DNA of 64,000 nt from positions 1-64,000 of IMG/VR virus record IMGVR_UViG_3300037333_000056, one strand, 5' to 3'. Origin of the DNA: a virus. Below, piece after piece: positions 1 through 64,000 of this stretch. Below the pieces are notes generated by a model. It saw only the letters and a list, made by a program, of their open reading frames with translations, did no database searches and had not been told where the DNA came from. The position numbers and the translations under genes were made by a program. Every line of letters starts with the position of its first letter. Position 1 is the first letter of the stretch.

Positions 1-63
1 ATGCCACTAGAGGAATTACAACAAAACTTTAATGGATTCAAAAAGATAAATGAAGGTATGTGA
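1..63 (+). CDS. 3' end of a truncated upstream gene
   Basis: An open frame runs from the window edge to a TGA at 61-63 and encodes at least 20 residues ending KKINEGM. It overlaps the start of the next gene (ATGTGATG), the tight coupling seen elsewhere in this genome. It may be the tail of a longer gene cut by the window; too little is visible for a function. Confidence 0.4.
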   Translation: MPLEELQQNFNGFKKINEGM

Positions 64-611
64 TGGAAGAAACAAAATACGGAGTATTACTATTAAGAGC
101 ACAACCATTTCACAATGGACACAATAGCATTGTGCAACAGATTATCAGAGATGGTAAAATACCAATCTTGATTCTTGGTGGAATGGGTAAAGTTGATGAC
201 AGGCATCCGTTAAACGTATATGAGCGTACTAATCTAATAGAACTTATATACAAAAAATATCAAATCAAAGTAATTGGTATGATGGATTTTGTTAGTTGGG
301 ATAAGTGGTTTAGAGCGTTGACTAATGCAGTATTAGATATCACAAAAGGTAGACATTTTACACTATACGCTCACGAAAAACCTGAGGATGGTAGAGACTT
401 TACTTTTCAAAGCGTAGAGTATAAAAATGAATCTCATAACATTTGCTTTAAAGTTAATAATATTCCTATTAGATATTGTGAAACATACCATGATAGGACA
501 GGAAATGTAGTTTCTGCTACTAAAATTAGGGAAGACAAAAGCTATGCATCAACACATTTAGATGCTAGAATTTATAAACAATTAAAAGAATGGGAGTTTT
601 GGAAATGTTAA
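63..611 (+). CDS. nadM: NMN adenylyltransferase, NadM-type
   Basis: This protein of about 182 residues should join NMN and ATP to make NAD+. The N-terminus has the nucleotidyltransferase signature H-x-G-H in the context PFHNGHNSI near residues 17-24, preceded by the usual hydrophobic strand. A C-terminal motif SATKIRED matches the ISxTxIR phosphate-binding motif of the family. Its length fits archaeal/phage-type NadM of 170-190 residues. I prefer the ATG at 63 over the GTG at 60 because AAGG lies just upstream. With the NadV-like gene at 2764 it forms the two-enzyme route nicotinamide to NMN to NAD+, known in phages as NARP2, which rebuilds NAD+ destroyed by host defences. The role is inferred from the family and from the pairing. 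Confidence 0.88.
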   Translation: MEETKYGVLLLRAQPFHNGHNSIVQQIIRDGKIPILILGGMGKVDDRHPLNVYERTNLIELIYKKYQIKVIGMMDFVSWDKWFRALTNAVLDITKGRHFTLYAHEKPEDGRDFTFQSVEYKNESHNICFKVNNIPIRYCETYHDRTGNVVSATKIREDKSYASTHLDARIYKQLKEWEFWKC

Positions 612-847
612 TAATGCTTAACATATTGTTACTGTTAGTATTTGTGCTAGCTACGGTTGAATCTGTAACAGAAGGAACATTAGGGGTATTTATTTTTTGT
701 GTGACAGGAATATTGGTCTCTATGTCTATATTGGAAGTGGTGAAAAAACGTAATTACATACACTTTAGGGATAATAGCTACACAAATTATTCTAATAACA
801 TAGATTATAAACATTGGCTATTGGACAATCCAAAGGATGATGAATGA
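605..847 (+). CDS. Small membrane protein, two TM segments
   Basis: An 80-residue protein with two hydrophobic segments (about residues 2-18 and 27-45) followed by a polar tail rich in Asn and Tyr. The start at 605 overlaps the end of nadM and has GGGAG about nine bases upstream; an in-frame ATG at 590 is also possible. It overlaps the next gene by four bases (ATGA), so it is probably translationally coupled. I do not recognise the family. Confidence 0.6.
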   Translation: MLIMLNILLLLVFVLATVESVTEGTLGVFIFCVTGILVSMSILEVVKKRNYIHFRDNSYTNYSNNIDYKHWLLDNPKDDE

Positions 848-1035
848 TAGAAGATAAATTACTACAAGGGTTGTTTGTGGTCATAGCAATTACTATTGCA
901 TTCACTATAATAGTATTATGGGTTATTGGAGTCAGCTACTTCTCAACAATCTTTACTAATCTTGATTTTGGTTGGGCATTTTCATTATTGATACCTACGT
1001 TAATTATAGGATTTGTAATAGGAGTAGTCGCGTAA
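844..1035 (+). CDS. Small membrane protein
   Basis: A 63-residue, almost wholly hydrophobic protein with two predicted membrane segments (about residues 9-29 and 43-62) and no cleavable signal. It starts in the ATGA overlap with the gene before. A holin-like or superinfection-exclusion role is possible, but nothing in the sequence decides it. Confidence 0.6.
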   Translation: MIEDKLLQGLFVVIAITIAFTIIVLWVIGVSYFSTIFTNLDFGWAFSLLIPTLIIGFVIGVVA

Positions 1036-1056
1036 AAATATCTAGAAGGAAATTAA

Positions 1057-1482
1057 ATGATAGAAGCTTCAAAATATTGGGACACACATAAAGATAGTAT
1101 AGAATATTCATACTTTGAAATGGGATTTGAGAAAGCATTACTGGTAATAGAAGATAAAGTAGAGAAAGAAATAATAGCAACATCAAAAACAAATAACGCA
1201 AACTTAGTAAGAACATCACTAATAAAACTACTAAAAAGAGTTAAGTTGAAAATATTAGGAATGCTAGCAGTGCTACTTCGTCCGACAATGGATATTTCAA
1301 ATTTAGCAAGATACAAATCCATTACACACAATAGTAACTGGTACTTTATTGATACGATTAATATACAGAGAACATTTGATAGTGGTAGCATTAACTATAA
1401 ACCAATAGACTTAATTGAGAAAATGTTTTATAAGTATGATACTTATTTATTGAGATTGAGATATAAGAAGGAAACTAAATGA
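1057..1482 (+). CDS. Hypothetical protein
   Basis: A 141-residue, basic, largely helical protein. AAGGAAAT lies five bases before the ATG and the frame overlaps the Nudix gene by four bases. There are no recognisable motifs. It lies between membrane-protein genes and the Nudix gene in the NAD block, so a role there is only positional inference. Confidence 0.6.
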   Translation: MIEASKYWDTHKDSIEYSYFEMGFEKALLVIEDKVEKEIIATSKTNNANLVRTSLIKLLKRVKLKILGMLAVLLRPTMDISNLARYKSITHNSNWYFIDTINIQRTFDSGSINYKPIDLIEKMFYKYDTYLLRLRYKKETK

Positions 1483-2069
1483 AACAAGTTAAAATTAAAA
1501 AGATTAAACCTTTAACAGAACCAAGATTTATAAAGACTCGAGAAGTTACATATAAACGCAAAGGTCACAAGAAGGCAAAATGGGAGATGGTAGTAGCAAA
1601 TGATTCTGTACATGCATTGGTTCTTAATACGGATACCAACAAGTTACTATTGGTGAACCAAACTCGTATACCTGTAATGGTGAATCAAGATACTGATGGT
1701 GTAACATTAGAATGTTGTGCAGGTATTATTGATAAATATGACTATTGGGATGATGACTACAAAGCACAACTTACAGCCATCGATGAGGTTCAAGAAGAAT
1801 TAGGTTATCAATCTGAAAGGGATAGCGACATGATTCAAATTGACAAGATTATCGGCTCAACTGGAATGACAGGTTCTTCTCAATATCTATTCTATTGTGA
1901 AGTTGATAATTCAAATTATGTCGGTCAACAATTAGAACCAGAAGAAGATATTAAAGTAGTAGAAATTGATGCCACACAAGAATGCATTAAAAACCTACTA
2001 CAAAATACACACAACACAGATGCAGTAACTAAATACTTATTGTCTTGGTTCTGTATGAATAAACTATAA
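1479..2069 (+). CDS. Nudix hydrolase, ADP-sugar pyrophosphatase-like
   Basis: A 196-residue Nudix protein. The Nudix box is spread over a long insertion: a CCAGIIDK segment (about residues 84-91) followed about twenty residues later by DEVQEELGY, with the metal-binding E-x2-E-E core. The CAGxxDK form with a spaced helix resembles ADP-ribose and UDP-sugar pyrophosphatases rather than MutT. Strands on either side (VHALVLNTDTNKLLLVNQTR and SQYLFYCEV) fit the Nudix fold. Lying between NadM and NadV, it may hydrolyse ADP-ribose or NAD-derived products and return the parts to NAD synthesis. Fused NadM-Nudix proteins exist in other phages and bacteria, which supports the association. The substrate is inferred. 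Confidence 0.8.
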   Translation: MKQVKIKKIKPLTEPRFIKTREVTYKRKGHKKAKWEMVVANDSVHALVLNTDTNKLLLVNQTRIPVMVNQDTDGVTLECCAGIIDKYDYWDDDYKAQLTAIDEVQEELGYQSERDSDMIQIDKIIGSTGMTGSSQYLFYCEVDNSNYVGQQLEPEEDIKVVEIDATQECIKNLLQNTHNTDAVTKYLLSWFCMNKL

Positions 2070-2122
2070 TAAGAGCCCGTGTGGTAGAAATAAGCTATAG
2101 AACATATTGTATGTGGGGAGCA

Positions 2123-2218
2123 ATGAGTAATACCTCACTAAGTAAAAGTACATACCCTAATGGACAAGCTAGATACTGGTTCAGAGAAGGTGGACAAAAT
2201 TACAAAACACTAACATAA
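2123..2218 (+). CDS. Possible small peptide
   Basis: A 31-codon frame ending in the context RYWFREGGQNYKTLT, with GGGGAG immediately upstream of ATG 2123; an in-frame ATG at 2111 is an alternative. The aromatic-rich content is unlike random AT-rich sequence, but the spacing is short and there is no homology I recognise. A weak call. Confidence 0.25.
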   Translation: MSNTSLSKSTYPNGQARYWFREGGQNYKTLT

Positions 2219-2230
2219 AAGGAAAACAAG

Positions 2231-2428
2231 ATGAGCAATAATATAGATGATTTTTGGAATGAAGTAGCAGTACTTCAGACTATTGCAGGTACAGGAATAT
2301 CTGTAAAAACAAAAGAGTACAAAGAATACGAAAATGACGAAAGAACTCTAGGCTCTCTAGTAGAGAATAAGTCCTCGTCAAATCGTACTAAAAAAGAAAA
2401 AAACAAGTGCAATTCTAAGACGCAATAG
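2231..2428 (+). CDS. Small hypothetical protein
   Basis: A 65-residue, charged protein starting after a good ribosome binding site (AAGGAAAAC). The N-terminal half (DDFWNEVAVLQTIAGTGISV) looks folded, while the Lys/Asn/Ser-rich C-terminus looks disordered. The same frame continues past the TAG stop for about 80 more bases, so it may be the 5' part of a decayed longer gene. Confidence 0.45.
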   Translation: MSNNIDDFWNEVAVLQTIAGTGISVKTKEYKEYENDERTLGSLVENKSSSNRTKKEKNKCNSKTQ

Positions 2429-2763
2429 AATAGTACGACTATGATAGGCATATCAATAGACACAGGACCACCTAAAATACATAGTAAAAAATGAAATGAA
2501 GTAATGAAAAGAAGTGACACAAGATAAACAAGACGAGAAGCATGAATATATGAAAGAGCATTCGCCAGAGTATACTAAATGAAAGATTGAGGTTGGCAAT
2601 AACAAAAAGAAAATGCGAACGGCAGAAAACAACAAGATATACACTGAAGTCTTAAAAATAATGTTAGATAAAGACAACATGTCTTGTGGCTGACATATGT
2701 GGCTAAATGGAATATCAGCAGTTACAGACTATATAGAGAAGAATTATACAAGAAAGAGTAATA
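2429..2763 (+). other. Region of short interrupted frames; possible decayed gene
   Basis: No intact gene fills these 335 bases. The frame of the preceding gene continues from 2429 through an ATG at 2441 to TGA at about 2492. From GTG 2514 another frame has protein-like content through TGA at 2580 and TGA at 2691, then continues through HMWLNGISAVTDYIEKNY into the start of the next gene. Each block ends at a single stop and resumes sensibly, which suggests recent decay. General recoding of TGA is ruled out because many confident genes here end in TGA. Confidence 0.35.
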
Positions 2764-4206
2764 ATGAAAAACAGAACACTACTGTCAGGTGACAGCTATA
2801 AATATGGACATCCGTTCTTATTAAAAAAAGATGCAATGTACCAATATAACTATATGGAGGCAAGACATTCAAGCTCATCACATATTATATTTACAGGTAT
2901 GCAGTACTACATTAAAGAATTCTTGATGAAAGTACCAAGCAAGAAGCTAATTAAAAGAGTAGCACGTATGGCTAAAAATCACGGTGTACTATTTGACAAA
3001 AATATGTGGAAGCATATTAATAAACTAGGGTACTATCCTGTAGAGATTAAAGCTATTCCAGAAGGAACTAAAGTGCCAGTTGGTGTACCTGTAGCTACGT
3101 TTACAAATACTGACCCTAGATGTATTGGATTAGTAGGCTTTCTTGAGACTTTATTTATGAAGGTATGGATGCCTACAGCAGTTGCTACGCAGAGTAACGA
3201 AGTTAAACAGATGCTATTAAAATATGGTTCGCCAGAATGGGCTGAGTATGCTTATCACAACTTTGGTTCTCGTAGCACCACATCGTTAGAACATGATATG
3301 ATTGCCGGGTACGCCCACTTGACACAGTTTAAAGGAACTGATAGTTTTTCATCTTTATTCTTTTGTGAAGATTATTATGGACAACCAGACGATTTAGCTG
3401 CAGGGCATTCAGTATTAGCTACAGAGCATTCAATTACGACGATGAATGGTATTGAAGGAGAAGAAGAGTTTGTTTACACAACTCTACTTAATAATCCTAA
3501 AAGTAATATTATTTCATTTGTAGGTGACTCTTATGATATTTACAAGTTTACACAATTTGTAACAAAACCAGAAGGACGTATCCGTAAGTTACTTGAGTCT
3601 AGGGACAATCAAAAGCTAGTTATTAGACCTGATAGTGGAGAACCAATTGAAGTGCTTACTAAAGTTATTACTATTATGAAAGATAATAATTGTTTTGATT
3701 CTGAACTTGGTGGAAAAGCATTATCTACAAGGTATGGACTACTTTGGGGGGATGGAATAACAATTGAAACAATTGAACATATTATGCAATACTTTACTAA
3801 TATTGAATATCAGCAATTTATGTTTAATAGTGCCACAGGTACATTAAAAACTAAGTTCAGAAATATGCTACTACTGGCTGCTGAAAACTTTGTATTTGGT
3901 TCTGGAACAGATCTAATCAACAGTAAAAATAGGGATACACATGGATTTGCAATTAAGTGTTCAGAGATTACGCTAAAAGACGGATCTACTATAGATGTAT
4001 TTAAAGATCCAGTTACGGATAATGGCAAAGCTTCACGTAAAGGTAAAGTTACTACATACTTAGATAGAAACTACAAAGATTATAGGGTAGGACTTGCGAA
4101 TGAGTGCCGGATCGCAGAAGGCGAACATGTAGCACTAGTTAAACTTTTCAAAAATGGAAAACTTTATAACAAAGCAACATTAAACGAGGCAAGAGGAAGA
4201 AGCTAG
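2764..4206 (+). CDS. nadV: Nicotinamide phosphoribosyltransferase
   Basis: A 480-residue NAMPT/NadV protein, close to the usual 460-490. It joins nicotinamide and PRPP to give NMN. Family hallmarks run in order: GDSYKYGHP at the N-terminus, the NFGSRSTTSLEHD block, AGHSVLATEHS containing the catalytic histidine region, FVGDSYDIYK, the PRPP-binding VIRPDSGEP and RYGLLWGDGI. It lies 0.7 kb downstream of the Nudix gene and starts without a strong ribosome binding site. With NadM it can rebuild NAD+ from the nicotinamide released when NAD+ is cleaved by defence enzymes (Thoeris, DSR, SIR2-type). The family call is firm; the anti-defence role follows from published phage NARP2 systems and is not shown here. 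Confidence 0.95.
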   Translation: MKNRTLLSGDSYKYGHPFLLKKDAMYQYNYMEARHSSSSHIIFTGMQYYIKEFLMKVPSKKLIKRVARMAKNHGVLFDKNMWKHINKLGYYPVEIKAIPEGTKVPVGVPVATFTNTDPRCIGLVGFLETLFMKVWMPTAVATQSNEVKQMLLKYGSPEWAEYAYHNFGSRSTTSLEHDMIAGYAHLTQFKGTDSFSSLFFCEDYYGQPDDLAAGHSVLATEHSITTMNGIEGEEEFVYTTLLNNPKSNIISFVGDSYDIYKFTQFVTKPEGRIRKLLESRDNQKLVIRPDSGEPIEVLTKVITIMKDNNCFDSELGGKALSTRYGLLWGDGITIETIEHIMQYFTNIEYQQFMFNSATGTLKTKFRNMLLLAAENFVFGSGTDLINSKNRDTHGFAIKCSEITLKDGSTIDVFKDPVTDNGKASRKGKVTTYLDRNYKDYRVGLANECRIAEGEHVALVKLFKNGKLYNKATLNEARGRS

Positions 4207-4229
4207 TTTTTAGCAGCGAGGATTAAAAG

Positions 4230-4445
4230 ATGACAAAACAGTTTAGAATGTTAATTGACTATATAGAAATATCAAAAACAATAAGAGACGAAGACACATC
4301 TCCGTTTGTTACTTCATTGCGAACATCTCCGAAAGAACATAAATGTTTACTCTATACAGAAGATATGTACATAAATCTATATACAAACGACATATATATA
4401 AATACAGCACTTGATGAAGTAGTTTTTTGGACAAAGTATAAATAA
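4230..4445 (+). CDS. MxKQ-family small protein, member 1
   Basis: A 71-residue protein starting MTKQF and ending VVFWTKYK. It is the first of about 18 short genes between 4.2 and 16.3 kb that begin M-x-K-Q plus a hydrophobic residue and often close with an aromatic-W-x-K motif. It lies just downstream of nadV with GAGG before the start. Function unknown. Confidence 0.55.
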   Translation: MTKQFRMLIDYIEISKTIRDEDTSPFVTSLRTSPKEHKCLLYTEDMYINLYTNDIYINTALDEVVFWTKYK

Positions 4446-4457
4446 ATAGAGTATAAT
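4427..4457 (+). promoter_or_regulatory. Candidate sigma70 promoter
   Basis: TTGGAC at 4427-4432 and a perfect TATAAT at 4452-4457, with a 19-base spacer (18 if TGGACA is taken). The sequence around the -10 box (GTATAATACATAAAC) is nearly the same as at the strong promoter at 33091. It would drive the noncoding region 4487-5082. Confidence 0.45.
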
Positions 4458-4486
4458 ACATAAACTTATGAAAGGAGATTATCACA

Positions 4487-4546
4487 ATGAACAAAGTTGA
4501 AAATATGATCATGGAAACGAAAATTAATGAGTGGGGCGATATTTAG
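4487..4546 (+). CDS. Possible 19-residue leader peptide
   Basis: A 19-codon frame (starting MNKVENMIM, ending NEWGDI) with a near-perfect ribosome binding site, AAAGGAG, nine bases upstream. It lies directly after the candidate promoter and ahead of the tRNA-like RNA. It may be a leader peptide or simply a chance frame. Confidence 0.3.
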   Translation: MNKVENMIMETKINEWGDI

Positions 4547-4668
4547 TTTATTTGGATGGCATGGCTTAATTATTAGTAGCAGCCCTACATGACTTTAAGG
4601 TGTAACTGGAAGGGAATTTGATAGTATCATCCGCAGCCAGTATAAATAAAGAGCAAGGGAAACTATAA

Positions 4669-4769
4669 CTACACATATCATCGTATAGCTCAGTGCATTA
4701 AGAAACGGCAGACTATTAATCTGTTAGTGGCGAAACGTTGCGAACTTCTACGATAGCAAATATGTGTAG
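4669..4769 (+). ncRNA. Degenerate tRNA-Asn-like RNA inside a 10-bp helix
   Basis: Bases 4679-4759 fold like a tRNA. The acceptor CATCGTA/TACGATA pairs at six of seven positions, TAGCTCAG is the normal start of a D-arm, and the anticodon arm GCAGA-CTATTAA-TCTGT closely resembles tRNA-Asn but reads ATT instead of GTT. The T-arm is imperfect (GTTGCGAAC) and the end reads GCAA rather than GCCA. Directly outside, CTACACATAT (4669-4678) pairs perfectly with ATATGTGTAG (4760-4769), extending the acceptor by ten base pairs. It is either a decayed tRNA or a tRNA mimic. A working tRNA is unlikely with this anticodon and T-arm. Confidence 0.55.
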
Positions 4770-4910
4770 CTTTAAATATATTCACGATGCAAGTTGGAAA
4801 TATTCAGCTATACTTCATTAACAAATACTAAACAGAAATATCCTACAGATAGTATAATCAGCATATATATCACGCAATACAATAATAATATAATAGATTG
4901 TACTTTCTAT

Positions 4911-5082
4911 AGGGTATTATTCCCTAATAATTAACGGTTGAGTATACCGAATAAATACTCGTGGATTTTAATTGACTAGCAGGAAAGACTGCTTAAAGAA
5001 CCAGCTTACACTTAGCTATCTGAGTCGGATAATAAACTGGTTCTAATTATCTATGTGCATATTTATGTGGATATAGATAATT
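4911..5082 (+). ncRNA. Candidate RNA made of five consecutive hairpins
   Basis: Five inverted repeats follow one another with no gene between. They are AGGG/CCCT (4911-4925), GAGTAT/ATACTC (4940-4960), AGCAG/CTGCT (4978-4993), AGAACCAG/CTGGTTCT (4997-5044, enclosing TATC/GATA at 5017-5031) and the perfect ten-base stem AATTATCTAT/ATAGATAATT (5045-5082). A structured transcript or a maturation/termination region is likely. The AGAACCAG pair is the same element seen in other intergenic regions here. Confidence 0.5.
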
Positions 5083-5107
5083 AATAGTAAATAAAAAGGA
5101 TACTACA

Positions 5108-5311
5108 ATGTATAAGAATTTAAGTTTAACACATGATAATAGAAAAATATTTTTTTTAAAAGTAACAAGACCAATTTATCTTTGTCATAAATATTTAAGT
5201 ATATGCTGCGACTTTGACAGGAGGATGTATTGTATTCTAAGGGAAGAAACACAAAACGTTATGAAAGAGTGTACAGACGAGATAAAATTATGGACAAAAG
5301 ACGCACAATGA
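5108..5311 (+). CDS. MxKQ-family small protein, divergent member
   Basis: A 67-residue protein beginning MYKNL, not the strict MxKQ, but ending IKLWTKDAQ, the W-x-K tail of the family. It has AAAAGGA upstream and overlaps the next gene in ATGA. Cys residues cluster around 30-41. Function unknown. Confidence 0.5.
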   Translation: MYKNLSLTHDNRKIFFLKVTRPIYLCHKYLSICCDFDRRMYCILREETQNVMKECTDEIKLWTKDAQ

Positions 5312-5532
5312 CAAAACAAATAAATATTAACAATCGTTTAAAAGAGAGGAATAAAAGCAGACTAGGAATATATTATGGAACTGTTAACAAAATATTACAA
5401 ACATATATGTACGACACAATACAAGTACGAATAATGGGAATGTATATTGGGTTTATTAATAGAAAAACAGGTGTTATCTATCGTATTGGAGACAACAATA
5501 ATTTTGACAAAGAAGGAGGATACAATGCATAA
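5308..5532 (+). CDS. MxKQ-family small protein
   Basis: A 74-residue basic protein starting MTKQI, from the ATG that overlaps the stop of the preceding gene. The middle part (MYIGFINRKTGVIYRIGDN) looks like a beta hairpin pair. It lacks the W-x-K tail. It overlaps the next gene, whose ribosome binding site lies inside it. Confidence 0.5.
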   Translation: MTKQININNRLKERNKSRLGIYYGTVNKILQTYMYDTIQVRIMGMYIGFINRKTGVIYRIGDNNNFDKEGGYNA

Positions 5533-5776
5533 CAATAAATATAAAAATTATAAATTCTTTATGAACAATTTTAAGGAAAAAGATACATCAGTAATAACAA
5601 ATATATTTTCTATTCATTTTATTAATAGGAAATGCATAGGTCTGTATGACTATATTACAAATAAAAATAGGATATATAGGTGTCCATATTGTCTAGAACA
5701 GTTATCAGAATATGAGTACGATAGCAATCCAATATATACATACGGATGCTATATGTGTGCAGATAGAAGAAATTAA
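5525..5776 (+). CDS. Small zinc-ribbon protein
   Basis: An 83-residue protein from ATG 5525, chosen because AAGGAGGA lies six bases upstream. The C-terminal half has CPYC followed about 25 residues later by CYMC, a likely four-cysteine zinc ribbon. The N-terminus is basic. It may bind nucleic acid or protein; function unknown. Confidence 0.6.
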   Translation: MHNNKYKNYKFFMNNFKEKDTSVITNIFSIHFINRKCIGLYDYITNKNRIYRCPYCLEQLSEYEYDSNPIYTYGCYMCADRRN

Positions 5777-5779
5777 TAC

Positions 5780-5968
5780 ATGAAGAAGCAACTATCACTT
5801 AAGTCAAGAACTTATATAGTAGGTGATTCTATACATATTAGGACAACAAAAGTACCATTAAATATGTATAGATCAATTAGAACTGAATTATGCAAATATA
5901 ATTTTTATTTAGCTTCAGAAATTATGTTCACTAAAAATATTAGATTACAACATGTTATAACATTGTGA
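5780..5968 (+). CDS. MxKQ-family small protein
   Basis: A 62-residue basic protein beginning MKKQL, three bases after the zinc-ribbon gene. There is no W-x-K tail. Assigned to the family by its start and location only. Confidence 0.45.
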   Translation: MKKQLSLKSRTYIVGDSIHIRTTKVPLNMYRSIRTELCKYNFYLASEIMFTKNIRLQHVITL

Positions 5969-6006
5969 TATACTATCGTAAAATATTTACATAAGGACGA
6001 TAACAA

Positions 6007-6198
6007 ATGAGACAATTTAGCTTACTAATAGGAGAGAATAATGACATATACTACATAAAAGATAGAGAAAACAAGATAGTAGATATATTCTACTCAAAAA
6101 ATGAATGCACAAATAAAATACAACAATTAAATAAATCAAAGGAAAACAGTGAAATTAATAAGCAAAGATGGAAGATTCGCCGCAGTAGTGAACAGTAG
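6007..6198 (+). CDS. MxKQ-like small protein
   Basis: A 63-residue protein beginning MRQFSLLIG, one residue short of the MxKQ start, with AAGGACGA upstream. The tail has QRWKIRR, comparable to W-x-K. The following gene starts inside it in another frame at 6149. Confidence 0.45.
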   Translation: MRQFSLLIGENNDIYYIKDRENKIVDIFYSKNECTNKIQQLNKSKENSEINKQRWKIRRSSEQ

Positions 6199-6328
6199 AA
6201 AAGGAAAAATTATTGTAAAAAATGGCTTTGTGTCATTTACAAAAGGAAACATTTCTGGTGCAGAAAAAGTAAGACCAGATATTTTAGAGAACTATTTTAA
6301 TGTTCCAGAGAAAGTAGCATCTTGGTAA
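6149..6328 (+). CDS. Small hypothetical protein (GTG start)
   Basis: A 59-residue protein from GTG 6149, with AAGGA six bases upstream. It overlaps the previous gene by 50 bases. The sequence alternates beta-type strands (GRFAAVVNSRKGKIIVKNGFV), then ends LENYFNVPEKVASW. The compact, protein-like content and good ribosome binding site support a real gene. No family recognised. Confidence 0.5.
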   Translation: MKLISKDGRFAAVVNSRKGKIIVKNGFVSFTKGNISGAEKVRPDILENYFNVPEKVASW

Positions 6329-6329
6329 G

Positions 6330-6506
6330 ATGACGCACTCTGAAATTAAAAATGCAGTATACATGTCAATGTTTGCATATACAACGCACAGGAAGAATAA
6401 ACTATCACTAGATAATTGGTTATATAATAACGAAGTTAGAAGAACCAACAAAATAGCAAAAGAAATTATGATTGCATATAATAAGATGGAATCTGAAAGA
6501 CGATAA
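6330..6506 (+). CDS. Small hypothetical protein
   Basis: A 58-residue, helical, basic protein starting MTHSEIKNAV one base after the previous stop. No motif recognised. Spacing suggests translation coupled to the upstream gene. Confidence 0.45.
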   Translation: MTHSEIKNAVYMSMFAYTTHRKNKLSLDNWLYNNEVRRTNKIAKEIMIAYNKMESERR

Positions 6507-6516
6507 AAGGAGAAAG

Positions 6517-6579
6517 ATGGAATACACAATTACAATTACAGCTGACGGTGCTACATTTGTACCGACAAGAAAAAAGTAA
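6517..6579 (+). CDS. 20-residue peptide with strong RBS
   Basis: A 20-codon frame (MEYTITITADGATFVPTRKK) preceded by AAAGGAG at ideal spacing. The content looks like a short beta hairpin. It is too small for homology, but the ribosome binding site argues it is translated. Confidence 0.4.
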   Translation: MEYTITITADGATFVPTRKK

Positions 6580-6592
6580 ATAAGGAATATAT

Positions 6593-7204
6593 ATGAACAT
6601 GCAAGTATTATTATTGTCGATAGGATATATAGTTGCGTCATATTATATATTTAAGAGATACATATTATACGTTAGAGAAGAAGAAAGCTGCGAAGCAGAG
6701 AAGCTTATAGAAAAAGTTAACAAAATAAATAGAGCAAAAAGCGAAATAGAATTCAATAATAATTATGACAAAATAATGGACAAACTTACAGATGGGAATC
6801 ATTCAAGAAATAGCAAATCACAAGATATAGCACAACAAAATGATACAAGAGGCGATACAAAAAAGAAGCAAAAAGAAAGCAAAAAGAAAGCACATAACAA
6901 GAAGAATATAAAGCAACATAGAAAAGTTATACGAAACAGAGATAGACTTAAGCGTAAGCATAGCGAAAAAGCTACTGTATCTAAAGAGCTTAGAGATGCT
7001 ACACTAAGTAGGGATAATTATATGTGCGTGCTTTGCTTTAGCTCCACAAGACTAAACATACATCACAAAACATACAAGAATGTTCCAAACGAAGAGCCTG
7101 AAGACGTAGTAACTCTATGCGAAGAATGCCACACTAACTTGCATAATGATATAGGGTTTCCGCAAAACTATAAAGATAAAGAGAATATATTATATTGGAG
7201 ATAG
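6593..7204 (+). CDS. Membrane-anchored HNH endonuclease
   Basis: A 203-residue protein with an N-terminal membrane segment (about residues 4-22), a long Lys-rich linker (about 85-130) and a C-terminal HNH domain (about 135-190). The HNH core shows C145-x2-C148, the H157-H158 pair, C176-x2-C179 and H184. Phage HNH proteins are usually soluble homing or packaging nucleases, so the anchor is unusual. It could act at the inner membrane, for instance on incoming DNA as in superinfection exclusion; that is inference. It is the last + strand gene before the two reverse-strand genes. Confidence 0.75.
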   Translation: MNMQVLLLSIGYIVASYYIFKRYILYVREEESCEAEKLIEKVNKINRAKSEIEFNNNYDKIMDKLTDGNHSRNSKSQDIAQQNDTRGDTKKKQKESKKKAHNKKNIKQHRKVIRNRDRLKRKHSEKATVSKELRDATLSRDNYMCVLCFSSTRLNIHHKTYKNVPNEEPEDVVTLCEECHTNLHNDIGFPQNYKDKENILYWR

Positions 7205-7208
7205 AATG

Positions 7209-7892
7209 TTACCATTCTACTCCGTAGCCATCTAAGCTTTTATCGAGATCCATAATGTTTGAAGCATTAATATTCTTAGATGAATTTATTCCTACTCGCT
7301 TTATTGGTGATGGATTAACTTTCTGAACAGGCATTGTTCTAGTTTTAGCTATATTTGTTTTTTTTACACTAACTTTCGAGCTAAATAGTGTGCCAGCATC
7401 AGATGCTGACTGAACAAGTCTACCTGTATTTCCTGAGATAATACTGTTAACAACAGGCGTATCTCCAATATTAGGAATAATGAGTTTTCCGCCTAGACCA
7501 GTATTTGATCTTGGTCCATATTTTGAATAATCAATATGTTTGTCACTAGACTGTCTACTATTAAGTGGAAGACTCATTCCGTCATTACTGGATAGATATC
7601 CGTCTACAGAACCAGGTGAGACGTAACTATAGTTTCTATTTGCGAATGGCAATGACAGCCCATCTTCTTTAGTTAGATATGTCTGATTATGAACAGTAGG
7701 TTGCTCTATATCAATTAAATCTTCTGGCTTGGCATTAAGATAGCTTGATGAATCTTTTGCATAACTAGATGATGGTGCGTTGTTGCTTGATATGTATTTA
7801 TTGTTTCCAGTCTTTGGATACGAATCTGTAAATATATCATTGATACCTACAGACCTAAATAAGTTAATAACTGATTGATTTGGTTTGTACAT
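7209..7892 (-). CDS. Hypothetical Ser/Asn-rich protein, probably virion
   Basis: A 227-residue protein rich in Ser, Asn and Gly with low complexity and no catalytic motif. It has blocks similar to its neighbour, such as short GLSLP/GMSLP repeats and GLGGKL. It is downstream of the muralytic-like gene in a two-gene reverse-strand unit. Composition and strand match the late virion genes rather than the early region. Function unknown. Confidence 0.55.
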   Translation of the reverse strand: MYKPNQSVINLFRSVGINDIFTDSYPKTGNNKYISSNNAPSSSYAKDSSSYLNAKPEDLIDIEQPTVHNQTYLTKEDGLSLPFANRNYSYVSPGSVDGYLSSNDGMSLPLNSRQSSDKHIDYSKYGPRSNTGLGGKLIIPNIGDTPVVNSIISGNTGRLVQSASDAGTLFSSKVSVKKTNIAKTRTMPVQKVNPSPIKRVGINSSKNINASNIMDLDKSLDGYGVEW

Positions 7893-7923
7893 TTATTTGT
7901 TTCCTTATATTATTATGGTTTAA

Positions 7924-8673
7924 TTAGTTTCCGAATACATACTTAACATTCATTGGCCTGCCTTTGTATCCTTCCCATCTAGCACGAGTCTCCATAAATA
8001 TTTTTTTCTGAGATTGGGACAAATCATTATATCTTAGTTTATCTACATCTATACCTTTTCTTCTGTATTCAGACAATATACTGTCATACATTTTAGTATC
8101 AGTTTGGTATTGCCTGAAAGCTGAAGATATTGGAGTAGAATTATATCTCTTACTTGACATTAAAGAATCCATTGCTTTCCATCCATCATCAGGAGTAGCA
8201 AAATACAATTGAGCTCTATCGCCTTTGTCTCCAGTATTGCTCTTAACAATTGCAGCAGCATTATATAATAGTTTTCCAGACATTCCTGTAATATTTCCAG
8301 GGTTGTTATTATCTGTTGATTTGTTTATTTTACTTCTTTCTCTAATGATTGTTGGTGTACCATTAATAACATGAATTGAACCATTAGATGGTAAATATTC
8401 AATACTGCTATCTACATTATAAAATGAATCGCCACCTAATCCAGGTCCTGTAGATAAAGACATTCTATCTTGAGGTAAAACATCTCTTGCGTGAGCAGGA
8501 ATATCTTGATATGGTATAGTCTCATTTGAATGTATAAGATTTAAATGAGACTTTGGAACAGAGATGCTTGGAACAGTATGTAGGTTGTATCCTCCAAGGC
8601 CAGAAGGATTATCTTTTCTGGAAACATTTCTAGATAAATCAAATCCAGATGTACCTGTAATCTTCAATGGCAT
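7924..8673 (-). CDS. Putative virion muralytic/structural protein (NNPGN type)
   Basis: A 249-residue protein. Residues around 122-200 contain NNNPGNI, then FATPDDGWKAMDSL and an SSAFRQYQTD block. This order (NNPGNI, F-x-G-x-x-A, repeated helix) is typical of phage proteins related to PRD1 P5-like and lysozyme-like virion proteins. The N-terminal 110 residues are Gly/Ser/Pro-rich and likely disordered. AGGAGAT precedes the start and an extended -10 element lies 35 bases upstream. A peptidoglycan-acting or tail-needle role is plausible; enzymatic activity is inferred, as no catalytic Glu can be assigned with confidence. Confidence 0.55.
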   Translation of the reverse strand: MPLKITGTSGFDLSRNVSRKDNPSGLGGYNLHTVPSISVPKSHLNLIHSNETIPYQDIPAHARDVLPQDRMSLSTGPGLGGDSFYNVDSSIEYLPSNGSIHVINGTPTIIRERSKINKSTDNNNPGNITGMSGKLLYNAAAIVKSNTGDKGDRAQLYFATPDDGWKAMDSLMSSKRYNSTPISSAFRQYQTDTKMYDSILSEYRRKGIDVDKLRYNDLSQSQKKIFMETRARWEGYKGRPMNVKYVFGN

Positions 8674-8709
8674 ACTTAAATCTCCTATATTATGTGATTT
8701 TATTATGCT

Positions 8710-8718
8710 ATTATACCA
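8710..8718 (-). promoter_or_regulatory. Extended -10 promoter for the reverse-strand pair
   Basis: On the minus strand TGGTATAAT occurs about 37 bases before the start at 8673, a TGn-extended -10 box. No clear -35 is visible. The same nonamer is found at 35636-35644. Confidence 0.4.
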
Positions 8719-8740
8719 AACTTAAACAAAAAGGACACAC

Positions 8741-9550
8741 ATGAACAACACAAAAGAAGCATGCAGAGACTATGAGCTAATGCTACTGAATGCAGCAAGA
8801 TATTCAGGAAACAAGAAAAAAGAACAGAAAATATTTTCAGCGTCTATGGTAGGAAACGACTTGCTGCAAAATTATTATAAATATATGTACGGATCTTCTG
8901 ACCAGCAGAAATTCGGAGCAAACACATTTGGTTCAATATATCAACTAGGTGTGGACAAAGCTATTGAGGACTCAGAACTATTCTCAGAAAGATACACTAG
9001 TGCCTTCAGACATCAAGTTACACTATCTAATGGATGGATTATATCTGGAGAGATGGACCAAATAGATAATAAACTAAAGGTAATATTTGATAACAAAGTA
9101 ACAACTGGTTCCAAAATTAAGACACTAAAGAAAGAGGGAAAACATAGTCAATATGCACTACAAATGGCAACGTATCAGTACTTGCTATACGACTACCAAA
9201 AGAATATATTAAACATAGAAGAACCTGATGTCTACTCTGCAGTACTTGCAATTATAGACAAAAAACATACTCTTTTTACAAAGAAAGTTGAATTCGAACA
9301 ACTTACATTTATGGAAATGGATACTTTTGAAATAGATGAAATGAAAACTATACTATTAGATAAAACTAATGAGTTGCAACAATATATTGATTTAGGTCAA
9401 GAACCGGCTCAATGTGATAATCTATTTTTCTTTGGACAAACAGGATCTAGGAAACCATATAGATGCTTACATTTTTGTGACTTCTCATCAAACTGTAAAT
9501 ATTTTGACAAAAGTGGGAAAATGAAAATGAATACGTTAATGGGGCTATAG
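8741..9550 (+). CDS. PD-(D/E)XK nuclease, RecB/Cas4-like
   Basis: A 269-residue protein. The nuclease core is visible as GEMDQID (D106) and IFDNKVT (D117-x-K119), with Asp in place of the more common Glu, followed by a QMATYQYLL helix (the Q-x3-Y motif of RecB-family nucleases). The C-terminus has four cysteines (one at PAQC and C-x3-C-x5-C near the end) that could hold an iron-sulfur cluster as in Cas4/AddB, though no N-terminal partner Cys is needed to explain them. AAAAGGAC precedes the start. It probably resects DNA ends in recombination or degrades host DNA. Confidence 0.75.
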   Translation: MNNTKEACRDYELMLLNAARYSGNKKKEQKIFSASMVGNDLLQNYYKYMYGSSDQQKFGANTFGSIYQLGVDKAIEDSELFSERYTSAFRHQVTLSNGWIISGEMDQIDNKLKVIFDNKVTTGSKIKTLKKEGKHSQYALQMATYQYLLYDYQKNILNIEEPDVYSAVLAIIDKKHTLFTKKVEFEQLTFMEMDTFEIDEMKTILLDKTNELQQYIDLGQEPAQCDNLFFFGQTGSRKPYRCLHFCDFSSNCKYFDKSGKMKMNTLMGL

Positions 9551-9582
9551 TTAGATACACAAAAATTATAAGGAGAAAATAC

Positions 9583-9849
9583 ATGCTAAAGCAATTACTT
9601 ATTTTTGAAAAAAGTAAATATGATCTACGTGAGTTCCCACATGCAATTAGCTGTAGTAATGGTCACGAACTACAAATAGAAATATCTGATTATCACAATA
9701 TGTTGCCAGGTGGAGATTATGTGCTATCTAAAAATAAATATCTAAATACAGAAGGAGGATATAGCATTGGGGAAACATATACAATAGATGATGAACTACT
9801 TGCATGTGACTATCAATATTCTGAATTTGAAATATATTGGAGTGAATAA
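9583..9849 (+). CDS. MxKQ-family small protein
   Basis: An 88-residue acidic protein starting MLKQL and ending DYQYSEFEIYWSE. It shares the C-terminal block Y-Q-x-S-E-F-x-x-Y-W with the following gene, so the two are paralogues. AAGGAGAAA precedes the start and the stop overlaps the next start (TAATG). Confidence 0.65.
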   Translation: MLKQLLIFEKSKYDLREFPHAISCSNGHELQIEISDYHNMLPGGDYVLSKNKYLNTEGGYSIGETYTIDDELLACDYQYSEFEIYWSE

Positions 9850-10109
9850 TGAATAAACAGATTAGACTGAATATTAATACACAGTACTCTGCCTATATTT
9901 CGTCTACAAACGGTAACGAAAAGCAATATATTGACAAGTATAAAAATGAATTTAATCTTATTCATGAAAAATTTATAGGACTAGAATATGAGTGGTATGA
10001 ATCAGAAAATACAACAACACGTATAAAAACATTACTTAACTGCTCATATCAACACTCAGAATTTATATTTTATTGGAGAAAAGATGAAAAAGCAATCATG
10101 TTTGACTAA
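9849..10109 (+). CDS. MxKQ-family small protein
   Basis: An 86-residue protein starting MNKQI and carrying SYQHSEFIFYWRKDEK near the end, the clearest aromatic-W-x-K tail in the family. It overlaps the next member by 26 bases in a different frame. Function unknown. Confidence 0.65.
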   Translation: MNKQIRLNINTQYSAYISSTNGNEKQYIDKYKNEFNLIHEKFIGLEYEWYESENTTTRIKTLLNCSYQHSEFIFYWRKDEKAIMFD

Positions 10110-10281
10110 AGAATTTATTGATATAAATAACTATATGGATGGGTTTGAAAATATGGATAATGAACATTATGTTAATCATAAAGCATGTAGATACTGTAGC
10201 GATGAGAAAGACAAGACAATTACGATGATACAAAATAATATTACACCATACAAGAAGGACGATTGGATTAAAAATGGTTAA
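10084..10281 (+). CDS. MxKQ-family small protein
   Basis: A 65-residue protein starting MKKQS and ending TPYKKDDWIKNG. The last twelve residues are identical to those of the next gene because both lie in a 41-base direct repeat. Two Cys near residues 39-42 (CRYC). Confidence 0.6.
   Translation: MKKQSCLTKEFIDINNYMDGFENMDNEHYVNHKACRYCSDEKDKTITMIQNNITPYKKDDWIKNG
10240..10280 (+). repeat. 41-base direct repeat, copy 1
   Basis: Identical to 10421-10461. It covers the last codons of one MxKQ gene, its stop, and the overlapping ATG of the next, so the repeat is a gene-junction cassette. The copies are 181 bases apart. Confidence 0.95.
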
Positions 10282-10462
10282 ACAGTTATCAACATCAAAA
10301 GATGCAGTTGAAATAAGTACTTTTGGAGTAGACAATGAAATGTCAAGAAACACAAGACATAAGGCAGTATATTATATTGGTGATAAAGAAGGTAAATTAT
10401 TAACAATGACAAAACCATTAATTACACCATACAAGAAGGACGATTGGATTAAAAATGGTTAG
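10274..10462 (+). CDS. MxKQ-family small protein
   Basis: A 62-residue protein starting MVKQL, starting inside the end of the previous gene (eight-base overlap) and ending in the same TPYKKDDWIKNG. The middle part has diverged strongly, apart from HKA and YxxD positions, which indicates duplication followed by rapid change. Confidence 0.6.
   Translation: MVKQLSTSKDAVEISTFGVDNEMSRNTRHKAVYYIGDKEGKLLTMTKPLITPYKKDDWIKNG
10421..10461 (+). repeat. 41-base direct repeat, copy 2
   Basis: Second exact copy of the junction cassette at 10240-10280. It ends within the start codons of the next member (MVRQL). Confidence 0.95.
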
Positions 10463-10658
10463 GCAATTAAATGTAAGCAATAAACATCTAGTAGTTAATA
10501 TAGAACTAGAAGATAGTGGACATATCTACTCAAAGCACAAATACTTAAGCTCTATATTTGAAAAACAAACACTTATGGAATTTGTTTTATGTATCAGTAA
10601 CAAGCTATGCTCTAATAAATATTGGAAAAAAGATATGGAACAAACGCAGAAGCACTAA
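10455..10658 (+). CDS. MxKQ-family small protein
   Basis: A 67-residue protein starting MVRQL, with a conservative Arg for Lys, and a NKYWKKDMEQ tail. The region after the W-x-K motif overlaps a possible upstream extension of the helicase frame. Confidence 0.55.
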   Translation: MVRQLNVSNKHLVVNIELEDSGHIYSKHKYLSSIFEKQTLMEFVLCISNKLCSNKYWKKDMEQTQKH

Positions 10659-10705
10659 CAACTACATATTATAATATTGTAGCAAACACAATAAAGGAGC
10701 AACGT

Positions 10706-12676
10706 ATGGATTTTAAATTAAGGCAGTATCAAGTAGAAGCTATTGATGCTATAGAGGGGAACATATTGTTCGGAGAAAAGAATATTATACTAAAGGCAAC
10801 TACTTCATTTGGAAAGTCGTCAGTAATAGCAGGACTATGTGAACGCTTCAACGACAAAAGTATTTCTATTATTGTTAATATTGAGCCTCTAATAGACCAA
10901 ATAGCTGTTTTCTTGAAACTACTTAATATAGACTATTCAATACTAAAGGCAGGGCGAGAATCTGAATTTAGAGCGTCATCAAGAGTTCATCTTATCATGT
11001 CTCAAACATTATATGCAAGACTTGATAAGCTAGATATAAAATCTGATATATGTATCATAGATGAACGTCATATAGAGTATGATACAAAAAGAACCGGAGA
11101 TGTGCTTAAACACATAACTCCTGACGTAATCATAGGAATGACTGCTACACCGTATAATCAAGCTGGTTTTGCACTAGCAAATGCAGAAATAGTTGAGACA
11201 GCAGATACTAACTGGTTAACAGAACAAGGGTATTTGTCTAAAGTAAACTACTATGTACCAAGATGGGCAGAAAAAGTTGACTATTCATCTGTTAGCAAGT
11301 CTGGCGTAGACTACAATCTATCATCACTAGACTCAATCATCAATTCAAAATCAAACATTAGCAAAATTGTAAAAGCAATGAACGATATGAAATGCAAAGA
11401 TAAGAAAACGCTAGTGTTTTGTACGACAATAGACCAATGCAACTTAATTGCAGAAGCACTTAGTAAGGACGGATATAGTGCGAAGGCTTATCATTCAGAT
11501 AATTCAAAAAATGAAAATGAATATATACTTGATTCATTCAAGAACAATACTAAATTATTTGCTAATACAAGCGAAAATAAGACACTTTTTGATGAAAACG
11601 AACTATCTGTAGATAAAGACGCAGTTAAGTGCTTAATATCCGTTTCTAAGCTAACTACAGGGTTCTCTGTAAACGATATTGATATTGGAGTATCGCTTAG
11701 ACCTAGTAAGGTGCGTTCGCTTGTAGAGCAGATTATAGGTAGAGTTAGAAGAACGTCAAATTCTTTAGATGAGCTACTATCTAAGTATTCAAATGTTAAA
11801 GGCAAAAAAATTGCATTTGTATGCTCTGCGTACAATGAGAAAACAAAAATTAAAACTCAACTAAAGCAACTTAAAGCATCACATATAGATGTATTTGAAT
11901 ACAAATCAGAACCAGATGAATACGATATAGTAGAGTGCAATGTTAGACCAAATAAGGAATATGGTGAATATTTAGATCTAGCACAAAATATTAACACGCA
12001 TGGTTTTCCTGAAGAAACTTACTATGCACCTGAATTTACTGGCTTTCACACTCAAGATAAGCAAAACCTTGAGGAAGCAACTAAAGACCTAAAAATGGAC
12101 CATCTAATGGCTACAATAGGGTCAGATAAACCAGAGTGCATAACGAGAGATGGATACAATATAAAAATAGAGCAGATAAAGAAAGATTCAACAAAATTAA
12201 CTAATCTAACGATTAGACAACTATCAAACAAACTTGAAGTTGAGATGGATCCTACTACGATTATATCTGTAACTTGTGTGCTGTTTGACAAGATGCATTG
12301 CTCTGGAGACTATGTAGATAAATTTGGGAAACAAGTACGTGGATATACTACTAATAAAGGAAAAGACGTAGTTAATTTTCTTAATCCTAGAAGCATTGGC
12401 TGGATAGCTGAAGACTGGGTAAAACAATTAGAACTAGAAAATGCATTCTATAAGCGAAAATATATTAAGGCACTAAGAACCAGATGCAAAACTCTATTGC
12501 TGCAGAAAGGTTCAATATATGCAATAAAGTATTTCTTACAATTTCTACTAGAAGGAGATGCAGAAGAAAAGAACAGGAACAATAGTGAGGAAGAAGAGGC
12601 TTCATATTCTGTTCAAATAGAAGACAGCAGTGGAAACATAGAAGTACATATAGACGATTGTGATATTCCATTTTAA
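10706..12676 (+). CDS. SF2 DNA helicase
   Basis: A 656-residue superfamily 2 helicase/translocase. Motifs in order: TTSFGKS (I), DERH (II, a DExH-type box), MTATP (III), TTGFSVNDID (V) and QIIGRVRR (VI). The start at 10706 is chosen for AAAGGAG five bases upstream; the frame is open back to 10622, but that part overlaps the previous gene. The C-terminal 250 residues are unlike common helicases and end in an acidic tail. The closest functional class is UvsW/RecG-like repair or recombination helicases of phages. Its exact substrate is unknown. Confidence 0.85.
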   Translation: MDFKLRQYQVEAIDAIEGNILFGEKNIILKATTSFGKSSVIAGLCERFNDKSISIIVNIEPLIDQIAVFLKLLNIDYSILKAGRESEFRASSRVHLIMSQTLYARLDKLDIKSDICIIDERHIEYDTKRTGDVLKHITPDVIIGMTATPYNQAGFALANAEIVETADTNWLTEQGYLSKVNYYVPRWAEKVDYSSVSKSGVDYNLSSLDSIINSKSNISKIVKAMNDMKCKDKKTLVFCTTIDQCNLIAEALSKDGYSAKAYHSDNSKNENEYILDSFKNNTKLFANTSENKTLFDENELSVDKDAVKCLISVSKLTTGFSVNDIDIGVSLRPSKVRSLVEQIIGRVRRTSNSLDELLSKYSNVKGKKIAFVCSAYNEKTKIKTQLKQLKASHIDVFEYKSEPDEYDIVECNVRPNKEYGEYLDLAQNINTHGFPEETYYAPEFTGFHTQDKQNLEEATKDLKMDHLMATIGSDKPECITRDGYNIKIEQIKKDSTKLTNLTIRQLSNKLEVEMDPTTIISVTCVLFDKMHCSGDYVDKFGKQVRGYTTNKGKDVVNFLNPRSIGWIAEDWVKQLELENAFYKRKYIKALRTRCKTLLLQKGSIYAIKYFLQFLLEGDAEEKNRNNSEEEEASYSVQIEDSSGNIEVHIDDCDIPF

Positions 12677-12695
12677 TATACAAAGGAAAGATACT

Positions 12696-12893
12696 ATGGT
12701 AAAACAATTTAGAGTTGTAGGCGATAGAACAAAAATGGGATACTACAATCCAGCACAGATTATGTCTTATCTGCCTATAAAATACACATTCAGCACGGTA
12801 TTGAATAGTGGCTCAAGTTCAAGAAAAATACTGTATATGGATAACAATAATGCTGATGAAAAAACTTTCTGGGAAAAGACGAAATATGTTTAA
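12696..12893 (+). CDS. MxKQ-family small protein
   Basis: A 65-residue protein starting MVKQF (AAAGGAAAG upstream) and ending DEKTFWEKTKYV. It shares KMGYYxP near the N-terminus and ILYM...DEKxFWxK near the C-terminus with the next gene, a clear paralogue pair. Confidence 0.7.
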   Translation: MVKQFRVVGDRTKMGYYNPAQIMSYLPIKYTFSTVLNSGSSSRKILYMDNNNADEKTFWEKTKYV

Positions 12894-13140
12894 GCAATCT
12901 AAAATGATAAGTAATGGAGCTAAAATGGGATACTACTATCCATCTATCGATCCATTTTGTGATTCATCTACTGCTGTAGACTATATGAACATAAAATTTA
13001 TATACAATAAAGGTATAAGATTTGAAGATGGAGGAATATTATATATGGAAAGTGAATGCATATCGTCTACTCACCGTACTGACGAAAAAGCTTTTTGGAT
13101 AAAGAGTAGGAAACACACTATCAATAAAGAATATGTGTAG
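12886..13140 (+). CDS. MxKQ-family small protein
   Basis: An 84-residue protein from ATG 12886 starting MFKQS, overlapping the previous stop by eight bases. It has KMGYYYP, GGILYM and DEKAFWIK in the same order as its neighbour, with a longer insert. These conserved N- and C-terminal blocks around a variable middle define the family best. Confidence 0.7.
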   Translation: MFKQSKMISNGAKMGYYYPSIDPFCDSSTAVDYMNIKFIYNKGIRFEDGGILYMESECISSTHRTDEKAFWIKSRKHTINKEYV

Positions 13141-13201
13141 CATAGACCGTATTATTTAAGCTAAAACAGTTAAATTAATATGCGTATGAAAACATAAACT
13201 G

Positions 13202-13307
13202 CTTCTGCGGTTGTGGAGGAGTAGACGTGACACGCATTTTCGAGCAAGCCGAAGGCTGTCGCAGAAAAGCGTATTGCGAAAGCTACGATAGCCACATAAC
13301 GGAGAAG
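13202..13307 (+). ncRNA. Candidate structured RNA, nested helices
   Basis: The 195 bases between two family genes hold a GC-richer block with nested pairing. CTTCTGCGGTTGTGG (13202-13216) pairs with CCACATAACGGAGAAG (13292-13307) with small bulges. Inside, GTAG pairs with CTAC, ACGCATTTTC (13232-13241) with GAAAAGCGT (13264-13272), and AGCC-GAA-GGCT (13247-13257) forms the apex. No frame with a ribosome binding site covers it. The strand is inferred from flanking genes. Confidence 0.55.
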
Positions 13308-13335
13308 AACAATTGAGCACCAAGAAAGGAATAAT

Positions 13336-13545
13336 ATGTTTAAGCAAATATCTCTAGGGAATGACAAAACAACAATGGGATCCATTTTTAAACGTAAATA
13401 TATATCAATACAATTCAACAATCAGGATAGGCATATTTATGAAGAAAAATTTAGATTAATAGACTTATTCCATACAACAATTGTAAGTTATGGAACAATA
13501 AGTTATTTATTCGATATAAACATATTCCAGAAAGAGATAGCATGA
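13336..13545 (+). CDS. MxKQ-family small protein
   Basis: A 69-residue protein starting MFKQI after AAAGGAATA. It shares a T-T-M-G position with the K-M-G of the two preceding members, but lacks the W-x-K tail. It overlaps the next gene in ATGA. Confidence 0.55.
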   Translation: MFKQISLGNDKTTMGSIFKRKYISIQFNNQDRHIYEEKFRLIDLFHTTIVSYGTISYLFDINIFQKEIA

Positions 13546-13736
13546 GAAAACAACTAATGATTATTGATGGGTATTGCAACATTGAAGGAATGAATCCTAA
13601 GACTTTAGTATCTACTTTCTCTCAAAGGAGAACGCCAATAAAACTCGATAATCTGCTGTACATGTACAGGCTTATGATAATTCAAGAAAAGATGGTTATG
13701 ATAGGGAAACTTACTATATTTAATAAAGATCAATAG
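13542..13736 (+). CDS. MxKQ-family small protein
   Basis: A 64-residue basic protein starting MRKQL, coupled to the previous gene by a four-base overlap. There is no W-x-K tail. It is followed by a single AGAACCAG motif in reverse (13740) and a noncoding region. Confidence 0.5.
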   Translation: MRKQLMIIDGYCNIEGMNPKTLVSTFSQRRTPIKLDNLLYMYRLMIIQEKMVMIGKLTIFNKDQ

Positions 13737-13757
13737 TTTCTGGTTCTCATTTGTTAT

Positions 13758-13881
13758 GTAACTATTTGCAGTATCCTTCGGTAGCTGCTGTTTCTCGTTT
13801 TTGAGCTATGGCTATCGCCATACCCTCTGGGCACGCTCTTCAACTGCGATACAGGTCAACCTTGAATACTACAATAGTTAC
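13758..13881 (+). ncRNA. Candidate structured RNA closed by a 9-bp helix
   Basis: GTAACTATT (13758-13766) pairs perfectly with AATAGTTAC (13873-13881). The 106 bases between include TATGGC-TATC-GCCATA, CTC-GTTTTT-GAG and a TTCAA/TTGAA pair, and are clearly GC-richer than the flanks. The remaining noncoding bases, 13882-14232, are very AT-rich. They include overlapping ATATATAG/CTATATAT-type pairs and a CACCATGG/TACCATAG-type region before the next gene, in which I see no gene. Confidence 0.5.
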
Positions 13882-14232
13882 GGACTAATTTTTATAGTAT
13901 TATCTATATAATATATATAGCTCTATATAGAGAAAGTTATAAAAAATAGTACCTAAAATGCTCATAAAGCACGGTGTACTGGGAGTTTGATAAGTTTTAA
14001 ATAATACTCACAGTATGAATATAGAAGTTGAGTAATATATGCAGACTGTGAGTACTTTTATAGCTACAAATTGTATTCAGTATTGAGTATAATTTTAAGC
14101 TATATGTAATATTAAATTGTATATAATTAGGGATATTAAAAGACACACCATGGTTTTTAGGTTGGCTCCTACCATAGTGCGAAGAAAGTTTTTAATTATG
14201 AACACATCATACAAACACAATGGGAACATAAC

Positions 14233-15111
14233 ATGACTGAATTATACAATGAACACAATGAAATAGAGCTTATCTCAGAGACAACTTTAACATCAGATAG
14301 CGGACTTGCTATAGCAAAAATAGAATCAACAACTTTACAAAGAATAAAAAAAGGAAAAAGAGCAATGATGACACCAATGATAGCAAAATACGCAGTTAAA
14401 GGAGTAATAAATAGCAACAAATTTATAGGAGAAAAAGGGCTTAAAGAAATAATGAATAAGTATGATAGCTCCGCATTTAACGTTTTTATAGAGGAAACTA
14501 TATGTGGACTAATGAATGATTACGGATGTATAATTTCTGATAGTTCAGTTACGAAACTCATATATAGTAAAGCTAAAGTATCTAAAAGCTCTTTTGATAG
14601 ATACATGAAGCTATTACGGGACAATAATGTGATTCGTAAGGTGAATAATAAGCTTATAGTGATTAACCCATATCAGCTATACAAAAATTGTACGATTTCA
14701 GGAGAACATCTATGGCAACTTCAGGCTAACTGGGAACTAGAGAAGGTAATGACACACTGGTTCGAGATAGATGACGAAGCAAGACTTGATGTGCTACGAT
14801 CTAAAGCAGAGCTTGATAAGGCTTGGGCAGAAGAAAAGCTAGAAAAGATTAAGAAGAGTAATGCAGAGGTTGCATCTATCTATGAAGAACCGGAGAAGTA
14901 TGCTACAGCTATAGAGGCTTTTACAGATTATAATGTAGAGAAAGGATTAATAGTTACAACTTTTGCAGACTATCTTAGTGATGACACTGGTTCTAGACAC
15001 TTTAGATCGTGGTATTTAAGCGAAAAAAATACTACTCATAGGCCAAAGCTACAATATGACTATAAAGACCGTAGAGCGTATGCTGATGCGTTTATAGAGA
15101 TATCGAAATGA
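14233..15111 (+). CDS. RepL-like winged-helix protein
   Basis: A 292-residue protein. Residues about 75-160 look like a winged-helix domain: a VSKSSFDRYMKLLRDNNVIRK recognition-helix region, then KLIVINPYQLYKN, which matches the xxINPxxxxKG wing ending of RepL-type replication and transcription proteins. The C-terminal half is charged with a helical EKLEKIKKSN stretch. It might start replication or regulate the neighbouring small genes. It is preceded by a 490-base noncoding region and overlaps the next family gene in ATGA. Confidence 0.5.
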   Translation: MTELYNEHNEIELISETTLTSDSGLAIAKIESTTLQRIKKGKRAMMTPMIAKYAVKGVINSNKFIGEKGLKEIMNKYDSSAFNVFIEETICGLMNDYGCIISDSSVTKLIYSKAKVSKSSFDRYMKLLRDNNVIRKVNNKLIVINPYQLYKNCTISGEHLWQLQANWELEKVMTHWFEIDDEARLDVLRSKAELDKAWAEEKLEKIKKSNAEVASIYEEPEKYATAIEAFTDYNVEKGLIVTTFADYLSDDTGSRHFRSWYLSEKNTTHRPKLQYDYKDRRAYADAFIEISK

Positions 15112-15305
15112 TAAAGCAACTAATTATATTAGCAGAAAGAAAAAAAAGAATAAAAGGAATATATAGCTTCAATATAAAATATATTGATAGAAATAGCATA
15201 AATAGCTTAGGTGCAATATTAACTATGTATGACGACATACACACATCAGATGGTGAATATGAATACCTTGGACAAAAAGGATTTTTTGATAAAAAAAATG
15301 GATAA
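15108..15305 (+). CDS. MxKQ-family small protein
   Basis: A 65-residue protein starting MIKQL. The N-terminal 40 residues share the pattern RIKG with the next gene, which also starts with the identical ATGATAAAGCAACTA, so these two are recent paralogues. The tail FFDKKNG resembles the DDWIKNG end of other members without the Trp. Confidence 0.55.
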   Translation: MIKQLIILAERKKRIKGIYSFNIKYIDRNSINSLGAILTMYDDIHTSDGEYEYLGQKGFFDKKNG

Positions 15306-15311
15306 ATTATA

Positions 15312-15497
15312 ATGATAAAGCAACTAAAGATTATAAACATAAATAGTGAAGTGCATAGAATAAAAGGAATGCTTGGTGATATAAATATGAAAATTACACG
15401 AAAAAAGAATGTATTGCCAGCATTAATTGGATCATGCAGCAGTATTGTTACAGCAAACAAGATGTATTGGAACAGAAAATACTGGAATAAAAGGTAA
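15312..15497 (+). CDS. MxKQ-family small protein
   Basis: A 61-residue basic protein starting MIKQL and ending MYWNRKYWNKR, two aromatic-W motifs. It lies six bases after its paralogue. Confidence 0.55.
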   Translation: MIKQLKIININSEVHRIKGMLGDINMKITRKKNVLPALIGSCSSIVTANKMYWNRKYWNKR

Positions 15498-15508
15498 AGG
15501 AATAATTT

Positions 15509-15988
15509 ATGAAAAAAAACAACACAACAGAATGGAATAAGGCAATTGAACTATTATCTAATGTAGCAGAATACGAAGCATCAAGCATTGAATATGAGGT
15601 AGCTGACACAACAACAAATTCATGGGAAGAGTTTAAAGAAAAATGTAAAAAAGATGGATATATTACTGTATCTAAAGATGAATGTGATAACTCTATATAC
15701 GATAGCCCTATAGTTAACAGAATGGCACGTGTATGGCACGATAAGTTACATTTGAATCATAACCTTAGTTTTTCATTAGAAGACGAAATAAAGGTAGCTA
15801 AATATCAACAATTAGATATTGATAATTATAGAATGATGCACTTTAGTGAATACTCTCAATCTGTAGTAGATTTAGCAAAAAAAATCATATATATTGATGT
15901 AGCAGAACAACTAAAATACTATTATGAGAATAATGAATATGTTGAGAACCAAAAGGCATTCGTACTTAATATTATATACAATAAGTAG
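15509..15988 (+). CDS. Hypothetical protein with WHDxxH motif
   Basis: A 159-residue acidic protein with AAAGGAATAA before the start. A central block RMARVWHDKLHLNH followed by an acidic helix (LEDEIKVAKYQQ) is well defined and could bind metal through its three His and one Asp. I have seen this block in other phage hypothetical proteins, but no function is known to me. Confidence 0.6.
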   Translation: MKKNNTTEWNKAIELLSNVAEYEASSIEYEVADTTTNSWEEFKEKCKKDGYITVSKDECDNSIYDSPIVNRMARVWHDKLHLNHNLSFSLEDEIKVAKYQQLDIDNYRMMHFSEYSQSVVDLAKKIIYIDVAEQLKYYYENNEYVENQKAFVLNIIYNK

Positions 15989-15993
15989 ATACC

Positions 15994-16215
15994 GTGTTAA
16001 AGCAATTCAAGATGGCTGTAGAAAATAATAGCAGAGTATTAGCCGAAGAATTCAGTAGTAACTACTTGGAAAGAAAGTATATATATAGTCCAGTTGTATA
16101 CAAAGAGACAAAGGAGTGCAATAATGTAATTGGGCAATCATTCATAATGCATTCATGCCACGAGTACAATGACTATTCTTCATCTAAATCAGCATGGATA
16201 AAAGGAAATAATTAA
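15994..16215 (+). CDS. MxKQ-family small protein (GTG start)
   Basis: A 73-residue protein from GTG 15994 starting (M)LKQF and ending KSAWIKGNN, with the W-I-K tail. The next member starts in the overlap TAATG. Confidence 0.55.
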   Translation: MLKQFKMAVENNSRVLAEEFSSNYLERKYIYSPVVYKETKECNNVIGQSFIMHSCHEYNDYSSSKSAWIKGNN

Positions 16216-16277
16216 TGACTAAGCAATTAACATTAGTGAAGGATAATAAATACACTAATAATAAAATTGAAAAATAA
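16215..16277 (+). CDS. Truncated MxKQ-family peptide
   Basis: A 20-residue frame (MTKQLTLVKDNKYTNNKIEK) with the family start and then a TAA. It overlaps the previous stop. Most likely a remnant of a family gene that lost its 3' part. Confidence 0.4.
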   Translation: MTKQLTLVKDNKYTNNKIEK

Positions 16278-16311
16278 GTTACAAAAAAGCTTTTAAAACA
16301 AGGAGACTAAA

Positions 16312-16629
16312 ATGGAATTAACAGAAAAACAATACGGTAATCTAAATAGAAGATTTATGGAGGCAAAGATGGAATTAGACAAAGCTACAGAAGCATTTAA
16401 TGCAATTAAGGATGAAGTAAAAGATGCAGCATCTGGTTCTGAACTTGAAATGGAAAACGTTACAGTATTCTATTCAAGTAGAACTACAGTGAATTATAAA
16501 AAATTCATTGAGGAAAATAAGCTTAATATTCCAGACGAATATGTAACTATAAAAGATGTTGAGACTGTACGATATGTTAGTCCACAAGAAGAACCTGTTG
16601 GGATGATTAGCATAAATGGAGATGAATAA
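16312..16629 (+). CDS. Hypothetical protein with coiled coil
   Basis: A 105-residue acidic protein; residues 1-40 form a helical, probably coiled-coil segment and the rest has beta-type strands (NVTVFYSSRTTVNY). AAGGAGAC lies six bases upstream. It overlaps the next gene by one base. No family recognised. Confidence 0.6.
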   Translation: MELTEKQYGNLNRRFMEAKMELDKATEAFNAIKDEVKDAASGSELEMENVTVFYSSRTTVNYKKFIEENKLNIPDEYVTIKDVETVRYVSPQEEPVGMISINGDE

Positions 16630-16850
16630 TGAGTGATAAAAAAACATTCTCAGTAAAGCTTGAATTTGACAAGGTGCTTACTATGCTTCTAGATGTAGAA
16701 GTTAAAGCAAGCACAAGAGAGAAAGCAATTAGAATTGCAATAGAAAATTACAAGAATAATATGTATGCAGATTCAGACATGTATGAAGCAGATGATGCAT
16801 TTGTTACAATGAATATAAACAGCAGCGACTGGATTGTTGATGAAGAATAG
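16629..16850 (+). CDS. Small hypothetical protein
   Basis: A 73-residue acidic protein (KTFSVKLEFDKVLTMLLDVE then a REKAIRIAIEN helix) predicted as a beta-alpha-beta unit. It is in the same transcription unit as the previous gene. No family recognised. Confidence 0.55.
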   Translation: MSDKKTFSVKLEFDKVLTMLLDVEVKASTREKAIRIAIENYKNNMYADSDMYEADDAFVTMNINSSDWIVDEE

Positions 16851-16852
16851 AT

Positions 16853-17053
16853 ATGTTTACATATAGAGACAGAACTTGGTGCAATGAAAAAACATGTACT
16901 AATACGAAATGCAATAGATTACTTACAGATAAAGAAAAAGCGAAAGCAACAAGAGAATGGACAGGATCGCCTATATATTCTCTTGGAGAGCTTAGAGACA
17001 CAGAACTATGTATTGGATACACAACAAAGGAATACAATGAAAACAATAAATAA
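16853..17053 (+). CDS. Small cysteine-motif phage protein
   Basis: A 66-residue protein beginning MFTYRDRTWC with C-x4-C-x4-C within the first 25 residues, a pattern shared by small phage proteins of unknown function that probably bind zinc. It starts two bases after the preceding stop and overlaps the thyX start by 17 bases. Confidence 0.6.
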   Translation: MFTYRDRTWCNEKTCTNTKCNRLLTDKEKAKATREWTGSPIYSLGELRDTELCIGYTTKEYNENNK

Positions 17054-17927
17054 GAATGGAATAGAATACGAGTTACCAAGCGTTACACTATTGAATGTTG
17101 CTGGATTAGGAATATCTGAATTTGCTGGGAGAACAGCATACAATAGCTTTGACAAATCAGAAAACAGTGCAATAAAAGACCTAGATGTACTATTGACAGA
17201 AAACGAAATTAAAGGCGTAGATTTAGATGTTTCTATTAAGAAAGTAAATGCAGTTGAACATTCAAACTTGCTAGATAGTTTAGCATGGGTGCATCATCAT
17301 CATAGCGTGCTAGAGCAATGTGAGCTCTGGTTCTCAGTAAAAGGTACAAGCAGAGGAGTACTGCAGGAGCATAGCAGGCACAGACATCAGGAGCTTACAG
17401 TCCAATCGACAAGATATACAATGTCATCTGTAATCAATGCGTTTATTGCATCGTACACAAGATACAATAGCACTAGCACAATAACAGCAAAAGGAATGTT
17501 TAATAAACTTGTAATTGAATTAAATATGTTTGTTATTGCAGATAAATATATGATTGAAATAGAGTCAAACTCAATGTATGACAAATTATTGTATCAGCTG
17601 AGAGTATTAGGAGAAGATAAATTTATTGAACTTGCAACATCAAAAAACATGAGGGAAAACGGAAGTCTAGATCTTGAAACTACGATTGATATATTTGATG
17701 CACTTGAGCAATCAAAACAGGTTAGAAATATTGGAGACAACTTCAAACATATAGTAACAGACAACTGGAAGGTTGATATGGTATTTAAGATGAATCTTAG
17801 GTCACTAAAAAACTACTTGACATTACGAGACTCAGGATCAGCTTATTTCCTAATGAAAGAATTAGCTATTGCAATCAAAGAAGCTACTCCTAAAAACTAC
17901 TTAGATTTAATTATTAAACAAAAGTAG
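17037..17927 (+). CDS. thyX: Flavin-dependent thymidylate synthase
   Basis: A 296-residue ThyX from ATG 17037 (AAAGGAAT upstream); the frame is open further upstream but overlaps another gene there. It makes dTMP from dUMP with FAD, NADPH and methylene-tetrahydrofolate. The signature RHRHQELTVQSTRY matches RHRx7Sx1RY, with the active-site Ser in QSTRY. An unusual H-H-H-H stretch precedes it. Together with NrdA/NrdB it supplies deoxynucleotides for an AT-rich genome. Confidence 0.92.
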   Translation: MKTINKNGIEYELPSVTLLNVAGLGISEFAGRTAYNSFDKSENSAIKDLDVLLTENEIKGVDLDVSIKKVNAVEHSNLLDSLAWVHHHHSVLEQCELWFSVKGTSRGVLQEHSRHRHQELTVQSTRYTMSSVINAFIASYTRYNSTSTITAKGMFNKLVIELNMFVIADKYMIEIESNSMYDKLLYQLRVLGEDKFIELATSKNMRENGSLDLETTIDIFDALEQSKQVRNIGDNFKHIVTDNWKVDMVFKMNLRSLKNYLTLRDSGSAYFLMKELAIAIKEATPKNYLDLIIKQK

Positions 17928-17936
17928 AAAAATGTT

Positions 17937-18437
17937 ATGTCGTATAATTACATAAGAACAATTAATGAATACTTAGAACAAAAGAAGAAGAAAGGAACTA
18001 CAGCAGGAGGAAGAATGTCGTTCAGCAATGATGTTCTATATTCGTATGACTCAGTACTAGCTATAATTGATAAGAAAAACAATATATTGCTTATTGACAA
18101 CAGTATAAGCAATATATCGAACACATCAAGAAAACACGCAAGGATATTGCTAAGTGAAAATATGGGGCACGAATACTCAGTACTAGCAATAGCGTACATA
18201 AATAACTATAGAGAATCAGCACGTATATTGGGTGATAACATAGAGCACTGCATACAAAAAGCAAATAGAGCAAGAACAATGCATACTAAAGAGAAATGGA
18301 AAGAAAAATCTATTAGCAAATATATGATGTTGAAACTATTATCAAATACTTATTTAGATAAAAGAACAAAAGAGTATAGACTTAAAGATAAAGCATTTAA
18401 ATTGCTATTTGAAAACAATATGCTTACAGTACAATAA
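17937..18437 (+). CDS. Hypothetical phage protein
   Basis: A 166-residue basic protein. The middle carries TSRKHARILLSE, a block common in phage proteins of unknown function. The start lacks a strong ribosome binding site and lies nine bases after thyX. No function assigned. Confidence 0.55.
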   Translation: MSYNYIRTINEYLEQKKKKGTTAGGRMSFSNDVLYSYDSVLAIIDKKNNILLIDNSISNISNTSRKHARILLSENMGHEYSVLAIAYINNYRESARILGDNIEHCIQKANRARTMHTKEKWKEKSISKYMMLKLLSNTYLDKRTKEYRLKDKAFKLLFENNMLTVQ

Positions 18438-18449
18438 TAAAGGACAAAT

Positions 18450-19625
18450 ATGAACAAAACTGAAATTGCAATTATAAAAAACAACATTAATGCACAACTA
18501 GAAAACAAAGAAATTGCACCATTATTTATTAGTGGTGCACCTGGAATAGCAAAAACAACAACAATTAAGCTTATAGCAGAAGAGTTAGATATGAATGTAT
18601 CATCAATTTCTGCACCAACACTTTCAAGCGAGGTGCTAACTGGATTACCAGACGACTATTTGGAACCAAAACTTGACAAATATACTGTTGACGGGTCAAA
18701 GGCTATTGCAACAAGATGGTCAATACCAGAATTAATTGCTGACGCAAATAGACTAGCAGAGAGCAAACCAACAATTCTATTGCTAGATGATTTTCATATG
18801 ATAGGTTCTCACTTACAGTCTTACTTTTTTAAGTTACTACTAGAACGTTCAATTGGAAACTATAAGCTTTCGGATAACGTAGTAATCTTGGGAACAATGA
18901 ATAGCTCGGAGGAAGCAGGATTTTCAAACATTAACTCAGCAGTACGCAATAGAATGTCTATTCTTGAAGTAGAATTAAATTTTGAACACTGGTTCGAGAG
19001 CTATGGGAAAAGATTGCATTATCTTGTAGCGTCATATCTTAAGGCTAAGCCTAGCAAGATAACAGAACCAGAGTCAGTAGACATAGAAGGATATTCTACA
19101 GCAAGATCATGGTCTGCACTGTCTCATGAATTAAACTATATTGATAATGACTTCATAGTTAATAATGCAGAAAAGTTATGTGCAATGCAACATTCAAAAT
19201 CTGCAGCTAAATCATTTGCATCTCACGTTGCAAAGGTGAATGCAATTAACTTTGAAAATATAGTTTCTGTGAGAAGCATCATAAATATTAGAAACTTGTC
19301 AGACCCTATTGCATCTATTTTGTATTCATATATAGTTAACTTTATTTATACAGTTGAAGACGGAATATATCTAATGGAACTGATTGATGAAAATATTAAA
19401 GATAGGACTTTTATTGGATTTCTAATGGGTGAACTATACACATTGTACACACAGGAAGACAAAAATACTGATGGAATAAGACTTGTTATTGACAAGGTTC
19501 TTGGTACAGATGCAGACAAAAAACTATACACAAATACATCTGATGCAAAATTTAAAAAAGCAGAAAAATATGTATTTAAAAATAAGGACGAAGTGATGGA
19601 TATTGCATCACAATATTTAATTTAA
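18450..19625 (+). CDS. AAA+ ATPase, MoxR type (N4 gp24-like)
   Basis: A 391-residue AAA+ protein with GAPGIAKTT (Walker A, about residue 30), LLLDDFH (Walker B), GTMN (sensor 1) and VRNRM (arginine finger). In N4-like phages a MoxR-type ATPase is always followed by a von Willebrand A protein, as here. By analogy with MoxR/VWA pairs it probably remodels a target complex; the target in N4-like phages is not known to me. AAAGGAC precedes the start. Confidence 0.85.
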   Translation: MNKTEIAIIKNNINAQLENKEIAPLFISGAPGIAKTTTIKLIAEELDMNVSSISAPTLSSEVLTGLPDDYLEPKLDKYTVDGSKAIATRWSIPELIADANRLAESKPTILLLDDFHMIGSHLQSYFFKLLLERSIGNYKLSDNVVILGTMNSSEEAGFSNINSAVRNRMSILEVELNFEHWFESYGKRLHYLVASYLKAKPSKITEPESVDIEGYSTARSWSALSHELNYIDNDFIVNNAEKLCAMQHSKSAAKSFASHVAKVNAINFENIVSVRSIINIRNLSDPIASILYSYIVNFIYTVEDGIYLMELIDENIKDRTFIGFLMGELYTLYTQEDKNTDGIRLVIDKVLGTDADKKLYTNTSDAKFKKAEKYVFKNKDEVMDIASQYLI

Positions 19626-19635
19626 AGGCAAGATA

Positions 19636-21039
19636 ATGAGTACAGAAGAAATAAAAAAACAATTCGAACAAGATACTGAGAGACTATTATATACAGAACT
19701 AGCAAAGAATTTAAATTTGCTAGTTGGGACAAACAAAACATCAGCAGCCTCTCTAGGATTATTTCTTAGTCTACCAATTAAAGTAGAACTTAGAAAGATG
19801 CAAGATGAGGTTCTTGTGTCGGCAAAAAGAAAGAAAATACACAACAGTGTGACTAGCTACATCAAGCATGACGACACAACAAAGGTTATTATAGTATTTT
19901 ACTACTCAAAAGACTCGCAGATCAAGAAGTTCAATAAGATGCTTGAAAAAGAGTATTCTTTTGTGTATTTAACATACTTGTATGCAAGAGAAATGATGAG
20001 AATCAGTATGAACCACAACACTAAAGCTCACTATGATTTTATGTCTAGACATATTTCTTACGTACAATCGAATTTAAAACTTTTTGCAGTAAATACATGC
20101 TCATATTATATTGTAAATAAATTCATCTACAAACTTATGTCGACTAGCTTCACATCAAAAGATGTAACTAATGTTTTCGCGAACCAACTATTCACTACTG
20201 CATATGACAATCTGACAGATATAGAAATACTAAAAGAAGTAGAGCAAAATATCTTACACAATACTGTAGTGCTAGATGAAAACTTATTTCAACTTGTTCT
20301 TGAGGAGGAAAACATATTACTCACAAATCATGAACTAGTGAATGATGAATACGACGAACATATTGTAGACCTAGGTGAATCACTTAAACAAACGATAAAG
20401 CAATACGGAAGAGGAACTGCATCTGCTGAGATTTTCGGAGAAGCATTCACTGCAAAAAAAGTAAAGGCAGGATGGTTTAAAAAGTTAAAAAATACATTTA
20501 GTAGACAAGTATACTATGCGACAAATGATTATTTTACATCGTGGTCATCAATCAATTCAACATACAGAAAAAAGTTTAAGTCTCCAAAGCATAAATTTGA
20601 AGAGCATAAACTAAATGTAATACTTTCAATTGATCATTCTGGTTCCGTGCTTACTGAGGAACTACAAAGGTTATACGGACTTATTGAATCAAAAGCAAAG
20701 CATATCGGAAAACTTACTGTACTAATCCACGATACTGAAATCATTAAAGAGTTTGTTTTATCTGGTTCTAGCATTAAGACTGACCAACAATTCAAGGCAG
20801 CACTTGCAACTAGATATGGAGCAGGAGGAACATCTCATTATAATGTATTTAAGCGAGTGGATGAGATTGTTACAGAACCAGAAAAGACAATTTATATGTC
20901 ATTTAGCGATAATTACTCAGACATTCCACAATCACTAGATAAGTATCAAGTTATTAAAAAACTATCTCCAATATGGATATGTTCTATAGATAATCATCTA
21001 AATGCATCATGTGGTGGAACAAATATAACACTGAAGTAG
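19636..21039 (+). CDS. von Willebrand A domain protein (N4 gp25-like)
   Basis: A 467-residue protein. The C-terminal VWA domain (about residues 325-465) has the MIDAS motif D-H-S-G-S, the distal Thr in GAGGTSH and a conserved SFSDN block. The N-terminal two thirds is the metallopeptidase-like region of DUF2201-type VWA proteins but lacks a clear HEXXH. It is the partner of the ATPase ten bases upstream. Confidence 0.85.
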   Translation: MSTEEIKKQFEQDTERLLYTELAKNLNLLVGTNKTSAASLGLFLSLPIKVELRKMQDEVLVSAKRKKIHNSVTSYIKHDDTTKVIIVFYYSKDSQIKKFNKMLEKEYSFVYLTYLYAREMMRISMNHNTKAHYDFMSRHISYVQSNLKLFAVNTCSYYIVNKFIYKLMSTSFTSKDVTNVFANQLFTTAYDNLTDIEILKEVEQNILHNTVVLDENLFQLVLEEENILLTNHELVNDEYDEHIVDLGESLKQTIKQYGRGTASAEIFGEAFTAKKVKAGWFKKLKNTFSRQVYYATNDYFTSWSSINSTYRKKFKSPKHKFEEHKLNVILSIDHSGSVLTEELQRLYGLIESKAKHIGKLTVLIHDTEIIKEFVLSGSSIKTDQQFKAALATRYGAGGTSHYNVFKRVDEIVTEPEKTIYMSFSDNYSDIPQSLDKYQVIKKLSPIWICSIDNHLNASCGGTNITLK

Positions 21040-21060
21040 AGAATTTAAAAAAGGAAAAAA

Positions 21061-22056
21061 ATGATTGTACACGGGATAAATATCGATGAAGTTGTAAAGC
21101 TTATACCTAAGTCAGGAAGCAAGACATCACCTAAAGACGACAAATACAATATGACATATAGACTTGCTTTGCTATCAGAAATGAACAGAGTATATACGTT
21201 AAGAAAATTTACTGGATACAATATAGATATTGCAGAGGCGAGAAATGACGCAGTGAAGTATTGGATGATAGATGGCGGAGTGCAGTACAAGAACGATGCG
21301 AAAGATAACAGATGGAGGTTTAGATTTAAAAACAGCACAGAACAAAAACTTAAAGAAGTGGAAGATGCAATAGCATCAAAATGCTTAGACTCACAGCTTA
21401 AATACTTGCCAAACTCAATTACATACAGTAAAATACACAAAATAAACAGAAAAAAAAGCAAGGAACTAGATATTTCTCTAAATAACTTCTCACTTAGTAT
21501 GTTTAAAAGCAAAACAAAAAATAAAAATTTTTCATCTACAGAAGTAATGACATATATAGAAAAGCTAATAGTGGAAAATAACGAAGTAGATGCACATGGT
21601 AAAGAAGTAGAGATTCTTGAAGAATATATTAATTATATGCTTGACAATACAAAAACTGTATCATATGAGCTAATAAATGTTCTGTCAAAATTAACATATA
21701 AATATAAAGATACTATAAAAATAAATATTGGAGTGTTATCAATTGGAGCGATAAATAGATACACTCGTAAAGACAATAATAAATTTTTAACTCAAAATAA
21801 AATATTAAACATAACATCGTCAACTCCTATATCAACAAGATCTTCAAAGCCAAAAGAAAAGAAATATCATGGAGAAGAATATTATATTTACGCATTATTT
21901 CTTGAAATGTATCCAGAGTATCCAAAGTGTAAAGAGTTAAAAGACTGGTTGTATAAAAACATAAACTTATCGGAACATAAATATAAACGAATGGACAATG
22001 CAATAGCTGAAGTAAATAAAAGAATAGATAGCACACAAAGAAGGAAACAAAAATGA
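21061..22056 (+). CDS. Hypothetical protein
   Basis: A 331-residue, Lys-rich, helical protein with AAAGGAAAAA upstream and a four-base overlap with the next gene. There is no recognised motif. It belongs to a block of four unknown genes between the VWA gene and nrdA. Confidence 0.6.
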   Translation: MIVHGINIDEVVKLIPKSGSKTSPKDDKYNMTYRLALLSEMNRVYTLRKFTGYNIDIAEARNDAVKYWMIDGGVQYKNDAKDNRWRFRFKNSTEQKLKEVEDAIASKCLDSQLKYLPNSITYSKIHKINRKKSKELDISLNNFSLSMFKSKTKNKNFSSTEVMTYIEKLIVENNEVDAHGKEVEILEEYINYMLDNTKTVSYELINVLSKLTYKYKDTIKINIGVLSIGAINRYTRKDNNKFLTQNKILNITSSTPISTRSSKPKEKKYHGEEYYIYALFLEMYPEYPKCKELKDWLYKNINLSEHKYKRMDNAIAEVNKRIDSTQRRKQK

Positions 22057-22886
22057 TACATGCAGATTTAAGAGATGACATAGTAAATATTGACAAGTTT
22101 AAGTATATGTCATACATAAAAAAAATAAACAACATGAAAACGAAAAAAGAAAGAACAGAATTCATTACAATGTTGTCATGGGTAATATATAAAACTGATA
22201 AAGCTGAATCATTTTCAGAGTACACAAGGATTACGTCACTATGTTTAAGCAGTAAAGATTTAAATAAATTTATAATGAGATACAAACTATTTAAACTACT
22301 GTATTCAAAAAGCAGACTTGCTACAGAGCCACGTGTTGTAGATAAACTAGCACACAGAATAGATAAGGTATTTACATGTGGACTATTGACTCACGATATA
22401 GATATTAGCCCAAAAGAATTTATGTCTATATTTGAATTTGGAGGAACTATAGATATTGGGAGAAAGGAAATAGGTGTTGACGTAATGTGTGAATTCATAC
22501 ATAAGATTGAAAATGTATATGACGAAAACAAACTTATTGAGAATTTCATATTAGGCACTATAATTAGTGAATTTGATGGAGGAAGCGGAATAAGATATGG
22601 AAGAGTAGAACAGAACAGTAGGTATAAAGAAATAGATATTCTAAGGAAAATAGGATACGTAAAACAATATTCATCTAACAACATAGCTAAAAATGGTAAA
22701 AAGTACATAGAGATACTACTAAAGAGTCTTGAGCAAAAGTTAAGTAGCATTGATACAAAAGAAGATATTACATGTGAAAACATAAAGGAACTAAAAATTT
22801 CACTATCGATGTATAATAAACATATAGTTGATGAGTTAAGAAGAGTAAGAGAATATGATAAATTATTTGGAGATATATATGCATAA
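22053..22886 (+). CDS. Hypothetical protein
   Basis: A 277-residue helical protein in the unknown block, coupled to both neighbours by overlaps. There is a GGSGIRYGR segment around residue 175. No family recognised. Confidence 0.6.
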   Translation: MIHADLRDDIVNIDKFKYMSYIKKINNMKTKKERTEFITMLSWVIYKTDKAESFSEYTRITSLCLSSKDLNKFIMRYKLFKLLYSKSRLATEPRVVDKLAHRIDKVFTCGLLTHDIDISPKEFMSIFEFGGTIDIGRKEIGVDVMCEFIHKIENVYDENKLIENFILGTIISEFDGGSGIRYGRVEQNSRYKEIDILRKIGYVKQYSSNNIAKNGKKYIEILLKSLEQKLSSIDTKEDITCENIKELKISLSMYNKHIVDELRRVREYDKLFGDIYA

Positions 22887-23325
22887 TATTAAAGAAATTA
22901 AGTTAAAAAATTCTGAAGGAACAGAGCTTGTAACTAAAAAGCAGACACTATATGGATACAAAAAATTTTTTGTTAATACAGGAAACAAGATAAACATATA
23001 CAAGCAAATGATATTGCACACAAAGAGGTCAAATACAAAAATATGGAAATTTTTAACTGAGACTGCAAATCTAGAGGACGATGTTATTTTAATAGTTGAT
23101 GAATTTGAGGAATTAAAAAGAAAAGCATTAAAAGAAAAGGAGAGTATTATAGAAAAAAAGCTAAAATCAGCTCTCGACATTAAAGACTTTATTTTATTCC
23201 TTAATTACAAAGGAGCTGATGTAACAAATATGTATTATGAATATATAGGCAGAATTCAGAGTGATGATGTTCCACACAGAAACACTAATAATCAACACGT
23301 AGAAACAGCAATAGAGGAATTATAG
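22879..23325 (+). CDS. Hypothetical protein
   Basis: A 148-residue basic helical protein from ATG 22879, which has TTGGAG upstream; an ATG at 22855 lies inside the preceding gene and has no better signal. It overlaps the next gene by one base. No motif recognised. Confidence 0.55.
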   Translation: MHNIKEIKLKNSEGTELVTKKQTLYGYKKFFVNTGNKINIYKQMILHTKRSNTKIWKFLTETANLEDDVILIVDEFEELKRKALKEKESIIEKKLKSALDIKDFILFLNYKGADVTNMYYEYIGRIQSDDVPHRNTNNQHVETAIEEL

Positions 23326-23717
23326 TGACAAAGAAAGAACTAGAAGATAGAGTATCAGAACTAGAGACTGAACTAATCTTCGAAAGAAAGAAAATATCAA
23401 GAATGTCTGACACAATAATTAGTGTAACAGAGCATATGAAAGAGCTATCGAAAAAAAATATAAAATCTTCGTTATCAACTAACAATGCAGAACCAGAAAA
23501 GAAAAGAAATTGTAAGCACGGGTTCTTCGTAAAAGAAGGAAATGAAACAGATACATCGAATATGCTATTCATAGAAGTGCTTGGAGATCTTGATATGTTA
23601 AAAGATTCAGAACAAAAGTGTAAGACACTATTTACATTCAAGCCAGAGGACCTACAGAACTGGTTCGCACAGATAAGTAAAATAATGAAGGAGAAGCAAG
23701 CAAAATGCAAAACATAA
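23325..23717 (+). CDS. Hypothetical coiled-coil protein
   Basis: A 130-residue protein with a GTG start; the first 45 residues form a heptad-type coiled coil (KELEDRVSELETELIFERKK), the rest is mixed. It ends inside the nrdA start region. No function recognised. Confidence 0.6.
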   Translation: MTKKELEDRVSELETELIFERKKISRMSDTIISVTEHMKELSKKNIKSSLSTNNAEPEKKRNCKHGFFVKEGNETDTSNMLFIEVLGDLDMLKDSEQKCKTLFTFKPEDLQNWFAQISKIMKEKQAKCKT

Positions 23718-25810
23718 AAGTAAAGAAGAGGGATGGGACACTAGAGCAGTTAGACATCTCAAACATTAGAAAACAAACTATTCCTGCATGTGAAGGCCTT
23801 AACGCATCATATGAATCACTAGAATTAGAAGCAGGAATTTCATTTAAAGACGGGATGAAAACATCAGAGATTGCTGACCTGCTAGAGTTTTCTGCATTAC
23901 GAAAATGTGATGTTGACACTCCAGATTGGACATTCGTAGCAGCAAGGCTAAAACTATATAGAATATACCATTCAGTAAAGCATACGTACTTACCAAAAAA
24001 AGAAAAAGGAGATGTTTACAGCATAGTTACATTTAAAAACTATCTTGATATGGTGAGTGATAGATTATCATTCGACTATAAAGATATTAACGTCAATGTA
24101 GAGAAATTAAATAACAGTATAAAAAGCGAAAGAGACTTGCTATTTACAGCACAAGCAGTAGATATGTTGTCAGGACGGTATTTAATTAAAGAAAATAAAA
24201 CTGTAATTGAATTGCCACAGCACTTCTTTATGTGCCTAGCATTATTTTTAGCACAAAACGAAGAAGATGTTACGTCGAAAGCAATTGAATTTTATAATGA
24301 TATGTCGACACTTAAGTTTCTGCCTGCTACACCAACACTTGCAAACGGAAGACTAAAAAATGGAAACTGCTTTAGTTGTGCAACAGGATCAACTGAAGAT
24401 AATATAGAGTCTATCTTTGATACATATAAAACACAAGCACTTGGCTCTAAATCAGGAACTGGATGGGGATGGGATTGGACAAGAGTACGTGCACTTGGTG
24501 GAACAATTCAAAACATTTCTGGAGCAGCTGGAGGACTTGTACCTTGGATGAAGCTAGAAAATGATGTAGCTATTGCAGTTGACCAACTAGGGAATAGACT
24601 TGGAGCAATAAATTGTTCAGTAGAGTCATGGCACTTAGATATTGAAGATTTCATCGACTTAAAAAAGAATGGTGGAGAGGATAGACGCAGAGCAAAAGAA
24701 TTGTTCATAACTATTTCATGTTCAGATTTATTTATGTCCAGAGTTGAAAACAATCAAGACTGGACGCTATTTGATCCAGCAGATGTGCCTATTCTAGCAG
24801 AGACATATGGAGAAGAATTTGAACGTGAATATCTAGCAGCGGAGGATCTTGCACATAACGCAGCTGAGAAGTTTTCAAATGAGCCTAAAAATATAAACGC
24901 TAAAATATTATGGAAGAAAATGCAAACAATGTTCTCAGAAACTGGAATGCCATTTATATTCTTTAAAGATAATGTAAATAACGCAGCGGACCTAACTCTG
25001 GTTGATGGGATTATTAGATCAGCAAATCTATGCATGGAATATTTTACACCAGTAAAAAACGACGAAGTAGTATTGTGCAACTTAGGATCAATAAACCTAA
25101 GTAAAGTAAATATAGATGACAAAGATGAGATGAAGCGTGTTATAGATTCAGCAATAAGAATGCTTGACAACGTAATAGACTTAACAGAGTATCCTATTCC
25201 AAATTCAGAATATACACAAAGAACCAGAAGAAGCATAGGACTAGGAGTTGCTGGAGAAGCAGAATACATTGCAGGTCTAAAGATTACATATGGATCAGAA
25301 GAGCATAAGTCAAAAGTAGTTGAGTTGTACTCACACTTTCAAGAGTGTGTAGATAACGCATCAGTAAAACTTGCTAATGAGCGAGGACCATGGAATAAAG
25401 ATAGTGTATATAGAAACTATGTTAGGAGTTGTGTAGCACCAACAACTTCAGTTGCAGTTATAATGGGGACAACTGCAAGCATTGAGTCTGCGTACGATAA
25501 AGTATGGACAGAAGAAATTAAGCTTGGAACATACAAAGTTACAGCACCAAACATTAACGTAGACAACTATAATTATTATATTCCAGCATACAAGGTTGAT
25601 GCAAGAACATCTGTAGAGCTTACAGCACTTCGACAACCTTGGTTCTGTATGGGAATATCGCACAATATGAATTTCGATCCTAAGACAGCGACAGGAAAAG
25701 AAGTATTTGATGCATACATGCTTGCATGGAAACTTAAAATGAAAACAGTATATTATTACAGAAGCAAATCTTTAAGAGTAGAAGATGCATGCATAATGTG
25801 TGCTGGGTAA
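23705..25810 (+). CDS. nrdA: Ribonucleotide reductase large subunit, class Ia
   Basis: A 701-residue alpha subunit that reduces NDPs to dNDPs. It has an N-terminal ATP-cone (VKKRDGTLEQLD), the NGNCFSCATG first redox-Cys region, SANLCMEY (radical Cys with Asn and Glu), a second redox Cys in VLCNLGSINLS, and a C-terminal C-x2-C tail (CIMCAG) that accepts electrons from thioredoxin or glutaredoxin. All key residues are present and the length is normal for phage and short bacterial NrdA. It is followed at once by nrdB. Confidence 0.95.
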   Translation: MQNIKVKKRDGTLEQLDISNIRKQTIPACEGLNASYESLELEAGISFKDGMKTSEIADLLEFSALRKCDVDTPDWTFVAARLKLYRIYHSVKHTYLPKKEKGDVYSIVTFKNYLDMVSDRLSFDYKDINVNVEKLNNSIKSERDLLFTAQAVDMLSGRYLIKENKTVIELPQHFFMCLALFLAQNEEDVTSKAIEFYNDMSTLKFLPATPTLANGRLKNGNCFSCATGSTEDNIESIFDTYKTQALGSKSGTGWGWDWTRVRALGGTIQNISGAAGGLVPWMKLENDVAIAVDQLGNRLGAINCSVESWHLDIEDFIDLKKNGGEDRRRAKELFITISCSDLFMSRVENNQDWTLFDPADVPILAETYGEEFEREYLAAEDLAHNAAEKFSNEPKNINAKILWKKMQTMFSETGMPFIFFKDNVNNAADLTLVDGIIRSANLCMEYFTPVKNDEVVLCNLGSINLSKVNIDDKDEMKRVIDSAIRMLDNVIDLTEYPIPNSEYTQRTRRSIGLGVAGEAEYIAGLKITYGSEEHKSKVVELYSHFQECVDNASVKLANERGPWNKDSVYRNYVRSCVAPTTSVAVIMGTTASIESAYDKVWTEEIKLGTYKVTAPNINVDNYNYYIPAYKVDARTSVELTALRQPWFCMGISHNMNFDPKTATGKEVFDAYMLAWKLKMKTVYYYRSKSLRVEDACIMCAG

Positions 25811-25821
25811 GAGAGGAAAAC

Positions 25822-26835
25822 ATGAAAAAATACTATAATCCAGATTCTAACGAAAAATTCAACGACGCAAAAATTGTAGGTGGAAACCCTACTGGAATTA
25901 TAAACTCATCAATTAGCCCACATAAGTGGGCATTGCCATTATATAGGCTTATGGAGTCATACACATGGTATCCAGAAGAATGTAATTTGTCTGACGACAA
26001 GACATTGTATATGGAGCTTCCTGCAGAAATGAGACGATCATATGACATGGCATTGGCACAATTAATACAGAATGATTCTGTTCAGGCTAAACAGTTACCT
26101 GAGGGAATTGCCCCATATGTAACTTCGCCAGTTGTATCAATGTGTCTAACAAGACAAGCATACGAGGAAACAAACCATGCAAGAACTTATGCACTTGGAG
26201 CAGAAGAAATATGTGACGATGTAAACAGAATCTATACAATGGATAAGCAAGAACCAGCACTGATGAAGAAAAACTTAGCAGTATCAAGAATGTATGAATC
26301 TATAACATCTGACTCAGAGCCGACTCATCAAGACTTACTTAAAATAGCTACAGCAAATCAAATTTTAGAAGAGTTAGTTTTCCCTGGTGGATTTTGTGTG
26401 TTGTGGTCATTTAAATTTCCAGGAACAAGTAAAGCAATCGGGTTCATCCAAAGAGATGAGCAGGGAACACATGTACCACTCTTCCATAATATCTATAGGG
26501 AAATGAAGAATATTGAAGCACCAACTGAGCAGACATTAAAAGAAATAAAAAAAATGATAACTGATATGGTGGATGAAGAGAAGATGTGGACAAAAGAAAT
26601 TTCTAAACCGTTAATGGGGTTCAGTGACAAGGCAATAGATATGTTCATTGAGAACCAAGGCAACTCAGTATGTAAAAACCTAGGTTTGTCAGATTTATTT
26701 GAGCGTACAGACGGTGGACCACTATTAGAGTTCATGAATCTAAATTCAATGATATCTGGAACTTCAAAAAAAACAAACTTTTTTGAAGTGGCAGTTGGCG
26801 ACTATGCAGTAAACTCACTAGACGAGGACTATTAG
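25822..26835 (+). CDS. nrdB: Ribonucleotide reductase small subunit, class Ia
   Basis: A 337-residue beta subunit from ATG 25822 (AGAGGAAAA upstream). Iron ligands and the tyrosyl radical are visible in E-x2-H-x3-Y within YEETNHARTYALG, and a second EE block is in LEELVFPGGF. The C-terminal NSLDEDY tail is the type that docks into NrdA. Eleven bases separate it from nrdA. Confidence 0.93.
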   Translation: MKKYYNPDSNEKFNDAKIVGGNPTGIINSSISPHKWALPLYRLMESYTWYPEECNLSDDKTLYMELPAEMRRSYDMALAQLIQNDSVQAKQLPEGIAPYVTSPVVSMCLTRQAYEETNHARTYALGAEEICDDVNRIYTMDKQEPALMKKNLAVSRMYESITSDSEPTHQDLLKIATANQILEELVFPGGFCVLWSFKFPGTSKAIGFIQRDEQGTHVPLFHNIYREMKNIEAPTEQTLKEIKKMITDMVDEEKMWTKEISKPLMGFSDKAIDMFIENQGNSVCKNLGLSDLFERTDGGPLLEFMNLNSMISGTSKKTNFFEVAVGDYAVNSLDEDY

Positions 26836-26836
26836 T

Positions 26837-26950
26837 ATGACGCATAGTAACTATGTAGATATGGCAATCATATGGAACTCAGTTCTTCAATCAGGATGGT
26901 TCATATGGAGCTATTCAATACACAAGAGAAAACATAAGGAAGATAGATGA
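26837..26950 (+). CDS. Small hypothetical protein
   Basis: A 37-residue peptide with an aromatic, possibly membrane-associated segment (IIWNSVLQSGWFIWSY) and a basic tail. It starts one base after nrdB and overlaps the next gene in ATGA. It is too short for homology, but its position in a tightly packed operon supports it. Confidence 0.45.
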   Translation: MTHSNYVDMAIIWNSVLQSGWFIWSYSIHKRKHKEDR

Positions 26951-27147
26951 TTATTGCACATTTACAGGTTGGCGACACAATTTTCAGAAAGAAGAACAAG
27001 AAAGAGTTTACTGTAACAAAGATAACAAACGCTTATAATGCAACATTCATTACTGTAGAAGATGTGGAGTCAGATGAAAAGAAAACATTAACATATGGAA
27101 ACAAGGCACTGTTAGACATTTATGACTCAAAAGGATCAAAAATCTAA
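26947..27147 (+). CDS. Small hypothetical protein
   Basis: A 66-residue protein of alternating strands (LQVGDTIFRKKNKKEFTVTKI), likely an SH3-like beta barrel. Coupled to the previous gene by a four-base overlap. No family recognised. Confidence 0.5.
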   Translation: MIIAHLQVGDTIFRKKNKKEFTVTKITNAYNATFITVEDVESDEKKTLTYGNKALLDIYDSKGSKI

Positions 27148-27159
27148 GAAAGGATTAAC

Positions 27160-29262
27160 ATGGACATAGATGAAATATTAGACTCTCTTGAGACTTGTGG
27201 TAGACGCAAGACTCCTCGCATTATTTGGGAATCAGTATTGTATTATTATGGCTCAATATTGCTAAACAAATATAGATTCAAAAAAACAGTTGGAACTGAT
27301 AGGCACATAAAATATTACAGTATAGTGTTTGCAAAAAGTGGACAAGGAAAAACATTCAGCTCTGGCGTTGTTGAAAAGCTATGCAGGCTAGAGAAATATC
27401 CAGATTCAATGATGTCGTATTACATGAAGTATCTTGAATCGCTTCCTGTTGACATAGCAGAAGAGTCAAACGATGTAATAAAGTATATGCCAAAATCTGT
27501 AACAATAAGCGTAGAAGGTACAGCAGAAGGTCTATTTGACATGATTAAGTCTCAAGTAGAATCAAATTTTGGAAGTACAAATTTATTTACAGATGAATTT
27601 GGTGAAGTAATTGCATCGTCATCTGGACTACTTAGTAAGTTAAAAGAAGCATATGATGGAACAATTAAAGCTAAAGTGATACGTGGTTCTGAAGATCAAT
27701 CAGTACGGAATGATATTACTAATATAACATGTAATTTTCTAGGACTAGGGTCAAGAAAAGGAGTATCAACAGAGTCTGAAAAAGAATTAAAACGTATTGC
27801 ATCATCTGGAATGTATAGACGTACATTTATTATTGAAAACAAAGATTTAGTTGAAAAGAATACAACAGAAAGCGACATATCAAAACTAGAAGTGTACTTT
27901 GAAGAAATAAACAAAAAGCATACTAACGCTCTATCAACATTATCAGCCTCAGTTGGAACAGTATTTATAGATAGATTCATGAAATACTCAAATGACTATA
28001 ATGAAAGAATTGAAACTATAGATGACGAATTAATAGCTTCTGCACATTCAGACCAATTAAATGAATTTGCACAATACAACACAGGTTCTTTAGAGATTGT
28101 AATTGATTTATCGCATATTATAGCATTTTTAGAGGATGATGACGAGCTTAAACTTAAACATATAGAAAAAGCATATGATTTTATGGTAAGAACAAGAGAG
28201 AGCGTAGAAGATACATTTAAATCAGTACACCCATATAAGCTTATGTATGACCTATTAAAGATGAAGTCTAACATGACTATATCTGAAATGACAGAATTTG
28301 AAGATCAGATACCAGTACAAAAAACTAAAATTCAAGATAATTTAGATTTACTGGAAGAGTTATGTTATAGACGTGATGAAATATTAGTTAAAAACAAAGG
28401 AAAAGTAACAAGATACAGTATTGAATCACTGCCTAAAACGAATCTGAAGAAACTTATATTATCAATGTCTACAGATAACAAAGGAAAGTTTGCTATAAAC
28501 TTTAAGCCAGGAGAACTTGCATGGGAAAACTTTGAAAAACTAGTGACATCAAAGAATGTAGATAGCTTCACAACTTGTCATTACGAACCTACATCAAAAG
28601 CACCAGAAGGTCACAGAGAAGCAAAAAGTGCAATAGAGGGGCAAAATATGATTGCCTTTGATATAGATGAGAATATGACGATTGAGGAGGCACAAGAAGC
28701 ACTAAAAGAGTACACATACATAATGTACACAACAAAGTCGCATCAAAAAGATAAAAATGGTGAAATATGTGATAGGTTTAGGATAATACTACCTACTGAG
28801 ACTATGTTCTATGTTACTCCTGAACAACACAAGCTTATGTATGAGAACATTGAAAAAGTGCTAGGCATACACTCAAACGATCCACAGACAAGAAATGTAT
28901 CAAGATTATTTTATACAAATCCAGATGCAGATGTGTTTCATAACGATGGAGAACGTTTAGTAGATGTGTCATGCTGTATACCATCAACAGATAAATCTGA
29001 CAAGATTATGCCTATAATGGAAAATATAGCAGAACAAGAAGAGTCTGGAGAAATGGATAGGCGTGAAGCTGGAATAATAAAATGGGTTCTAATGAACACA
29101 ACTACAGGAAATAGAAACGGAAACCTATTCAGAGCAGGAATGTTCTTCAAAGACAACGGACAAGATTTTGCATACAAATTGCAATACATAAACAATATGC
29201 TACTAGAGCCAGTTGATGATAGAGAGTTAAAAGCTATAGTATCTAGTGTAGCTAGAAAATAA
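27160..29262 (+). CDS. Primase-helicase-like replication protein
   Basis: A 700-residue protein with two parts. Residues 1-330 form an ATPase with Walker A AKSGQGKT (58-65) and FTDEFGEV as Walker B, like the DUF3987-type helicases of N4-like phages. Residues about 470-620 resemble an archaeo-eukaryotic primase: a hydrophobic-D-x-D strand (AFDIDEN) followed by RFRIILP. N4 uses a similar large protein near its SSB gene for replication. The family is inferred from motif order; primase activity is not certain. Confidence 0.65.
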   Translation: MDIDEILDSLETCGRRKTPRIIWESVLYYYGSILLNKYRFKKTVGTDRHIKYYSIVFAKSGQGKTFSSGVVEKLCRLEKYPDSMMSYYMKYLESLPVDIAEESNDVIKYMPKSVTISVEGTAEGLFDMIKSQVESNFGSTNLFTDEFGEVIASSSGLLSKLKEAYDGTIKAKVIRGSEDQSVRNDITNITCNFLGLGSRKGVSTESEKELKRIASSGMYRRTFIIENKDLVEKNTTESDISKLEVYFEEINKKHTNALSTLSASVGTVFIDRFMKYSNDYNERIETIDDELIASAHSDQLNEFAQYNTGSLEIVIDLSHIIAFLEDDDELKLKHIEKAYDFMVRTRESVEDTFKSVHPYKLMYDLLKMKSNMTISEMTEFEDQIPVQKTKIQDNLDLLEELCYRRDEILVKNKGKVTRYSIESLPKTNLKKLILSMSTDNKGKFAINFKPGELAWENFEKLVTSKNVDSFTTCHYEPTSKAPEGHREAKSAIEGQNMIAFDIDENMTIEEAQEALKEYTYIMYTTKSHQKDKNGEICDRFRIILPTETMFYVTPEQHKLMYENIEKVLGIHSNDPQTRNVSRLFYTNPDADVFHNDGERLVDVSCCIPSTDKSDKIMPIMENIAEQEESGEMDRREAGIIKWVLMNTTTGNRNGNLFRAGMFFKDNGQDFAYKLQYINNMLLEPVDDRELKAIVSSVARK

Positions 29263-29272
29263 AAGGAGAACT

Positions 29273-29500
29273 ATGAACAACAAAACACAAGTTGGTGGCG
29301 ATCATTATGACAAGATGGTAATATCACCTATAGATTATATAGAAGCAAACGAAATGAAGTTTGCAGAAGGAAATGTTATAAAATACATTAGTAGATTCGA
29401 ATCTAAAAATGGAGTAGAAGACCTCTATAAGGCGAGGCAGTACTTATCGTTTGTAATAGAAAGAGAAGAAGCAAAACTTGGAGAAAAAGAAAATGACTAG
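29273..29500 (+). CDS. DUF3310 protein
   Basis: A 75-residue protein matching DUF3310: VGGDHYDKM at the start, EGNVIKYI in the middle and GVEDLYKARQYL near the end. Members occur in many phages, sometimes fused to nucleotide kinases; the role is unknown. AAGGAGAA precedes the start. Confidence 0.8.
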   Translation: MNNKTQVGGDHYDKMVISPIDYIEANEMKFAEGNVIKYISRFESKNGVEDLYKARQYLSFVIEREEAKLGEKEND

Positions 29501-30020
29501 AGAAACAAGGACATACTTAGATAAAATGGAAGATGAAAAAGATGAAAAATACAAAGAGAGACATATGAGGAAGCAAGATCCACTAGAAGAGATGATGAGA
29601 TTTCAAACAGACAGGGGGTTAAATTTACAAGAGTATGATGCGATGAATGAAGCTACATCTATTTTTGAAGAAATATTAGAGTCACTTGGATTTGATGTGC
29701 CAAAAGAGAACAGAAAGAGACTAAGAGGGCACATATCGACATTCATAGAATCACTTAATATGTTAAATATTGCTATGCCAGCAATAGATGGAAAACCTAC
29801 TGGGTCAGACAGAGTTGATCCACATGCAGATATGATTGAACTTAATATAGGTGCAATAATGAAGCTAGGACACAATGTTCCAGAATCTCTACTAGAAATG
29901 GCTAGAGAAATTAACGGACGCAAAGGTGAAATTGTAAACGGAAAGTTTGAAAAATATAAACCTAATCATCCAAAATATGAAGAGCCATACAAGGCAAATT
30001 ACAACAACACAAAATTATAA
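29493..30020 (+). CDS. All-alpha NTP pyrophosphatase-like protein
   Basis: A 175-residue protein from ATG 29493 with GGAG upstream, overlapping the previous stop. The C-terminal half (DADMIELNIGAIMKLG-like helix, then EINGRKGE) resembles phage MazG/phosphoribosyl-ATP-pyrophosphohydrolase proteins that remove nucleotides or ppGpp. Acidic metal ligands are fewer than in standard MazG, so activity is uncertain. Confidence 0.45.
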   Translation: MTRETRTYLDKMEDEKDEKYKERHMRKQDPLEEMMRFQTDRGLNLQEYDAMNEATSIFEEILESLGFDVPKENRKRLRGHISTFIESLNMLNIAMPAIDGKPTGSDRVDPHADMIELNIGAIMKLGHNVPESLLEMAREINGRKGEIVNGKFEKYKPNHPKYEEPYKANYNNTKL

Positions 30021-30033
30021 AAAAGGACAAGGT

Positions 30034-30327
30034 ATGATGCTTATTGAGAGATTAACAGAAGAATTAAAGAAAAACAACGGTAAGATACCTAAGTCGTTCG
30101 TGGAAAGTATCTTGAACCATAAGGATACAAAAGTGTCACATGCTAAGTTGACACCGAACACGAGAGTGTGCGTTATTACAACAGTGTATGGGCATGACTT
30201 AGTTGGCTATGCACAGGTTCTAGATGCGTCAAATGACGTTGAACTAACTGGGCAATCAATTGCATACAAAAATGCTGCTGATCAACTATGGTCAGTACTT
30301 GGCTCAGTTGCAAAAATATTACAGTAA
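30034..30327 (+). CDS. N4 gp49/Sf6 gp66 family protein
   Basis: A 97-residue protein from ATG 30034 (AAAAGGACAAGG upstream; ATG 30037 is also possible). The block RVCVITTVYGHDLVGYA, followed by IAYKNAADQLWSVLG, matches the Phage_gp49_66 family of N4 and Sf6. The function is unknown, but its presence supports the N4-like assignment. Confidence 0.75.
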   Translation: MMLIERLTEELKKNNGKIPKSFVESILNHKDTKVSHAKLTPNTRVCVITTVYGHDLVGYAQVLDASNDVELTGQSIAYKNAADQLWSVLGSVAKILQ

Positions 30328-30344
30328 ATAATTAAGGAGAAAAC

Positions 30345-30395
30345 ATGGCATGCAAAACCAAAAAGAAAAAAAGAACAACAAAGAAGAAAAAGTAA
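30345..30395 (+). CDS. 16-residue Lys-rich peptide
   Basis: A 17-codon frame (MACKTKKKKRTTKKKK) with AAGGAGA at ideal distance. Twelve of sixteen residues are basic, so it would bind nucleic acid. The strong ribosome binding site in a tight operon makes translation likely. Confidence 0.45.
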   Translation: MACKTKKKKRTTKKKK

Positions 30396-30408
30396 AGAAA
30401 GGAAAAGT

Positions 30409-30642
30409 ATGAAAAAAATTGAAATCGGAGACACTGTCTATTTTATGAATCAAGACGACTTCATGATTGTAAACGATATTATTGTCGAGATAACACAAAC
30501 AGCAGACGGATACGAGTATTTTACTGCTAACGGAAATAGATTTGTTAATCCAGAACTATTTTACACATCAAAAGAGTCATTTGCAAAAGCATGGCTAGAT
30601 GCTAATGGATTAGCTATTGAAGCTACATTAACGAACATTTAA
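30409..30642 (+). CDS. Small hypothetical protein
   Basis: A 77-residue acidic protein of beta strands with an AKAWLDANG helix near the end. AAAGGAAAAG precedes the start. No family recognised. Confidence 0.55.
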   Translation: MKKIEIGDTVYFMNQDDFMIVNDIIVEITQTADGYEYFTANGNRFVNPELFYTSKESFAKAWLDANGLAIEATLTNI

Positions 30643-30665
30643 AATTATAACACAAAGGAAACACA

Positions 30666-30845
30666 ATGGAAGCATTAACAGAAATTAAAGAGCAATTAGT
30701 AGACACATTAGAACTTATTGAGAAGCAAGAAGCAGGTTCTACATGGAACAAAGCAAACTCTGCAAGAATAAGAGTAGCACTTGGCAACATCAAACACGCT
30801 GTAACTCCAACTAGAAAAGAACTTCTAGCTGAAGATAAAAAGTAG
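30666..30845 (+). CDS. Histone H1-like Hc1-type protein
   Basis: A 59-residue protein; the central STWNKANSARIRVALGNIK block matches the Hc1 pattern of a small Lys/Arg helical repeat. Such proteins occur in phages and chlamydiae and bind DNA. AAGGAAACACA lies upstream. Confidence 0.6.
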   Translation: MEALTEIKEQLVDTLELIEKQEAGSTWNKANSARIRVALGNIKHAVTPTRKELLAEDKK

Positions 30846-30851
30846 TAACGT

Positions 30852-31082
30852 ATGAAAGAGCTTACAGTTATAAAGGAAGAGCTCACTGCTGCTTTAGATA
30901 GGGCAGATACACTAATTGATTTAATAGCAAATGACGATTGGGACTTTACTGAGTCGCTAAGACTAAGAACTGAACTTGAAACGCTAAAAAAGAATGTATC
31001 TCCAACAAAAGTAGCATTAGTATATTATGACGATGCAATACTAGCTGCTGAAGAAGCAGAGGCTGAAGAAGAAGCTGAATAA
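30852..31082 (+). CDS. Small acidic helical protein
   Basis: A 76-residue, all-helical, acidic protein ending in an E/A-rich tail. It follows the Hc1-like gene by six bases and ends at a hairpin, so it closes this transcription unit. Its charge is opposite to its neighbour's, so a paired role is possible. Confidence 0.55.
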   Translation: MKELTVIKEELTAALDRADTLIDLIANDDWDFTESLRLRTELETLKKNVSPTKVALVYYDDAILAAEEAEAEEEAE

Positions 31083-31099
31083 TAAACATACACTACACA

Positions 31100-31128
31100 T
31101 AGAACCAGTGCGTCTTTTGCTGGTTCTA
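31100..31128 (+). terminator. AGAACCAG/CTGGTTCT hairpin
   Basis: TAGAACCAG (31100-31108) and CTGGTTCTA (31120-31128) form a nine-base stem downstream of a gene cluster, before the next gene. There is no long U-tract, so it may be an RNA end or processing signal rather than a standard terminator. Confidence 0.55.
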
Positions 31129-31153
31129 CATCAAAGTGCATTTTAGGCAAAAC

Positions 31154-31336
31154 ATGCCAAAGAAATACAATCATAACTTTTTAAAGATAGGCAATATAAT
31201 ATCTGTATCAATATTTTATTTAAATAAAGAATACGGTATCTATATAACTATCAAAAATAAACAATCAAACATGTCATCATTAAGGAAACTTGTTGAGTTG
31301 AAACATGACATGATAAAACAATTAAACACAATATAA
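31154..31336 (+). CDS. Small basic protein
   Basis: A 60-residue basic protein starting MPKKYNHN, with strands (IISVSIFYLNKEYGIYITI) and a helical end with MIKQL inside. An alternative GTG start lies at 31136. No family recognised. Confidence 0.45.
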   Translation: MPKKYNHNFLKIGNIISVSIFYLNKEYGIYITIKNKQSNMSSLRKLVELKHDMIKQLNTI

Positions 31337-31349
31337 AAAAAGGATTAAT

Positions 31350-32021
31350 ATGGCAGAACCAATATTAGTATTGGCAAAATCAGGATCTGGAAAAACTACT
31401 TCGCTTAGGAATTTAAACCCTAAAGACGTAATGGTTATCCAACCAAGGAAAAAGAGGCTTCCTTTCCCAAATAATGGATGGAACAAATGGGATAAAGACA
31501 CCTCAGAAGGGTCAATATTTCAAGTAAATACATTCTCTGGAGTTAAAGCAGTGCTTGCTAAAATGCAAGAAGTAGGGAAGAAAGTTGTAGTTATAGACGA
31601 CTTTGTCTATATCATGGCTCAAAGAGTAATGGACGATATAGACGACAAAGGATACGACAAATGGACTCAGCTGGCTGCAGACTTTAACAGTATGATGACA
31701 TTTATTGACGACATGGACGAAAATATGAGAGTGTATATTTTAACACATACAGATAGCGATGAGATGGGTAATGTAAAAATGAAAACAGCAGGAAAGCTTA
31801 TTGATAACCTATTGACTCCAGAAGGAATGTTCAATATAGTATTTGGTATGGCGAAAACTGATTCAGATTCATTCTTTCTAACTAAGGGATCTACAATGGA
31901 TCCATATAAAACTCCAATGGGAATGTTTAAAGACAAACAGATTCCTAACGATTTAAAAATGGTGGATAATACTATTTGCGATTTCTATGGCATAGACAAT
32001 AAATTAACACCTGTTTCTTAG
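31350..32021 (+). CDS. Sak4-like AAA ATPase (recombination)
   Basis: A 223-residue RecA-core ATPase: AKSGSGKTTS is Walker A near the N-terminus, VVVIDDF is Walker B, and a YILTHTDSD strand follows. This is typical of the phage nucleotide-binding proteins called Sak4, ssDNA-annealing partners that work with an SSB. A candidate SSB-like gene lies at 34925. AAAGGATTA precedes the start. Confidence 0.75.
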   Translation: MAEPILVLAKSGSGKTTSLRNLNPKDVMVIQPRKKRLPFPNNGWNKWDKDTSEGSIFQVNTFSGVKAVLAKMQEVGKKVVVIDDFVYIMAQRVMDDIDDKGYDKWTQLAADFNSMMTFIDDMDENMRVYILTHTDSDEMGNVKMKTAGKLIDNLLTPEGMFNIVFGMAKTDSDSFFLTKGSTMDPYKTPMGMFKDKQIPNDLKMVDNTICDFYGIDNKLTPVS

Positions 32022-32124
32022 TGTTTAGGACGCAAAATTAGAGCTTATCTAGACTACAGATGATACCTAGTATTGTTTGGTCTAATTAACCAGTACAGAA
32101 CCAGTGAATGGAAAGGATTATATT

Positions 32125-32424
32125 GTGAACAATGGAAAAGATTTCAATTATGCACTTCAGATGATAAAAGAAAATAGATCAGTTAGAAGACGAGGAAATA
32201 AAGATAGAACAATTTCAATAAGTTACATACGAAACAGCTTTGCAAAAGCACAAGGGTATTCAGGAGGATTTAAAACAACCAATGAATTACTTAGTAATGG
32301 AAAAGATGTAGATATAAAAGCATATATAATGGAATATGGCAACGACGGAAAGAAAAGTATATTTGTTCCAACTAGCGATGACATGTTTTCAGAAGACTGG
32401 GAAGTTGTTAAAGACACTGAATAA
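32125..32424 (+). CDS. Tad2-like (DUF2829) anti-Thoeris protein
   Basis: A 99-residue protein from GTG 32125, chosen for AAAGGATT upstream; a GTG at 32104 is also open. It has the DUF2829 outline: FNYALQMIKENRSVRRRG at the N-terminus and PTSDDMFSEDWEVV at the C-terminus, with an insertion between. Tad2 proteins trap the gcADPR signal made by Thoeris. The Trp usually found after the RxG motif is absent, so the site may differ. It fits with the NadM/NadV pair at the left end, which replaces NAD+. The family is likely; the activity is inferred. Confidence 0.65.
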   Translation: MNNGKDFNYALQMIKENRSVRRRGNKDRTISISYIRNSFAKAQGYSGGFKTTNELLSNGKDVDIKAYIMEYGNDGKKSIFVPTSDDMFSEDWEVVKDTE

Positions 32425-32432
32425 CCAAATGC

Positions 32433-32673
32433 AGAACCAGTAACTAAGAGTATTAAATAAAAAGTATACTTGCCTCTGGTATGAAGATGTTATTGAAGAT
32501 ACGCATCGTATTTCGAAGATATAATGGCTTGCCTTTACAGCTTTTGCTGTAAAGGTTTCGTGCGTAGCCGAAATCATTATTCAAGAAAGCGAAGCGTAAT
32601 CTGATATGGCATCTGTAATACCAGAATGATTTAGATAATAATGATAGAGGAGTATAGTTTACTGGTTCTTTTT
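32433..32673 (+). ncRNA. Candidate 240-nt structured RNA
   Basis: Five nested helices: AGAACCAGTAA (32433-32443) with TTACTGGTTCT (32659-32669) followed by TTTT, then TATACT with AGTATA, CTGGTAT with ATACCAG, TACGCA with TGCGTA, and a central ten-base hairpin CCTTTACAGC/GCTGTAAAGG. All are perfect and correctly nested. No gene with a ribosome binding site covers it. The strand is inferred from the U-run at the 3' end and the flanking genes. Confidence 0.65.
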
Positions 32674-32696
32674 GAATCTTAATCTATATCTCATAC

Positions 32697-32834
32697 CTCT
32701 ACAATTTGATATTTCACCAAACTTCCGTTCCTCAACAAATTATGATTTCTTCTGCCGTTCTTCGAACAGCATCAGAACCACTCACGTTATCAAATTATGT
32801 TTGCGGTACGGTTTTGCCTCATATCATTGTAGAG
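32697..32834 (+). ncRNA. Candidate structured RNA with a 14-bp closing helix
   Basis: CTCTACAAT-TT-GATAT (32697-32712) pairs with ATATC-ATTGTAGAG (32821-32834), fourteen pairs with a two-base bulge. Inside, TTCTG-CC-GTTC-TTC-GAAC-AGCAT-CAGAA forms a hairpin. Base content is GC-richer than the flanks. It starts about 25 bases after the element before it, so the two may be one transcript. Confidence 0.55.
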
Positions 32835-32913
32835 TACGGGGTAGGTAATTTGGGATTATAAGTATAAGTTATATTTACCGTATTAATTGATACGAATTAC
32901 ATAAATATGAAAG

Positions 32914-32929
32914 TGTTCACGTGTGAACA
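32914..32929. promoter_or_regulatory. Palindrome TGTTCAC-GT-GTGAACA
   Basis: Seven-base perfect arms around two bases. It resembles the shape of a parS site (TGTTNCACGTGNAACA type) but does not match its consensus. It lies 190 bases upstream of a ParB-like gene and could be its binding site. Confidence 0.4.
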
Positions 32930-32995
32930 GTCGAGAATTATTCAAGAATCCTGTGCCGTATAGATAAATAGTATGTTTAGTGTAAACTTTTATGC

Positions 32996-33052
32996 ATTAT
33001 TCGATCGAATAATGTGTTATTCTAATAAAGATAGGCTTATTCGATCGAATAA
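32996..33052. promoter_or_regulatory. Two palindromic operators, TTATTCGATCGAATAA
   Basis: An 18-base palindrome (32996-33013) and a second copy sharing the 16-base core (33037-33052), with centres 40 bases apart, close to four helical turns. A weaker copy (TTATTC/TAATAA at 33017-33028) lies between. All are just upstream of the promoter at 33068, so a dimeric regulator, perhaps the ParB-like product, probably binds here. Confidence 0.7.
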
Positions 33053-33067
33053 AGAATGCTCTCTGGC

Positions 33068-33096
33068 TTGACTTAATTCAGGAAAAGTAGTATAAT
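33068..33096 (+). promoter_or_regulatory. Sigma70-type promoter
   Basis: TTGACT at 33068-33073 and TATAAT at 33091-33096 with a 17-base spacer. The transcription start would be near 33103, about 16 bases before the ParB-like gene. The sequence after the -10 box matches the promoter at 4452. Confidence 0.8.
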
Positions 33097-33118
33097 ACAT
33101 TAACATTTCGGAATAGAA

Positions 33119-34000
33119 ATGAATCACACGAAGGATTTCCTAATGGAAAAAGACAAAAAAATCAGGAATGAAGAGATATTCGCAAAGAGGATTGAAGAGG
33201 TTGAAATTCATACAATGGCTGAAATCAACCCTATGCAGAGCAAGGATGATTTTGTTGCTCTAAAATATAGTATAGAGCAGATAGGACAACAAGAACCAGT
33301 AGTTATGTTTAAAGGCAAACTGGTAGACGGGAGGAATAGACTTAAAGCAATTAAAGAGCTATATAATGAAGTTGCAGAAGAAGAAAAATTCAAATATAGA
33401 ATGGTCAAATATAAAAAGCTACCGACAACCTTAAGTATATCAGAACTTGAAGAGATCATTATAGGTAAAGAGACAAGAAGACATAAGACTTCTACTCAAA
33501 AAGCTGTTCAAGCAATGAACTACTATATCAAAAAAACAGAAGAAGGCATTGATATAAACATGACAAAAGTAGGGAAAATATTTGGAGCTTCACAAGCACA
33601 GTTGTCTAGAGCAATAACTTGCAGGAAGGCTGCAGGAGAGCTAGTGATTCAAAGACTTTTTAATGGTGAAAAGATAACGATCAGTAAATCAAAAAAAGAT
33701 GGAACTATCTATAAAACTCAAACAGACAGCTTAGATGCAATTACTAAGTATTATAATGCAATAAATAAAAGTAACGCCTTAGGAAGATCTTCAGAACAGA
33801 CTATTAGCTCAATAGAATTAAGCTATTCACAGATACTAGCAACAGAAATAATAGACGACATGTCATACGATGGGATAAATTACTTAATAAATATATTAGA
33901 GTCAAATAAAGACACACTAAAAGTAAATTATAACGTAACAAAAATGAAAACAGTAACAGGATTAGAAACAGTCTCGACAATAAATAAAGATAGTCAATAA
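33119..34000 (+). CDS. ParB-like DNA-binding protein
   Basis: A 293-residue protein. Residues about 30-115 form a ParB/Srx-type domain with GQQEPVV and the GRNRLKA box (71-77). Residues about 140-170 look like a helix-turn-helix (VGKIFGASQAQLSRAI). The start may instead be ATG 33143, which has AAGGA at better spacing. It overlaps the next gene by one base. With palindromes directly upstream it may regulate its own promoter or mark the phage genome. A nuclease role is possible for ParB-like phage proteins. Confidence 0.7.
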   Translation: MNHTKDFLMEKDKKIRNEEIFAKRIEEVEIHTMAEINPMQSKDDFVALKYSIEQIGQQEPVVMFKGKLVDGRNRLKAIKELYNEVAEEEKFKYRMVKYKKLPTTLSISELEEIIIGKETRRHKTSTQKAVQAMNYYIKKTEEGIDINMTKVGKIFGASQAQLSRAITCRKAAGELVIQRLFNGEKITISKSKKDGTIYKTQTDSLDAITKYYNAINKSNALGRSSEQTISSIELSYSQILATEIIDDMSYDGINYLINILESNKDTLKVNYNVTKMKTVTGLETVSTINKDSQ

Positions 34001-34821
34001 TGGATATTACTTATTTCTCAAGATTTAAGAAGCAAATTGAAAATGAAAATACTAAGATAACAGCAATCAACCTTATAAAAGAAGATGATGCAGGCGGATT
34101 ATACAGCGTCAGCTTTATAAGGTCTTCAGTGATCTATCGAGTAAAGTTCATTGATAATAGAATTTACATAGGCCAGACAGCAAATTTTAACAACAGGATG
34201 GAACAACATAATTTACGCTTTGGTAGTATTAACATAGATAATGTAAAAATAATTAAATATTATGCAGAACAAGATGATGAGATAAATTACATAAGAAAGT
34301 ATAGAAAACGATATGGCTGGGACAATGTAGTAAATGTCGATAGAGGTTCTGTGGTTCCAGCGATGACAACAGATATTATCTCAAGGTGGTTCAATAGAAC
34401 ACCTAGCCAACTAGCAATAAAGTCTTGGTATTATTATTGCAATAAAGAGAACAAGTGCACATTGGCTGAAGCTGCTGCGAAAACTGGTGCTTCTGTTGCT
34501 AACGTAAAAAGAGCAAACAAGATAGGTGGAGTCAAGCAGAACCAGTTTAAACGTCCAGATATACTTGATCTATTGTATAATGGCGAAAAGTTTCCATTAG
34601 ATAATTTTATGGAAACAGATTCTCTTGCAGCAATTGAAAACTTCCTAAGAAAGCAAGAATTATCAAGAAAAGAAAAACTAACTGGGATAGCTGTTAACAA
34701 AGAAGAGCTATCAGAAGCAGAGAATGACATAGTAGATTCAATACTAATTAAGATAGACGGCGAAGCAAACAGAGTAAAAAAGGCTATAGCGAGCAAAATA
34801 TATGCACAGGTAATGCAATAA
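34000..34821 (+). CDS. GIY-YIG nuclease with helix-turn-helix tail
   Basis: A 273-residue protein. The GIY-YIG core is seen as VIYRVKF (44-50) and YIG (56-58) followed by the catalytic R66 in FNNRMEQH. After the nuclease domain are two possible helix-turn-helix units, for example TLAEAAAKTGASVANVKRAN. It is coupled to the ParB-like gene, so it may be recruited to the sites that protein binds. It could be a homing enzyme or part of a genome-exclusion or resolution system. Confidence 0.7.
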   Translation: MDITYFSRFKKQIENENTKITAINLIKEDDAGGLYSVSFIRSSVIYRVKFIDNRIYIGQTANFNNRMEQHNLRFGSINIDNVKIIKYYAEQDDEINYIRKYRKRYGWDNVVNVDRGSVVPAMTTDIISRWFNRTPSQLAIKSWYYYCNKENKCTLAEAAAKTGASVANVKRANKIGGVKQNQFKRPDILDLLYNGEKFPLDNFMETDSLAAIENFLRKQELSRKEKLTGIAVNKEELSEAENDIVDSILIKIDGEANRVKKAIASKIYAQVMQ

Positions 34822-34924
34822 AATAACAACTATAGCAAACAAAGAATACCTGAGACGGTAAGTTGATCACAAAAATGAATGTGAGAAAGATAAATAAAAA
34901 CAAAATAAATAAAAGGAAATAAAC

Positions 34925-35551
34925 ATGAGTAACATTTTTGACGAATTAGGATTAGACGCAGCAGCATACACAGAGGCAGAAGCACAAGAGGTATCATCAG
35001 GATTTGAGGTATTACCATCTGGTTCTTACGTAGCTGAAGTAAAACTACTTGCAACATTTACAACTGAAAAAGGTGCTGGTATGATGCTAGCAGACATAGA
35101 AGTGACAAATGGAGATGATAAACGCACAATTACAGTGTACCAAAACGTTAAGAAAAAGAATGGTGAGGCAAACCCTATTGGAACTGCTACATTCAAGCAT
35201 ATCATCGAAGCAACTGGTTCTGAGATGGCAGCACTGACAACAAAGAAAGAAACAATTAAAGCATATGGTAAAGACGTAGAAGGTACTGTTGTTAATGGTA
35301 TTGCTGGAAAGAAATTATTGGCTCTAGTAAGACACGTATTTGCTGAGGGTGAAGACTACGAAAACTTCAATGAGATTGAAGGATATGTAAAGACAGACGG
35401 TACAAACTCAAAAGGCGAAAACCAGCTTGATGCATTTAAGGAAAAGATTGAAAAGAATCCTATTCTAAAAAGAAAACCGAAAGCAGGGGCTAAACAACAG
35501 TCCACTACAGATGCAGGAACAACTGCAGCCGACGTAGCCAGCATGCTATAG
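34925..35551 (+). CDS. Candidate ssDNA-binding protein
   Basis: A 208-residue protein with a central beta-rich region (SGSYVAEVKLLATFTTEKG, then KRTITVYQNV) that could be an OB-like fold, followed by a Lys/Pro linker and a Ser/Thr/Ala tail. AAAGGAAAT precedes the start. In phage genomes such proteins pair with Sak4 ATPases. I cannot confirm the fold. Confidence 0.45.
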   Translation: MSNIFDELGLDAAAYTEAEAQEVSSGFEVLPSGSYVAEVKLLATFTTEKGAGMMLADIEVTNGDDKRTITVYQNVKKKNGEANPIGTATFKHIIEATGSEMAALTTKKETIKAYGKDVEGTVVNGIAGKKLLALVRHVFAEGEDYENFNEIEGYVKTDGTNSKGENQLDAFKEKIEKNPILKRKPKAGAKQQSTTDAGTTAADVASML

Positions 35552-35581
35552 CAGAGTATATACAATTATATATTTATGTAT

Positions 35582-35870
35582 TAGTATCCATGATCTTGTA
35601 TCTGGGTACTAACTAAGCTAGAGTTGGTTTTGCTGTGGTATAATTATGATGTTGCTGAAACATAATAGATATTAACAAACCATAATATCCTATGCATAGA
35701 CTAACAATATGCACAGACTTTTTTAATTTTCTATTTTTCCTTCCTTTTTTGATTTAAAATTATTTATCTATAATATCATTATGAGTAGGCAACACAAAAT
35801 ATACTACACCTGAACCAACTTTACTCTACACTGCAATACACAGCACAAACATATAACAATAGGATAATGT
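35582..35870. other. Noncoding region with hairpin and T-rich tract
   Basis: Between the SSB-like and RusA genes there is no gene. A stem TAGTATCC/GGGTACTA (35582-35611, one G-U pair) follows the SSB-like gene and may end its transcript. A long T-rich tract lies at about 35719-35756, and the rest is AT-rich. An origin or promoter region is possible but unsupported. Confidence 0.35.
35636..35644 (+). promoter_or_regulatory. Extended -10 promoter candidate
   Basis: TGGTATAAT, a TGn-extended -10 box without a clear -35, identical to the element on the minus strand at 8710. It would drive the RusA-helicase genes. Confidence 0.35.
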
Positions 35871-36293
35871 ATGGAAAATACAATACTTCATAGACGCATA
35901 CCTTTGCCAAAAAAAAAGACAAGATCTAAAAGTACAAACAAAGTAACTGAGACAATATGCACACTAAACAACATATCCTCATGGATTAGATTTAGCAAAA
36001 CAAAGATAAAGAATGACTATAAAAATCTACTTCAAGACTTGTTTATTCCAGAACCAGACAAGGAGTATAAGAGTATAGTAATTGAGTATAGGATACTTAG
36101 AGACTCAAATAGGCAGATCGACAAGGATAACGTCGTGTTTTCACTAAAATGGCTCTCTGATCTTTTGGAGGAACTAGGATACATAAAAAATGATAATGTA
36201 GTTAATTTCAGAAGCTTCGACACGAAGCATGATTTAACACTAGATGAGACTATGCTAGAGATAAGAATAGTAGACAAGGATGAAAAATGGTAG
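35871..36293 (+). CDS. RusA-like Holliday-junction resolvase
   Basis: A 140-residue RusA-family protein. The signature QIDKDNVVFSLKW (D-x-DN), then LLEELGYIKNDN, carries the acidic residues that bind Mg2+. It resolves branched DNA and would work with the helicases and Sak4-like protein. AGGATAATGT precedes the ATG. Confidence 0.85.
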   Translation: MENTILHRRIPLPKKKTRSKSTNKVTETICTLNNISSWIRFSKTKIKNDYKNLLQDLFIPEPDKEYKSIVIEYRILRDSNRQIDKDNVVFSLKWLSDLLEELGYIKNDNVVNFRSFDTKHDLTLDETMLEIRIVDKDEKW

Positions 36294-36300
36294 TGAAACA

Positions 36301-36441
36301 ATGTTTGTTAGATTTTTAATATTTACTGCTACAGCAGCAATTAAAGGTCTAGCTACAAGAGAAAACGCAGAGAAAGCATATAAATTGTACAAAAAGAAAA
36401 AGAAAGCAAAATCAAAAAAGAAAAGAAAAGGGAGAAAATGA
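36301..36441 (+). CDS. Small basic protein with hydrophobic start
   Basis: A 46-residue protein: a hydrophobic N-terminus (MFVRFLIFTATAAIKG) and a tail that is almost all Lys/Arg. It overlaps the helicase start in ATGA. A membrane-tethered nucleic-acid-binding peptide is possible. Confidence 0.5.
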   Translation: MFVRFLIFTATAAIKGLATRENAEKAYKLYKKKKKAKSKKKRKGRK

Positions 36442-37868
36442 CAGATGAACAACAAATAGCTGTACAAAAAATAAAAGAACCAACATGTAACCTTCTAAAG
36501 ATAGCAGCGAAGAGTGGATCAGGCAAAACATATCTACTTATTAAATTGGCAGAAGAGCTTAACGTAAAAAGTGGAATGTACCTTGCATACAATAAGTCAA
36601 TTGCGTTAGAAGCAGCAGAAAAGTTTAGTGCAAATGTAGAATGTATGACTACCCACTCATTGGCATACAAGTCAGTAGTAAGGCAGTTAAAATTAAAGGT
36701 AGGTTTTTTTGGGTACAAATCAATACAAGAAAAAATGAGATACGAGCATAAGCTAATGACAATAGACACAATAACAGACTTTTGCCTATCAAAACACACT
36801 ACTTTTGACAACTATAATAACTCAGATACAAGAAGAACTGAAAGCTTAAACAACATAAATCCAAAGATTCTGTATCTGGCAAAATCATATCTACAGAAAA
36901 TGTTTACTGGGTCAATACCTTTGTTCCATCAACATTACTTAAAGCTGTACCACATGATGCTTGCATCTGGAAAAATAAATCAAAGTGAGCTAGACTATTT
37001 AGCAATGGATGAGTGTGGAGACATAAATAGTGTAACACTTGAAATATTCAAACTACTTAATGCAAAAAAAAAAGTTATGGTAGGAGACCCAGAGCAAAAC
37101 ATATACACATTTAACAAAACAGTTAATGGGTTTAAAGAGCTTAGTGGAATAGGAGAAGAGGTATATCTAACTAGATCATTTAGATGTAGTACGGATATTG
37201 CAAAAAGAGTTGAGTTATTTATGAACATACACATTGATCCATATGCACGTTTTGCTGGGACAGATACTCCGGAACCAGATATTAAAGATGAAGTATACAT
37301 ATCAAGAACAAACTCAGCAATGATTGGAACCATGATAGAGCTAATAAAAGAAAATAAAAAGTTCAATATGGCAAGAAATCCAAAAGACGTGTTTGAACTG
37401 GTTCTTATACTGTTGCATCTAAAACCAGGAGGAGAGGTATTGTCTCAGGAATGGAATCACATGCAAACAGACGCAGACACATGGGGAGTATCAGAGTCTT
37501 TACAGAAAGAGCATGGAAGTGTTTTGTCATATATACTTAGTAAATATGGAGAAGATATATCAATTAAGACAGCATTCAACATGATAAAAAAATATGGATA
37601 TGACGATATAATGATGGCATATACATATGCAAAAAAGCATAAAGACGACGATTGCAAGCATACAATAACACTAAGCTCATCACACTCTGTGAAGGGTCTA
37701 GAATTCTATAAAGTATATATAAACGATGATCTTAATGCATCAGTATCTGCAGTTATTGAAAAAAAAGAACCTAATGAATATGACGATAAAGAACTTGAAC
37801 TAATGAGGTTGTATTATGTTGCATGCACAAGAGCTAGCCACGTATTACTTAATGCTGAACATTTATAA
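36438..37868 (+). CDS. SF1 (UvrD/Rep-like) helicase
   Basis: A 476-residue superfamily 1 helicase: AAKSGSGKT (I), AMDECGD (II), VGDPEQNIYTF (III), SSSHSVKGLEF (V) and YYVACTRA (VI). The protein lacks the 2B insertion of UvrD and is shorter. GGGAGAAA precedes the start. It probably unwinds ssDNA intermediates in replication or recombination. Confidence 0.88.
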   Translation: MTDEQQIAVQKIKEPTCNLLKIAAKSGSGKTYLLIKLAEELNVKSGMYLAYNKSIALEAAEKFSANVECMTTHSLAYKSVVRQLKLKVGFFGYKSIQEKMRYEHKLMTIDTITDFCLSKHTTFDNYNNSDTRRTESLNNINPKILYLAKSYLQKMFTGSIPLFHQHYLKLYHMMLASGKINQSELDYLAMDECGDINSVTLEIFKLLNAKKKVMVGDPEQNIYTFNKTVNGFKELSGIGEEVYLTRSFRCSTDIAKRVELFMNIHIDPYARFAGTDTPEPDIKDEVYISRTNSAMIGTMIELIKENKKFNMARNPKDVFELVLILLHLKPGGEVLSQEWNHMQTDADTWGVSESLQKEHGSVLSYILSKYGEDISIKTAFNMIKKYGYDDIMMAYTYAKKHKDDDCKHTITLSSSHSVKGLEFYKVYINDDLNASVSAVIEKKEPNEYDDKELELMRLYYVACTRASHVLLNAEHL

Positions 37869-37881
37869 AAAAAGGAAAAAC

Positions 37882-38016
37882 ATGAATGAATATTTAAACA
37901 TAAGTGGAGGAATTATTTTTGGGCTAGCAGTAGTCACGCTGATAGCGTTCCCACTATTCTTCTTTTTATCAATAGCTGGATATTTTATATTTAAAGAACT
38001 TAACGAGAACCAGTAA
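37882..38016 (+). CDS. Small membrane protein
   Basis: A 44-residue protein from ATG 37882 (AAAGGAAAAA upstream) with one or two hydrophobic segments (GGIIFGLAVVTLIAFPLFFF). The stop lies inside the terminator-like hairpin. It may be a holin-like or regulatory membrane peptide. Confidence 0.5.
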   Translation: MNEYLNISGGIIFGLAVVTLIAFPLFFFLSIAGYFIFKELNENQ

Positions 38017-38030
38017 AACAAACTGGTTCT
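38006..38030. terminator. Bidirectional hairpin between convergent units
   Basis: AGAACCAGT (38006-38014) and ACTGGTTCT (38022-38030) form a nine-base stem with a seven-base loop between the end of the + strand genes and the end of the late - strand operon. It probably ends transcripts from both sides. Confidence 0.65.
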
Positions 38031-38038
38031 TTGCTACA

Positions 38039-41000
38039 TTATCCTACTATCTGAGGGAAAAATGCATCGCTACTTAGTAGTGGGGCATTTATAAAATCTA
38101 ACCCATTTCCATCAAAATGCTTTCCAAACATCTTAACAATTATGTTGCTATCAATTATTGTATCTGGATGGATATCAATAAACTGTTGAATACTTGTACC
38201 AAATGCAACTCCAGCTGGATTAGCCTTTACAGTAGCAAGTATTACTTTCTGAATCCTCATCCAGAATGATGGGAATAGCAGAACACCATAATCACTTAGT
38301 GCTTTTACTTCTTTAGGCATATTTATTTTGTAATCAACAAATGATTCAAGAGTAATTTTTATTGCATCATGCTCGCTTTTGCCTTGAGCAATAAGAGTGT
38401 CTAGTAATATTTTCCTTGACACTATATCTATCGATTGCACAGCAAACGATCCAAATCTTACCATTGCACTATCTGGCGAGGCAATAAACTCTGATATGTA
38501 TTTTGCCATATCTCCAGTCTTCTTGTTGTGCTCTATTCTATCTCCAGACTCAATTAGATTATCACCAAAAGATTGCAATGCTTTAAAGTTTTTAGCACTT
38601 TTGCCAGCAAACTGCAACAGCGTCTCTACGTTCATGCTTTGGTGACCACTTTGAGATAGGGCTTTAATAGCTTTTGCAAGACCGTTATTTTTACCATTGC
38701 TGTCTTTCAAGAACTTATTTAATAATGATTCTATGTCGTTTTGTAGACCAGAAATAACAGACTCATCTTTATTCATTACTTCAACTGATATTGATTGCAT
38801 CATTCCAGTATTTAACATTATTGCCATAGGATGTGTTTTTATTGACTCTTTGACGCGTTTAAGTTTGTTATCAACATCTTCACCAGAATACTTTTTTATC
38901 TCAAGCTCTAGTTGTTTTAGTCTTAGCTTTTCAAGTGATTTCATATCTACTATAGACTCTTTTATTAGCCTTGGAATTTCTTGAACTGGAACACCATACG
39001 CTAGTAATATTGCAACGTTTGATGTTGTGTCTCCAAATATTTTTGGAATATTTGTGATTACCCAATGTATTTTGGTTAACTTTACTGCTTGTCTTATAGC
39101 AAATGCTGCCTTTTTGAGCGAATCATTATTGCTAAACAACACAGGATCGTTAAACCCTATAGCAATGTCTGAAAAATCCTTTCTTACTAGATGAAGATGC
39201 TCGTTAATACCACCTACGGTTGTGACATTTGATACTACTTTATATCTGTCTCCTATTAGTTTATGTGTCTCAAGAACCTCTTTTGCAGTTGAAGAATCTG
39301 GCAAGCTTAAAAACAATGGAATATCTTTTGTATCAATATCTGCAAGGTCTTCTTCAAGCTTATCTATTGACGAACTTGTCTTTAGATATTTTGTCATAGT
39401 TTGACTAAGCAATTCATCTCTTGCAGCTTGAGTATTATGTATTTCAATTGACCTACCATACGACCTTACAATAGCATCAGCAGGGTTCTTGTTTAGTCCG
39501 AGAAGATCTAATTGATCAGGCGTAAGAACTATTTTTTGAAATGAGCCTTTTAAAGTTTTGATGCTGTATACATTATTCATGCCTTTCAGCTCTTTATCTT
39601 TTGGAACAATTATGTCTTGGTTGAGGTAGTGGACACTTGTTCCTGCTCCTTCTTGGCTTGTTTGTTCGACTCTGTCTCTGTATACTATTCCGTAGTCTTT
39701 TGATGTAGGCTTTTGAAGTATTCTCCATCCAGATTCTTTTGTGTAATCATTATGGTTAAGATCTTTCTTTGTTACAATAGCAAATTCTTTTGGAACAGTA
39801 AATGATTCATATAACAGGTTCTCTTTTCCAAGCATTTTATCTTTAGTTGTAGCATACATCTTATTGTGTGAGCCAAACATTCCAGCGGATAGTGTCATTA
39901 ATTCTGATGCAAATTTTTTATTCTTTCTTAATAGCTTAAATGCATTCTCGTACTCTCTTACAGTATTTCCTTCTTTATTTATACGTGTATTCTCTTTTAT
40001 GCTATATAGTGCAAGAAGTGCTCCTAGATTTAGACGCTCTGCACTATCTTGTGGATGCATTTGTGCAATATTGTATGCGTCAGTGGTTCTTGATGGAGTT
40101 CTTTTGCCAGCGTATATCTGTGCCATTGCTCTTATTCTGTGTATCTTGCTTGTATTACCTATTTTAGACTCATATTCTTTTATGTATTCATCAATTGCTA
40201 TTGTTATATCTCCTGCACGCTTATTTATAAGATTACTCATTATCTCGTTAGAACCAATAAGGTAGAAAATTGGAGATCTTGCAAAGGTATAGTATATGTT
40301 ATCCTTGTCTCTGTCTGACATATGCTCCATAAGTTTATTTAGTTTAGATATTTTATTATCTTCGAATTGCTTACGTTTTTGTGCACTTGTCATTGTGAGC
40401 GTAATTGCACTGTTTAAGCTATCAAATGTTCCTAGCCTACCCCAAGTATCAAGATATCCTTTTAGTGACTGTAGCCAGTCAGCTGAACCCCAATAGTCTT
40501 CTGCTCTATCAAATTGCATTTTATATACGTCAAAATTTTGATACATAAACTCATGAGCTTTTGCAACTCCAGATTCAGTCTTTGGACCTATAGTGCTTGT
40601 ATATATATCTCCAAGGCCATTTGATATACTCTTGTTTAACATAAATAGAGATTTATCAAGGATTGAATCAATATCAACCTTATGTTCTTTACCTTTATAT
40701 ACATAGCTCATTGTTTCTTTTAGAGATTCTTCAGCTTTCTGTTTTGTATCTTTTGGCTGAGAATCAGTACTAGAACCAGCGTGCACGGTATTTGTTATGT
40801 CGTCTTCTTTTTTGTTTTTATCTTGTTTTTTTGCCTTGCCACTACTAGATGAACTCTTGTCATACTTTTCATTATATGTTCCGTACACTACATCAACAGT
40901 AGCGTCAAGTGTGTATTCTTTCCCGTCTAAATGAGTTATTTTATTATAGTTTTCTCTTGCATGCTTTCCTGTCATAAAAGGTTTTATTCCATTGTCTTTA

Positions 41001-44000
41001 TTGACATAATCTGTTATATGAAGAGGCGTTCCATCAGGTTGCCTAGAATACACTGTTCCATTTGCCTCAACAAGAACAGTTCTGTATTCCATATCATCAT
41101 TCTTAAAGTGCCCGATAACAGTTACTTTAGCATTATCACCTTCCTTGCCAGGAATTTCTGGGCCATAACTATACTCGCCCTCAGGATTAAAATTAAATGT
41201 TATATGCTTTCCATCACTAAGCTTGAACTGACTAAATAATTTAATCTTGTCTCCATTTATAAACAGTGCATTAAATTTATTGCTGATCTTTTTGCGGATA
41301 TTTACACCTTTACCTGCGTTGTTAAATCTTACTCCGGATGCCATAACTCCATGTATTGCAAGCTTAAGTATGTCTGCATCTACAATTTCTTTTGAACTAA
41401 TCTCGTTGAATTGCTTATTCGTTACTTTTGATATTCTACCTTTTATATTGTTCCATAGTTTGATAACATTATTTTTAAGAGTTGTAGATGTAATGTTTCC
41501 ACTCTGCTTATTTATATGTTTTATTGCAGCATATGTCAATTTTGCCGTAGAGTCCTCTGCTACCATTACTGCTTCAAATTCAGCAGTCCTATGCAGTTCG
41601 TCTTCTATCTTAAGCACGTCCTGTATACGTTTAGGAAGCTTATTTATTACTTTTTCGTCAAGTCTTGAAAGTATCTCTAGTGTCTTTTTTATATATTTTG
41701 CATTTTGATCAGATTTTCCACTCGCAGAATATAAGTACCCAACAGTAGAATAGTGAACTATCTCGTGTGCTATTGCAGTTTCAATATCTAGGCCAGAACC
41801 AGACAGTGATTCTTTTGTACCTATAGTAATTCCATGTACGCTAGGGTCATACGAGAATTCAGAACCAGATGTGAGAGACTTAACATTTTCACTTTTTATG
41901 AATTCAGATATTATTTGATTATCTTTATACTTATTTATGTCAAGTGTTTTGTTCTCTGCTCTTTTTACTAATTCTCCTATAATATTAGATAGGACTTCAA
42001 CATCGTGCGATGCATCATGTGCCTTACCATCTTTTTTTACACCTAATAGACTTTCTACTGCAGATTGCGTCCTATCAAACTTTGTTCTGTTGTTACCTTT
42101 GTTGTCTACAAATTCAACGTCATCTTCATTTGAGTCTCTTAGCTCGCTAACAGCAAGCAATTTTGCATCAAATATTTCAAATTTGTTTGATAGAAGTTCA
42201 TCTACGCCAGAATATGATGACAATATATCGAAGTCAGACTTTATACCATTGTATGCAATTATTGGAGTCTTTCCTCCATCAACGCTTAATGATTCAAGAG
42301 CGTCTCGTATTGATTTTGCAACACTATCCTCGTTGTATTCTTTTGCTGAGTCAGGTATGTCTCGCTTATATTCACTGTACTCTTTCATATCAAGTATAGC
42401 ATCGAAGTCATTGCTTGACGGCTTATATTCGAACGTTACAGGATCTCCATCTTGTACAATTGTGCCATTTTCATATTTATATTTTCTTGCGTACAGCTGT
42501 AGTAGTTCTTTTGATTTTCCGCCTTTAGCATGGTCATATCGTCTTTCGTCGCTAGGGTCAAATGTATTTTCAATATCTATTACAACAACAGGTTCTCCAC
42601 TAGAGACAATATCAATTATCTTGTTAGCGTGATCTGTTACAAACTCTGATATTTTATCTCCATCTATAAATGGTCTATCTTTATGTCCAGTAGGAGTTAT
42701 TGCATATGTATCAAGATATTCACTGCTTATTTCGTCTTTCCATGACGATGTATCTGCATCATTGTTGTTGCCGTTGTTATTATTATCATTTTCTGTAACG
42801 TCTATATAAGTGTCTTTTTTATCTGATTCTATATCATTATTATCCAACCTATAGTTTTCTTTGCCTGCAATATTGTTTCCATTAAACCCAAACAATAAGT
42901 GGTTCTCAGACATACCAGCATTATATACATACTTCTTGATGAACTTTCTTTTTTTATCTATTTTTTCACTGACAGAATCAAGATTGTTTGTGTTGTCTAT
43001 AAATATTGACTTCTTTATTTGCTCTGCAGAAATAATATTTTCATCATGTCCAACATCTGCTATCTGATCCTGAAATGAATCATATAGCAGAACCAGTTGC
43101 TCGGATATATCATATTCATAGTTTATTTCAGATGTAAGTTTTTGATACTCAACATCATATATGTCACCATACACTGGTACACTATGTATAGCATCATATA
43201 TTCCAGCTGTACCATTCTGAAGTACATTTAGCAGGTCATCACGATCATTCTCAAGTGACCTGATGTACTCATTGTCAGATCCATCAATCCTGTTTAGTTC
43301 ACGTACCTCTAGGTTTATATCAAGTATCTTTTGCTTAATTATGCGTCTTGTGTTTCTGTGTGCTAACTTTTCTAGTCCTGAATCTATGCTATGTATACCA
43401 GATACTGCTGGAATTAATCCATTTGATAGCTCCTTCTTTATAGGAACATATCCAGCTCTGTCAGATTCTACAAGAACCTGTCGCTTAGAAGTTATTGGCA
43501 TTCCGTACTGCTTAATCATTTTCATGTACCATGCTCTATACTCAGGAGTACCTTTTGCAGTAATCTTTAAGTTATCTTCACTATGTGTTTTGCCATATAA
43601 GATATGGTCAGGATTACGTTCTACTCCATTGTCATCAGTATTACTTTCTGTTATTATCATCCATGTTCCTGCAGGAATTATCATCCTAGGGAACCTGTCG
43701 GCAGCATCATGATAGTGTTTACTTGCGTCAGAATAGAATGTGTCTATATTTCTGTAATATGAGCTTAGATCATTCTTGTATGCAGTAGTAGCTTGACCAA
43801 GCGTGCTATCAAGTAGCCCAGCTAGCCTATCAACTAACCCAACACCTTCCTGTGCAAAGTATGCTTGAATTGCAAGATAAACTCCAGGTATAGCAGCAAA
43901 ATCTAATTCAGTATGCTTAGATAGATCTAAAACATTTTCGTACTTATGAAGTTCTGCAGATTTATACAGATCTTCGTCAACTTCTTTTATTGATGAAACA

Positions 44001-46441
44001 AGTAAGTTTAGTGCTGAAACCCTATCGTTAGTGCTTCCACTTGTTGCGGCAGTATCTAAGTACTCAAATACATCATTAGTCATGTCTCTTGATGCAGACG
44101 CTCTTGTCCCAGCAGCCCCTGCTTGATAGTTTTTAACCATAGTAACTGGCTTAAGCATGTCGCGTATAGATCCAAATATTCCAAGACTTGTAAACTTAGA
44201 CATTACAGTAAAAGTTGATTCATCGGTATCTTCTTCTTGAGAGTTTGCATGTTCATCGTCTACTGCTTTTCTTAGTATTGCATATGCATCTGCAAGATAT
44301 TCATCTTCACTAAGATCTTTTCCAGAATCCTTTGCAATCTTCATTTTGATAAGTAAATCTTTTATCATCTCATCAGCCACATCATTAGAGCCTAGTGCTT
44401 GATATAATGTCAATATTACACCAGAAGCAGTTGCATCAGACTTGGTTCTGTAATGAGTGGTTATTTTGTCAGATCCTGATTCTTTTGCACTTCTAATATC
44501 AGATATTGCAGATAAAGAGTCTATTGCTGACCAAACGCTCTTGGTTTTGAATTTAAACTTAGTTGCTTTTCCGGAAACCATTATTTCATTTTTAGCAAGT
44601 ATCTTCATTAGCGTTGACATTGCTGACACTCTTTGATCACTAGTTAACTCTTTATTCTGAGTCTTTCTAAATAGCTTAACAAGATTATCTAATGGCTTAT
44701 TTATTCCTTCGTTTTCTATAGCTTGATACCGCTTTATCTCTTCTTGTATTTCACTTGATCCTATGAATTCGTCGACTATAGAACCGAACACCTTGTAATA
44801 TGCAGATGTTCCAACTTTAAAGCTTGACTCTCCGCCAGAAACTATTGACCTAGACATTTTGTCTGATATTTCATTAAGTACATTTGATGTTGGCATTGAA
44901 CGACTATTTCTTACTATCTTATGCTTCTTTACATATTTTTTCCCATCTTTGAACCTGTCGAATGTAATAAGTAGATTTGCTAGTGGAGTCTCTTTAGAGA
45001 TTGACATGCCGACCTCATTATCTACTCTTTCCTGCGTCAACGCACCATCATATGAACCAAAAATCTTATTCTTAAGTGCTACATCTTTTATTCCAATAGA
45101 TTCATACACTTTATTTAGAGAGACCTTATCATCTATTCCAGAATCATTATTAAACACATTGCTCATACTTGATAAAAGGTCGTTGAATATTGGGTTAATC
45201 ATATTTTCTGTTTTTGAAAGACCAACCTTGTCTTCAGTAAATATTTTTGCATACTCATCTGGAACTCCAAGATTTTGCTTTCCATCATTGCCAGATCCTT
45301 GCTCTACAGTAAATAATTGATTTTTTAATTCAGTAGGAACTCTATATTTTTCATTTGGAGGGATTGTATCGTCTGCGGCATCAAGTTCTTCTTTTTTTAT
45401 TAGCTTCTCAATATAGCTATTGTTTGTTGGTGCTTCCATATTTTGAGTTGTTGTCATCTTATTTATTGCTTGTGATGCGTTATACGTTGCCTGCAAAACT
45501 GGATATGCAGTTATTTTTTTAGTATTAAAAGAACCAGTGTTTAGAATCTCTGCAACAGTATTCTTGTCTTCAGGTTTTGTTGATTTTCCTAATAGCTTTG
45601 TTGTGTTTATATATATAGCATCTGCACCGTCAATAATTGGTTCTACACTTATATTGCCTCCAAACATATCTTTAAAGTTATTATTTAGTGTTTGTCCATT
45701 CTCTATTACTTTAACTAACCCATTACCGTATTCATCTACTGCAACCTCTGTTAGTGCATTAACTGCAGATTTTCCTATTGATATATACGCTTCATTAGCA
45801 GATATTGTGTCTGTCTCAAACTTGATTCCAGATGCTATTGCTATCTGCCTACCTATTGCTCCATACAGATTAATTGAACTAAGAATTGTTGTTCCATACT
45901 CAGATTTTAGAGTATCTTTTACAGACAACTTATCTTCTGGAGACAAGTTGAGATTCTGTAATATATGATTTTCTGCTTTTCCAGCATTTGCTATTGCATT
46001 AAATGCTATACCTACAGCACGCATAGTTGAACCTATAGTTCTTATCTCCTTATTTAGGAGCTCTTCATTTTCATCTTTTGATAACTTATCATTATACTTA
46101 TATCCTACTGGATCTACTCCATCTATATCTAGTATTCCGTCGAATAATATATTTGCTGAGGTGTTTCCTATCTTTGTTCTTGACTTGTTTATTGCACTAT
46201 GTATAGCAGATTTTATTTTTGGAATCTTTACTTCGCTATCAAGCTTAGACATAATCTCTTCTTTAATTGAAGCATCAATATTTGACATCATGTATACATA
46301 GTCTTCTGCTTTAATAGACTGAATATTCCAAGCAATAGGAGTGCTGCTTCCTGAACTATTATCCAATACTGCAGATTTCATTCTTATTTTGCCAGTCTTA
46401 GTATTTAATAATATCTTTGCATACTCTTTACATTTTCTCAT
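38039..46441 (-). CDS. Virion RNA polymerase fused to exonuclease and metallopeptidase domains
   Basis: A 2800-residue protein at the N4 gp50 position. Polymerase motifs: the TxxGR-like loop R511-N-S-R514; motif A D669 in KSDATASG; motif B R760-x3-K764-x3-M768-x3-Y772, with the spacing of T7 R627/K631/M635/Y639; motif C H1017-S-I-D1020. The A-to-B distance (95 residues) equals that of T7. After the polymerase comes a DnaQ-type exonuclease (D1289-x-E1291, FDI block, H1475-x4-D1480) and an HEXXH metallopeptidase (H1559-E1560-H1563). The last 400 residues are the late-ejection type domain of N4-like polymerases. The protein is packaged and injected to transcribe early genes. The extra domains are not known in N4 gp50. 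Confidence 0.85.
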   Translation of the reverse strand: MRKCKEYAKILLNTKTGKIRMKSAVLDNSSGSSTPIAWNIQSIKAEDYVYMMSNIDASIKEEIMSKLDSEVKIPKIKSAIHSAINKSRTKIGNTSANILFDGILDIDGVDPVGYKYNDKLSKDENEELLNKEIRTIGSTMRAVGIAFNAIANAGKAENHILQNLNLSPEDKLSVKDTLKSEYGTTILSSINLYGAIGRQIAIASGIKFETDTISANEAYISIGKSAVNALTEVAVDEYGNGLVKVIENGQTLNNNFKDMFGGNISVEPIIDGADAIYINTTKLLGKSTKPEDKNTVAEILNTGSFNTKKITAYPVLQATYNASQAINKMTTTQNMEAPTNNSYIEKLIKKEELDAADDTIPPNEKYRVPTELKNQLFTVEQGSGNDGKQNLGVPDEYAKIFTEDKVGLSKTENMINPIFNDLLSSMSNVFNNDSGIDDKVSLNKVYESIGIKDVALKNKIFGSYDGALTQERVDNEVGMSISKETPLANLLITFDRFKDGKKYVKKHKIVRNSRSMPTSNVLNEISDKMSRSIVSGGESSFKVGTSAYYKVFGSIVDEFIGSSEIQEEIKRYQAIENEGINKPLDNLVKLFRKTQNKELTSDQRVSAMSTLMKILAKNEIMVSGKATKFKFKTKSVWSAIDSLSAISDIRSAKESGSDKITTHYRTKSDATASGVILTLYQALGSNDVADEMIKDLLIKMKIAKDSGKDLSEDEYLADAYAILRKAVDDEHANSQEEDTDESTFTVMSKFTSLGIFGSIRDMLKPVTMVKNYQAGAAGTRASASRDMTNDVFEYLDTAATSGSTNDRVSALNLLVSSIKEVDEDLYKSAELHKYENVLDLSKHTELDFAAIPGVYLAIQAYFAQEGVGLVDRLAGLLDSTLGQATTAYKNDLSSYYRNIDTFYSDASKHYHDAADRFPRMIIPAGTWMIITESNTDDNGVERNPDHILYGKTHSEDNLKITAKGTPEYRAWYMKMIKQYGMPITSKRQVLVESDRAGYVPIKKELSNGLIPAVSGIHSIDSGLEKLAHRNTRRIIKQKILDINLEVRELNRIDGSDNEYIRSLENDRDDLLNVLQNGTAGIYDAIHSVPVYGDIYDVEYQKLTSEINYEYDISEQLVLLYDSFQDQIADVGHDENIISAEQIKKSIFIDNTNNLDSVSEKIDKKRKFIKKYVYNAGMSENHLLFGFNGNNIAGKENYRLDNNDIESDKKDTYIDVTENDNNNNGNNNDADTSSWKDEISSEYLDTYAITPTGHKDRPFIDGDKISEFVTDHANKIIDIVSSGEPVVVIDIENTFDPSDERRYDHAKGGKSKELLQLYARKYKYENGTIVQDGDPVTFEYKPSSNDFDAILDMKEYSEYKRDIPDSAKEYNEDSVAKSIRDALESLSVDGGKTPIIAYNGIKSDFDILSSYSGVDELLSNKFEIFDAKLLAVSELRDSNEDDVEFVDNKGNNRTKFDRTQSAVESLLGVKKDGKAHDASHDVEVLSNIIGELVKRAENKTLDINKYKDNQIISEFIKSENVKSLTSGSEFSYDPSVHGITIGTKESLSGSGLDIETAIAHEIVHYSTVGYLYSASGKSDQNAKYIKKTLEILSRLDEKVINKLPKRIQDVLKIEDELHRTAEFEAVMVAEDSTAKLTYAAIKHINKQSGNITSTTLKNNVIKLWNNIKGRISKVTNKQFNEISSKEIVDADILKLAIHGVMASGVRFNNAGKGVNIRKKISNKFNALFINGDKIKLFSQFKLSDGKHITFNFNPEGEYSYGPEIPGKEGDNAKVTVIGHFKNDDMEYRTVLVEANGTVYSRQPDGTPLHITDYVNKDNGIKPFMTGKHARENYNKITHLDGKEYTLDATVDVVYGTYNEKYDKSSSSSGKAKKQDKNKKEDDITNTVHAGSSTDSQPKDTKQKAEESLKETMSYVYKGKEHKVDIDSILDKSLFMLNKSISNGLGDIYTSTIGPKTESGVAKAHEFMYQNFDVYKMQFDRAEDYWGSADWLQSLKGYLDTWGRLGTFDSLNSAITLTMTSAQKRKQFEDNKISKLNKLMEHMSDRDKDNIYYTFARSPIFYLIGSNEIMSNLINKRAGDITIAIDEYIKEYESKIGNTSKIHRIRAMAQIYAGKRTPSRTTDAYNIAQMHPQDSAERLNLGALLALYSIKENTRINKEGNTVREYENAFKLLRKNKKFASELMTLSAGMFGSHNKMYATTKDKMLGKENLLYESFTVPKEFAIVTKKDLNHNDYTKESGWRILQKPTSKDYGIVYRDRVEQTSQEGAGTSVHYLNQDIIVPKDKELKGMNNVYSIKTLKGSFQKIVLTPDQLDLLGLNKNPADAIVRSYGRSIEIHNTQAARDELLSQTMTKYLKTSSSIDKLEEDLADIDTKDIPLFLSLPDSSTAKEVLETHKLIGDRYKVVSNVTTVGGINEHLHLVRKDFSDIAIGFNDPVLFSNNDSLKKAAFAIRQAVKLTKIHWVITNIPKIFGDTTSNVAILLAYGVPVQEIPRLIKESIVDMKSLEKLRLKQLELEIKKYSGEDVDNKLKRVKESIKTHPMAIMLNTGMMQSISVEVMNKDESVISGLQNDIESLLNKFLKDSNGKNNGLAKAIKALSQSGHQSMNVETLLQFAGKSAKNFKALQSFGDNLIESGDRIEHNKKTGDMAKYISEFIASPDSAMVRFGSFAVQSIDIVSRKILLDTLIAQGKSEHDAIKITLESFVDYKINMPKEVKALSDYGVLLFPSFWMRIQKVILATVKANPAGVAFGTSIQQFIDIHPDTIIDSNIIVKMFGKHFDGNGLDFINAPLLSSDAFFPQIVG

Positions 46442-46452
46442 TATATTCCTTA

Positions 46453-49400
46453 TTATCTTTTAATACAGAAGGTAAATTCTTCTTCAATCAATGCCTGTTT
46501 TTCACTATCTACAAGCTCTTCATCTGATATTATATCGTACAACTCTTCAATCTCGTATTCATTTTCAATCTTCTCATTGTGTGATAAATATACTATTTCA
46601 TCTTTGTTCTTTTTTATATTTTTAATCTCTTCTTTTAACTCACTCTTCCTTCTTATCTGTTCTATGTCTGCGTTTCCAGAGTTTATTTCCTGTTCGATTC
46701 CAAGCAACTCACTTTCAATTTTGTATTGCTTCTTATCTAGCTTTTTCATCTCTTTATCTATCTGTTTTGAGCTCTTGATTAGTTTAGTGTTTCTATATAT
46801 CTTTTTTTGCTTACTTGTTAGCTCAGTGTCTGTTGCATTAACGCCTCTAGCATTAATTACTCTTCTAAATATCTCAGCCTCTTTGCTTGTTATATTCTTT
46901 GCATCTTCTGCTACATTTATAAGATTATGAACAAATTCAACCTCTTGCTTTGATCTGATACTGCTCTTTTTTGCATACTTCAGTATAGTATTATATGCAT
47001 CAATATTATGGTTGTCCATAAGATTTGCATCTATGATTTCATCGTTTTTTGCAGATTTTAGTCCAGTTGCAGCTTCGCCTATTATTGCAACAAGTGTTTT
47101 GTTATATTCTTTTGGACTAGAGTTTTCATCTGAGTCAAAAACTATATTTAGACTGTTTATCGCAGACTTTAGGTTCTCAGCTTTCTTTTTGTCTAAACCA
47201 GAGCTGTTGTATAGTTTTTCGGCTACATCCTGCAGGAGACGCATTCCTTCATCTTGAGATGTTATTGCAAGGCTATATGAACGCATTATTCCCTGTATTT
47301 GGTCAATAACTTCGTTTGAATACTTATATGTACTCTTTTTTGCAACCTCTGATGATATATTTTTAAGAACGTCTCTCGTGTGTATATTCTTTGATGAGTT
47401 TATCCTAGTAGCAAAGTCTTCACCATCCTGCTCCTCAACTTTTGCTATTTCTATTCTAGCAGCATTTCTTGTTTTAAATACTGATTCTATTGCAGCTTTC
47501 ATTGCCTTACTTGCAGACGGATCATTAAAGGCTTCCTTTAGCGACTCATCTGAATATGTTCTTATATTCTTTTCTATCTTGCTTTTTGTCCCAAATGATC
47601 TCAATTTATGCATGAATGTTTTAGGGTCACTTTTGTACTCGTTTACATCTATCTTGTCATTACTAAACTCATTTACAGCAGAACCTGACGACAATGCTTC
47701 TTGTCTCTTTATCTTGTGTCCATCTAACCTATCAAGCCTTGCTTGAATTGTTTTTGCTAGAGTATCAGCTTTATTGTTTATAGCGTTTACTTGTTCATGA
47801 ATAATACCATTGTCTTTATCAAATACACTCTTTTCTACTGTGTATAGTGGACTATACTTGCTGTTTCCTACAGTATGTAATCTATCCATTGAATATATAT
47901 TTGTTCCAGGAAGAAATATTTCTCTACTAGTGCCACTGGTTCTTGTATTGTTGTCAATTTTATGCATATCTCTTTTTTGCTCTGGAGTAGCATTAAGATA
48001 CAGTTCCTTCATGTATGCCTGACGCTCATCTGTATCCATAAGACTTATTTTCTTCATAACTTCTTCATCAACAGCACCAGAATCACCAAGAATTTTGTCT
48101 TTAACACCTAAAGCGTTAAGAGTTTCAGTGGTTATAAAACTTGATTTTGAAAACTCTTCAGCAGCTTTTTCGTTATACTCATCATTATTGTCGAACACTG
48201 ACAGCATAGATTGCTCTCTTATTGCATTACCTAAGTCTCTTACTTCAGGTATTGCTGAGTCTGTTAGCTCTGATATGTCTTTTGCTTTTTTTGTTGCTTC
48301 TACTGCGTCTTTCATTATATGCCAGTTATCTTGCATAACTTCAATATCTTTAGACTCATTTGCAGCATAAAAATCAAAATCAGTTTGATCCATATTGTTA
48401 ACCATCGTATCGATGTTTGCTTTAGCTCTTTTTTCTGCAATTTTTGTATTAACAGATTTTGCAAAACTTTTAGCAAAAGACAAAGAGCTTGAAGGAGCTT
48501 TTGGCACCATATGCATCAATCCACCTGCTCCAGCACCAGCTATTGCAGCTTGAAACGCTTGGCTTCTATTCTTTTCGTCACGCAGAATGTCTTCGACATC
48601 CTTTTCGCTTATTCCATATTGTTGTCCAATTATCTCTCCCCATGTCTGAGTATACTCTTGAAATCCTTCCTCAGTCATACTTGCTAATGCAGAACCAGTT
48701 TTATTCAATAGCTTGTTTGTAAAAAATGGCTTTAGAGTATCTGGCATTTTGTTATATGACGACTTTAATATTGACGTTGTTGGCTTTGTTGCTTTTGACA
48801 ACTTACTTATTCCAGATACGTGATCAAAGGATAGCTTATCAAGAAGTGTAAAAGGCATCTCGAATGCATACAGTGCTGTAGCTTCTCCAACACTAACTGA
48901 TGGATCTTCTCCTGCTTCAAGCTTTGCCTTTATTCTCTCATCAAGTATTCTGTTTGTGTTTACTAAGTTTATTGTCTCGACTCCAGCACCTTTAGCAAGC
49001 AAGTTTAAGCCTTTAAGCATCTGCTCAGAGTCTTTGTATTTATTGTATACGCTCAACTCTCTAGGCTTAAACGATGCCTTTCCTACATCAACTATTTTCT
49101 TTATATCAGATGCTGATGCCCCAGCAGCCTTTGCTTTATTTACGTTTGCAACCAATCTTAGTGCTCCAGCTGTACCTGATACTTCACTTACGCCTATAGA
49201 CATACCAGCCATGTACGGTAACGACTCAGCTACGAATGACGGTGCAGACTGTGCAACACTCCATAGTCCAGATGCTATATCGCCACGATTAAACGCAGCT
49301 TCAGCTTCTACAACTTTACTTTGAGCGTAATGCCTATCATATCCAACAAATTTATCTGCCCATTCTTGCTGATAATCATTAAGAAGCGTGTTGTCATCAC

Positions 49401-50418
49401 CAGGAAGCAGGTCAAGCAATGCGTCTGCTGTTCCAGTTACGAGACCAAGTGCACCAGCCTGAAACGCGTCAACGAAGTTACTATCCCATGGACGACTCCT
49501 ACTGTGCTGATACATAAATTTTGATCGTTCAAGGTTTCTAGCATAATCTTCACTTGTTCCAGTATCTAATCCTAGAAGATCTTGATCATATAGTTCTGTT
49601 TTCCCTGCACCAAAATTTATACCTGATGCTTCATCTCTAGACTTTAGCCCATCAGGAGTCATAACCTTGTCAGATGACATTACTCTATGGTCAAGGTTCT
49701 CGTCAAGTGCATGCCATTTGTTTTCCCAATCGAGTGCTCCAGCAAATTTCTTTTCACCAATAAGTTCCCATCCGTCTTGAGTATATTGGTCTTTGTATCT
49801 TCCGTATGCACCATCATGTGCATATCCAAGCTTATAGATATATTTTGTGCTTCCATCGTCATTATATCCATCAAATTTCCTAAGGTTATATACTCCACCT
49901 TCAGCATCAGGATTATCTTCTGCATTATTATATTGATCTATTAAGTCTTGCCTTGTTAACCCTTTAGCTCCAATAAAGTCTTTATTCTGCATATTATACT
50001 TGCGACCATTTCGTTCAGCCTGAAATCCATCTCTATGGGTTATCCAGTCCCCTTGACCATAATCGAGTACATTTTCTGTTGCTTCTAAGAACCAGTCTAC
50101 GGCGTGTATCCCAGCATTAGCAACTTCTTTTGCTCTGAGCATTGAGTCGCTGTCATTAATGAGTGTTCCATCTTGCTCATACTTGAGATCAGCTTTTCTA
50201 TATATTGACTTACGCTTTAACTCTGCAGCTCTAGCAAGCTTTGTTCTCCTGTCAAATTGTGCATCTAATTGTTCTATGTCATATTCAGATTGAGCTATTG
50301 CTTGCTGTAAATATGGGTCAATTGAAACATCAGGCTCTTTGTCGTACGGAGTATACTCTCCAGTAGTATCATCTATATATCCTTGTGGTTCATCGTCGTA
50401 TATGTAGTCTTCTGCCAT
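46453..50418 (-). CDS. Large inner virion / ejection protein
   Basis: A 1321-residue protein next to the polymerase. The first 330 residues are polar. A block around 310-420 (DAFQAGALGLVTGTADALL, then SVAQSAPSFVAESLPYMAG) and another with EEGFQEYTQTWGEIIGQ match phage internal core proteins that are ejected with DNA and line the cell-envelope channel. The C-terminal 300 residues form long coiled coils. It is probably co-ejected with the polymerase, eleven bases separating the genes. Confidence 0.7.
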   Translation of the reverse strand: MAEDYIYDDEPQGYIDDTTGEYTPYDKEPDVSIDPYLQQAIAQSEYDIEQLDAQFDRRTKLARAAELKRKSIYRKADLKYEQDGTLINDSDSMLRAKEVANAGIHAVDWFLEATENVLDYGQGDWITHRDGFQAERNGRKYNMQNKDFIGAKGLTRQDLIDQYNNAEDNPDAEGGVYNLRKFDGYNDDGSTKYIYKLGYAHDGAYGRYKDQYTQDGWELIGEKKFAGALDWENKWHALDENLDHRVMSSDKVMTPDGLKSRDEASGINFGAGKTELYDQDLLGLDTGTSEDYARNLERSKFMYQHSRSRPWDSNFVDAFQAGALGLVTGTADALLDLLPGDDNTLLNDYQQEWADKFVGYDRHYAQSKVVEAEAAFNRGDIASGLWSVAQSAPSFVAESLPYMAGMSIGVSEVSGTAGALRLVANVNKAKAAGASASDIKKIVDVGKASFKPRELSVYNKYKDSEQMLKGLNLLAKGAGVETINLVNTNRILDERIKAKLEAGEDPSVSVGEATALYAFEMPFTLLDKLSFDHVSGISKLSKATKPTTSILKSSYNKMPDTLKPFFTNKLLNKTGSALASMTEEGFQEYTQTWGEIIGQQYGISEKDVEDILRDEKNRSQAFQAAIAGAGAGGLMHMVPKAPSSSLSFAKSFAKSVNTKIAEKRAKANIDTMVNNMDQTDFDFYAANESKDIEVMQDNWHIMKDAVEATKKAKDISELTDSAIPEVRDLGNAIREQSMLSVFDNNDEYNEKAAEEFSKSSFITTETLNALGVKDKILGDSGAVDEEVMKKISLMDTDERQAYMKELYLNATPEQKRDMHKIDNNTRTSGTSREIFLPGTNIYSMDRLHTVGNSKYSPLYTVEKSVFDKDNGIIHEQVNAINNKADTLAKTIQARLDRLDGHKIKRQEALSSGSAVNEFSNDKIDVNEYKSDPKTFMHKLRSFGTKSKIEKNIRTYSDESLKEAFNDPSASKAMKAAIESVFKTRNAARIEIAKVEEQDGEDFATRINSSKNIHTRDVLKNISSEVAKKSTYKYSNEVIDQIQGIMRSYSLAITSQDEGMRLLQDVAEKLYNSSGLDKKKAENLKSAINSLNIVFDSDENSSPKEYNKTLVAIIGEAATGLKSAKNDEIIDANLMDNHNIDAYNTILKYAKKSSIRSKQEVEFVHNLINVAEDAKNITSKEAEIFRRVINARGVNATDTELTSKQKKIYRNTKLIKSSKQIDKEMKKLDKKQYKIESELLGIEQEINSGNADIEQIRRKSELKEEIKNIKKNKDEIVYLSHNEKIENEYEIEELYDIISDEELVDSEKQALIEEEFTFCIKR

Positions 50419-50501
50419 GCATAAGCCTTTTTTATTTTTAATATATTATTGAGGTTATTATATCGTAGTATTGATTTTGTAGAGGTATGACTATGCTACA
50501 T

Positions 50502-50529
50502 AAAGAACCAGTTGCGTCACTGGTTCTTT
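50502..50529 (-). terminator. AGAACCAG-type hairpin inside the late operon
   Basis: AAAGAACCAGT (50502-50512) and ACTGGTTCTTT (50519-50529) form an eleven-base perfect stem with a six-base loop. It lies between two late genes. It could attenuate or process the late transcript ahead of the two largest genes. Confidence 0.6.
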
Positions 50530-50536
50530 AGTTACG

Positions 50537-51976
50537 TTATGGCTTATATGTTCCAGCCTCTTTCTCTGCTTTTATTCTATCTGCTTTTGTTTTCTTGTAT
50601 TGTTCTCTTTTTATCTTTAGCTCAAGTAGTTGTTTTTCTGTAGGATTTTTTAATCCCTCAAGCTCGATGACTCTTTTATTTAACGCAATCTCTTTTTCTT
50701 TTTTTATTGCAAGGTTATTTTCAAACACCTTGTGCCCAACGTATGTCTTTTCTTTTCTTGCAGCTTCTCGTCTTTTTTTTGCTTCTGCTGCCTTTACATT
50801 TGCTCTTGCTACGTGCCCAGCCATATCAGAGTTCTTTTGCTCTCTCAGTACTTTAACCTTAGCTAGCTTTTGCTGCTGAGTTAAGCCTGGGTCAGATATG
50901 ACTCCATTAATTCTATCTGTATACACATTATACAGTTTGTTCTCATACTGTCTTGTGCTCATTGTTGCAGGAACAGTTTCAGTCTTTTTTGCATATACTG
51001 GAGTAGAATATTTTTTAGCAATAGCTGCTTGCTTCCCATAGAATGCATCATACTCTTTACGCGTTTTGTCGTTTTCTTCTTTTTGCTTTTGCAATGCAAG
51101 TATACGTTTTCTTGTAGCAGAATACAGATCTGAATTATCCTTTTTTTCTATCCTATGCTTATCTTCCCATTCAGCTTTTTCGAGATCCGTTGAGAACATT
51201 CCAGGTTTATCCCACCATCTGTTTATCGATGGCATAATTTTAGACTCAGCGTATCCTATAGCTCCACCAGCAAGACCACCGGCAATACCACCAGTGGCAG
51301 TACCGGCAAGTGCACCAGCAGACATTCTGCTAGCTGTATATGGATCAGGTAATATTGAATCTGCTGTAGTCTTTCTGTTAGTGTCTGTTCCAAAAAACAT
51401 TGACTTTTGTTCAAGAAACTTAAGCTCTTCTACTTTTCTTTTTGCAGGATCTTTTATTGAATTTATTTTGTTCCAGCCTGAAAGTATATCTTTTTGTACG
51501 CCAGTTATCTTTTTATCAGAAGCAACATCTTTCGGTGCATATGTTCCATTTTTTGTTAATATGCTTAATTCACTATCTATTGAGTCAGTGTCGTACTCTT
51601 CTCCAGTAATATTATCTTTATCATCAACAGTTCTAGTAACGTCAGTAATATCACTAACAGGCTTAGATATGTTTGCTAACGCATCAAGTAATGCAGCATT
51701 TTTGCTTTCCTTCTCTTTTCTATTGGCACTTGCTCTAGCTTCTTCTCTAACATTTGCATCTTTTCTCATTTGAAGTTCATCTAGTTTTAATTGATAGTTT
51801 CTATCAAGTTCTGCTTGTCTTGCTGCCTGCTCAGCGTCATATCTATCGTTCTTTAGCTTCTCATCCTCATGCCTCTTTAATGCTCCTCCAAGATTTTGCA
51901 GCGACTGATAGAAGCCATTTCCCAAGTTATAACTTATTGCATCTGGAAGTTTTACTACTCTATCAAATCCAGGCAT
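50537..51976 (-). CDS. Internal virion protein with glycine zipper
   Basis: A 479-residue protein. Residues 35-95 and 280-470 are charged and helical. Residues about 219-242 are a Gly/Ala membrane segment (GTATGGIAGGLAGGAIG), the glycine-zipper type that assembles pores. This suggests a channel component ejected into the host envelope. It overlaps the next gene by one base. Confidence 0.6.
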   Translation of the reverse strand: MPGFDRVVKLPDAISYNLGNGFYQSLQNLGGALKRHEDEKLKNDRYDAEQAARQAELDRNYQLKLDELQMRKDANVREEARASANRKEKESKNAALLDALANISKPVSDITDVTRTVDDKDNITGEEYDTDSIDSELSILTKNGTYAPKDVASDKKITGVQKDILSGWNKINSIKDPAKRKVEELKFLEQKSMFFGTDTNRKTTADSILPDPYTASRMSAGALAGTATGGIAGGLAGGAIGYAESKIMPSINRWWDKPGMFSTDLEKAEWEDKHRIEKKDNSDLYSATRKRILALQKQKEENDKTRKEYDAFYGKQAAIAKKYSTPVYAKKTETVPATMSTRQYENKLYNVYTDRINGVISDPGLTQQQKLAKVKVLREQKNSDMAGHVARANVKAAEAKKRREAARKEKTYVGHKVFENNLAIKKEKEIALNKRVIELEGLKNPTEKQLLELKIKREQYKKTKADRIKAEKEAGTYKP

Positions 51977-52491
51977 TATACGTAATCCGCTCTATTTTTT
52001 TCTCTAACGTCTTTACCAGTTCCTTTATATTCACTTTTAGCTAGATTTTTTTTTGCCGTATTGTTGTCATTATATGCTTTTGCTTGATTATTAAAAGATG
52101 TCTTTTGTAGTTTAAAATTTTTATCTGCAATATCTTTTTGCATATACATTCCGTATATATTTGCACCAGCATTCAATAGTTCTCCACCACTTAGCCCTCC
52201 TAGACCACCATTTGATCCAATATCTATAGGCTTATCCATCCCAGCAGAGAATGTTTGTTTCACTCCATTTCCTGATAAATCTCCTGTGACTCCAGTAATT
52301 CCATTAGGCTTAAATGCTCCAGTATCAAATGAAGACCCAACAGTTCCATCCTTTAGTGTTCCTGTGTACTCTGTCTTGCCAAGACTATCGCCTCCCAATC
52401 CAGATATCGAATTACTGATTCCAGCACCAATGTTTCCTATGCCTGAGAATATATCGCTACCAATATTTGATAACCCATCAAAAAAGCCCAT
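51976..52491 (-). CDS. Gly-rich internal virion protein
   Basis: A 171-residue protein; the first 110 residues are Gly/Ser/Asn-rich with GLGG repeats, the last 60 form a helix. It resembles small internal virion proteins (like gp14 of T7) by position and composition only. Confidence 0.5.
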   Translation of the reverse strand: MGFFDGLSNIGSDIFSGIGNIGAGISNSISGLGGDSLGKTEYTGTLKDGTVGSSFDTGAFKPNGITGVTGDLSGNGVKQTFSAGMDKPIDIGSNGGLGGLSGGELLNAGANIYGMYMQKDIADKNFKLQKTSFNNQAKAYNDNNTAKKNLAKSEYKGTGKDVREKNRADYV

Positions 52492-52528
52492 GTTGTATCC
52501 TTATATGTTTTATACAATTATAGCAGAA

Positions 52529-54829
52529 CTAACCTGCCACAATATTTACTCTTGTGTTTAGTTCTGTTGATGAATCAAATAGTGACTCATAATTGTATGG
52601 GCCATCATACATTGTTGAATATAATGCGTCAGGAGACTGAGAGTCTACAGCGGATACAGTTGACGACAAATCAGCCTTCAAGACATGAGTATCAGAGTTC
52701 TCACTATTTCTTCTTGCTGACTCAAGAAGACTATTTCTTTCTTCTTCATCTTTCATGTCTTGAGCTTTAAACGAGTTAACAATATCCATAGCTGATGATG
52801 CAAATGATGTTATTTCTGAAGCAAGCTTCAAGAATGCCTCAGATGTAAACTTTGTTAAGTCTTGTATCATATTTTGAAAATTTCCTAGTCCTGTAACTAT
52901 AAATGATAATATTGATCTAAGTAATGGACTTTTTATAAGTTCAAGTGCTTTTGATATTATGAAAGAGATTACTGTATTTACAACAAAATTTGTAATTGTG
53001 ACTACAAGACTTGCTCCACCAGTAAGTATTGCTATGAATAAAGATATTATTAGGCCAAGAAACTTGTCATACCAGTGAGTCTTAACTACTTTTATAGCAT
53101 ATGCAAGAAAAAAAGTACCATATTCTTTTACAACTGAGTATGTTGTGAAGTCTGCACTATTCATTATATCAAGAGGTATGAGGAGCCTTGGTTCTGTGCT
53201 CTTTATTTTTGAATATTCTGATGTATCAGTGTTTGATATATCTGTAGTTCTTATGAATTTGTGACCAGATATTGATGTTATTTGCTCACAAGAAGCTATG
53301 TGTATATCTCTATACTGTGTTGCATTTAACTGCGTCTTTAGGGATATGTATCTAGATTTTACTGTAAGAGTTTCGCCTTCATCAAGTGAGATTAAATCAC
53401 TTAAAGTATAATAATATTCGTATGCGTTTCCTTTGTCAAAAGATTCCTTATGTGATCCTTCAATTGAATAGTATGATTGATCAATATACTGCATCCTTCC
53501 AAGAAACCATGCTAGGTCATGTTCCTCTGTTGTGTACACAGTAGTTATGTCAGATGCACCAACACGAATAGAACCATCTTTTTTTTCAGAACCAGAAACT
53601 GCACCATCTACTATCTCTGATTCATAATTTAATGTTGTTGTAATTGTTAGTGTATGTGTAGAAAACGATGTTGTGCCAGGATCTTGTGACTCTATTATAT
53701 CTCCAACAAATTTTAGATACTTTGATCTCTTTATTCTGTTCTTTTTTAGCCACCAATCAGACAACTCCTGACTAATTGTAACCTCTGTTTCGTCATCATT
53801 GTACTCAGCTTTTCTTAATATATCAACTGGAAACGATTCTGCTTCAGTAGATGTGTATGTTCTAGGATAGATGAAATAGATATCTCTGATTCTTACTCCA
53901 GACATTAAATACATATTGTCAAGGTCTGGGTTGTCAAGCGTTTCAATTAAATTGTCTGGTGATAGTGCGTATTTTCTTAAAAGCTTTCTTGTTGTTTTCT
54001 TCTCAGTTGACACAACATTGTCTTCTTTTAATGGTATAATTGGAAGCATCTCGGTTCCGGATCCATCAATAACAACAGAGTCATTATCATATAAGTCTAT
54101 TATGTAATAGTATAAGTCATCGCTATCTTCTCGTCTATATTGTACATACACTGATACATTTTTATAGTCATTATCAAAAGTATGCACAATTGGTTCTATA
54201 TCATCATTCAACGATGATGCTAGAGTAACCTCTATAGTATCATAATCATCATCAGTAAGTGGATCATCGTCTAGATTAGGAAATGCATACGATACTCTAT
54301 CATATATAGCCTTACATGTTTTCTGATTATCTTCATCATCACAATCTTCATTGTCGCAGTCGTCATTGTCCTCACAACACTTACACTCTACGATACCATC
54401 AGCACCACTACAACACAAGTCGTCACTATTTGACCCATCATATTTTGTAATTATGCTAAAAAACTTATGATCGAATTCGTCATTATATTTATCTTGCAGA
54501 AACTTTAACGACAGTATCGATAGATTATTTACAGATACGGATGTAGTGTATATTGAATACGCTAAAGAGTCATACTCTTGTATTTCTTGTAGCAGTTTAT
54601 CATTGTCTATACTTGATGTGTCGATATCACTCTTATATTCTATGTTGTACTTATCAAGATATCTTTTTGAGAATCTTCCTCTATAGCTTCTTTTAAATTC
54701 AAAATAACTATCAGAGAATTCTTTAAAACTGCTAGAATCTGCATATGATGACAACTTTGCATCTCTAACAGTTTTATCTTTATCATATAAATCTACAAAC
54801 GAAAGAGATGTGAATGTCTTATGCCCCAT
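52529..54829 (-). CDS. Large structural protein with membrane segments and Cys-Asp cluster
   Basis: A 766-residue protein. Residues 139-172 hold eight Cys among Asp/Glu/Asn (CC at 139-140, CKCC at 149-152). The middle is beta-rich. Residues about 590-660 have two or three hydrophobic segments, then a coiled tail. It is probably a tail-tube or hub component that inserts into the envelope. The Cys cluster suggests metal binding or disulfides in the extracellular virion. Confidence 0.55.
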   Translation of the reverse strand: MGHKTFTSLSFVDLYDKDKTVRDAKLSSYADSSSFKEFSDSYFEFKRSYRGRFSKRYLDKYNIEYKSDIDTSSIDNDKLLQEIQEYDSLAYSIYTTSVSVNNLSILSLKFLQDKYNDEFDHKFFSIITKYDGSNSDDLCCSGADGIVECKCCEDNDDCDNEDCDDEDNQKTCKAIYDRVSYAFPNLDDDPLTDDDYDTIEVTLASSLNDDIEPIVHTFDNDYKNVSVYVQYRREDSDDLYYYIIDLYDNDSVVIDGSGTEMLPIIPLKEDNVVSTEKKTTRKLLRKYALSPDNLIETLDNPDLDNMYLMSGVRIRDIYFIYPRTYTSTEAESFPVDILRKAEYNDDETEVTISQELSDWWLKKNRIKRSKYLKFVGDIIESQDPGTTSFSTHTLTITTTLNYESEIVDGAVSGSEKKDGSIRVGASDITTVYTTEEHDLAWFLGRMQYIDQSYYSIEGSHKESFDKGNAYEYYYTLSDLISLDEGETLTVKSRYISLKTQLNATQYRDIHIASCEQITSISGHKFIRTTDISNTDTSEYSKIKSTEPRLLIPLDIMNSADFTTYSVVKEYGTFFLAYAIKVVKTHWYDKFLGLIISLFIAILTGGASLVVTITNFVVNTVISFIISKALELIKSPLLRSILSFIVTGLGNFQNMIQDLTKFTSEAFLKLASEITSFASSAMDIVNSFKAQDMKDEEERNSLLESARRNSENSDTHVLKADLSSTVSAVDSQSPDALYSTMYDGPYNYESLFDSSTELNTRVNIVAG

Positions 54830-55298
54830 ATTTAAATACCTTTTTAACTCTGTCTACAAATGATTTCTTAAAAGAATATACATTTGATCCTTTAATTGCA
54901 ACATTATCGACATACCTATAGAATGATTTATTGTTTTCATGATATATCAATATTTTATCAACGTCATAGTTTGAAAACAAATGGTTTAACAAATACAATG
55001 ATATTTTTGTATGCCTATAGTCAATTGAAGTATAATAGTCTTCAACAATAATGTAGTCTCCTGATTCTACTATCTGTATATGTCCAGCATAGTTGCCGTA
55101 TAAAAATAAACACATTGAGCTTTTGTCTTTAGATAGAACTGTTCGTATTTTTATTTTAACATCATGCCTTTCGTTTATATTAGAATACATATTGCCAATT
55201 ATAGTTCTAAACATTGATATTCTGTCTCTCTTCCATAATTTTTTTGCATTAAATATTTTTAAACCATTATGTGAAACTATAACCTTACTGTTTACCAC
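54819..55298 (-). CDS. Possible GNAT-like protein
   Basis: A 159-residue protein whose second half has a GNAT-type layout: strand IIVEDYY, a helix after YRHTKISLYLLNHLF, strand KILIYH, then NNKSFYRYVDNV, like the N-x4-Y of acetyltransferases. The acetyl-CoA loop is not clear, so it may be inactive. It lies among virion genes, overlapping its neighbour by eleven bases. Confidence 0.4.
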   Translation of the reverse strand: MVNSKVIVSHNGLKIFNAKKLWKRDRISMFRTIIGNMYSNINERHDVKIKIRTVLSKDKSSMCLFLYGNYAGHIQIVESGDYIIVEDYYTSIDYRHTKISLYLLNHLFSNYDVDKILIYHENNKSFYRYVDNVAIKGSNVYSFKKSFVDRVKKVFKYGA

Positions 55299-55855
55299 AA
55301 TATGTTTCCTTCCTCCATATCTTTTACTATGTCTGTCATAAGTATTTTCCCTGCAGATATTAATAGCCTAGAATCTTCTACTGAATCAAGTGTTGCGATG
55401 CTATTTGTTCCAATAATTACATCATCGCTATCACTTGTGTTTGCGATAGATCTAGTTTTTTTATCAATTATAGCATACAGTGCATACATTGACTCAGAAT
55501 ATAAATTACTATGAGGAGAAAAAACAAAGTTTCCTGTGGGGATAGAAAACTCTATAACTGTAGTGTCTGATATAATAATCTGCTTGCCAATCACTTCAAT
55601 CTTTTCTATTCCAGTAAAATTTCTATTTCCTGACACAAGAATAAGAACAAATGAATCTGCAATGTTTCCACCACTCACACCATTTATTTTTACGTCAAAC
55701 ACTATCTTAGCTATATTCTCAGCCTTGTCAATAAAAAAGTTGAAGTTATTTGAGTTTACATTGTATTGCTCAAACTCATTGTCGTTAGCGTACTCATCAT
55801 TGTTCATTATATTAGCAGATAGTATGTCTCTCAATTCTACGGTTGATTCTTTCAT
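55292..55855 (-). CDS. Hypothetical virion protein
   Basis: A 187-residue acidic, beta-rich protein. No motif recognised. It overlaps the GNAT-like gene by seven bases and lies between it and the beta-propeller protein, so it is probably a tail-associated protein. Confidence 0.5.
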   Translation of the reverse strand: MKESTVELRDILSANIMNNDEYANDNEFEQYNVNSNNFNFFIDKAENIAKIVFDVKINGVSGGNIADSFVLILVSGNRNFTGIEKIEVIGKQIIISDTTVIEFSIPTGNFVFSPHSNLYSESMYALYAIIDKKTRSIANTSDSDDVIIGTNSIATLDSVEDSRLLISAGKILMTDIVKDMEEGNILW

Positions 55856-55894
55856 TGATTATTCTCCAATTATGGTTATGTTGTTCTCAAGCAT

Positions 55895-57412
55895 TTATCT
55901 TGTATATTTTATTGAGTATTCTTTAAATAGACATTCGATATCTATATACACTAGCGACTCCATATCACCTATCTCAACAGATATACCAAGTATGGCTCCA
56001 TTGGATGACAGGTTCTTGCCGAAAGAAGAAAATGACTCATCTCCTATAGTGCTGAAGTCTATTGCTATAAGAAAAATTAAATTTATCTTATCACTGCTCT
56101 CGTATTTAGATACATAATAAAAATATACACGTCCATATTTATCTGTTCCAAGCAACTCACTATTAAGTGATGACACAACCAAAATATTTCCTATAAACAT
56201 TGATGAATATCCATATGAGCCTGGGATGCTGGTCCCGTCGTCATTTGTTAGTGACAGCGGCATATTAATAAAACCGTCATTATCTTTTGTTCCGGTATAT
56301 GTAGTTATATCTGATAGTTTATGAAAGTCTATACCTCTTCTGGTCTTATCTGTTCCATCGATAGTGGTGTATGTGATAGATGACGTATTCACTACAGACA
56401 AAAATTCTCCAGAATTATGAAAACTACATGCTCTTGAACCAAGATATGAGTCGTTCTCTCTGTTTATTGCAGTGTTGTACCATGTATCTATATTCTGTGC
56501 ACACACTTTAAAGTGGCCATCCGACACATTGTATATTACTACACACGATGTCGAATGTTTATAAGCACCGGAACCAGGTACACCGATAAGCTCAAAAATA
56601 ACATCTCCAATTCCTATTGATATATTGTCGTAAGACACAGAGATTACAGCTCCATACATGTTAAACCTTACTATGTTGTCATCATCGTCTCTATACACAT
56701 CTTCATGTGATATAAAGCTAGATGGAGTGTATTTTTTTGTAAACACATTGCTTACTGTTTTTTCATTGTCATCGAATGTTAGCCTACAGTACTCAACGCA
56801 CTCATTTTCAGTGTAATTGTTTTTTGATGGAAAACCTACAGCAGCAGCAACTTTAATTATGCTGTCAGATACGTCAACAAATAATGCCAATGTTTGGCCA
56901 GTATCACATAGTCCAACAAGATTCCTTTGCTCAGTTCTTATATCATGAATGGCAGTATACTTTTCAGTTTCGTCATCGAATGCATACAATATTGCAACAA
57001 CATCATTTATTGTACTGTTAACTATTGTAGTAGGCCTAACGGCAATTAATAAAAATTTGTCTCTAGCTATTGCATTCGTAATCAGGTATGGGTTGTCTTC
57101 ATTCTTCATAACTCCGTACGGATACAAATGCTGATATGCATTACCATTGTTTCTGTTGTCTCCATATACAGCAACAAAGCTAGAATAATAACATCCAGTA
57201 GAATAGTCAATGTATGGATCAGCTATGTCTTCAACTTCACCAATGCATCCATAATGTATATTATCAATAATAAATGAGTGGTTACGTTTTTTGGTTAGAG
57301 ATAAATCAGCAATCTTGAAAAAATCATTACATCCAACCACATCGTCACTGGTTCTTGCAGAGACATCAAATGGTTTGATTATTCTATTTATGGTGAGATT
57401 ATTTGTCAACAT
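55895..57412 (-). CDS. Beta-propeller-like tail/adhesin protein
   Basis: A 505-residue beta-rich protein with repeats of strand-turn-strand blocks (for example FIGNILVVSS, SFSSFGKNLSSNGAILGIS) that resemble FG-GAP propeller blades. There are many Tyr and Asp. It likely forms a receptor-binding or tail-tip protein. One base separates it from the next gene. Confidence 0.5.
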   Translation of the reverse strand: MLTNNLTINRIIKPFDVSARTSDDVVGCNDFFKIADLSLTKKRNHSFIIDNIHYGCIGEVEDIADPYIDYSTGCYYSSFVAVYGDNRNNGNAYQHLYPYGVMKNEDNPYLITNAIARDKFLLIAVRPTTIVNSTINDVVAILYAFDDETEKYTAIHDIRTEQRNLVGLCDTGQTLALFVDVSDSIIKVAAAVGFPSKNNYTENECVEYCRLTFDDNEKTVSNVFTKKYTPSSFISHEDVYRDDDDNIVRFNMYGAVISVSYDNISIGIGDVIFELIGVPGSGAYKHSTSCVVIYNVSDGHFKVCAQNIDTWYNTAINRENDSYLGSRACSFHNSGEFLSVVNTSSITYTTIDGTDKTRRGIDFHKLSDITTYTGTKDNDGFINMPLSLTNDDGTSIPGSYGYSSMFIGNILVVSSLNSELLGTDKYGRVYFYYVSKYESSDKINLIFLIAIDFSTIGDESFSSFGKNLSSNGAILGISVEIGDMESLVYIDIECLFKEYSIKYTR

Positions 57413-57413
57413 G

Positions 57414-58352
57414 TTAGGACTCTATTACTCTATTTTTTATCTCATCAAACATATTGTTTAGCGATACCTCGTTAAAACAATCAGCTACAGTTTCAAGATC
57501 AGCAGCTTCAAATACCATTGCGTATGCTTGAGCTTGAACTTCAAATATTTTCTGTCTTGCATTATCTCTAAATCCTTCAGCCTGAATACCATAAAGGTCT
57601 GCTTGTGCACCCATTAGATCTTGAGAGTTTTTACAATCACATTCCCATTTTGCTATTTGAGAATCATCAATACGAATCTTCTCGTCATTCATTCTCTCTT
57701 GCTCAATAATATCACTAGATATCTTTTCAATTTGCTTATCCTCTAGCTCCATATCTTTGTATGTTTTTTCTATCTGCTTTGAATCTACAAGAATCTTACT
57801 ATCAGTTTGTTTTGTTGCGTTGTCACAATCACATTCCATTTTAGCAATCTTTGCAGTATTCATTCTGTTCTCTTCACTTATCTGAGCATCATCAACACGA
57901 ATCTTCTCAACTAATGTTCTCTCACTTATGTCACAATCACATTCCATTTTAGCAATTTGAGCATCATCGACACGTGTTCTTTCTGCTAGGTCTGCATTAT
58001 CAAGTAGCATCTTGTGATACTGATACTTAACTTGAGCGTCAACATTTGCTATTTCTTTTTGTGCCTTACCGTGACTTAGCTCGAACATTACAGCTTGTTG
58101 CATAGCCGCTGTAAGTGCTTGAGCAAATACTTCACCTGCTGCAGAACCAGTTAAGTGACCTTTTGCTTTTGCGTCGGCTATATGAACAGATGACAACGAT
58201 AACAGTTGTCCAAAATATCCACCGTTTTCAAGCGTTCCATTGCCAACAATATCAGAGAATGATATATTTTCGCATTTAGTGTATGAATCACACTCACCAA
58301 TTGTTGTTTTCTCTGAGATTATCTTTATATATGATTCTTCTAGCTCTGTCAT
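57414..58352 (-). CDS. Virion coiled-coil protein with ECDC repeats
   Basis: A 312-residue protein. A long charged helix carries three repeats of the form (R)(V/I)DDxQIAKxECDC, with ECDC at 137-140, 173-176 and 237-240. Other Cys are at 21 and 27. The first 100 residues contain GSAAGEVFAQALTAAMQQAV, a helix typical of phage tail proteins of the short N4-like type. The paired Cys may bind metal or cross-link the coiled coil. Confidence 0.6.
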   Translation of the reverse strand: MTELEESYIKIISEKTTIGECDSYTKCENISFSDIVGNGTLENGGYFGQLLSLSSVHIADAKAKGHLTGSAAGEVFAQALTAAMQQAVMFELSHGKAQKEIANVDAQVKYQYHKMLLDNADLAERTRVDDAQIAKMECDCDISERTLVEKIRVDDAQISEENRMNTAKIAKMECDCDNATKQTDSKILVDSKQIEKTYKDMELEDKQIEKISSDIIEQERMNDEKIRIDDSQIAKWECDCKNSQDLMGAQADLYGIQAEGFRDNARQKIFEVQAQAYAMVFEAADLETVADCFNEVSLNNMFDEIKNRVIES

Positions 58353-58386
58353 TTATTTTTGTCCTTACATAATTATATATCACACT

Positions 58387-58412
58387 AGAACCAGTGTGCT
58401 GCTACTGGCTCT
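58387..58412 (-). terminator. AGAACCAG-type hairpin
   Basis: AGAACCAGT (58387-58395) with ACTGGCTCT (58404-58412). On the minus strand the only mismatch becomes a G-U pair, so the hairpin acts on late-operon RNA. It is located between two late genes. Confidence 0.5.
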
Positions 58413-58422
58413 ATCTAATATA

Positions 58423-59091
58423 TTAATCTAAGTCTCTAGTAGAGTTCTCTCTAATTATTTGTCTCTTTGCAATTATGGCAAGTTCTTCTTTTGTTGGAAG
58501 TGGAAGCTCTTGTATAATATATGCAGGTATTGTCTCCTGCTTTACAACTACACCTTCATCGTTTGTTATTGACTTTATAATTTTCTTATTCTTTAGATTA
58601 TTAAGTGCACCTTTACGTATCATCCATGGTTTACCAACAACAAAGATGTCCGTATAATGGCCTGTACTATTACCCCACGTAACGTACTCTGCCTGAGTTG
58701 ATAATCTATTTTGATTTGGGTCGTTTGAGTTTATTATTACACGAACTTTAAATTGGTTCTCTCTTTTTTTCTTCAATCTTGATCTTGCCTTGTCTTTTCT
58801 CTTTTGCTCTTCAATTTCTTCAGGTGTAAGATTTATAATTGCAGGCGTTGTAACGTTATCTGTTGCACTTGGAATTATTCCTGCCTCAAGCTCCATCTTT
58901 GCAATCTCTGCATCTATTTCATCGTCTGTGGCTACAGATGTTTTTGGGATAGCTGCTTCATACTCAGATATAGCAAGTAAAAGCTCTGCCTTTGTTGGTT
59001 TACTTACATTCTTTGACTCAACATTGATTCCCATAAGAGTACAATACTCAGTTAATTCTTTATTTGTCATACTGCTTGTGTCTTTTTGCAT
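58423..59091 (-). CDS. Virion structural protein (N4 gp55-like position)
   Basis: A 222-residue protein. The N-terminus looks like a SAP-type helix pair (MTNKELTEYCTLMGINVES, then KPTKAELLLAI), followed by a charged coil and a beta domain (FKVRVIINSNDPNQ, then YTDIFVVGKPWMI). It is downstream of the capsid and the inserted endonuclease. The annotation is by position. Confidence 0.5.
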   Translation of the reverse strand: MQKDTSSMTNKELTEYCTLMGINVESKNVSKPTKAELLLAISEYEAAIPKTSVATDDEIDAEIAKMELEAGIIPSATDNVTTPAIINLTPEEIEEQKRKDKARSRLKKKRENQFKVRVIINSNDPNQNRLSTQAEYVTWGNSTGHYTDIFVVGKPWMIRKGALNNLKNKKIIKSITNDEGVVVKQETIPAYIIQELPLPTKEELAIIAKRQIIRENSTRDLD

Positions 59092-59268
59092 TGCTGTGTG
59101 TTCCTTTGTTTTATTGTATATGTATAGTCATAAAGTACAATATATGTAACGTATACGTATATGTAGATGTATTATATCACAAGTTGTTGAAGTTGCGGAA
59201 TGCGTGTCAATGATTTTATTAAGTATATGTAGCGAAATTGTATAGATAGAGACTAGACAATGAATCGT
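59092..59268. other. Noncoding spacer
   Basis: 177 bases with AT-rich sequence and some ATATGTAxGTAT repeats near 59110-59165. I see no gene or clear hairpin. It separates the inserted endonuclease from the late genes. Confidence 0.4.
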
Positions 59269-59589
59269 CTAGCTTGCGTATCTCCACTGATAACCTCTAT
59301 GGGTTTTTATTTTTCCATTACAGCAATTTGATATTTGGTTAGCTAAACTGTTCGTAGATTCAGCAGCTTCTTTTATGCTATTAAATACCTTTAATACAGA
59401 ACCAGAGTCTAACTGTTCTACGCGTCTATTTCTTACTGAGTTACACAATATAGATGTTGGAATTATTTCTATGTTGTCATTATTTACTGTTATGCTAAGT
59501 TTAATATCCCCATATTTTTTTACTGCAGATGTCCATAAAGGAGCAATCACTGAATCAAACTTTTCAGTTGTATTTATTACTGATGGCAT
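59269..59589 (-). pseudogene. NUMOD1 end of a frameshifted homing endonuclease
   Basis: A 106-residue frame with a C-terminal NUMOD1-type DNA-binding segment (SIKEAAESTNSLANQISN, then THRGYQWRYAS). Upstream, the same frame is open back to the A8 tract at about 59683, reading VSIKRKKNTRPDYLRKAQ. Removing one A from the tract joins it to the nuclease gene. It is the severed C-terminus of that gene. Confidence 0.7.
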
Positions 59590-59668
59590 ATTCTTTGCTC
59601 CACCAAGCTTACTTCTTAAGGCTATTTGAGCTTTTCTAAGATAATCAGGTCTAGTGTTTTTCTTACGC

Positions 59669-60775
59669 TTAATTGAAACTTTTTTTTACATCAATATCAT
59701 ATTGACTCTTCTGCACTGGTTCTTTATGAACAAGTTTTGAGCTTTTAGGTGTTGTATGTTTTATGGTTGTTGGAAATATCTTGGATGATGGGTATAACCA
59801 TTTTTTTCCATCAAGCGTACATTCCACAATATCCATAGCATTTTTAAGTTCGTTGTCGGTTAAATTAAACCATTCGTAGTGAATGTTTACGCTTTTGAAG
59901 GTCGCATGTAAGTATTTCTCAACATCTATTGCGTTGTCAATTTCATAATAAGTTATAAGAGAGTAGCTGTGAATAGAGCTTGCTCTTAAAGTCTGTAGTC
60001 TGGCTTCGATATTGCTAGTAATCCCTATCTTAATGGCACCCTGATGCTCGATAAAATACAACTTGTTGCTTGAAATTTTATTTGTACTCATCACTATATG
60101 CTTTAATGCATTATACTGACTTTTTGTGAGAATAATGCTTTTTGTTTTTTTGTTTCTAATTGTGGGATGAGTTACGTCTAGAATATTTGAAATATCAATT
60201 CTGTCGGAAATATCAGTTCGTAAATTATACTTCCTAACTGCAGTCTTTATAACACCAATAGATTTGCCTGTAAGCACTGATAGTGCATTTGTATCATATA
60301 TATTATTCTCGATTCTTCTCTCTGCATTATTTTTTGATATCAAACTAATGGCTTCGCTTTGAGTTATTGCAACAAATGATGACAAAGAATTACTGCCATC
60401 TTTTGACATTATTGTAGCCGATGGGTGTGATATTCGTATATTTGAGTATTGGTCAGATATATGATTATAAAATTCTTTGAGGGTAAAAGCTTTTGTGGCA
60501 ATTGCCTCATATTTTTTTCTTATTACATCATAGAATGGTTCTGAGGAGATAGATGCTTTATTTTTGTGTTTATTGCCTACTGAATTTTTATTTAAAGCAA
60601 ATACTTCGCGTCTGCACTCTCTCGACCCACAAGATTTTGCAGAGTACCCTTTAACTAATCTTTTTTCAGTATGTATTTTACAGACTGGACATTCAAACAA
60701 TCCAAACGTAGCAGACTGTTTTTTGCCAGCATTGCTACGCCACGTTTTTATACCTAAATTTTTTATTAATTTCAT
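59669..60775 (-). CDS. T5orf172/GIY-YIG homing endonuclease, truncated by frameshift
   Basis: A 368-residue protein. The N-terminus has CPVC and a CGSRECRR pair, a four-Cys zinc finger. Around residues 235-300 is a T5orf172/Mug113 GIY-YIG domain: LYFIEHQGAIKIGIT, a catalytic R in EARLQTL, and EKYLHATF then YEWFNL. The frame ends KKSFN just after eight A residues. One base fewer would continue into the NUMOD1 frame at 59589. The gene is inserted between the capsid and gp55-like genes, as expected of a free-standing homing enzyme. Confidence 0.75.
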   Translation of the reverse strand: MKLIKNLGIKTWRSNAGKKQSATFGLFECPVCKIHTEKRLVKGYSAKSCGSRECRREVFALNKNSVGNKHKNKASISSEPFYDVIRKKYEAIATKAFTLKEFYNHISDQYSNIRISHPSATIMSKDGSNSLSSFVAITQSEAISLISKNNAERRIENNIYDTNALSVLTGKSIGVIKTAVRKYNLRTDISDRIDISNILDVTHPTIRNKKTKSIILTKSQYNALKHIVMSTNKISSNKLYFIEHQGAIKIGITSNIEARLQTLRASSIHSYSLITYYEIDNAIDVEKYLHATFKSVNIHYEWFNLTDNELKNAMDIVECTLDGKKWLYPSSKIFPTTIKHTTPKSSKLVHKEPVQKSQYDIDVKKSFN

Positions 60776-60858
60776 GTTAATACTTATTTTTTTATTAATA
60801 AGATTATAACGTGAACTATATATATTTAACCTGAAACCCTAGTGGATTTCAGGAATAA

Positions 60859-62151
60859 TTACACCATTTTCATAGAACATGCAATTTGACGAATCCATTC
60901 TGGACGTAAATAAAGCATACCAAAGTAGTGAGAGATTGACACTGCACCTTTTTTACCAAACACATCATTGTACGCATCAGCTTTAGGCATTACAGTTGTA
61001 ACTCTAGCAACATCTCCTTGGAATCCAACAGATGCAAATGATGTCGAACCTACAAATAAGATAGGGAATACATCATATCTTTCTTTCCCATCTGCACCGA
61101 TTGATGTGTATCTATTTGCTACATCTTCATCATCAACGTCATCTGTTGTGTCTGCACCTTGACCAGAGTAATTTGGCATCTCTGCAACTTCAATAAATCT
61201 AAATGCTCCAATTCTACCAATTTCACCTTCAGCTGTATTTGTGCCATCTGCATAGTTTTCAACAGGGTCCCAGATGTTAACGCCATTATGCTCCATATCT
61301 TCAAGAGTAGGAAGTGCCTCTTCTCCAACATATACATATCTTGCTTTCCCAATTGGGGTTGTTCCATATTTCTTAGAACCGTCATTCAACGCAGTATCTT
61401 TAGGACATCTTGCATCCTTAAGAGACTTGTCCATCATTCTTAAGTCACCATAAGTAAGTGTGTCTCCAGAACCAATCTCATCAATAGCTGTTGCGTCTCC
61501 AGAGTACACTCTGTTTTGCTCAGATGCACCAATCAGCCCGTTACGAATCATAGCTTCACGTTGGTCTCCTTGGAGAACACCAAGTTCTTTTGCATAGCGA
61601 GTCAATAGACCTTTCTCTGTATCCATATCTAGAGATCTCTTTGTAAATGTCATGTGGATACCGTACTCGGCAACCTGTGCTTCAACCATAAGACGTTTCA
61701 TACCAACACCGTTGACAACTCCACCTTCTTCTGTTAGTGGAGCAAATGCACCATTCTGCACAGAAATATCTTTTGATCCACCGAACAAATTACCGTTACC
61801 ACTTAAGATAGAACCAGTGTCACCAGCTGCTGCTTTTGCCTCGTGCTGTGTATCGTACTCACCAAGTTGTGCACCAGATGCATCATATGCGTACCACTTT
61901 CCTGCAATAAGCTTTGCACCATTTGCATCAATACCTTGATCATTAATGTTTCTCTCATCAAGAATTGGAATCTCTACATATTTCTTGATTGTGTCTCCAT
62001 AATGCTTTGGCTGAACCTCAGCACTACCTAGTTGCGAGAATGTTTTAATCTTTCTAGCCTCTGTTACTGCTACTTTTGACCAGAAATGATCATTAAACTG
62101 AATACCAATAGAAGAGCCTGTTGCTCCACCAGTTCCAAAACTTTGTGCCAT
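60859..62151 (-). CDS. Major capsid protein, N4 gp56 family
   Basis: A 430-residue capsid protein. The block ILDERNINDQGIDANGA, then NLFGGSKDI, ENYADGTNTAEGEIGRIGAFRFIEV and RYDVFPILFVG, fits the N4 capsid family in order and spacing. It forms the icosahedral shell together with the protein encoded upstream. This is the strongest evidence for the phage's lineage. Confidence 0.92.
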   Translation of the reverse strand: MAQSFGTGGATGSSIGIQFNDHFWSKVAVTEARKIKTFSQLGSAEVQPKHYGDTIKKYVEIPILDERNINDQGIDANGAKLIAGKWYAYDASGAQLGEYDTQHEAKAAAGDTGSILSGNGNLFGGSKDISVQNGAFAPLTEEGGVVNGVGMKRLMVEAQVAEYGIHMTFTKRSLDMDTEKGLLTRYAKELGVLQGDQREAMIRNGLIGASEQNRVYSGDATAIDEIGSGDTLTYGDLRMMDKSLKDARCPKDTALNDGSKKYGTTPIGKARYVYVGEEALPTLEDMEHNGVNIWDPVENYADGTNTAEGEIGRIGAFRFIEVAEMPNYSGQGADTTDDVDDEDVANRYTSIGADGKERYDVFPILFVGSTSFASVGFQGDVARVTTVMPKADAYNDVFGKKGAVSISHYFGMLYLRPEWIRQIACSMKMV

Positions 62152-62181
62152 ATTTTATTCCTTAAATATTATACTTGTATA

Positions 62182-63507
62182 CTAACTATACATGAGCGAG
62201 TTATAGAACTCTTCAAACTTTTCATCATCCAACTTCATTGGATCGAATTTAGTACTCTTTTTTCTAGTAGTAGTCTTTTTCTTACTTACTGATGCCGCTT
62301 TCTTGCGTGCATGTTCTGCTGCCTCATTTTTTTCTTTAACCTTAAAAGAATACTCTCTTTCGGCTTTAATCTTAGCAATTTCTGCTTGCACTGCAGCTTC
62401 ATCAAAACTTTGTCTTGTGTTTACTGCATTCTGGCTTCTATTAATCTCAGCAGCTCTTTGAGCCTGAACAACCTCATTCTCTAATTCGATTACAGCTTCC
62501 TTGTACTGATCTATTGACTTTTTGTTTGAAAAAGTACCAAGAACATCTGTCATCTTCTTTTGTGCTATTCTTTCCTGAACCATATCATATACGCCATTAC
62601 TCATGTGAGACACAAGATCTGATGTGCTATGAGGGTCCTCTAACAACTCCAAAACGCTTTCGTTGTCCCAGTCCTTGCTTATTACAGAGTTAACTCTATC
62701 TTGAACACCAAATTGTGATGCATTATCCATAAGATCTTCAACTGCAATATTTAGTGGTGAAGCTACTACATTTGTTGGTTTATAGTTAACTTCTTCCATA
62801 TCTAGTTCAAGTGGGTCAATATCTGACTGCTTAAGAAATGCTTTTACTGCCTCTTTATCCCCACTCATAGCATTCATCATTAGGTTAAATTTATCTGGAT
62901 TATCTAGAATGCCATGTTCTTTTAGTGGGTTTATAAACGGTCTATACTCCTTAAACGCCCTCATCTTCTCACTATACCCAGCTGCCATTTGTTGTGCTTG
63001 GATTATCTTGTCTGGATCCTTAAATCCTTTCATTGTTTTACCATTTGCAACAAACTCCGACGTAGCCTTATCATAGAACGCTTTGTATTCTTTCATTCTA
63101 TTTAGCTCTTCAATTGTTCTTTCGTATTCTGCCTTGTAATTAACTTCGTCTTGACTTGTATTGTCAGCGGACTTATCCTCTACTTCATCATTGCTAGAAC
63201 CATCATCTTGAGTGTTTTCTCCATCTTCAGAGTCATCATCATCGTAAATATCATCTTCTGTATCATCAGTATCGTCGTCACCATACTCATTCGTTTCAGA
63301 ATCAGATTCTTCATTTAGATCATAATCGTCGTGGTCAGTGTCCTCAATATTCTTGTCATCTACACTCTCTTCTGAAGAGTAATCATTTTCAATTGAGCTA
63401 TCTTCTTTTAAGCTATCGTCATCATATTTTCCGCTCTGTACATCATCCACAAGAGATTCAAAATCCTCATCGCTCATACCGTCAAAATCTATTGTTGAAT
63501 CACTCAT
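62182..63507 (-). CDS. Scaffolding/tape-measure-like protein (N4 gp57-like)
   Basis: A 441-residue protein. The first 120 residues are extremely acidic (Asp, Glu, Ser), the rest is helical, and a Lys-rich stretch precedes a conserved end (FDPMKLDDEKFEEFYNSL). An acidic N-terminus and coiled helical body before the capsid gene is typical of scaffolds. It overlaps the previous gene by four bases. Confidence 0.6.
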   Translation of the reverse strand: MSDSTIDFDGMSDEDFESLVDDVQSGKYDDDSLKEDSSIENDYSSEESVDDKNIEDTDHDDYDLNEESDSETNEYGDDDTDDTEDDIYDDDDSEDGENTQDDGSSNDEVEDKSADNTSQDEVNYKAEYERTIEELNRMKEYKAFYDKATSEFVANGKTMKGFKDPDKIIQAQQMAAGYSEKMRAFKEYRPFINPLKEHGILDNPDKFNLMMNAMSGDKEAVKAFLKQSDIDPLELDMEEVNYKPTNVVASPLNIAVEDLMDNASQFGVQDRVNSVISKDWDNESVLELLEDPHSTSDLVSHMSNGVYDMVQERIAQKKMTDVLGTFSNKKSIDQYKEAVIELENEVVQAQRAAEINRSQNAVNTRQSFDEAAVQAEIAKIKAEREYSFKVKEKNEAAEHARKKAASVSKKKTTTRKKSTKFDPMKLDDEKFEEFYNSLMYS

Positions 63508-63890
63508 TCTTCTTCTCCAGTATTAGACAATAGGCTATCTCTTTCATTTTCTAATGCACCAAGATTTTCAGCAGCAAGAAACACATCATTCTGTATTTTA
63601 CCCATAAATGTTTTAAAGTGTCTAATGGCTGCCATCTTCTCAACACAAGAGTCTAGCTGATCTCTCTTAAGAAAATTTGGTGATAGTAGCGTGTTTGACA
63701 ATCTTTTGCCTTCGTCCTCAAAATATGCTTGTTCAACTACAGCTTTATACGAATCGTTTTCAACAAGACTTTTTAGATTATCAAATAGCTTTACAAGCCC
63801 CTTTGTATGCTCTATCTCTTTGTCTATCTCTTTAATTCGCTCATCAATGTACTGTGTATCTAGTGTAGAATTATCTTCCAGTGCTTGCAT
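63504..63890 (-). CDS. Small coiled-coil virion protein (N4 gp58-like)
   Basis: A 128-residue helical protein; ATG 63890 is chosen over the upstream frame because AAAAAAGGG lies before it. There are two coiled-coil segments (about 10-40 and 85-120). It precedes the scaffold gene; the portal gene is expected just beyond the window. Bases 63891-64000 show only AT-rich sequence. Confidence 0.55.
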   Translation of the reverse strand: MQALEDNSTLDTQYIDERIKEIDKEIEHTKGLVKLFDNLKSLVENDSYKAVVEQAYFEDEGKRLSNTLLSPNFLKRDQLDSCVEKMAAIRHFKTFMGKIQNDVFLAAENLGALENERDSLLSNTGEEE

Positions 63891-64000
63891 ATGTATACCC
63901 TTTTTTATTTTGTTATCGTAAGAAAAGTGGTGCAATAATGCAGAGCACTTGTTCTTATGACAAAAATTATATCATAATTTATTGTTATATAAATAAAAAG

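What the first reader, a model, noticed from the sequence alone, without database searches (positions are those of the whole stretch)
38039..46441. Virion RNA polymerase carries a DnaQ exonuclease and a metallopeptidase in the same chain
The polymerase motifs (D669, R760/K764/M768/Y772, H1017/D1020) match the T7/N4 spacing. The same 2800-residue polypeptide then shows a DEDD exonuclease core (D1289/E1291, H1475/D1480) and HEIVH (1559-1563). Injected with the genome, it could transcribe, degrade or proofread nucleic acid, and cleave a host or virion protein at entry. Ordinary N4 gp50 is not known to have these domains.
Basis: partly seen in the sequence, partly recalled or inferred. Interest (0 to 1): 0.85.

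Follow-up and report, generated by a model that had tools for sequence, protein, structure and literature searches.

The report
Phage virion polymerase carrying an exonuclease
An N4-type phage carries a giant RNA polymerase of the kind that is injected into the host with the DNA, and in this lineage a 3'-5' nucleic-acid exonuclease domain has been inserted into the same chain next to a metallopeptidase domain that N4 itself also has; the exonuclease is the new part.

Summary
ORF 38039-46441 (-, 2800 aa) is an N4-type virion RNA polymerase: profile alignment to N4-like vRNAPs gives E=1.7e-40, and the predicted polymerase domain has N4 vRNAP crystal structures as its top PDB matches. Between polymerase and C-terminal domain lie (i) a DEDDh exonuclease, residues ~1260-1495, with all five catalytic residues (D1289, E1291, D1403, H1475, D1480) and an RNase T fold match (31 of 32 PDB hits at E<=1e-3), and (ii) a zincin-type metallopeptidase site (H1559, E1560, H1563, E1621). 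Corrections: motif C is D1083 (H1017/D1020 match T7 H784/D787). The metallopeptidase is not new: N4 gp50 has it (H2228/E2229/H2232/E2310), published in 2017 and 2025. The chain lacks N4's ~1000-aa N-terminal ejection domain, probably encoded by the upstream ORF (46453-50418). The exonuclease was found only here and in two IMG/VR relatives (42-44% identical in this domain; dN/dS 0.14 between those two), not in 16 other vRNAPs; no publication of it was found. Catalysis, injection and substrate are inferred. Verdict: new variant of a known kind.

The parts
38039..46441 (-). virion RNA polymerase gene, 2800 aa: RNAP - linker - DEDDh exonuclease - zincin - small domain - linker - C-terminal domain
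   Evidence: ORF; PHROG_2206 virion RNA polymerase E=5.4e-23; hhalign to N4-like vRNAPs E=1.7e-40
42872..45289 (-). single-subunit RNA polymerase domain, aa ~385-1190
   Evidence: AlphaFold2 model mean pLDDT 63.5, pTM 0.66; top Foldseek PDB hits 2po4, 3c2p, 3c46, 3c3l = N4 vRNAP, then T7 and mitochondrial RNAP
44435..44437 (-). motif A aspartate D669
   Evidence: aligned to N4 D1556 and T7 D537
44126..44164 (-). motif B R760...K764...M768...Y772
   Evidence: aligned to T7 R627/K631/M635/Y639 and N4 R1663/K1667/T1671/Y1675
43382..43393 (-). H1017-x-x-D1020, equivalent of T7 H784/D787 (not motif C)
   Evidence: hhalign to T7 RNAP
43193..43195 (-). motif C aspartate D1083
   Evidence: aligned to N4 D1948 and T7 D812; lies between two short strands of the model, residues 694-697 and 700-703
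42704..42850 (-). Asn/Asp-rich linker, aa 1198-1246
   Evidence: composition
41957..42664 (-). DEDDh 3'-5' exonuclease domain, aa ~1260-1495
   Evidence: AlphaFold2 core pLDDT ~60-83; Foldseek PDB: RNase T E=3.7e-5, prob 1.00, 31 of 32 hits at E<=1e-3
42569..42577 (-). exonuclease motif I, D1289 and E1291
   Evidence: maps to RNase T D23/E25; invariant in L002, L003
   Evidence: maps to RNase T D125; invariant
42002..42019 (-). exonuclease motif III, H1475 and D1480
   Evidence: maps to RNase T H181/D186; invariant
41402..41944 (-). zincin-like metallopeptidase domain, aa ~1500-1680, homologous to N4 gp50 C1
   Evidence: hhalign to N4-like MPTase domains E=7.3e-10, prob 96.5; fold not confirmed, pLDDT < 50 here
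41753..41767 (-). HEIVH, aa 1559-1563
   Evidence: aligned to N4 H2228-H2232
41579..41581 (-). third zinc ligand E1621 (in TAEFEAVMVAE)
   Evidence: aligned to N4 E2310; invariant in the joint alignment
40892..41374 (-). aa ~1690-1850, segment absent from L002/L003, function unknown
   Evidence: gap in A1; only a weak sub-threshold Tox-ART-HYD1 match overlapping its start
40685..40894 (-). polar low-complexity linker, aa 1850-1919
   Evidence: composition
38042..40684 (-). C-terminal domain (N4 C2 equivalent), aa ~1920-2800
   Evidence: PHROG_2206; HMM of this family's CTD finds N4 gp50 at E=5.3e-14
46453..50418 (-). 1321-aa ORF directly upstream: probable separately encoded N-terminal (ejection) domain of the vRNAP
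   Evidence: hhalign: this ORF family vs the upstream ORFs of PT11-type phages E=1.2e-12; those vs N4-like vRNAP N-termini E=1.6e-8; direct match alone is not significant

Best explanation
The gene encodes the ejected virion RNA polymerase of a deep-branching N4-like podovirus. By analogy with N4 it is packaged in the head, threaded through the tail as a string of small domains joined by flexible linkers, and transcribes early phage genes in the host (inferred from homology). In this lineage an RNase T-like DEDDh exonuclease has been inserted at the joint between the polymerase and the ancestral zincin domain, so each ejected polymerase brings a 3'-5' exonuclease into the cell before any phage gene is expressed (domain identity shown by motif, conservation and fold; activity inferred). 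Most likely it trims or degrades 3' ends of host or phage RNA, or single-stranded DNA ends, in the first minutes of infection, as an injected take-over or counter-defence activity. The zincin is the domain N4 gp50 also has; it may cut the chain between domains or cut a host protein (unproven even in N4).
For: Polymerase: hhalign E=1.7e-40 with all catalytic residues aligned; AF2 model's best PDB matches are N4 vRNAP. Gene order: late minus strand beside N4-like major head protein, gp54-like, gp55-like and gp57-like genes and portal further right. Exonuclease: five catalytic residues invariant; AF2 + Foldseek RNase T, prob 1.00; same position in two independent contigs 42-44% identical in this domain; dN/dS 0.14 between L002 and L003, so maintained by selection; flanking linkers. 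Zincin: and PMC5512222, PMC12633501. Injected polyvalent effectors attached to N4-type RNAPs (ART, PBECR nuclease, lysozyme) are a known theme, and the 13 other vRNAPs scanned include ART-PolyVal and PBECR3 hits.
Against: No biochemical data. Sequence similarity of the exonuclease to known DEDDh proteins is below detection: no RNase_T Pfam match and hhalign against three E. coli DEDDh proteins gives only E=0.039, with one unrelated control at 0.076. The AF2 alignment had 3 rows and only the core is confident. Packaging and injection of this protein are inferred. Substrate is a guess. N4 gp50 purified full length showed no degradation (PMC12633501), which argues against easy self-cleavage.
Confidence: 0.62

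Rival explanations
1. Transcript proofreading: the exonuclease trims misincorporated or backtracked 3' ends of RNA made by the attached polymerase, as coronavirus nsp14 ExoN (also DEDDh) does in trans and as the exonuclease domain of family A DNA polymerases does in cis.
For: The exonuclease follows the polymerase in the chain and is RNase T-like, a fold that acts on RNA and ssDNA 3' ends.
Against: A ~50-residue low-complexity linker separates the two; no other vRNAP of 16 checked has it, so the polymerase does not need it; early phage transcripts need little fidelity. No paper found reporting such a fusion.
Confidence: 0.15
2. Genome-end processing: the exonuclease resects or polishes the 3' ends of the entering linear phage DNA for circularisation, recombination or replication.
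For: The vRNAP enters with or ahead of the DNA (N4, PMC12633501). No family A DNA polymerase was found in the 73.7-kb record, so end processing may be unusual here.
Against: The record may be incomplete; N4-like phages manage without it and carry separate nucleases; no terminal-repeat data here.
Confidence: 0.15
3. The exonuclease-like domain is a structural bead or decoy with no catalysis.
For: vRNAP is a beads-on-a-string protein; detectable sequence similarity to active enzymes is weak.
Against: All five catalytic residues invariant between sequences 42-44% identical; purifying selection.
Confidence: 0.08

Closest known systems
Escherichia phage N4 gp50 (virion RNA polymerase), Schitoviridae
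   Same: T7-like RNAP domain with equivalent D/R/K/Y/D catalytic residues; zincin HExxH...E domain after the RNAP; homologous C-terminal domain; late operon position.
   Different: N4 has no exonuclease; N4's ~1000-aa N-terminal domain is fused, here probably a separate ORF; motif A is KSDATASG here rather than N4's EADGVTNG; 2800 versus 3500 aa.
vRNAPs of Alteromonas phages vB_AmeP_PT11-V19 and vB_AmeP-R22Y and six IMG/VR contigs (L020-L024, L026)
   Same: Nearest relatives outside the exonuclease lineage; SDATASG motif A; short chain (most ~1900-2090 aa); PT11, R22Y and several of the contigs have a large ORF directly upstream; orthologous HEIVH...AEFxAxMxAE zincin (no HExxH found in L048).
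   Different: No exonuclease.
RNase T (E. coli, P. aeruginosa), DEDDh exonucleases
   Same: Predicted fold and five catalytic residues in the same order.
   Different: Stand-alone dimer in bacteria; ~18% identity; here a domain inside an injected polymerase.
Polyvalent proteins of Iyer et al. 2017 (PMC5512222)
   Same: Giant injected multidomain protein with zincin hub; N4-type RNAPs fused to effector domains (ART, PBECR, lysozyme).
   Different: No DEDD exonuclease is described there fused to an RNAP ('DEDD' has no occurrence in the text).

Membership tests
N4-type virion RNA polymerase | single-subunit RNAP fold with motif A, B, C residues | tested here: met
N4-type virion RNA polymerase | homologous large C-terminal domain | tested here: met
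N4-type virion RNA polymerase | zincin (C1) domain between RNAP and CTD | tested here: met
N4-type virion RNA polymerase | fused ~1000-aa N-terminal domain | tested here: not met
   chain starts at N4 position ~1148; counterpart probably in the adjacent ORF. The compact PT11/R22Y vRNAPs share this, so I treat it as a variant
N4-type virion RNA polymerase | ExDGxxxG motif used by Zheng et al. 2023 to screen vRNAPs | tested here: not met
   KSDATASG at 667-674; such sequences would have been dropped from that survey (PMC10654107)
N4-type virion RNA polymerase | early promoters with a 3-nt-loop hairpin | tested here: inconclusive
   no recurrent hairpin with stem >= 6 and a 3-nt loop in the window, count as in shuffles; shorter stems not examined
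N4-type virion RNA polymerase | packaged in the virion and ejected | not testable with these tools
   needs virion proteomics
DEDDh exonuclease (RNase T/DnaQ superfamily) | D-x-E, D, H-x4-D catalytic residues in order | tested here: met
   D1289, E1291, D1403, H1475, D1480
DEDDh exonuclease (RNase T/DnaQ superfamily) | RNase H-like fold | tested here: met
   (predicted, moderate confidence)
DEDDh exonuclease (RNase T/DnaQ superfamily) | significant sequence-profile match | tested here: not met
   no Pfam RNase_T match; hhalign E=0.039
DEDDh exonuclease (RNase T/DnaQ superfamily) | 3'-5' exonuclease activity | not testable with these tools
   biochemistry
Polyvalent-protein zincin metallopeptidase | HExxH plus downstream Glu ligand | tested here: met
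   H1559, E1560, H1563, E1621
Polyvalent-protein zincin metallopeptidase | zincin fold | tested here: inconclusive
   region modelled from one sequence only, pLDDT < 50; homology to N4 C1 supports it
Polyvalent-protein zincin metallopeptidase | peptidase activity | not testable with these tools
   not shown for N4 either, in the papers read

The most novel reading that the evidence does not exclude
A single-subunit RNA polymerase with its own cis-acting DEDDh exonuclease that proofreads or trims its transcripts, delivered by injection: an RNA-polymerase counterpart of the polymerase-exonuclease arrangement of family A DNA polymerases.
Probability: 0.13. Interest if true: 0.85.

Novelty: new variant of a known kind. 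Interest (0 to 1): 0.5.

Why it matters
N4-type phages deliver a pre-made polymerase and attached domains before any phage gene is expressed. An exonuclease in that chain would mean nucleic-acid degradation or trimming is delivered at time zero, which bears on how such phages take over the cell or escape defences, and it adds a nuclease type not described in this setting. It also shows that the joint between polymerase and zincin is a site where domains are gained, and that short, split vRNAPs with a divergent motif A have been outside published surveys.

Tried and rejected
H1017/D1020 as motif C: rejected, D1083 fits T7 D812 and N4 D1948. Metallopeptidase as a novelty: rejected, ancestral. 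Chimeric assembly: rejected, same order in L002 and L003 from another metagenome. Exonuclease captured from the neighbouring 'exonuclease' gene of PT11 or N4 gp42: rejected, those are an AAA_24 protein and a weak PD-(D/E)XK match. Exonuclease in other phages: tblastn in 50,697 phage records found nothing credible; own HMM negative in 16 other vRNAPs; no RNase_T in 13. Several viral-contig scans with poorly chosen patterns returned only the two known relatives or nothing; the motif A DNA pattern found six more vRNAPs. Same pattern in bacterial genomes: three matches, not pursued, about the number expected by chance. N4-type hairpin promoters: none recurrent at stem >= 6.

Full report
WHAT IS THERE. 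The window is part of a 73,659-base IMG/VR virus record. ORF 38039-46441 on the minus strand encodes 2800 aa. PHROGs calls it virion RNA polymerase through its C-terminal part. Neighbouring minus-strand genes match N4-like major head protein, gp57-like and gp54/gp55-like families and, beyond the window, the portal; the major head protein is 37-38% identical to those of known N4-like phages at best. This is a deep branch of the N4-like phages.

POLYMERASE. A profile of the window protein with nine relatives aligns with N4-like vRNAPs at E=1.7e-40, over window residues 137-2794 and N4 residues 1148-3498. D669, R760, K764, Y772 and D1083 fall on N4 D1556, R1663, K1667, Y1675 and D1948, which by my own knowledge of the N4 mini-vRNAP numbering are the known catalytic residues D559, R666, K670, Y678, D951. 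Against T7 RNAP the overall score is weak (E=0.021) but all motif columns coincide: D537, R627, K631, M635, Y639, H784, D787, D812. An AlphaFold2 model of residues 385-1195 (9 sequences, mean pLDDT 63.5, pTM 0.66) has N4 vRNAP crystal structures as its four best PDB matches, with the isolated RNAP domain of the 2025 N4 structure also at E<=1e-3, followed by T7 and mitochondrial RNAPs.

EXONUCLEASE. Residues ~1260-1495 contain D1289, E1291, D1403, H1475, D1480, all invariant in L002 and L003, which are only 42-44% identical in this domain. Sequence searches alone do not find the family: no Pfam RNase_T, no PDB sequence match, and hhalign against E. coli RNase T, DnaQ and Orn aligned together gives E=0.039, although it places all five residues exactly on RNase T D23, E25, D125, H181, D186 (unrelated controls 0.076-0.89). 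The predicted structure decides: with three sequences the exonuclease core reaches pLDDT ~60-83 with a DnaQ-like order of strands and helices, and 31 of the 32 PDB matches at E<=1e-3 are RNase T (best E 3.7e-5, probability 1.00). In the viral library the nearest high-probability hits include a DEDDh protein of a siphovirus. dN/dS between L002 and L003 is 0.14 in this domain, against 0.10 in the polymerase and 0.09 in the CTD. The domain sits where N4 has the 22-residue linker between RNAP and C1 (residues 2102-2123 in PMC12633501), after a polar linker at 1198-1246.

METALLOPEPTIDASE. HExxH lies after the polymerase in N4 gp50 and in 15 of 16 other vRNAPs examined (L048 has none). The window's domain is homologous to N4's (hhalign E=7.3e-10) with both histidines, the catalytic glutamate and the downstream glutamate aligned (N4 H2228, E2229, H2232, E2310). 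It was described by Iyer et al. 2017 (PMC5512222) and seen in the 2025 cryo-EM work (PMC12633501). L002 and L003 have a different, unalignable HEYAHH domain in the same slot: the identity of the peptidase changes, its presence does not, which suggests that some peptidase function is selected. The fold of the window's copy was not confirmed.

SPLIT CHAIN. The window protein starts at the equivalent of N4 residue ~1148, so N4's N-terminal, membrane-associated domain (PMC12633501) is missing. The ORF ending 11 bases upstream (46453-50418, 1321 aa) belongs to a family of upstream ORFs; those of PT11-type phages match N4-like vRNAP N-termini at E=1.6e-8, and the window's ORF matches those at E=1.2e-12, though its direct match to N4 is not significant. 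The most likely reading is that this group encodes the ejection domain separately.

MECHANISM. Shown: gene, domains, catalytic residues, conservation, predicted folds. Inferred: packaging, ejection, enzymatic activity, substrate. The most likely use is as an injected 3'-5' exonuclease acting on RNA or single-stranded DNA 3' ends early in infection; proofreading and genome-end processing are rivals. Nothing here separates these.

NOVELTY. I found no report of a DEDD exonuclease in a vRNAP (only open-licence papers are held). Zheng et al. 2023 required ExDGxxxG and at least 2500 aa (PMC10654107); the window's motif A lacks that motif. The finding is a new domain combination in a known kind of protein.

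Noticed in passing
window 46453-50418 (-): 1321-aa ORF directly upstream of the vRNAP looks like the vRNAP N-terminal (ejection) domain encoded as a separate gene; the same arrangement in PT11, R22Y, L002, L003 and several IMG/VR contigs.
   Followed up: partly
L049 (G002 contig) 1040-14389: A related vRNAP is split into two ORFs exactly at the polymerase-zincin junction, with three ORFs (418, 607, 752 aa, no Pfam match) between them: the same junction that holds the exonuclease in the window.
   Followed up: partly
L002 aa ~1495-1684, L003 equivalent: A non-orthologous HEYAHH metallopeptidase occupies the slot of the ancestral zincin.
   Followed up: partly
G000 record, 73,659 bases: No family A DNA polymerase (PF00476) found, unlike PT11 and N4, although primase, helicases and ribonucleotide reductase are present; the record may be incomplete.
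   Followed up: partly
window 40892-41374 (-): vRNAP residues ~1690-1850 are absent from the two relatives and match no family; possibly another small domain.
   Followed up: no
window 2764-4206 (+): Nicotinamide phosphoribosyltransferase gene (phrog_448, E=2.3e-110), an NAD metabolism gene in the phage.
   Followed up: no
L048 (G001 contig) 3520-9180: The only vRNAP of those examined in which no HExxH was found.
   Followed up: no
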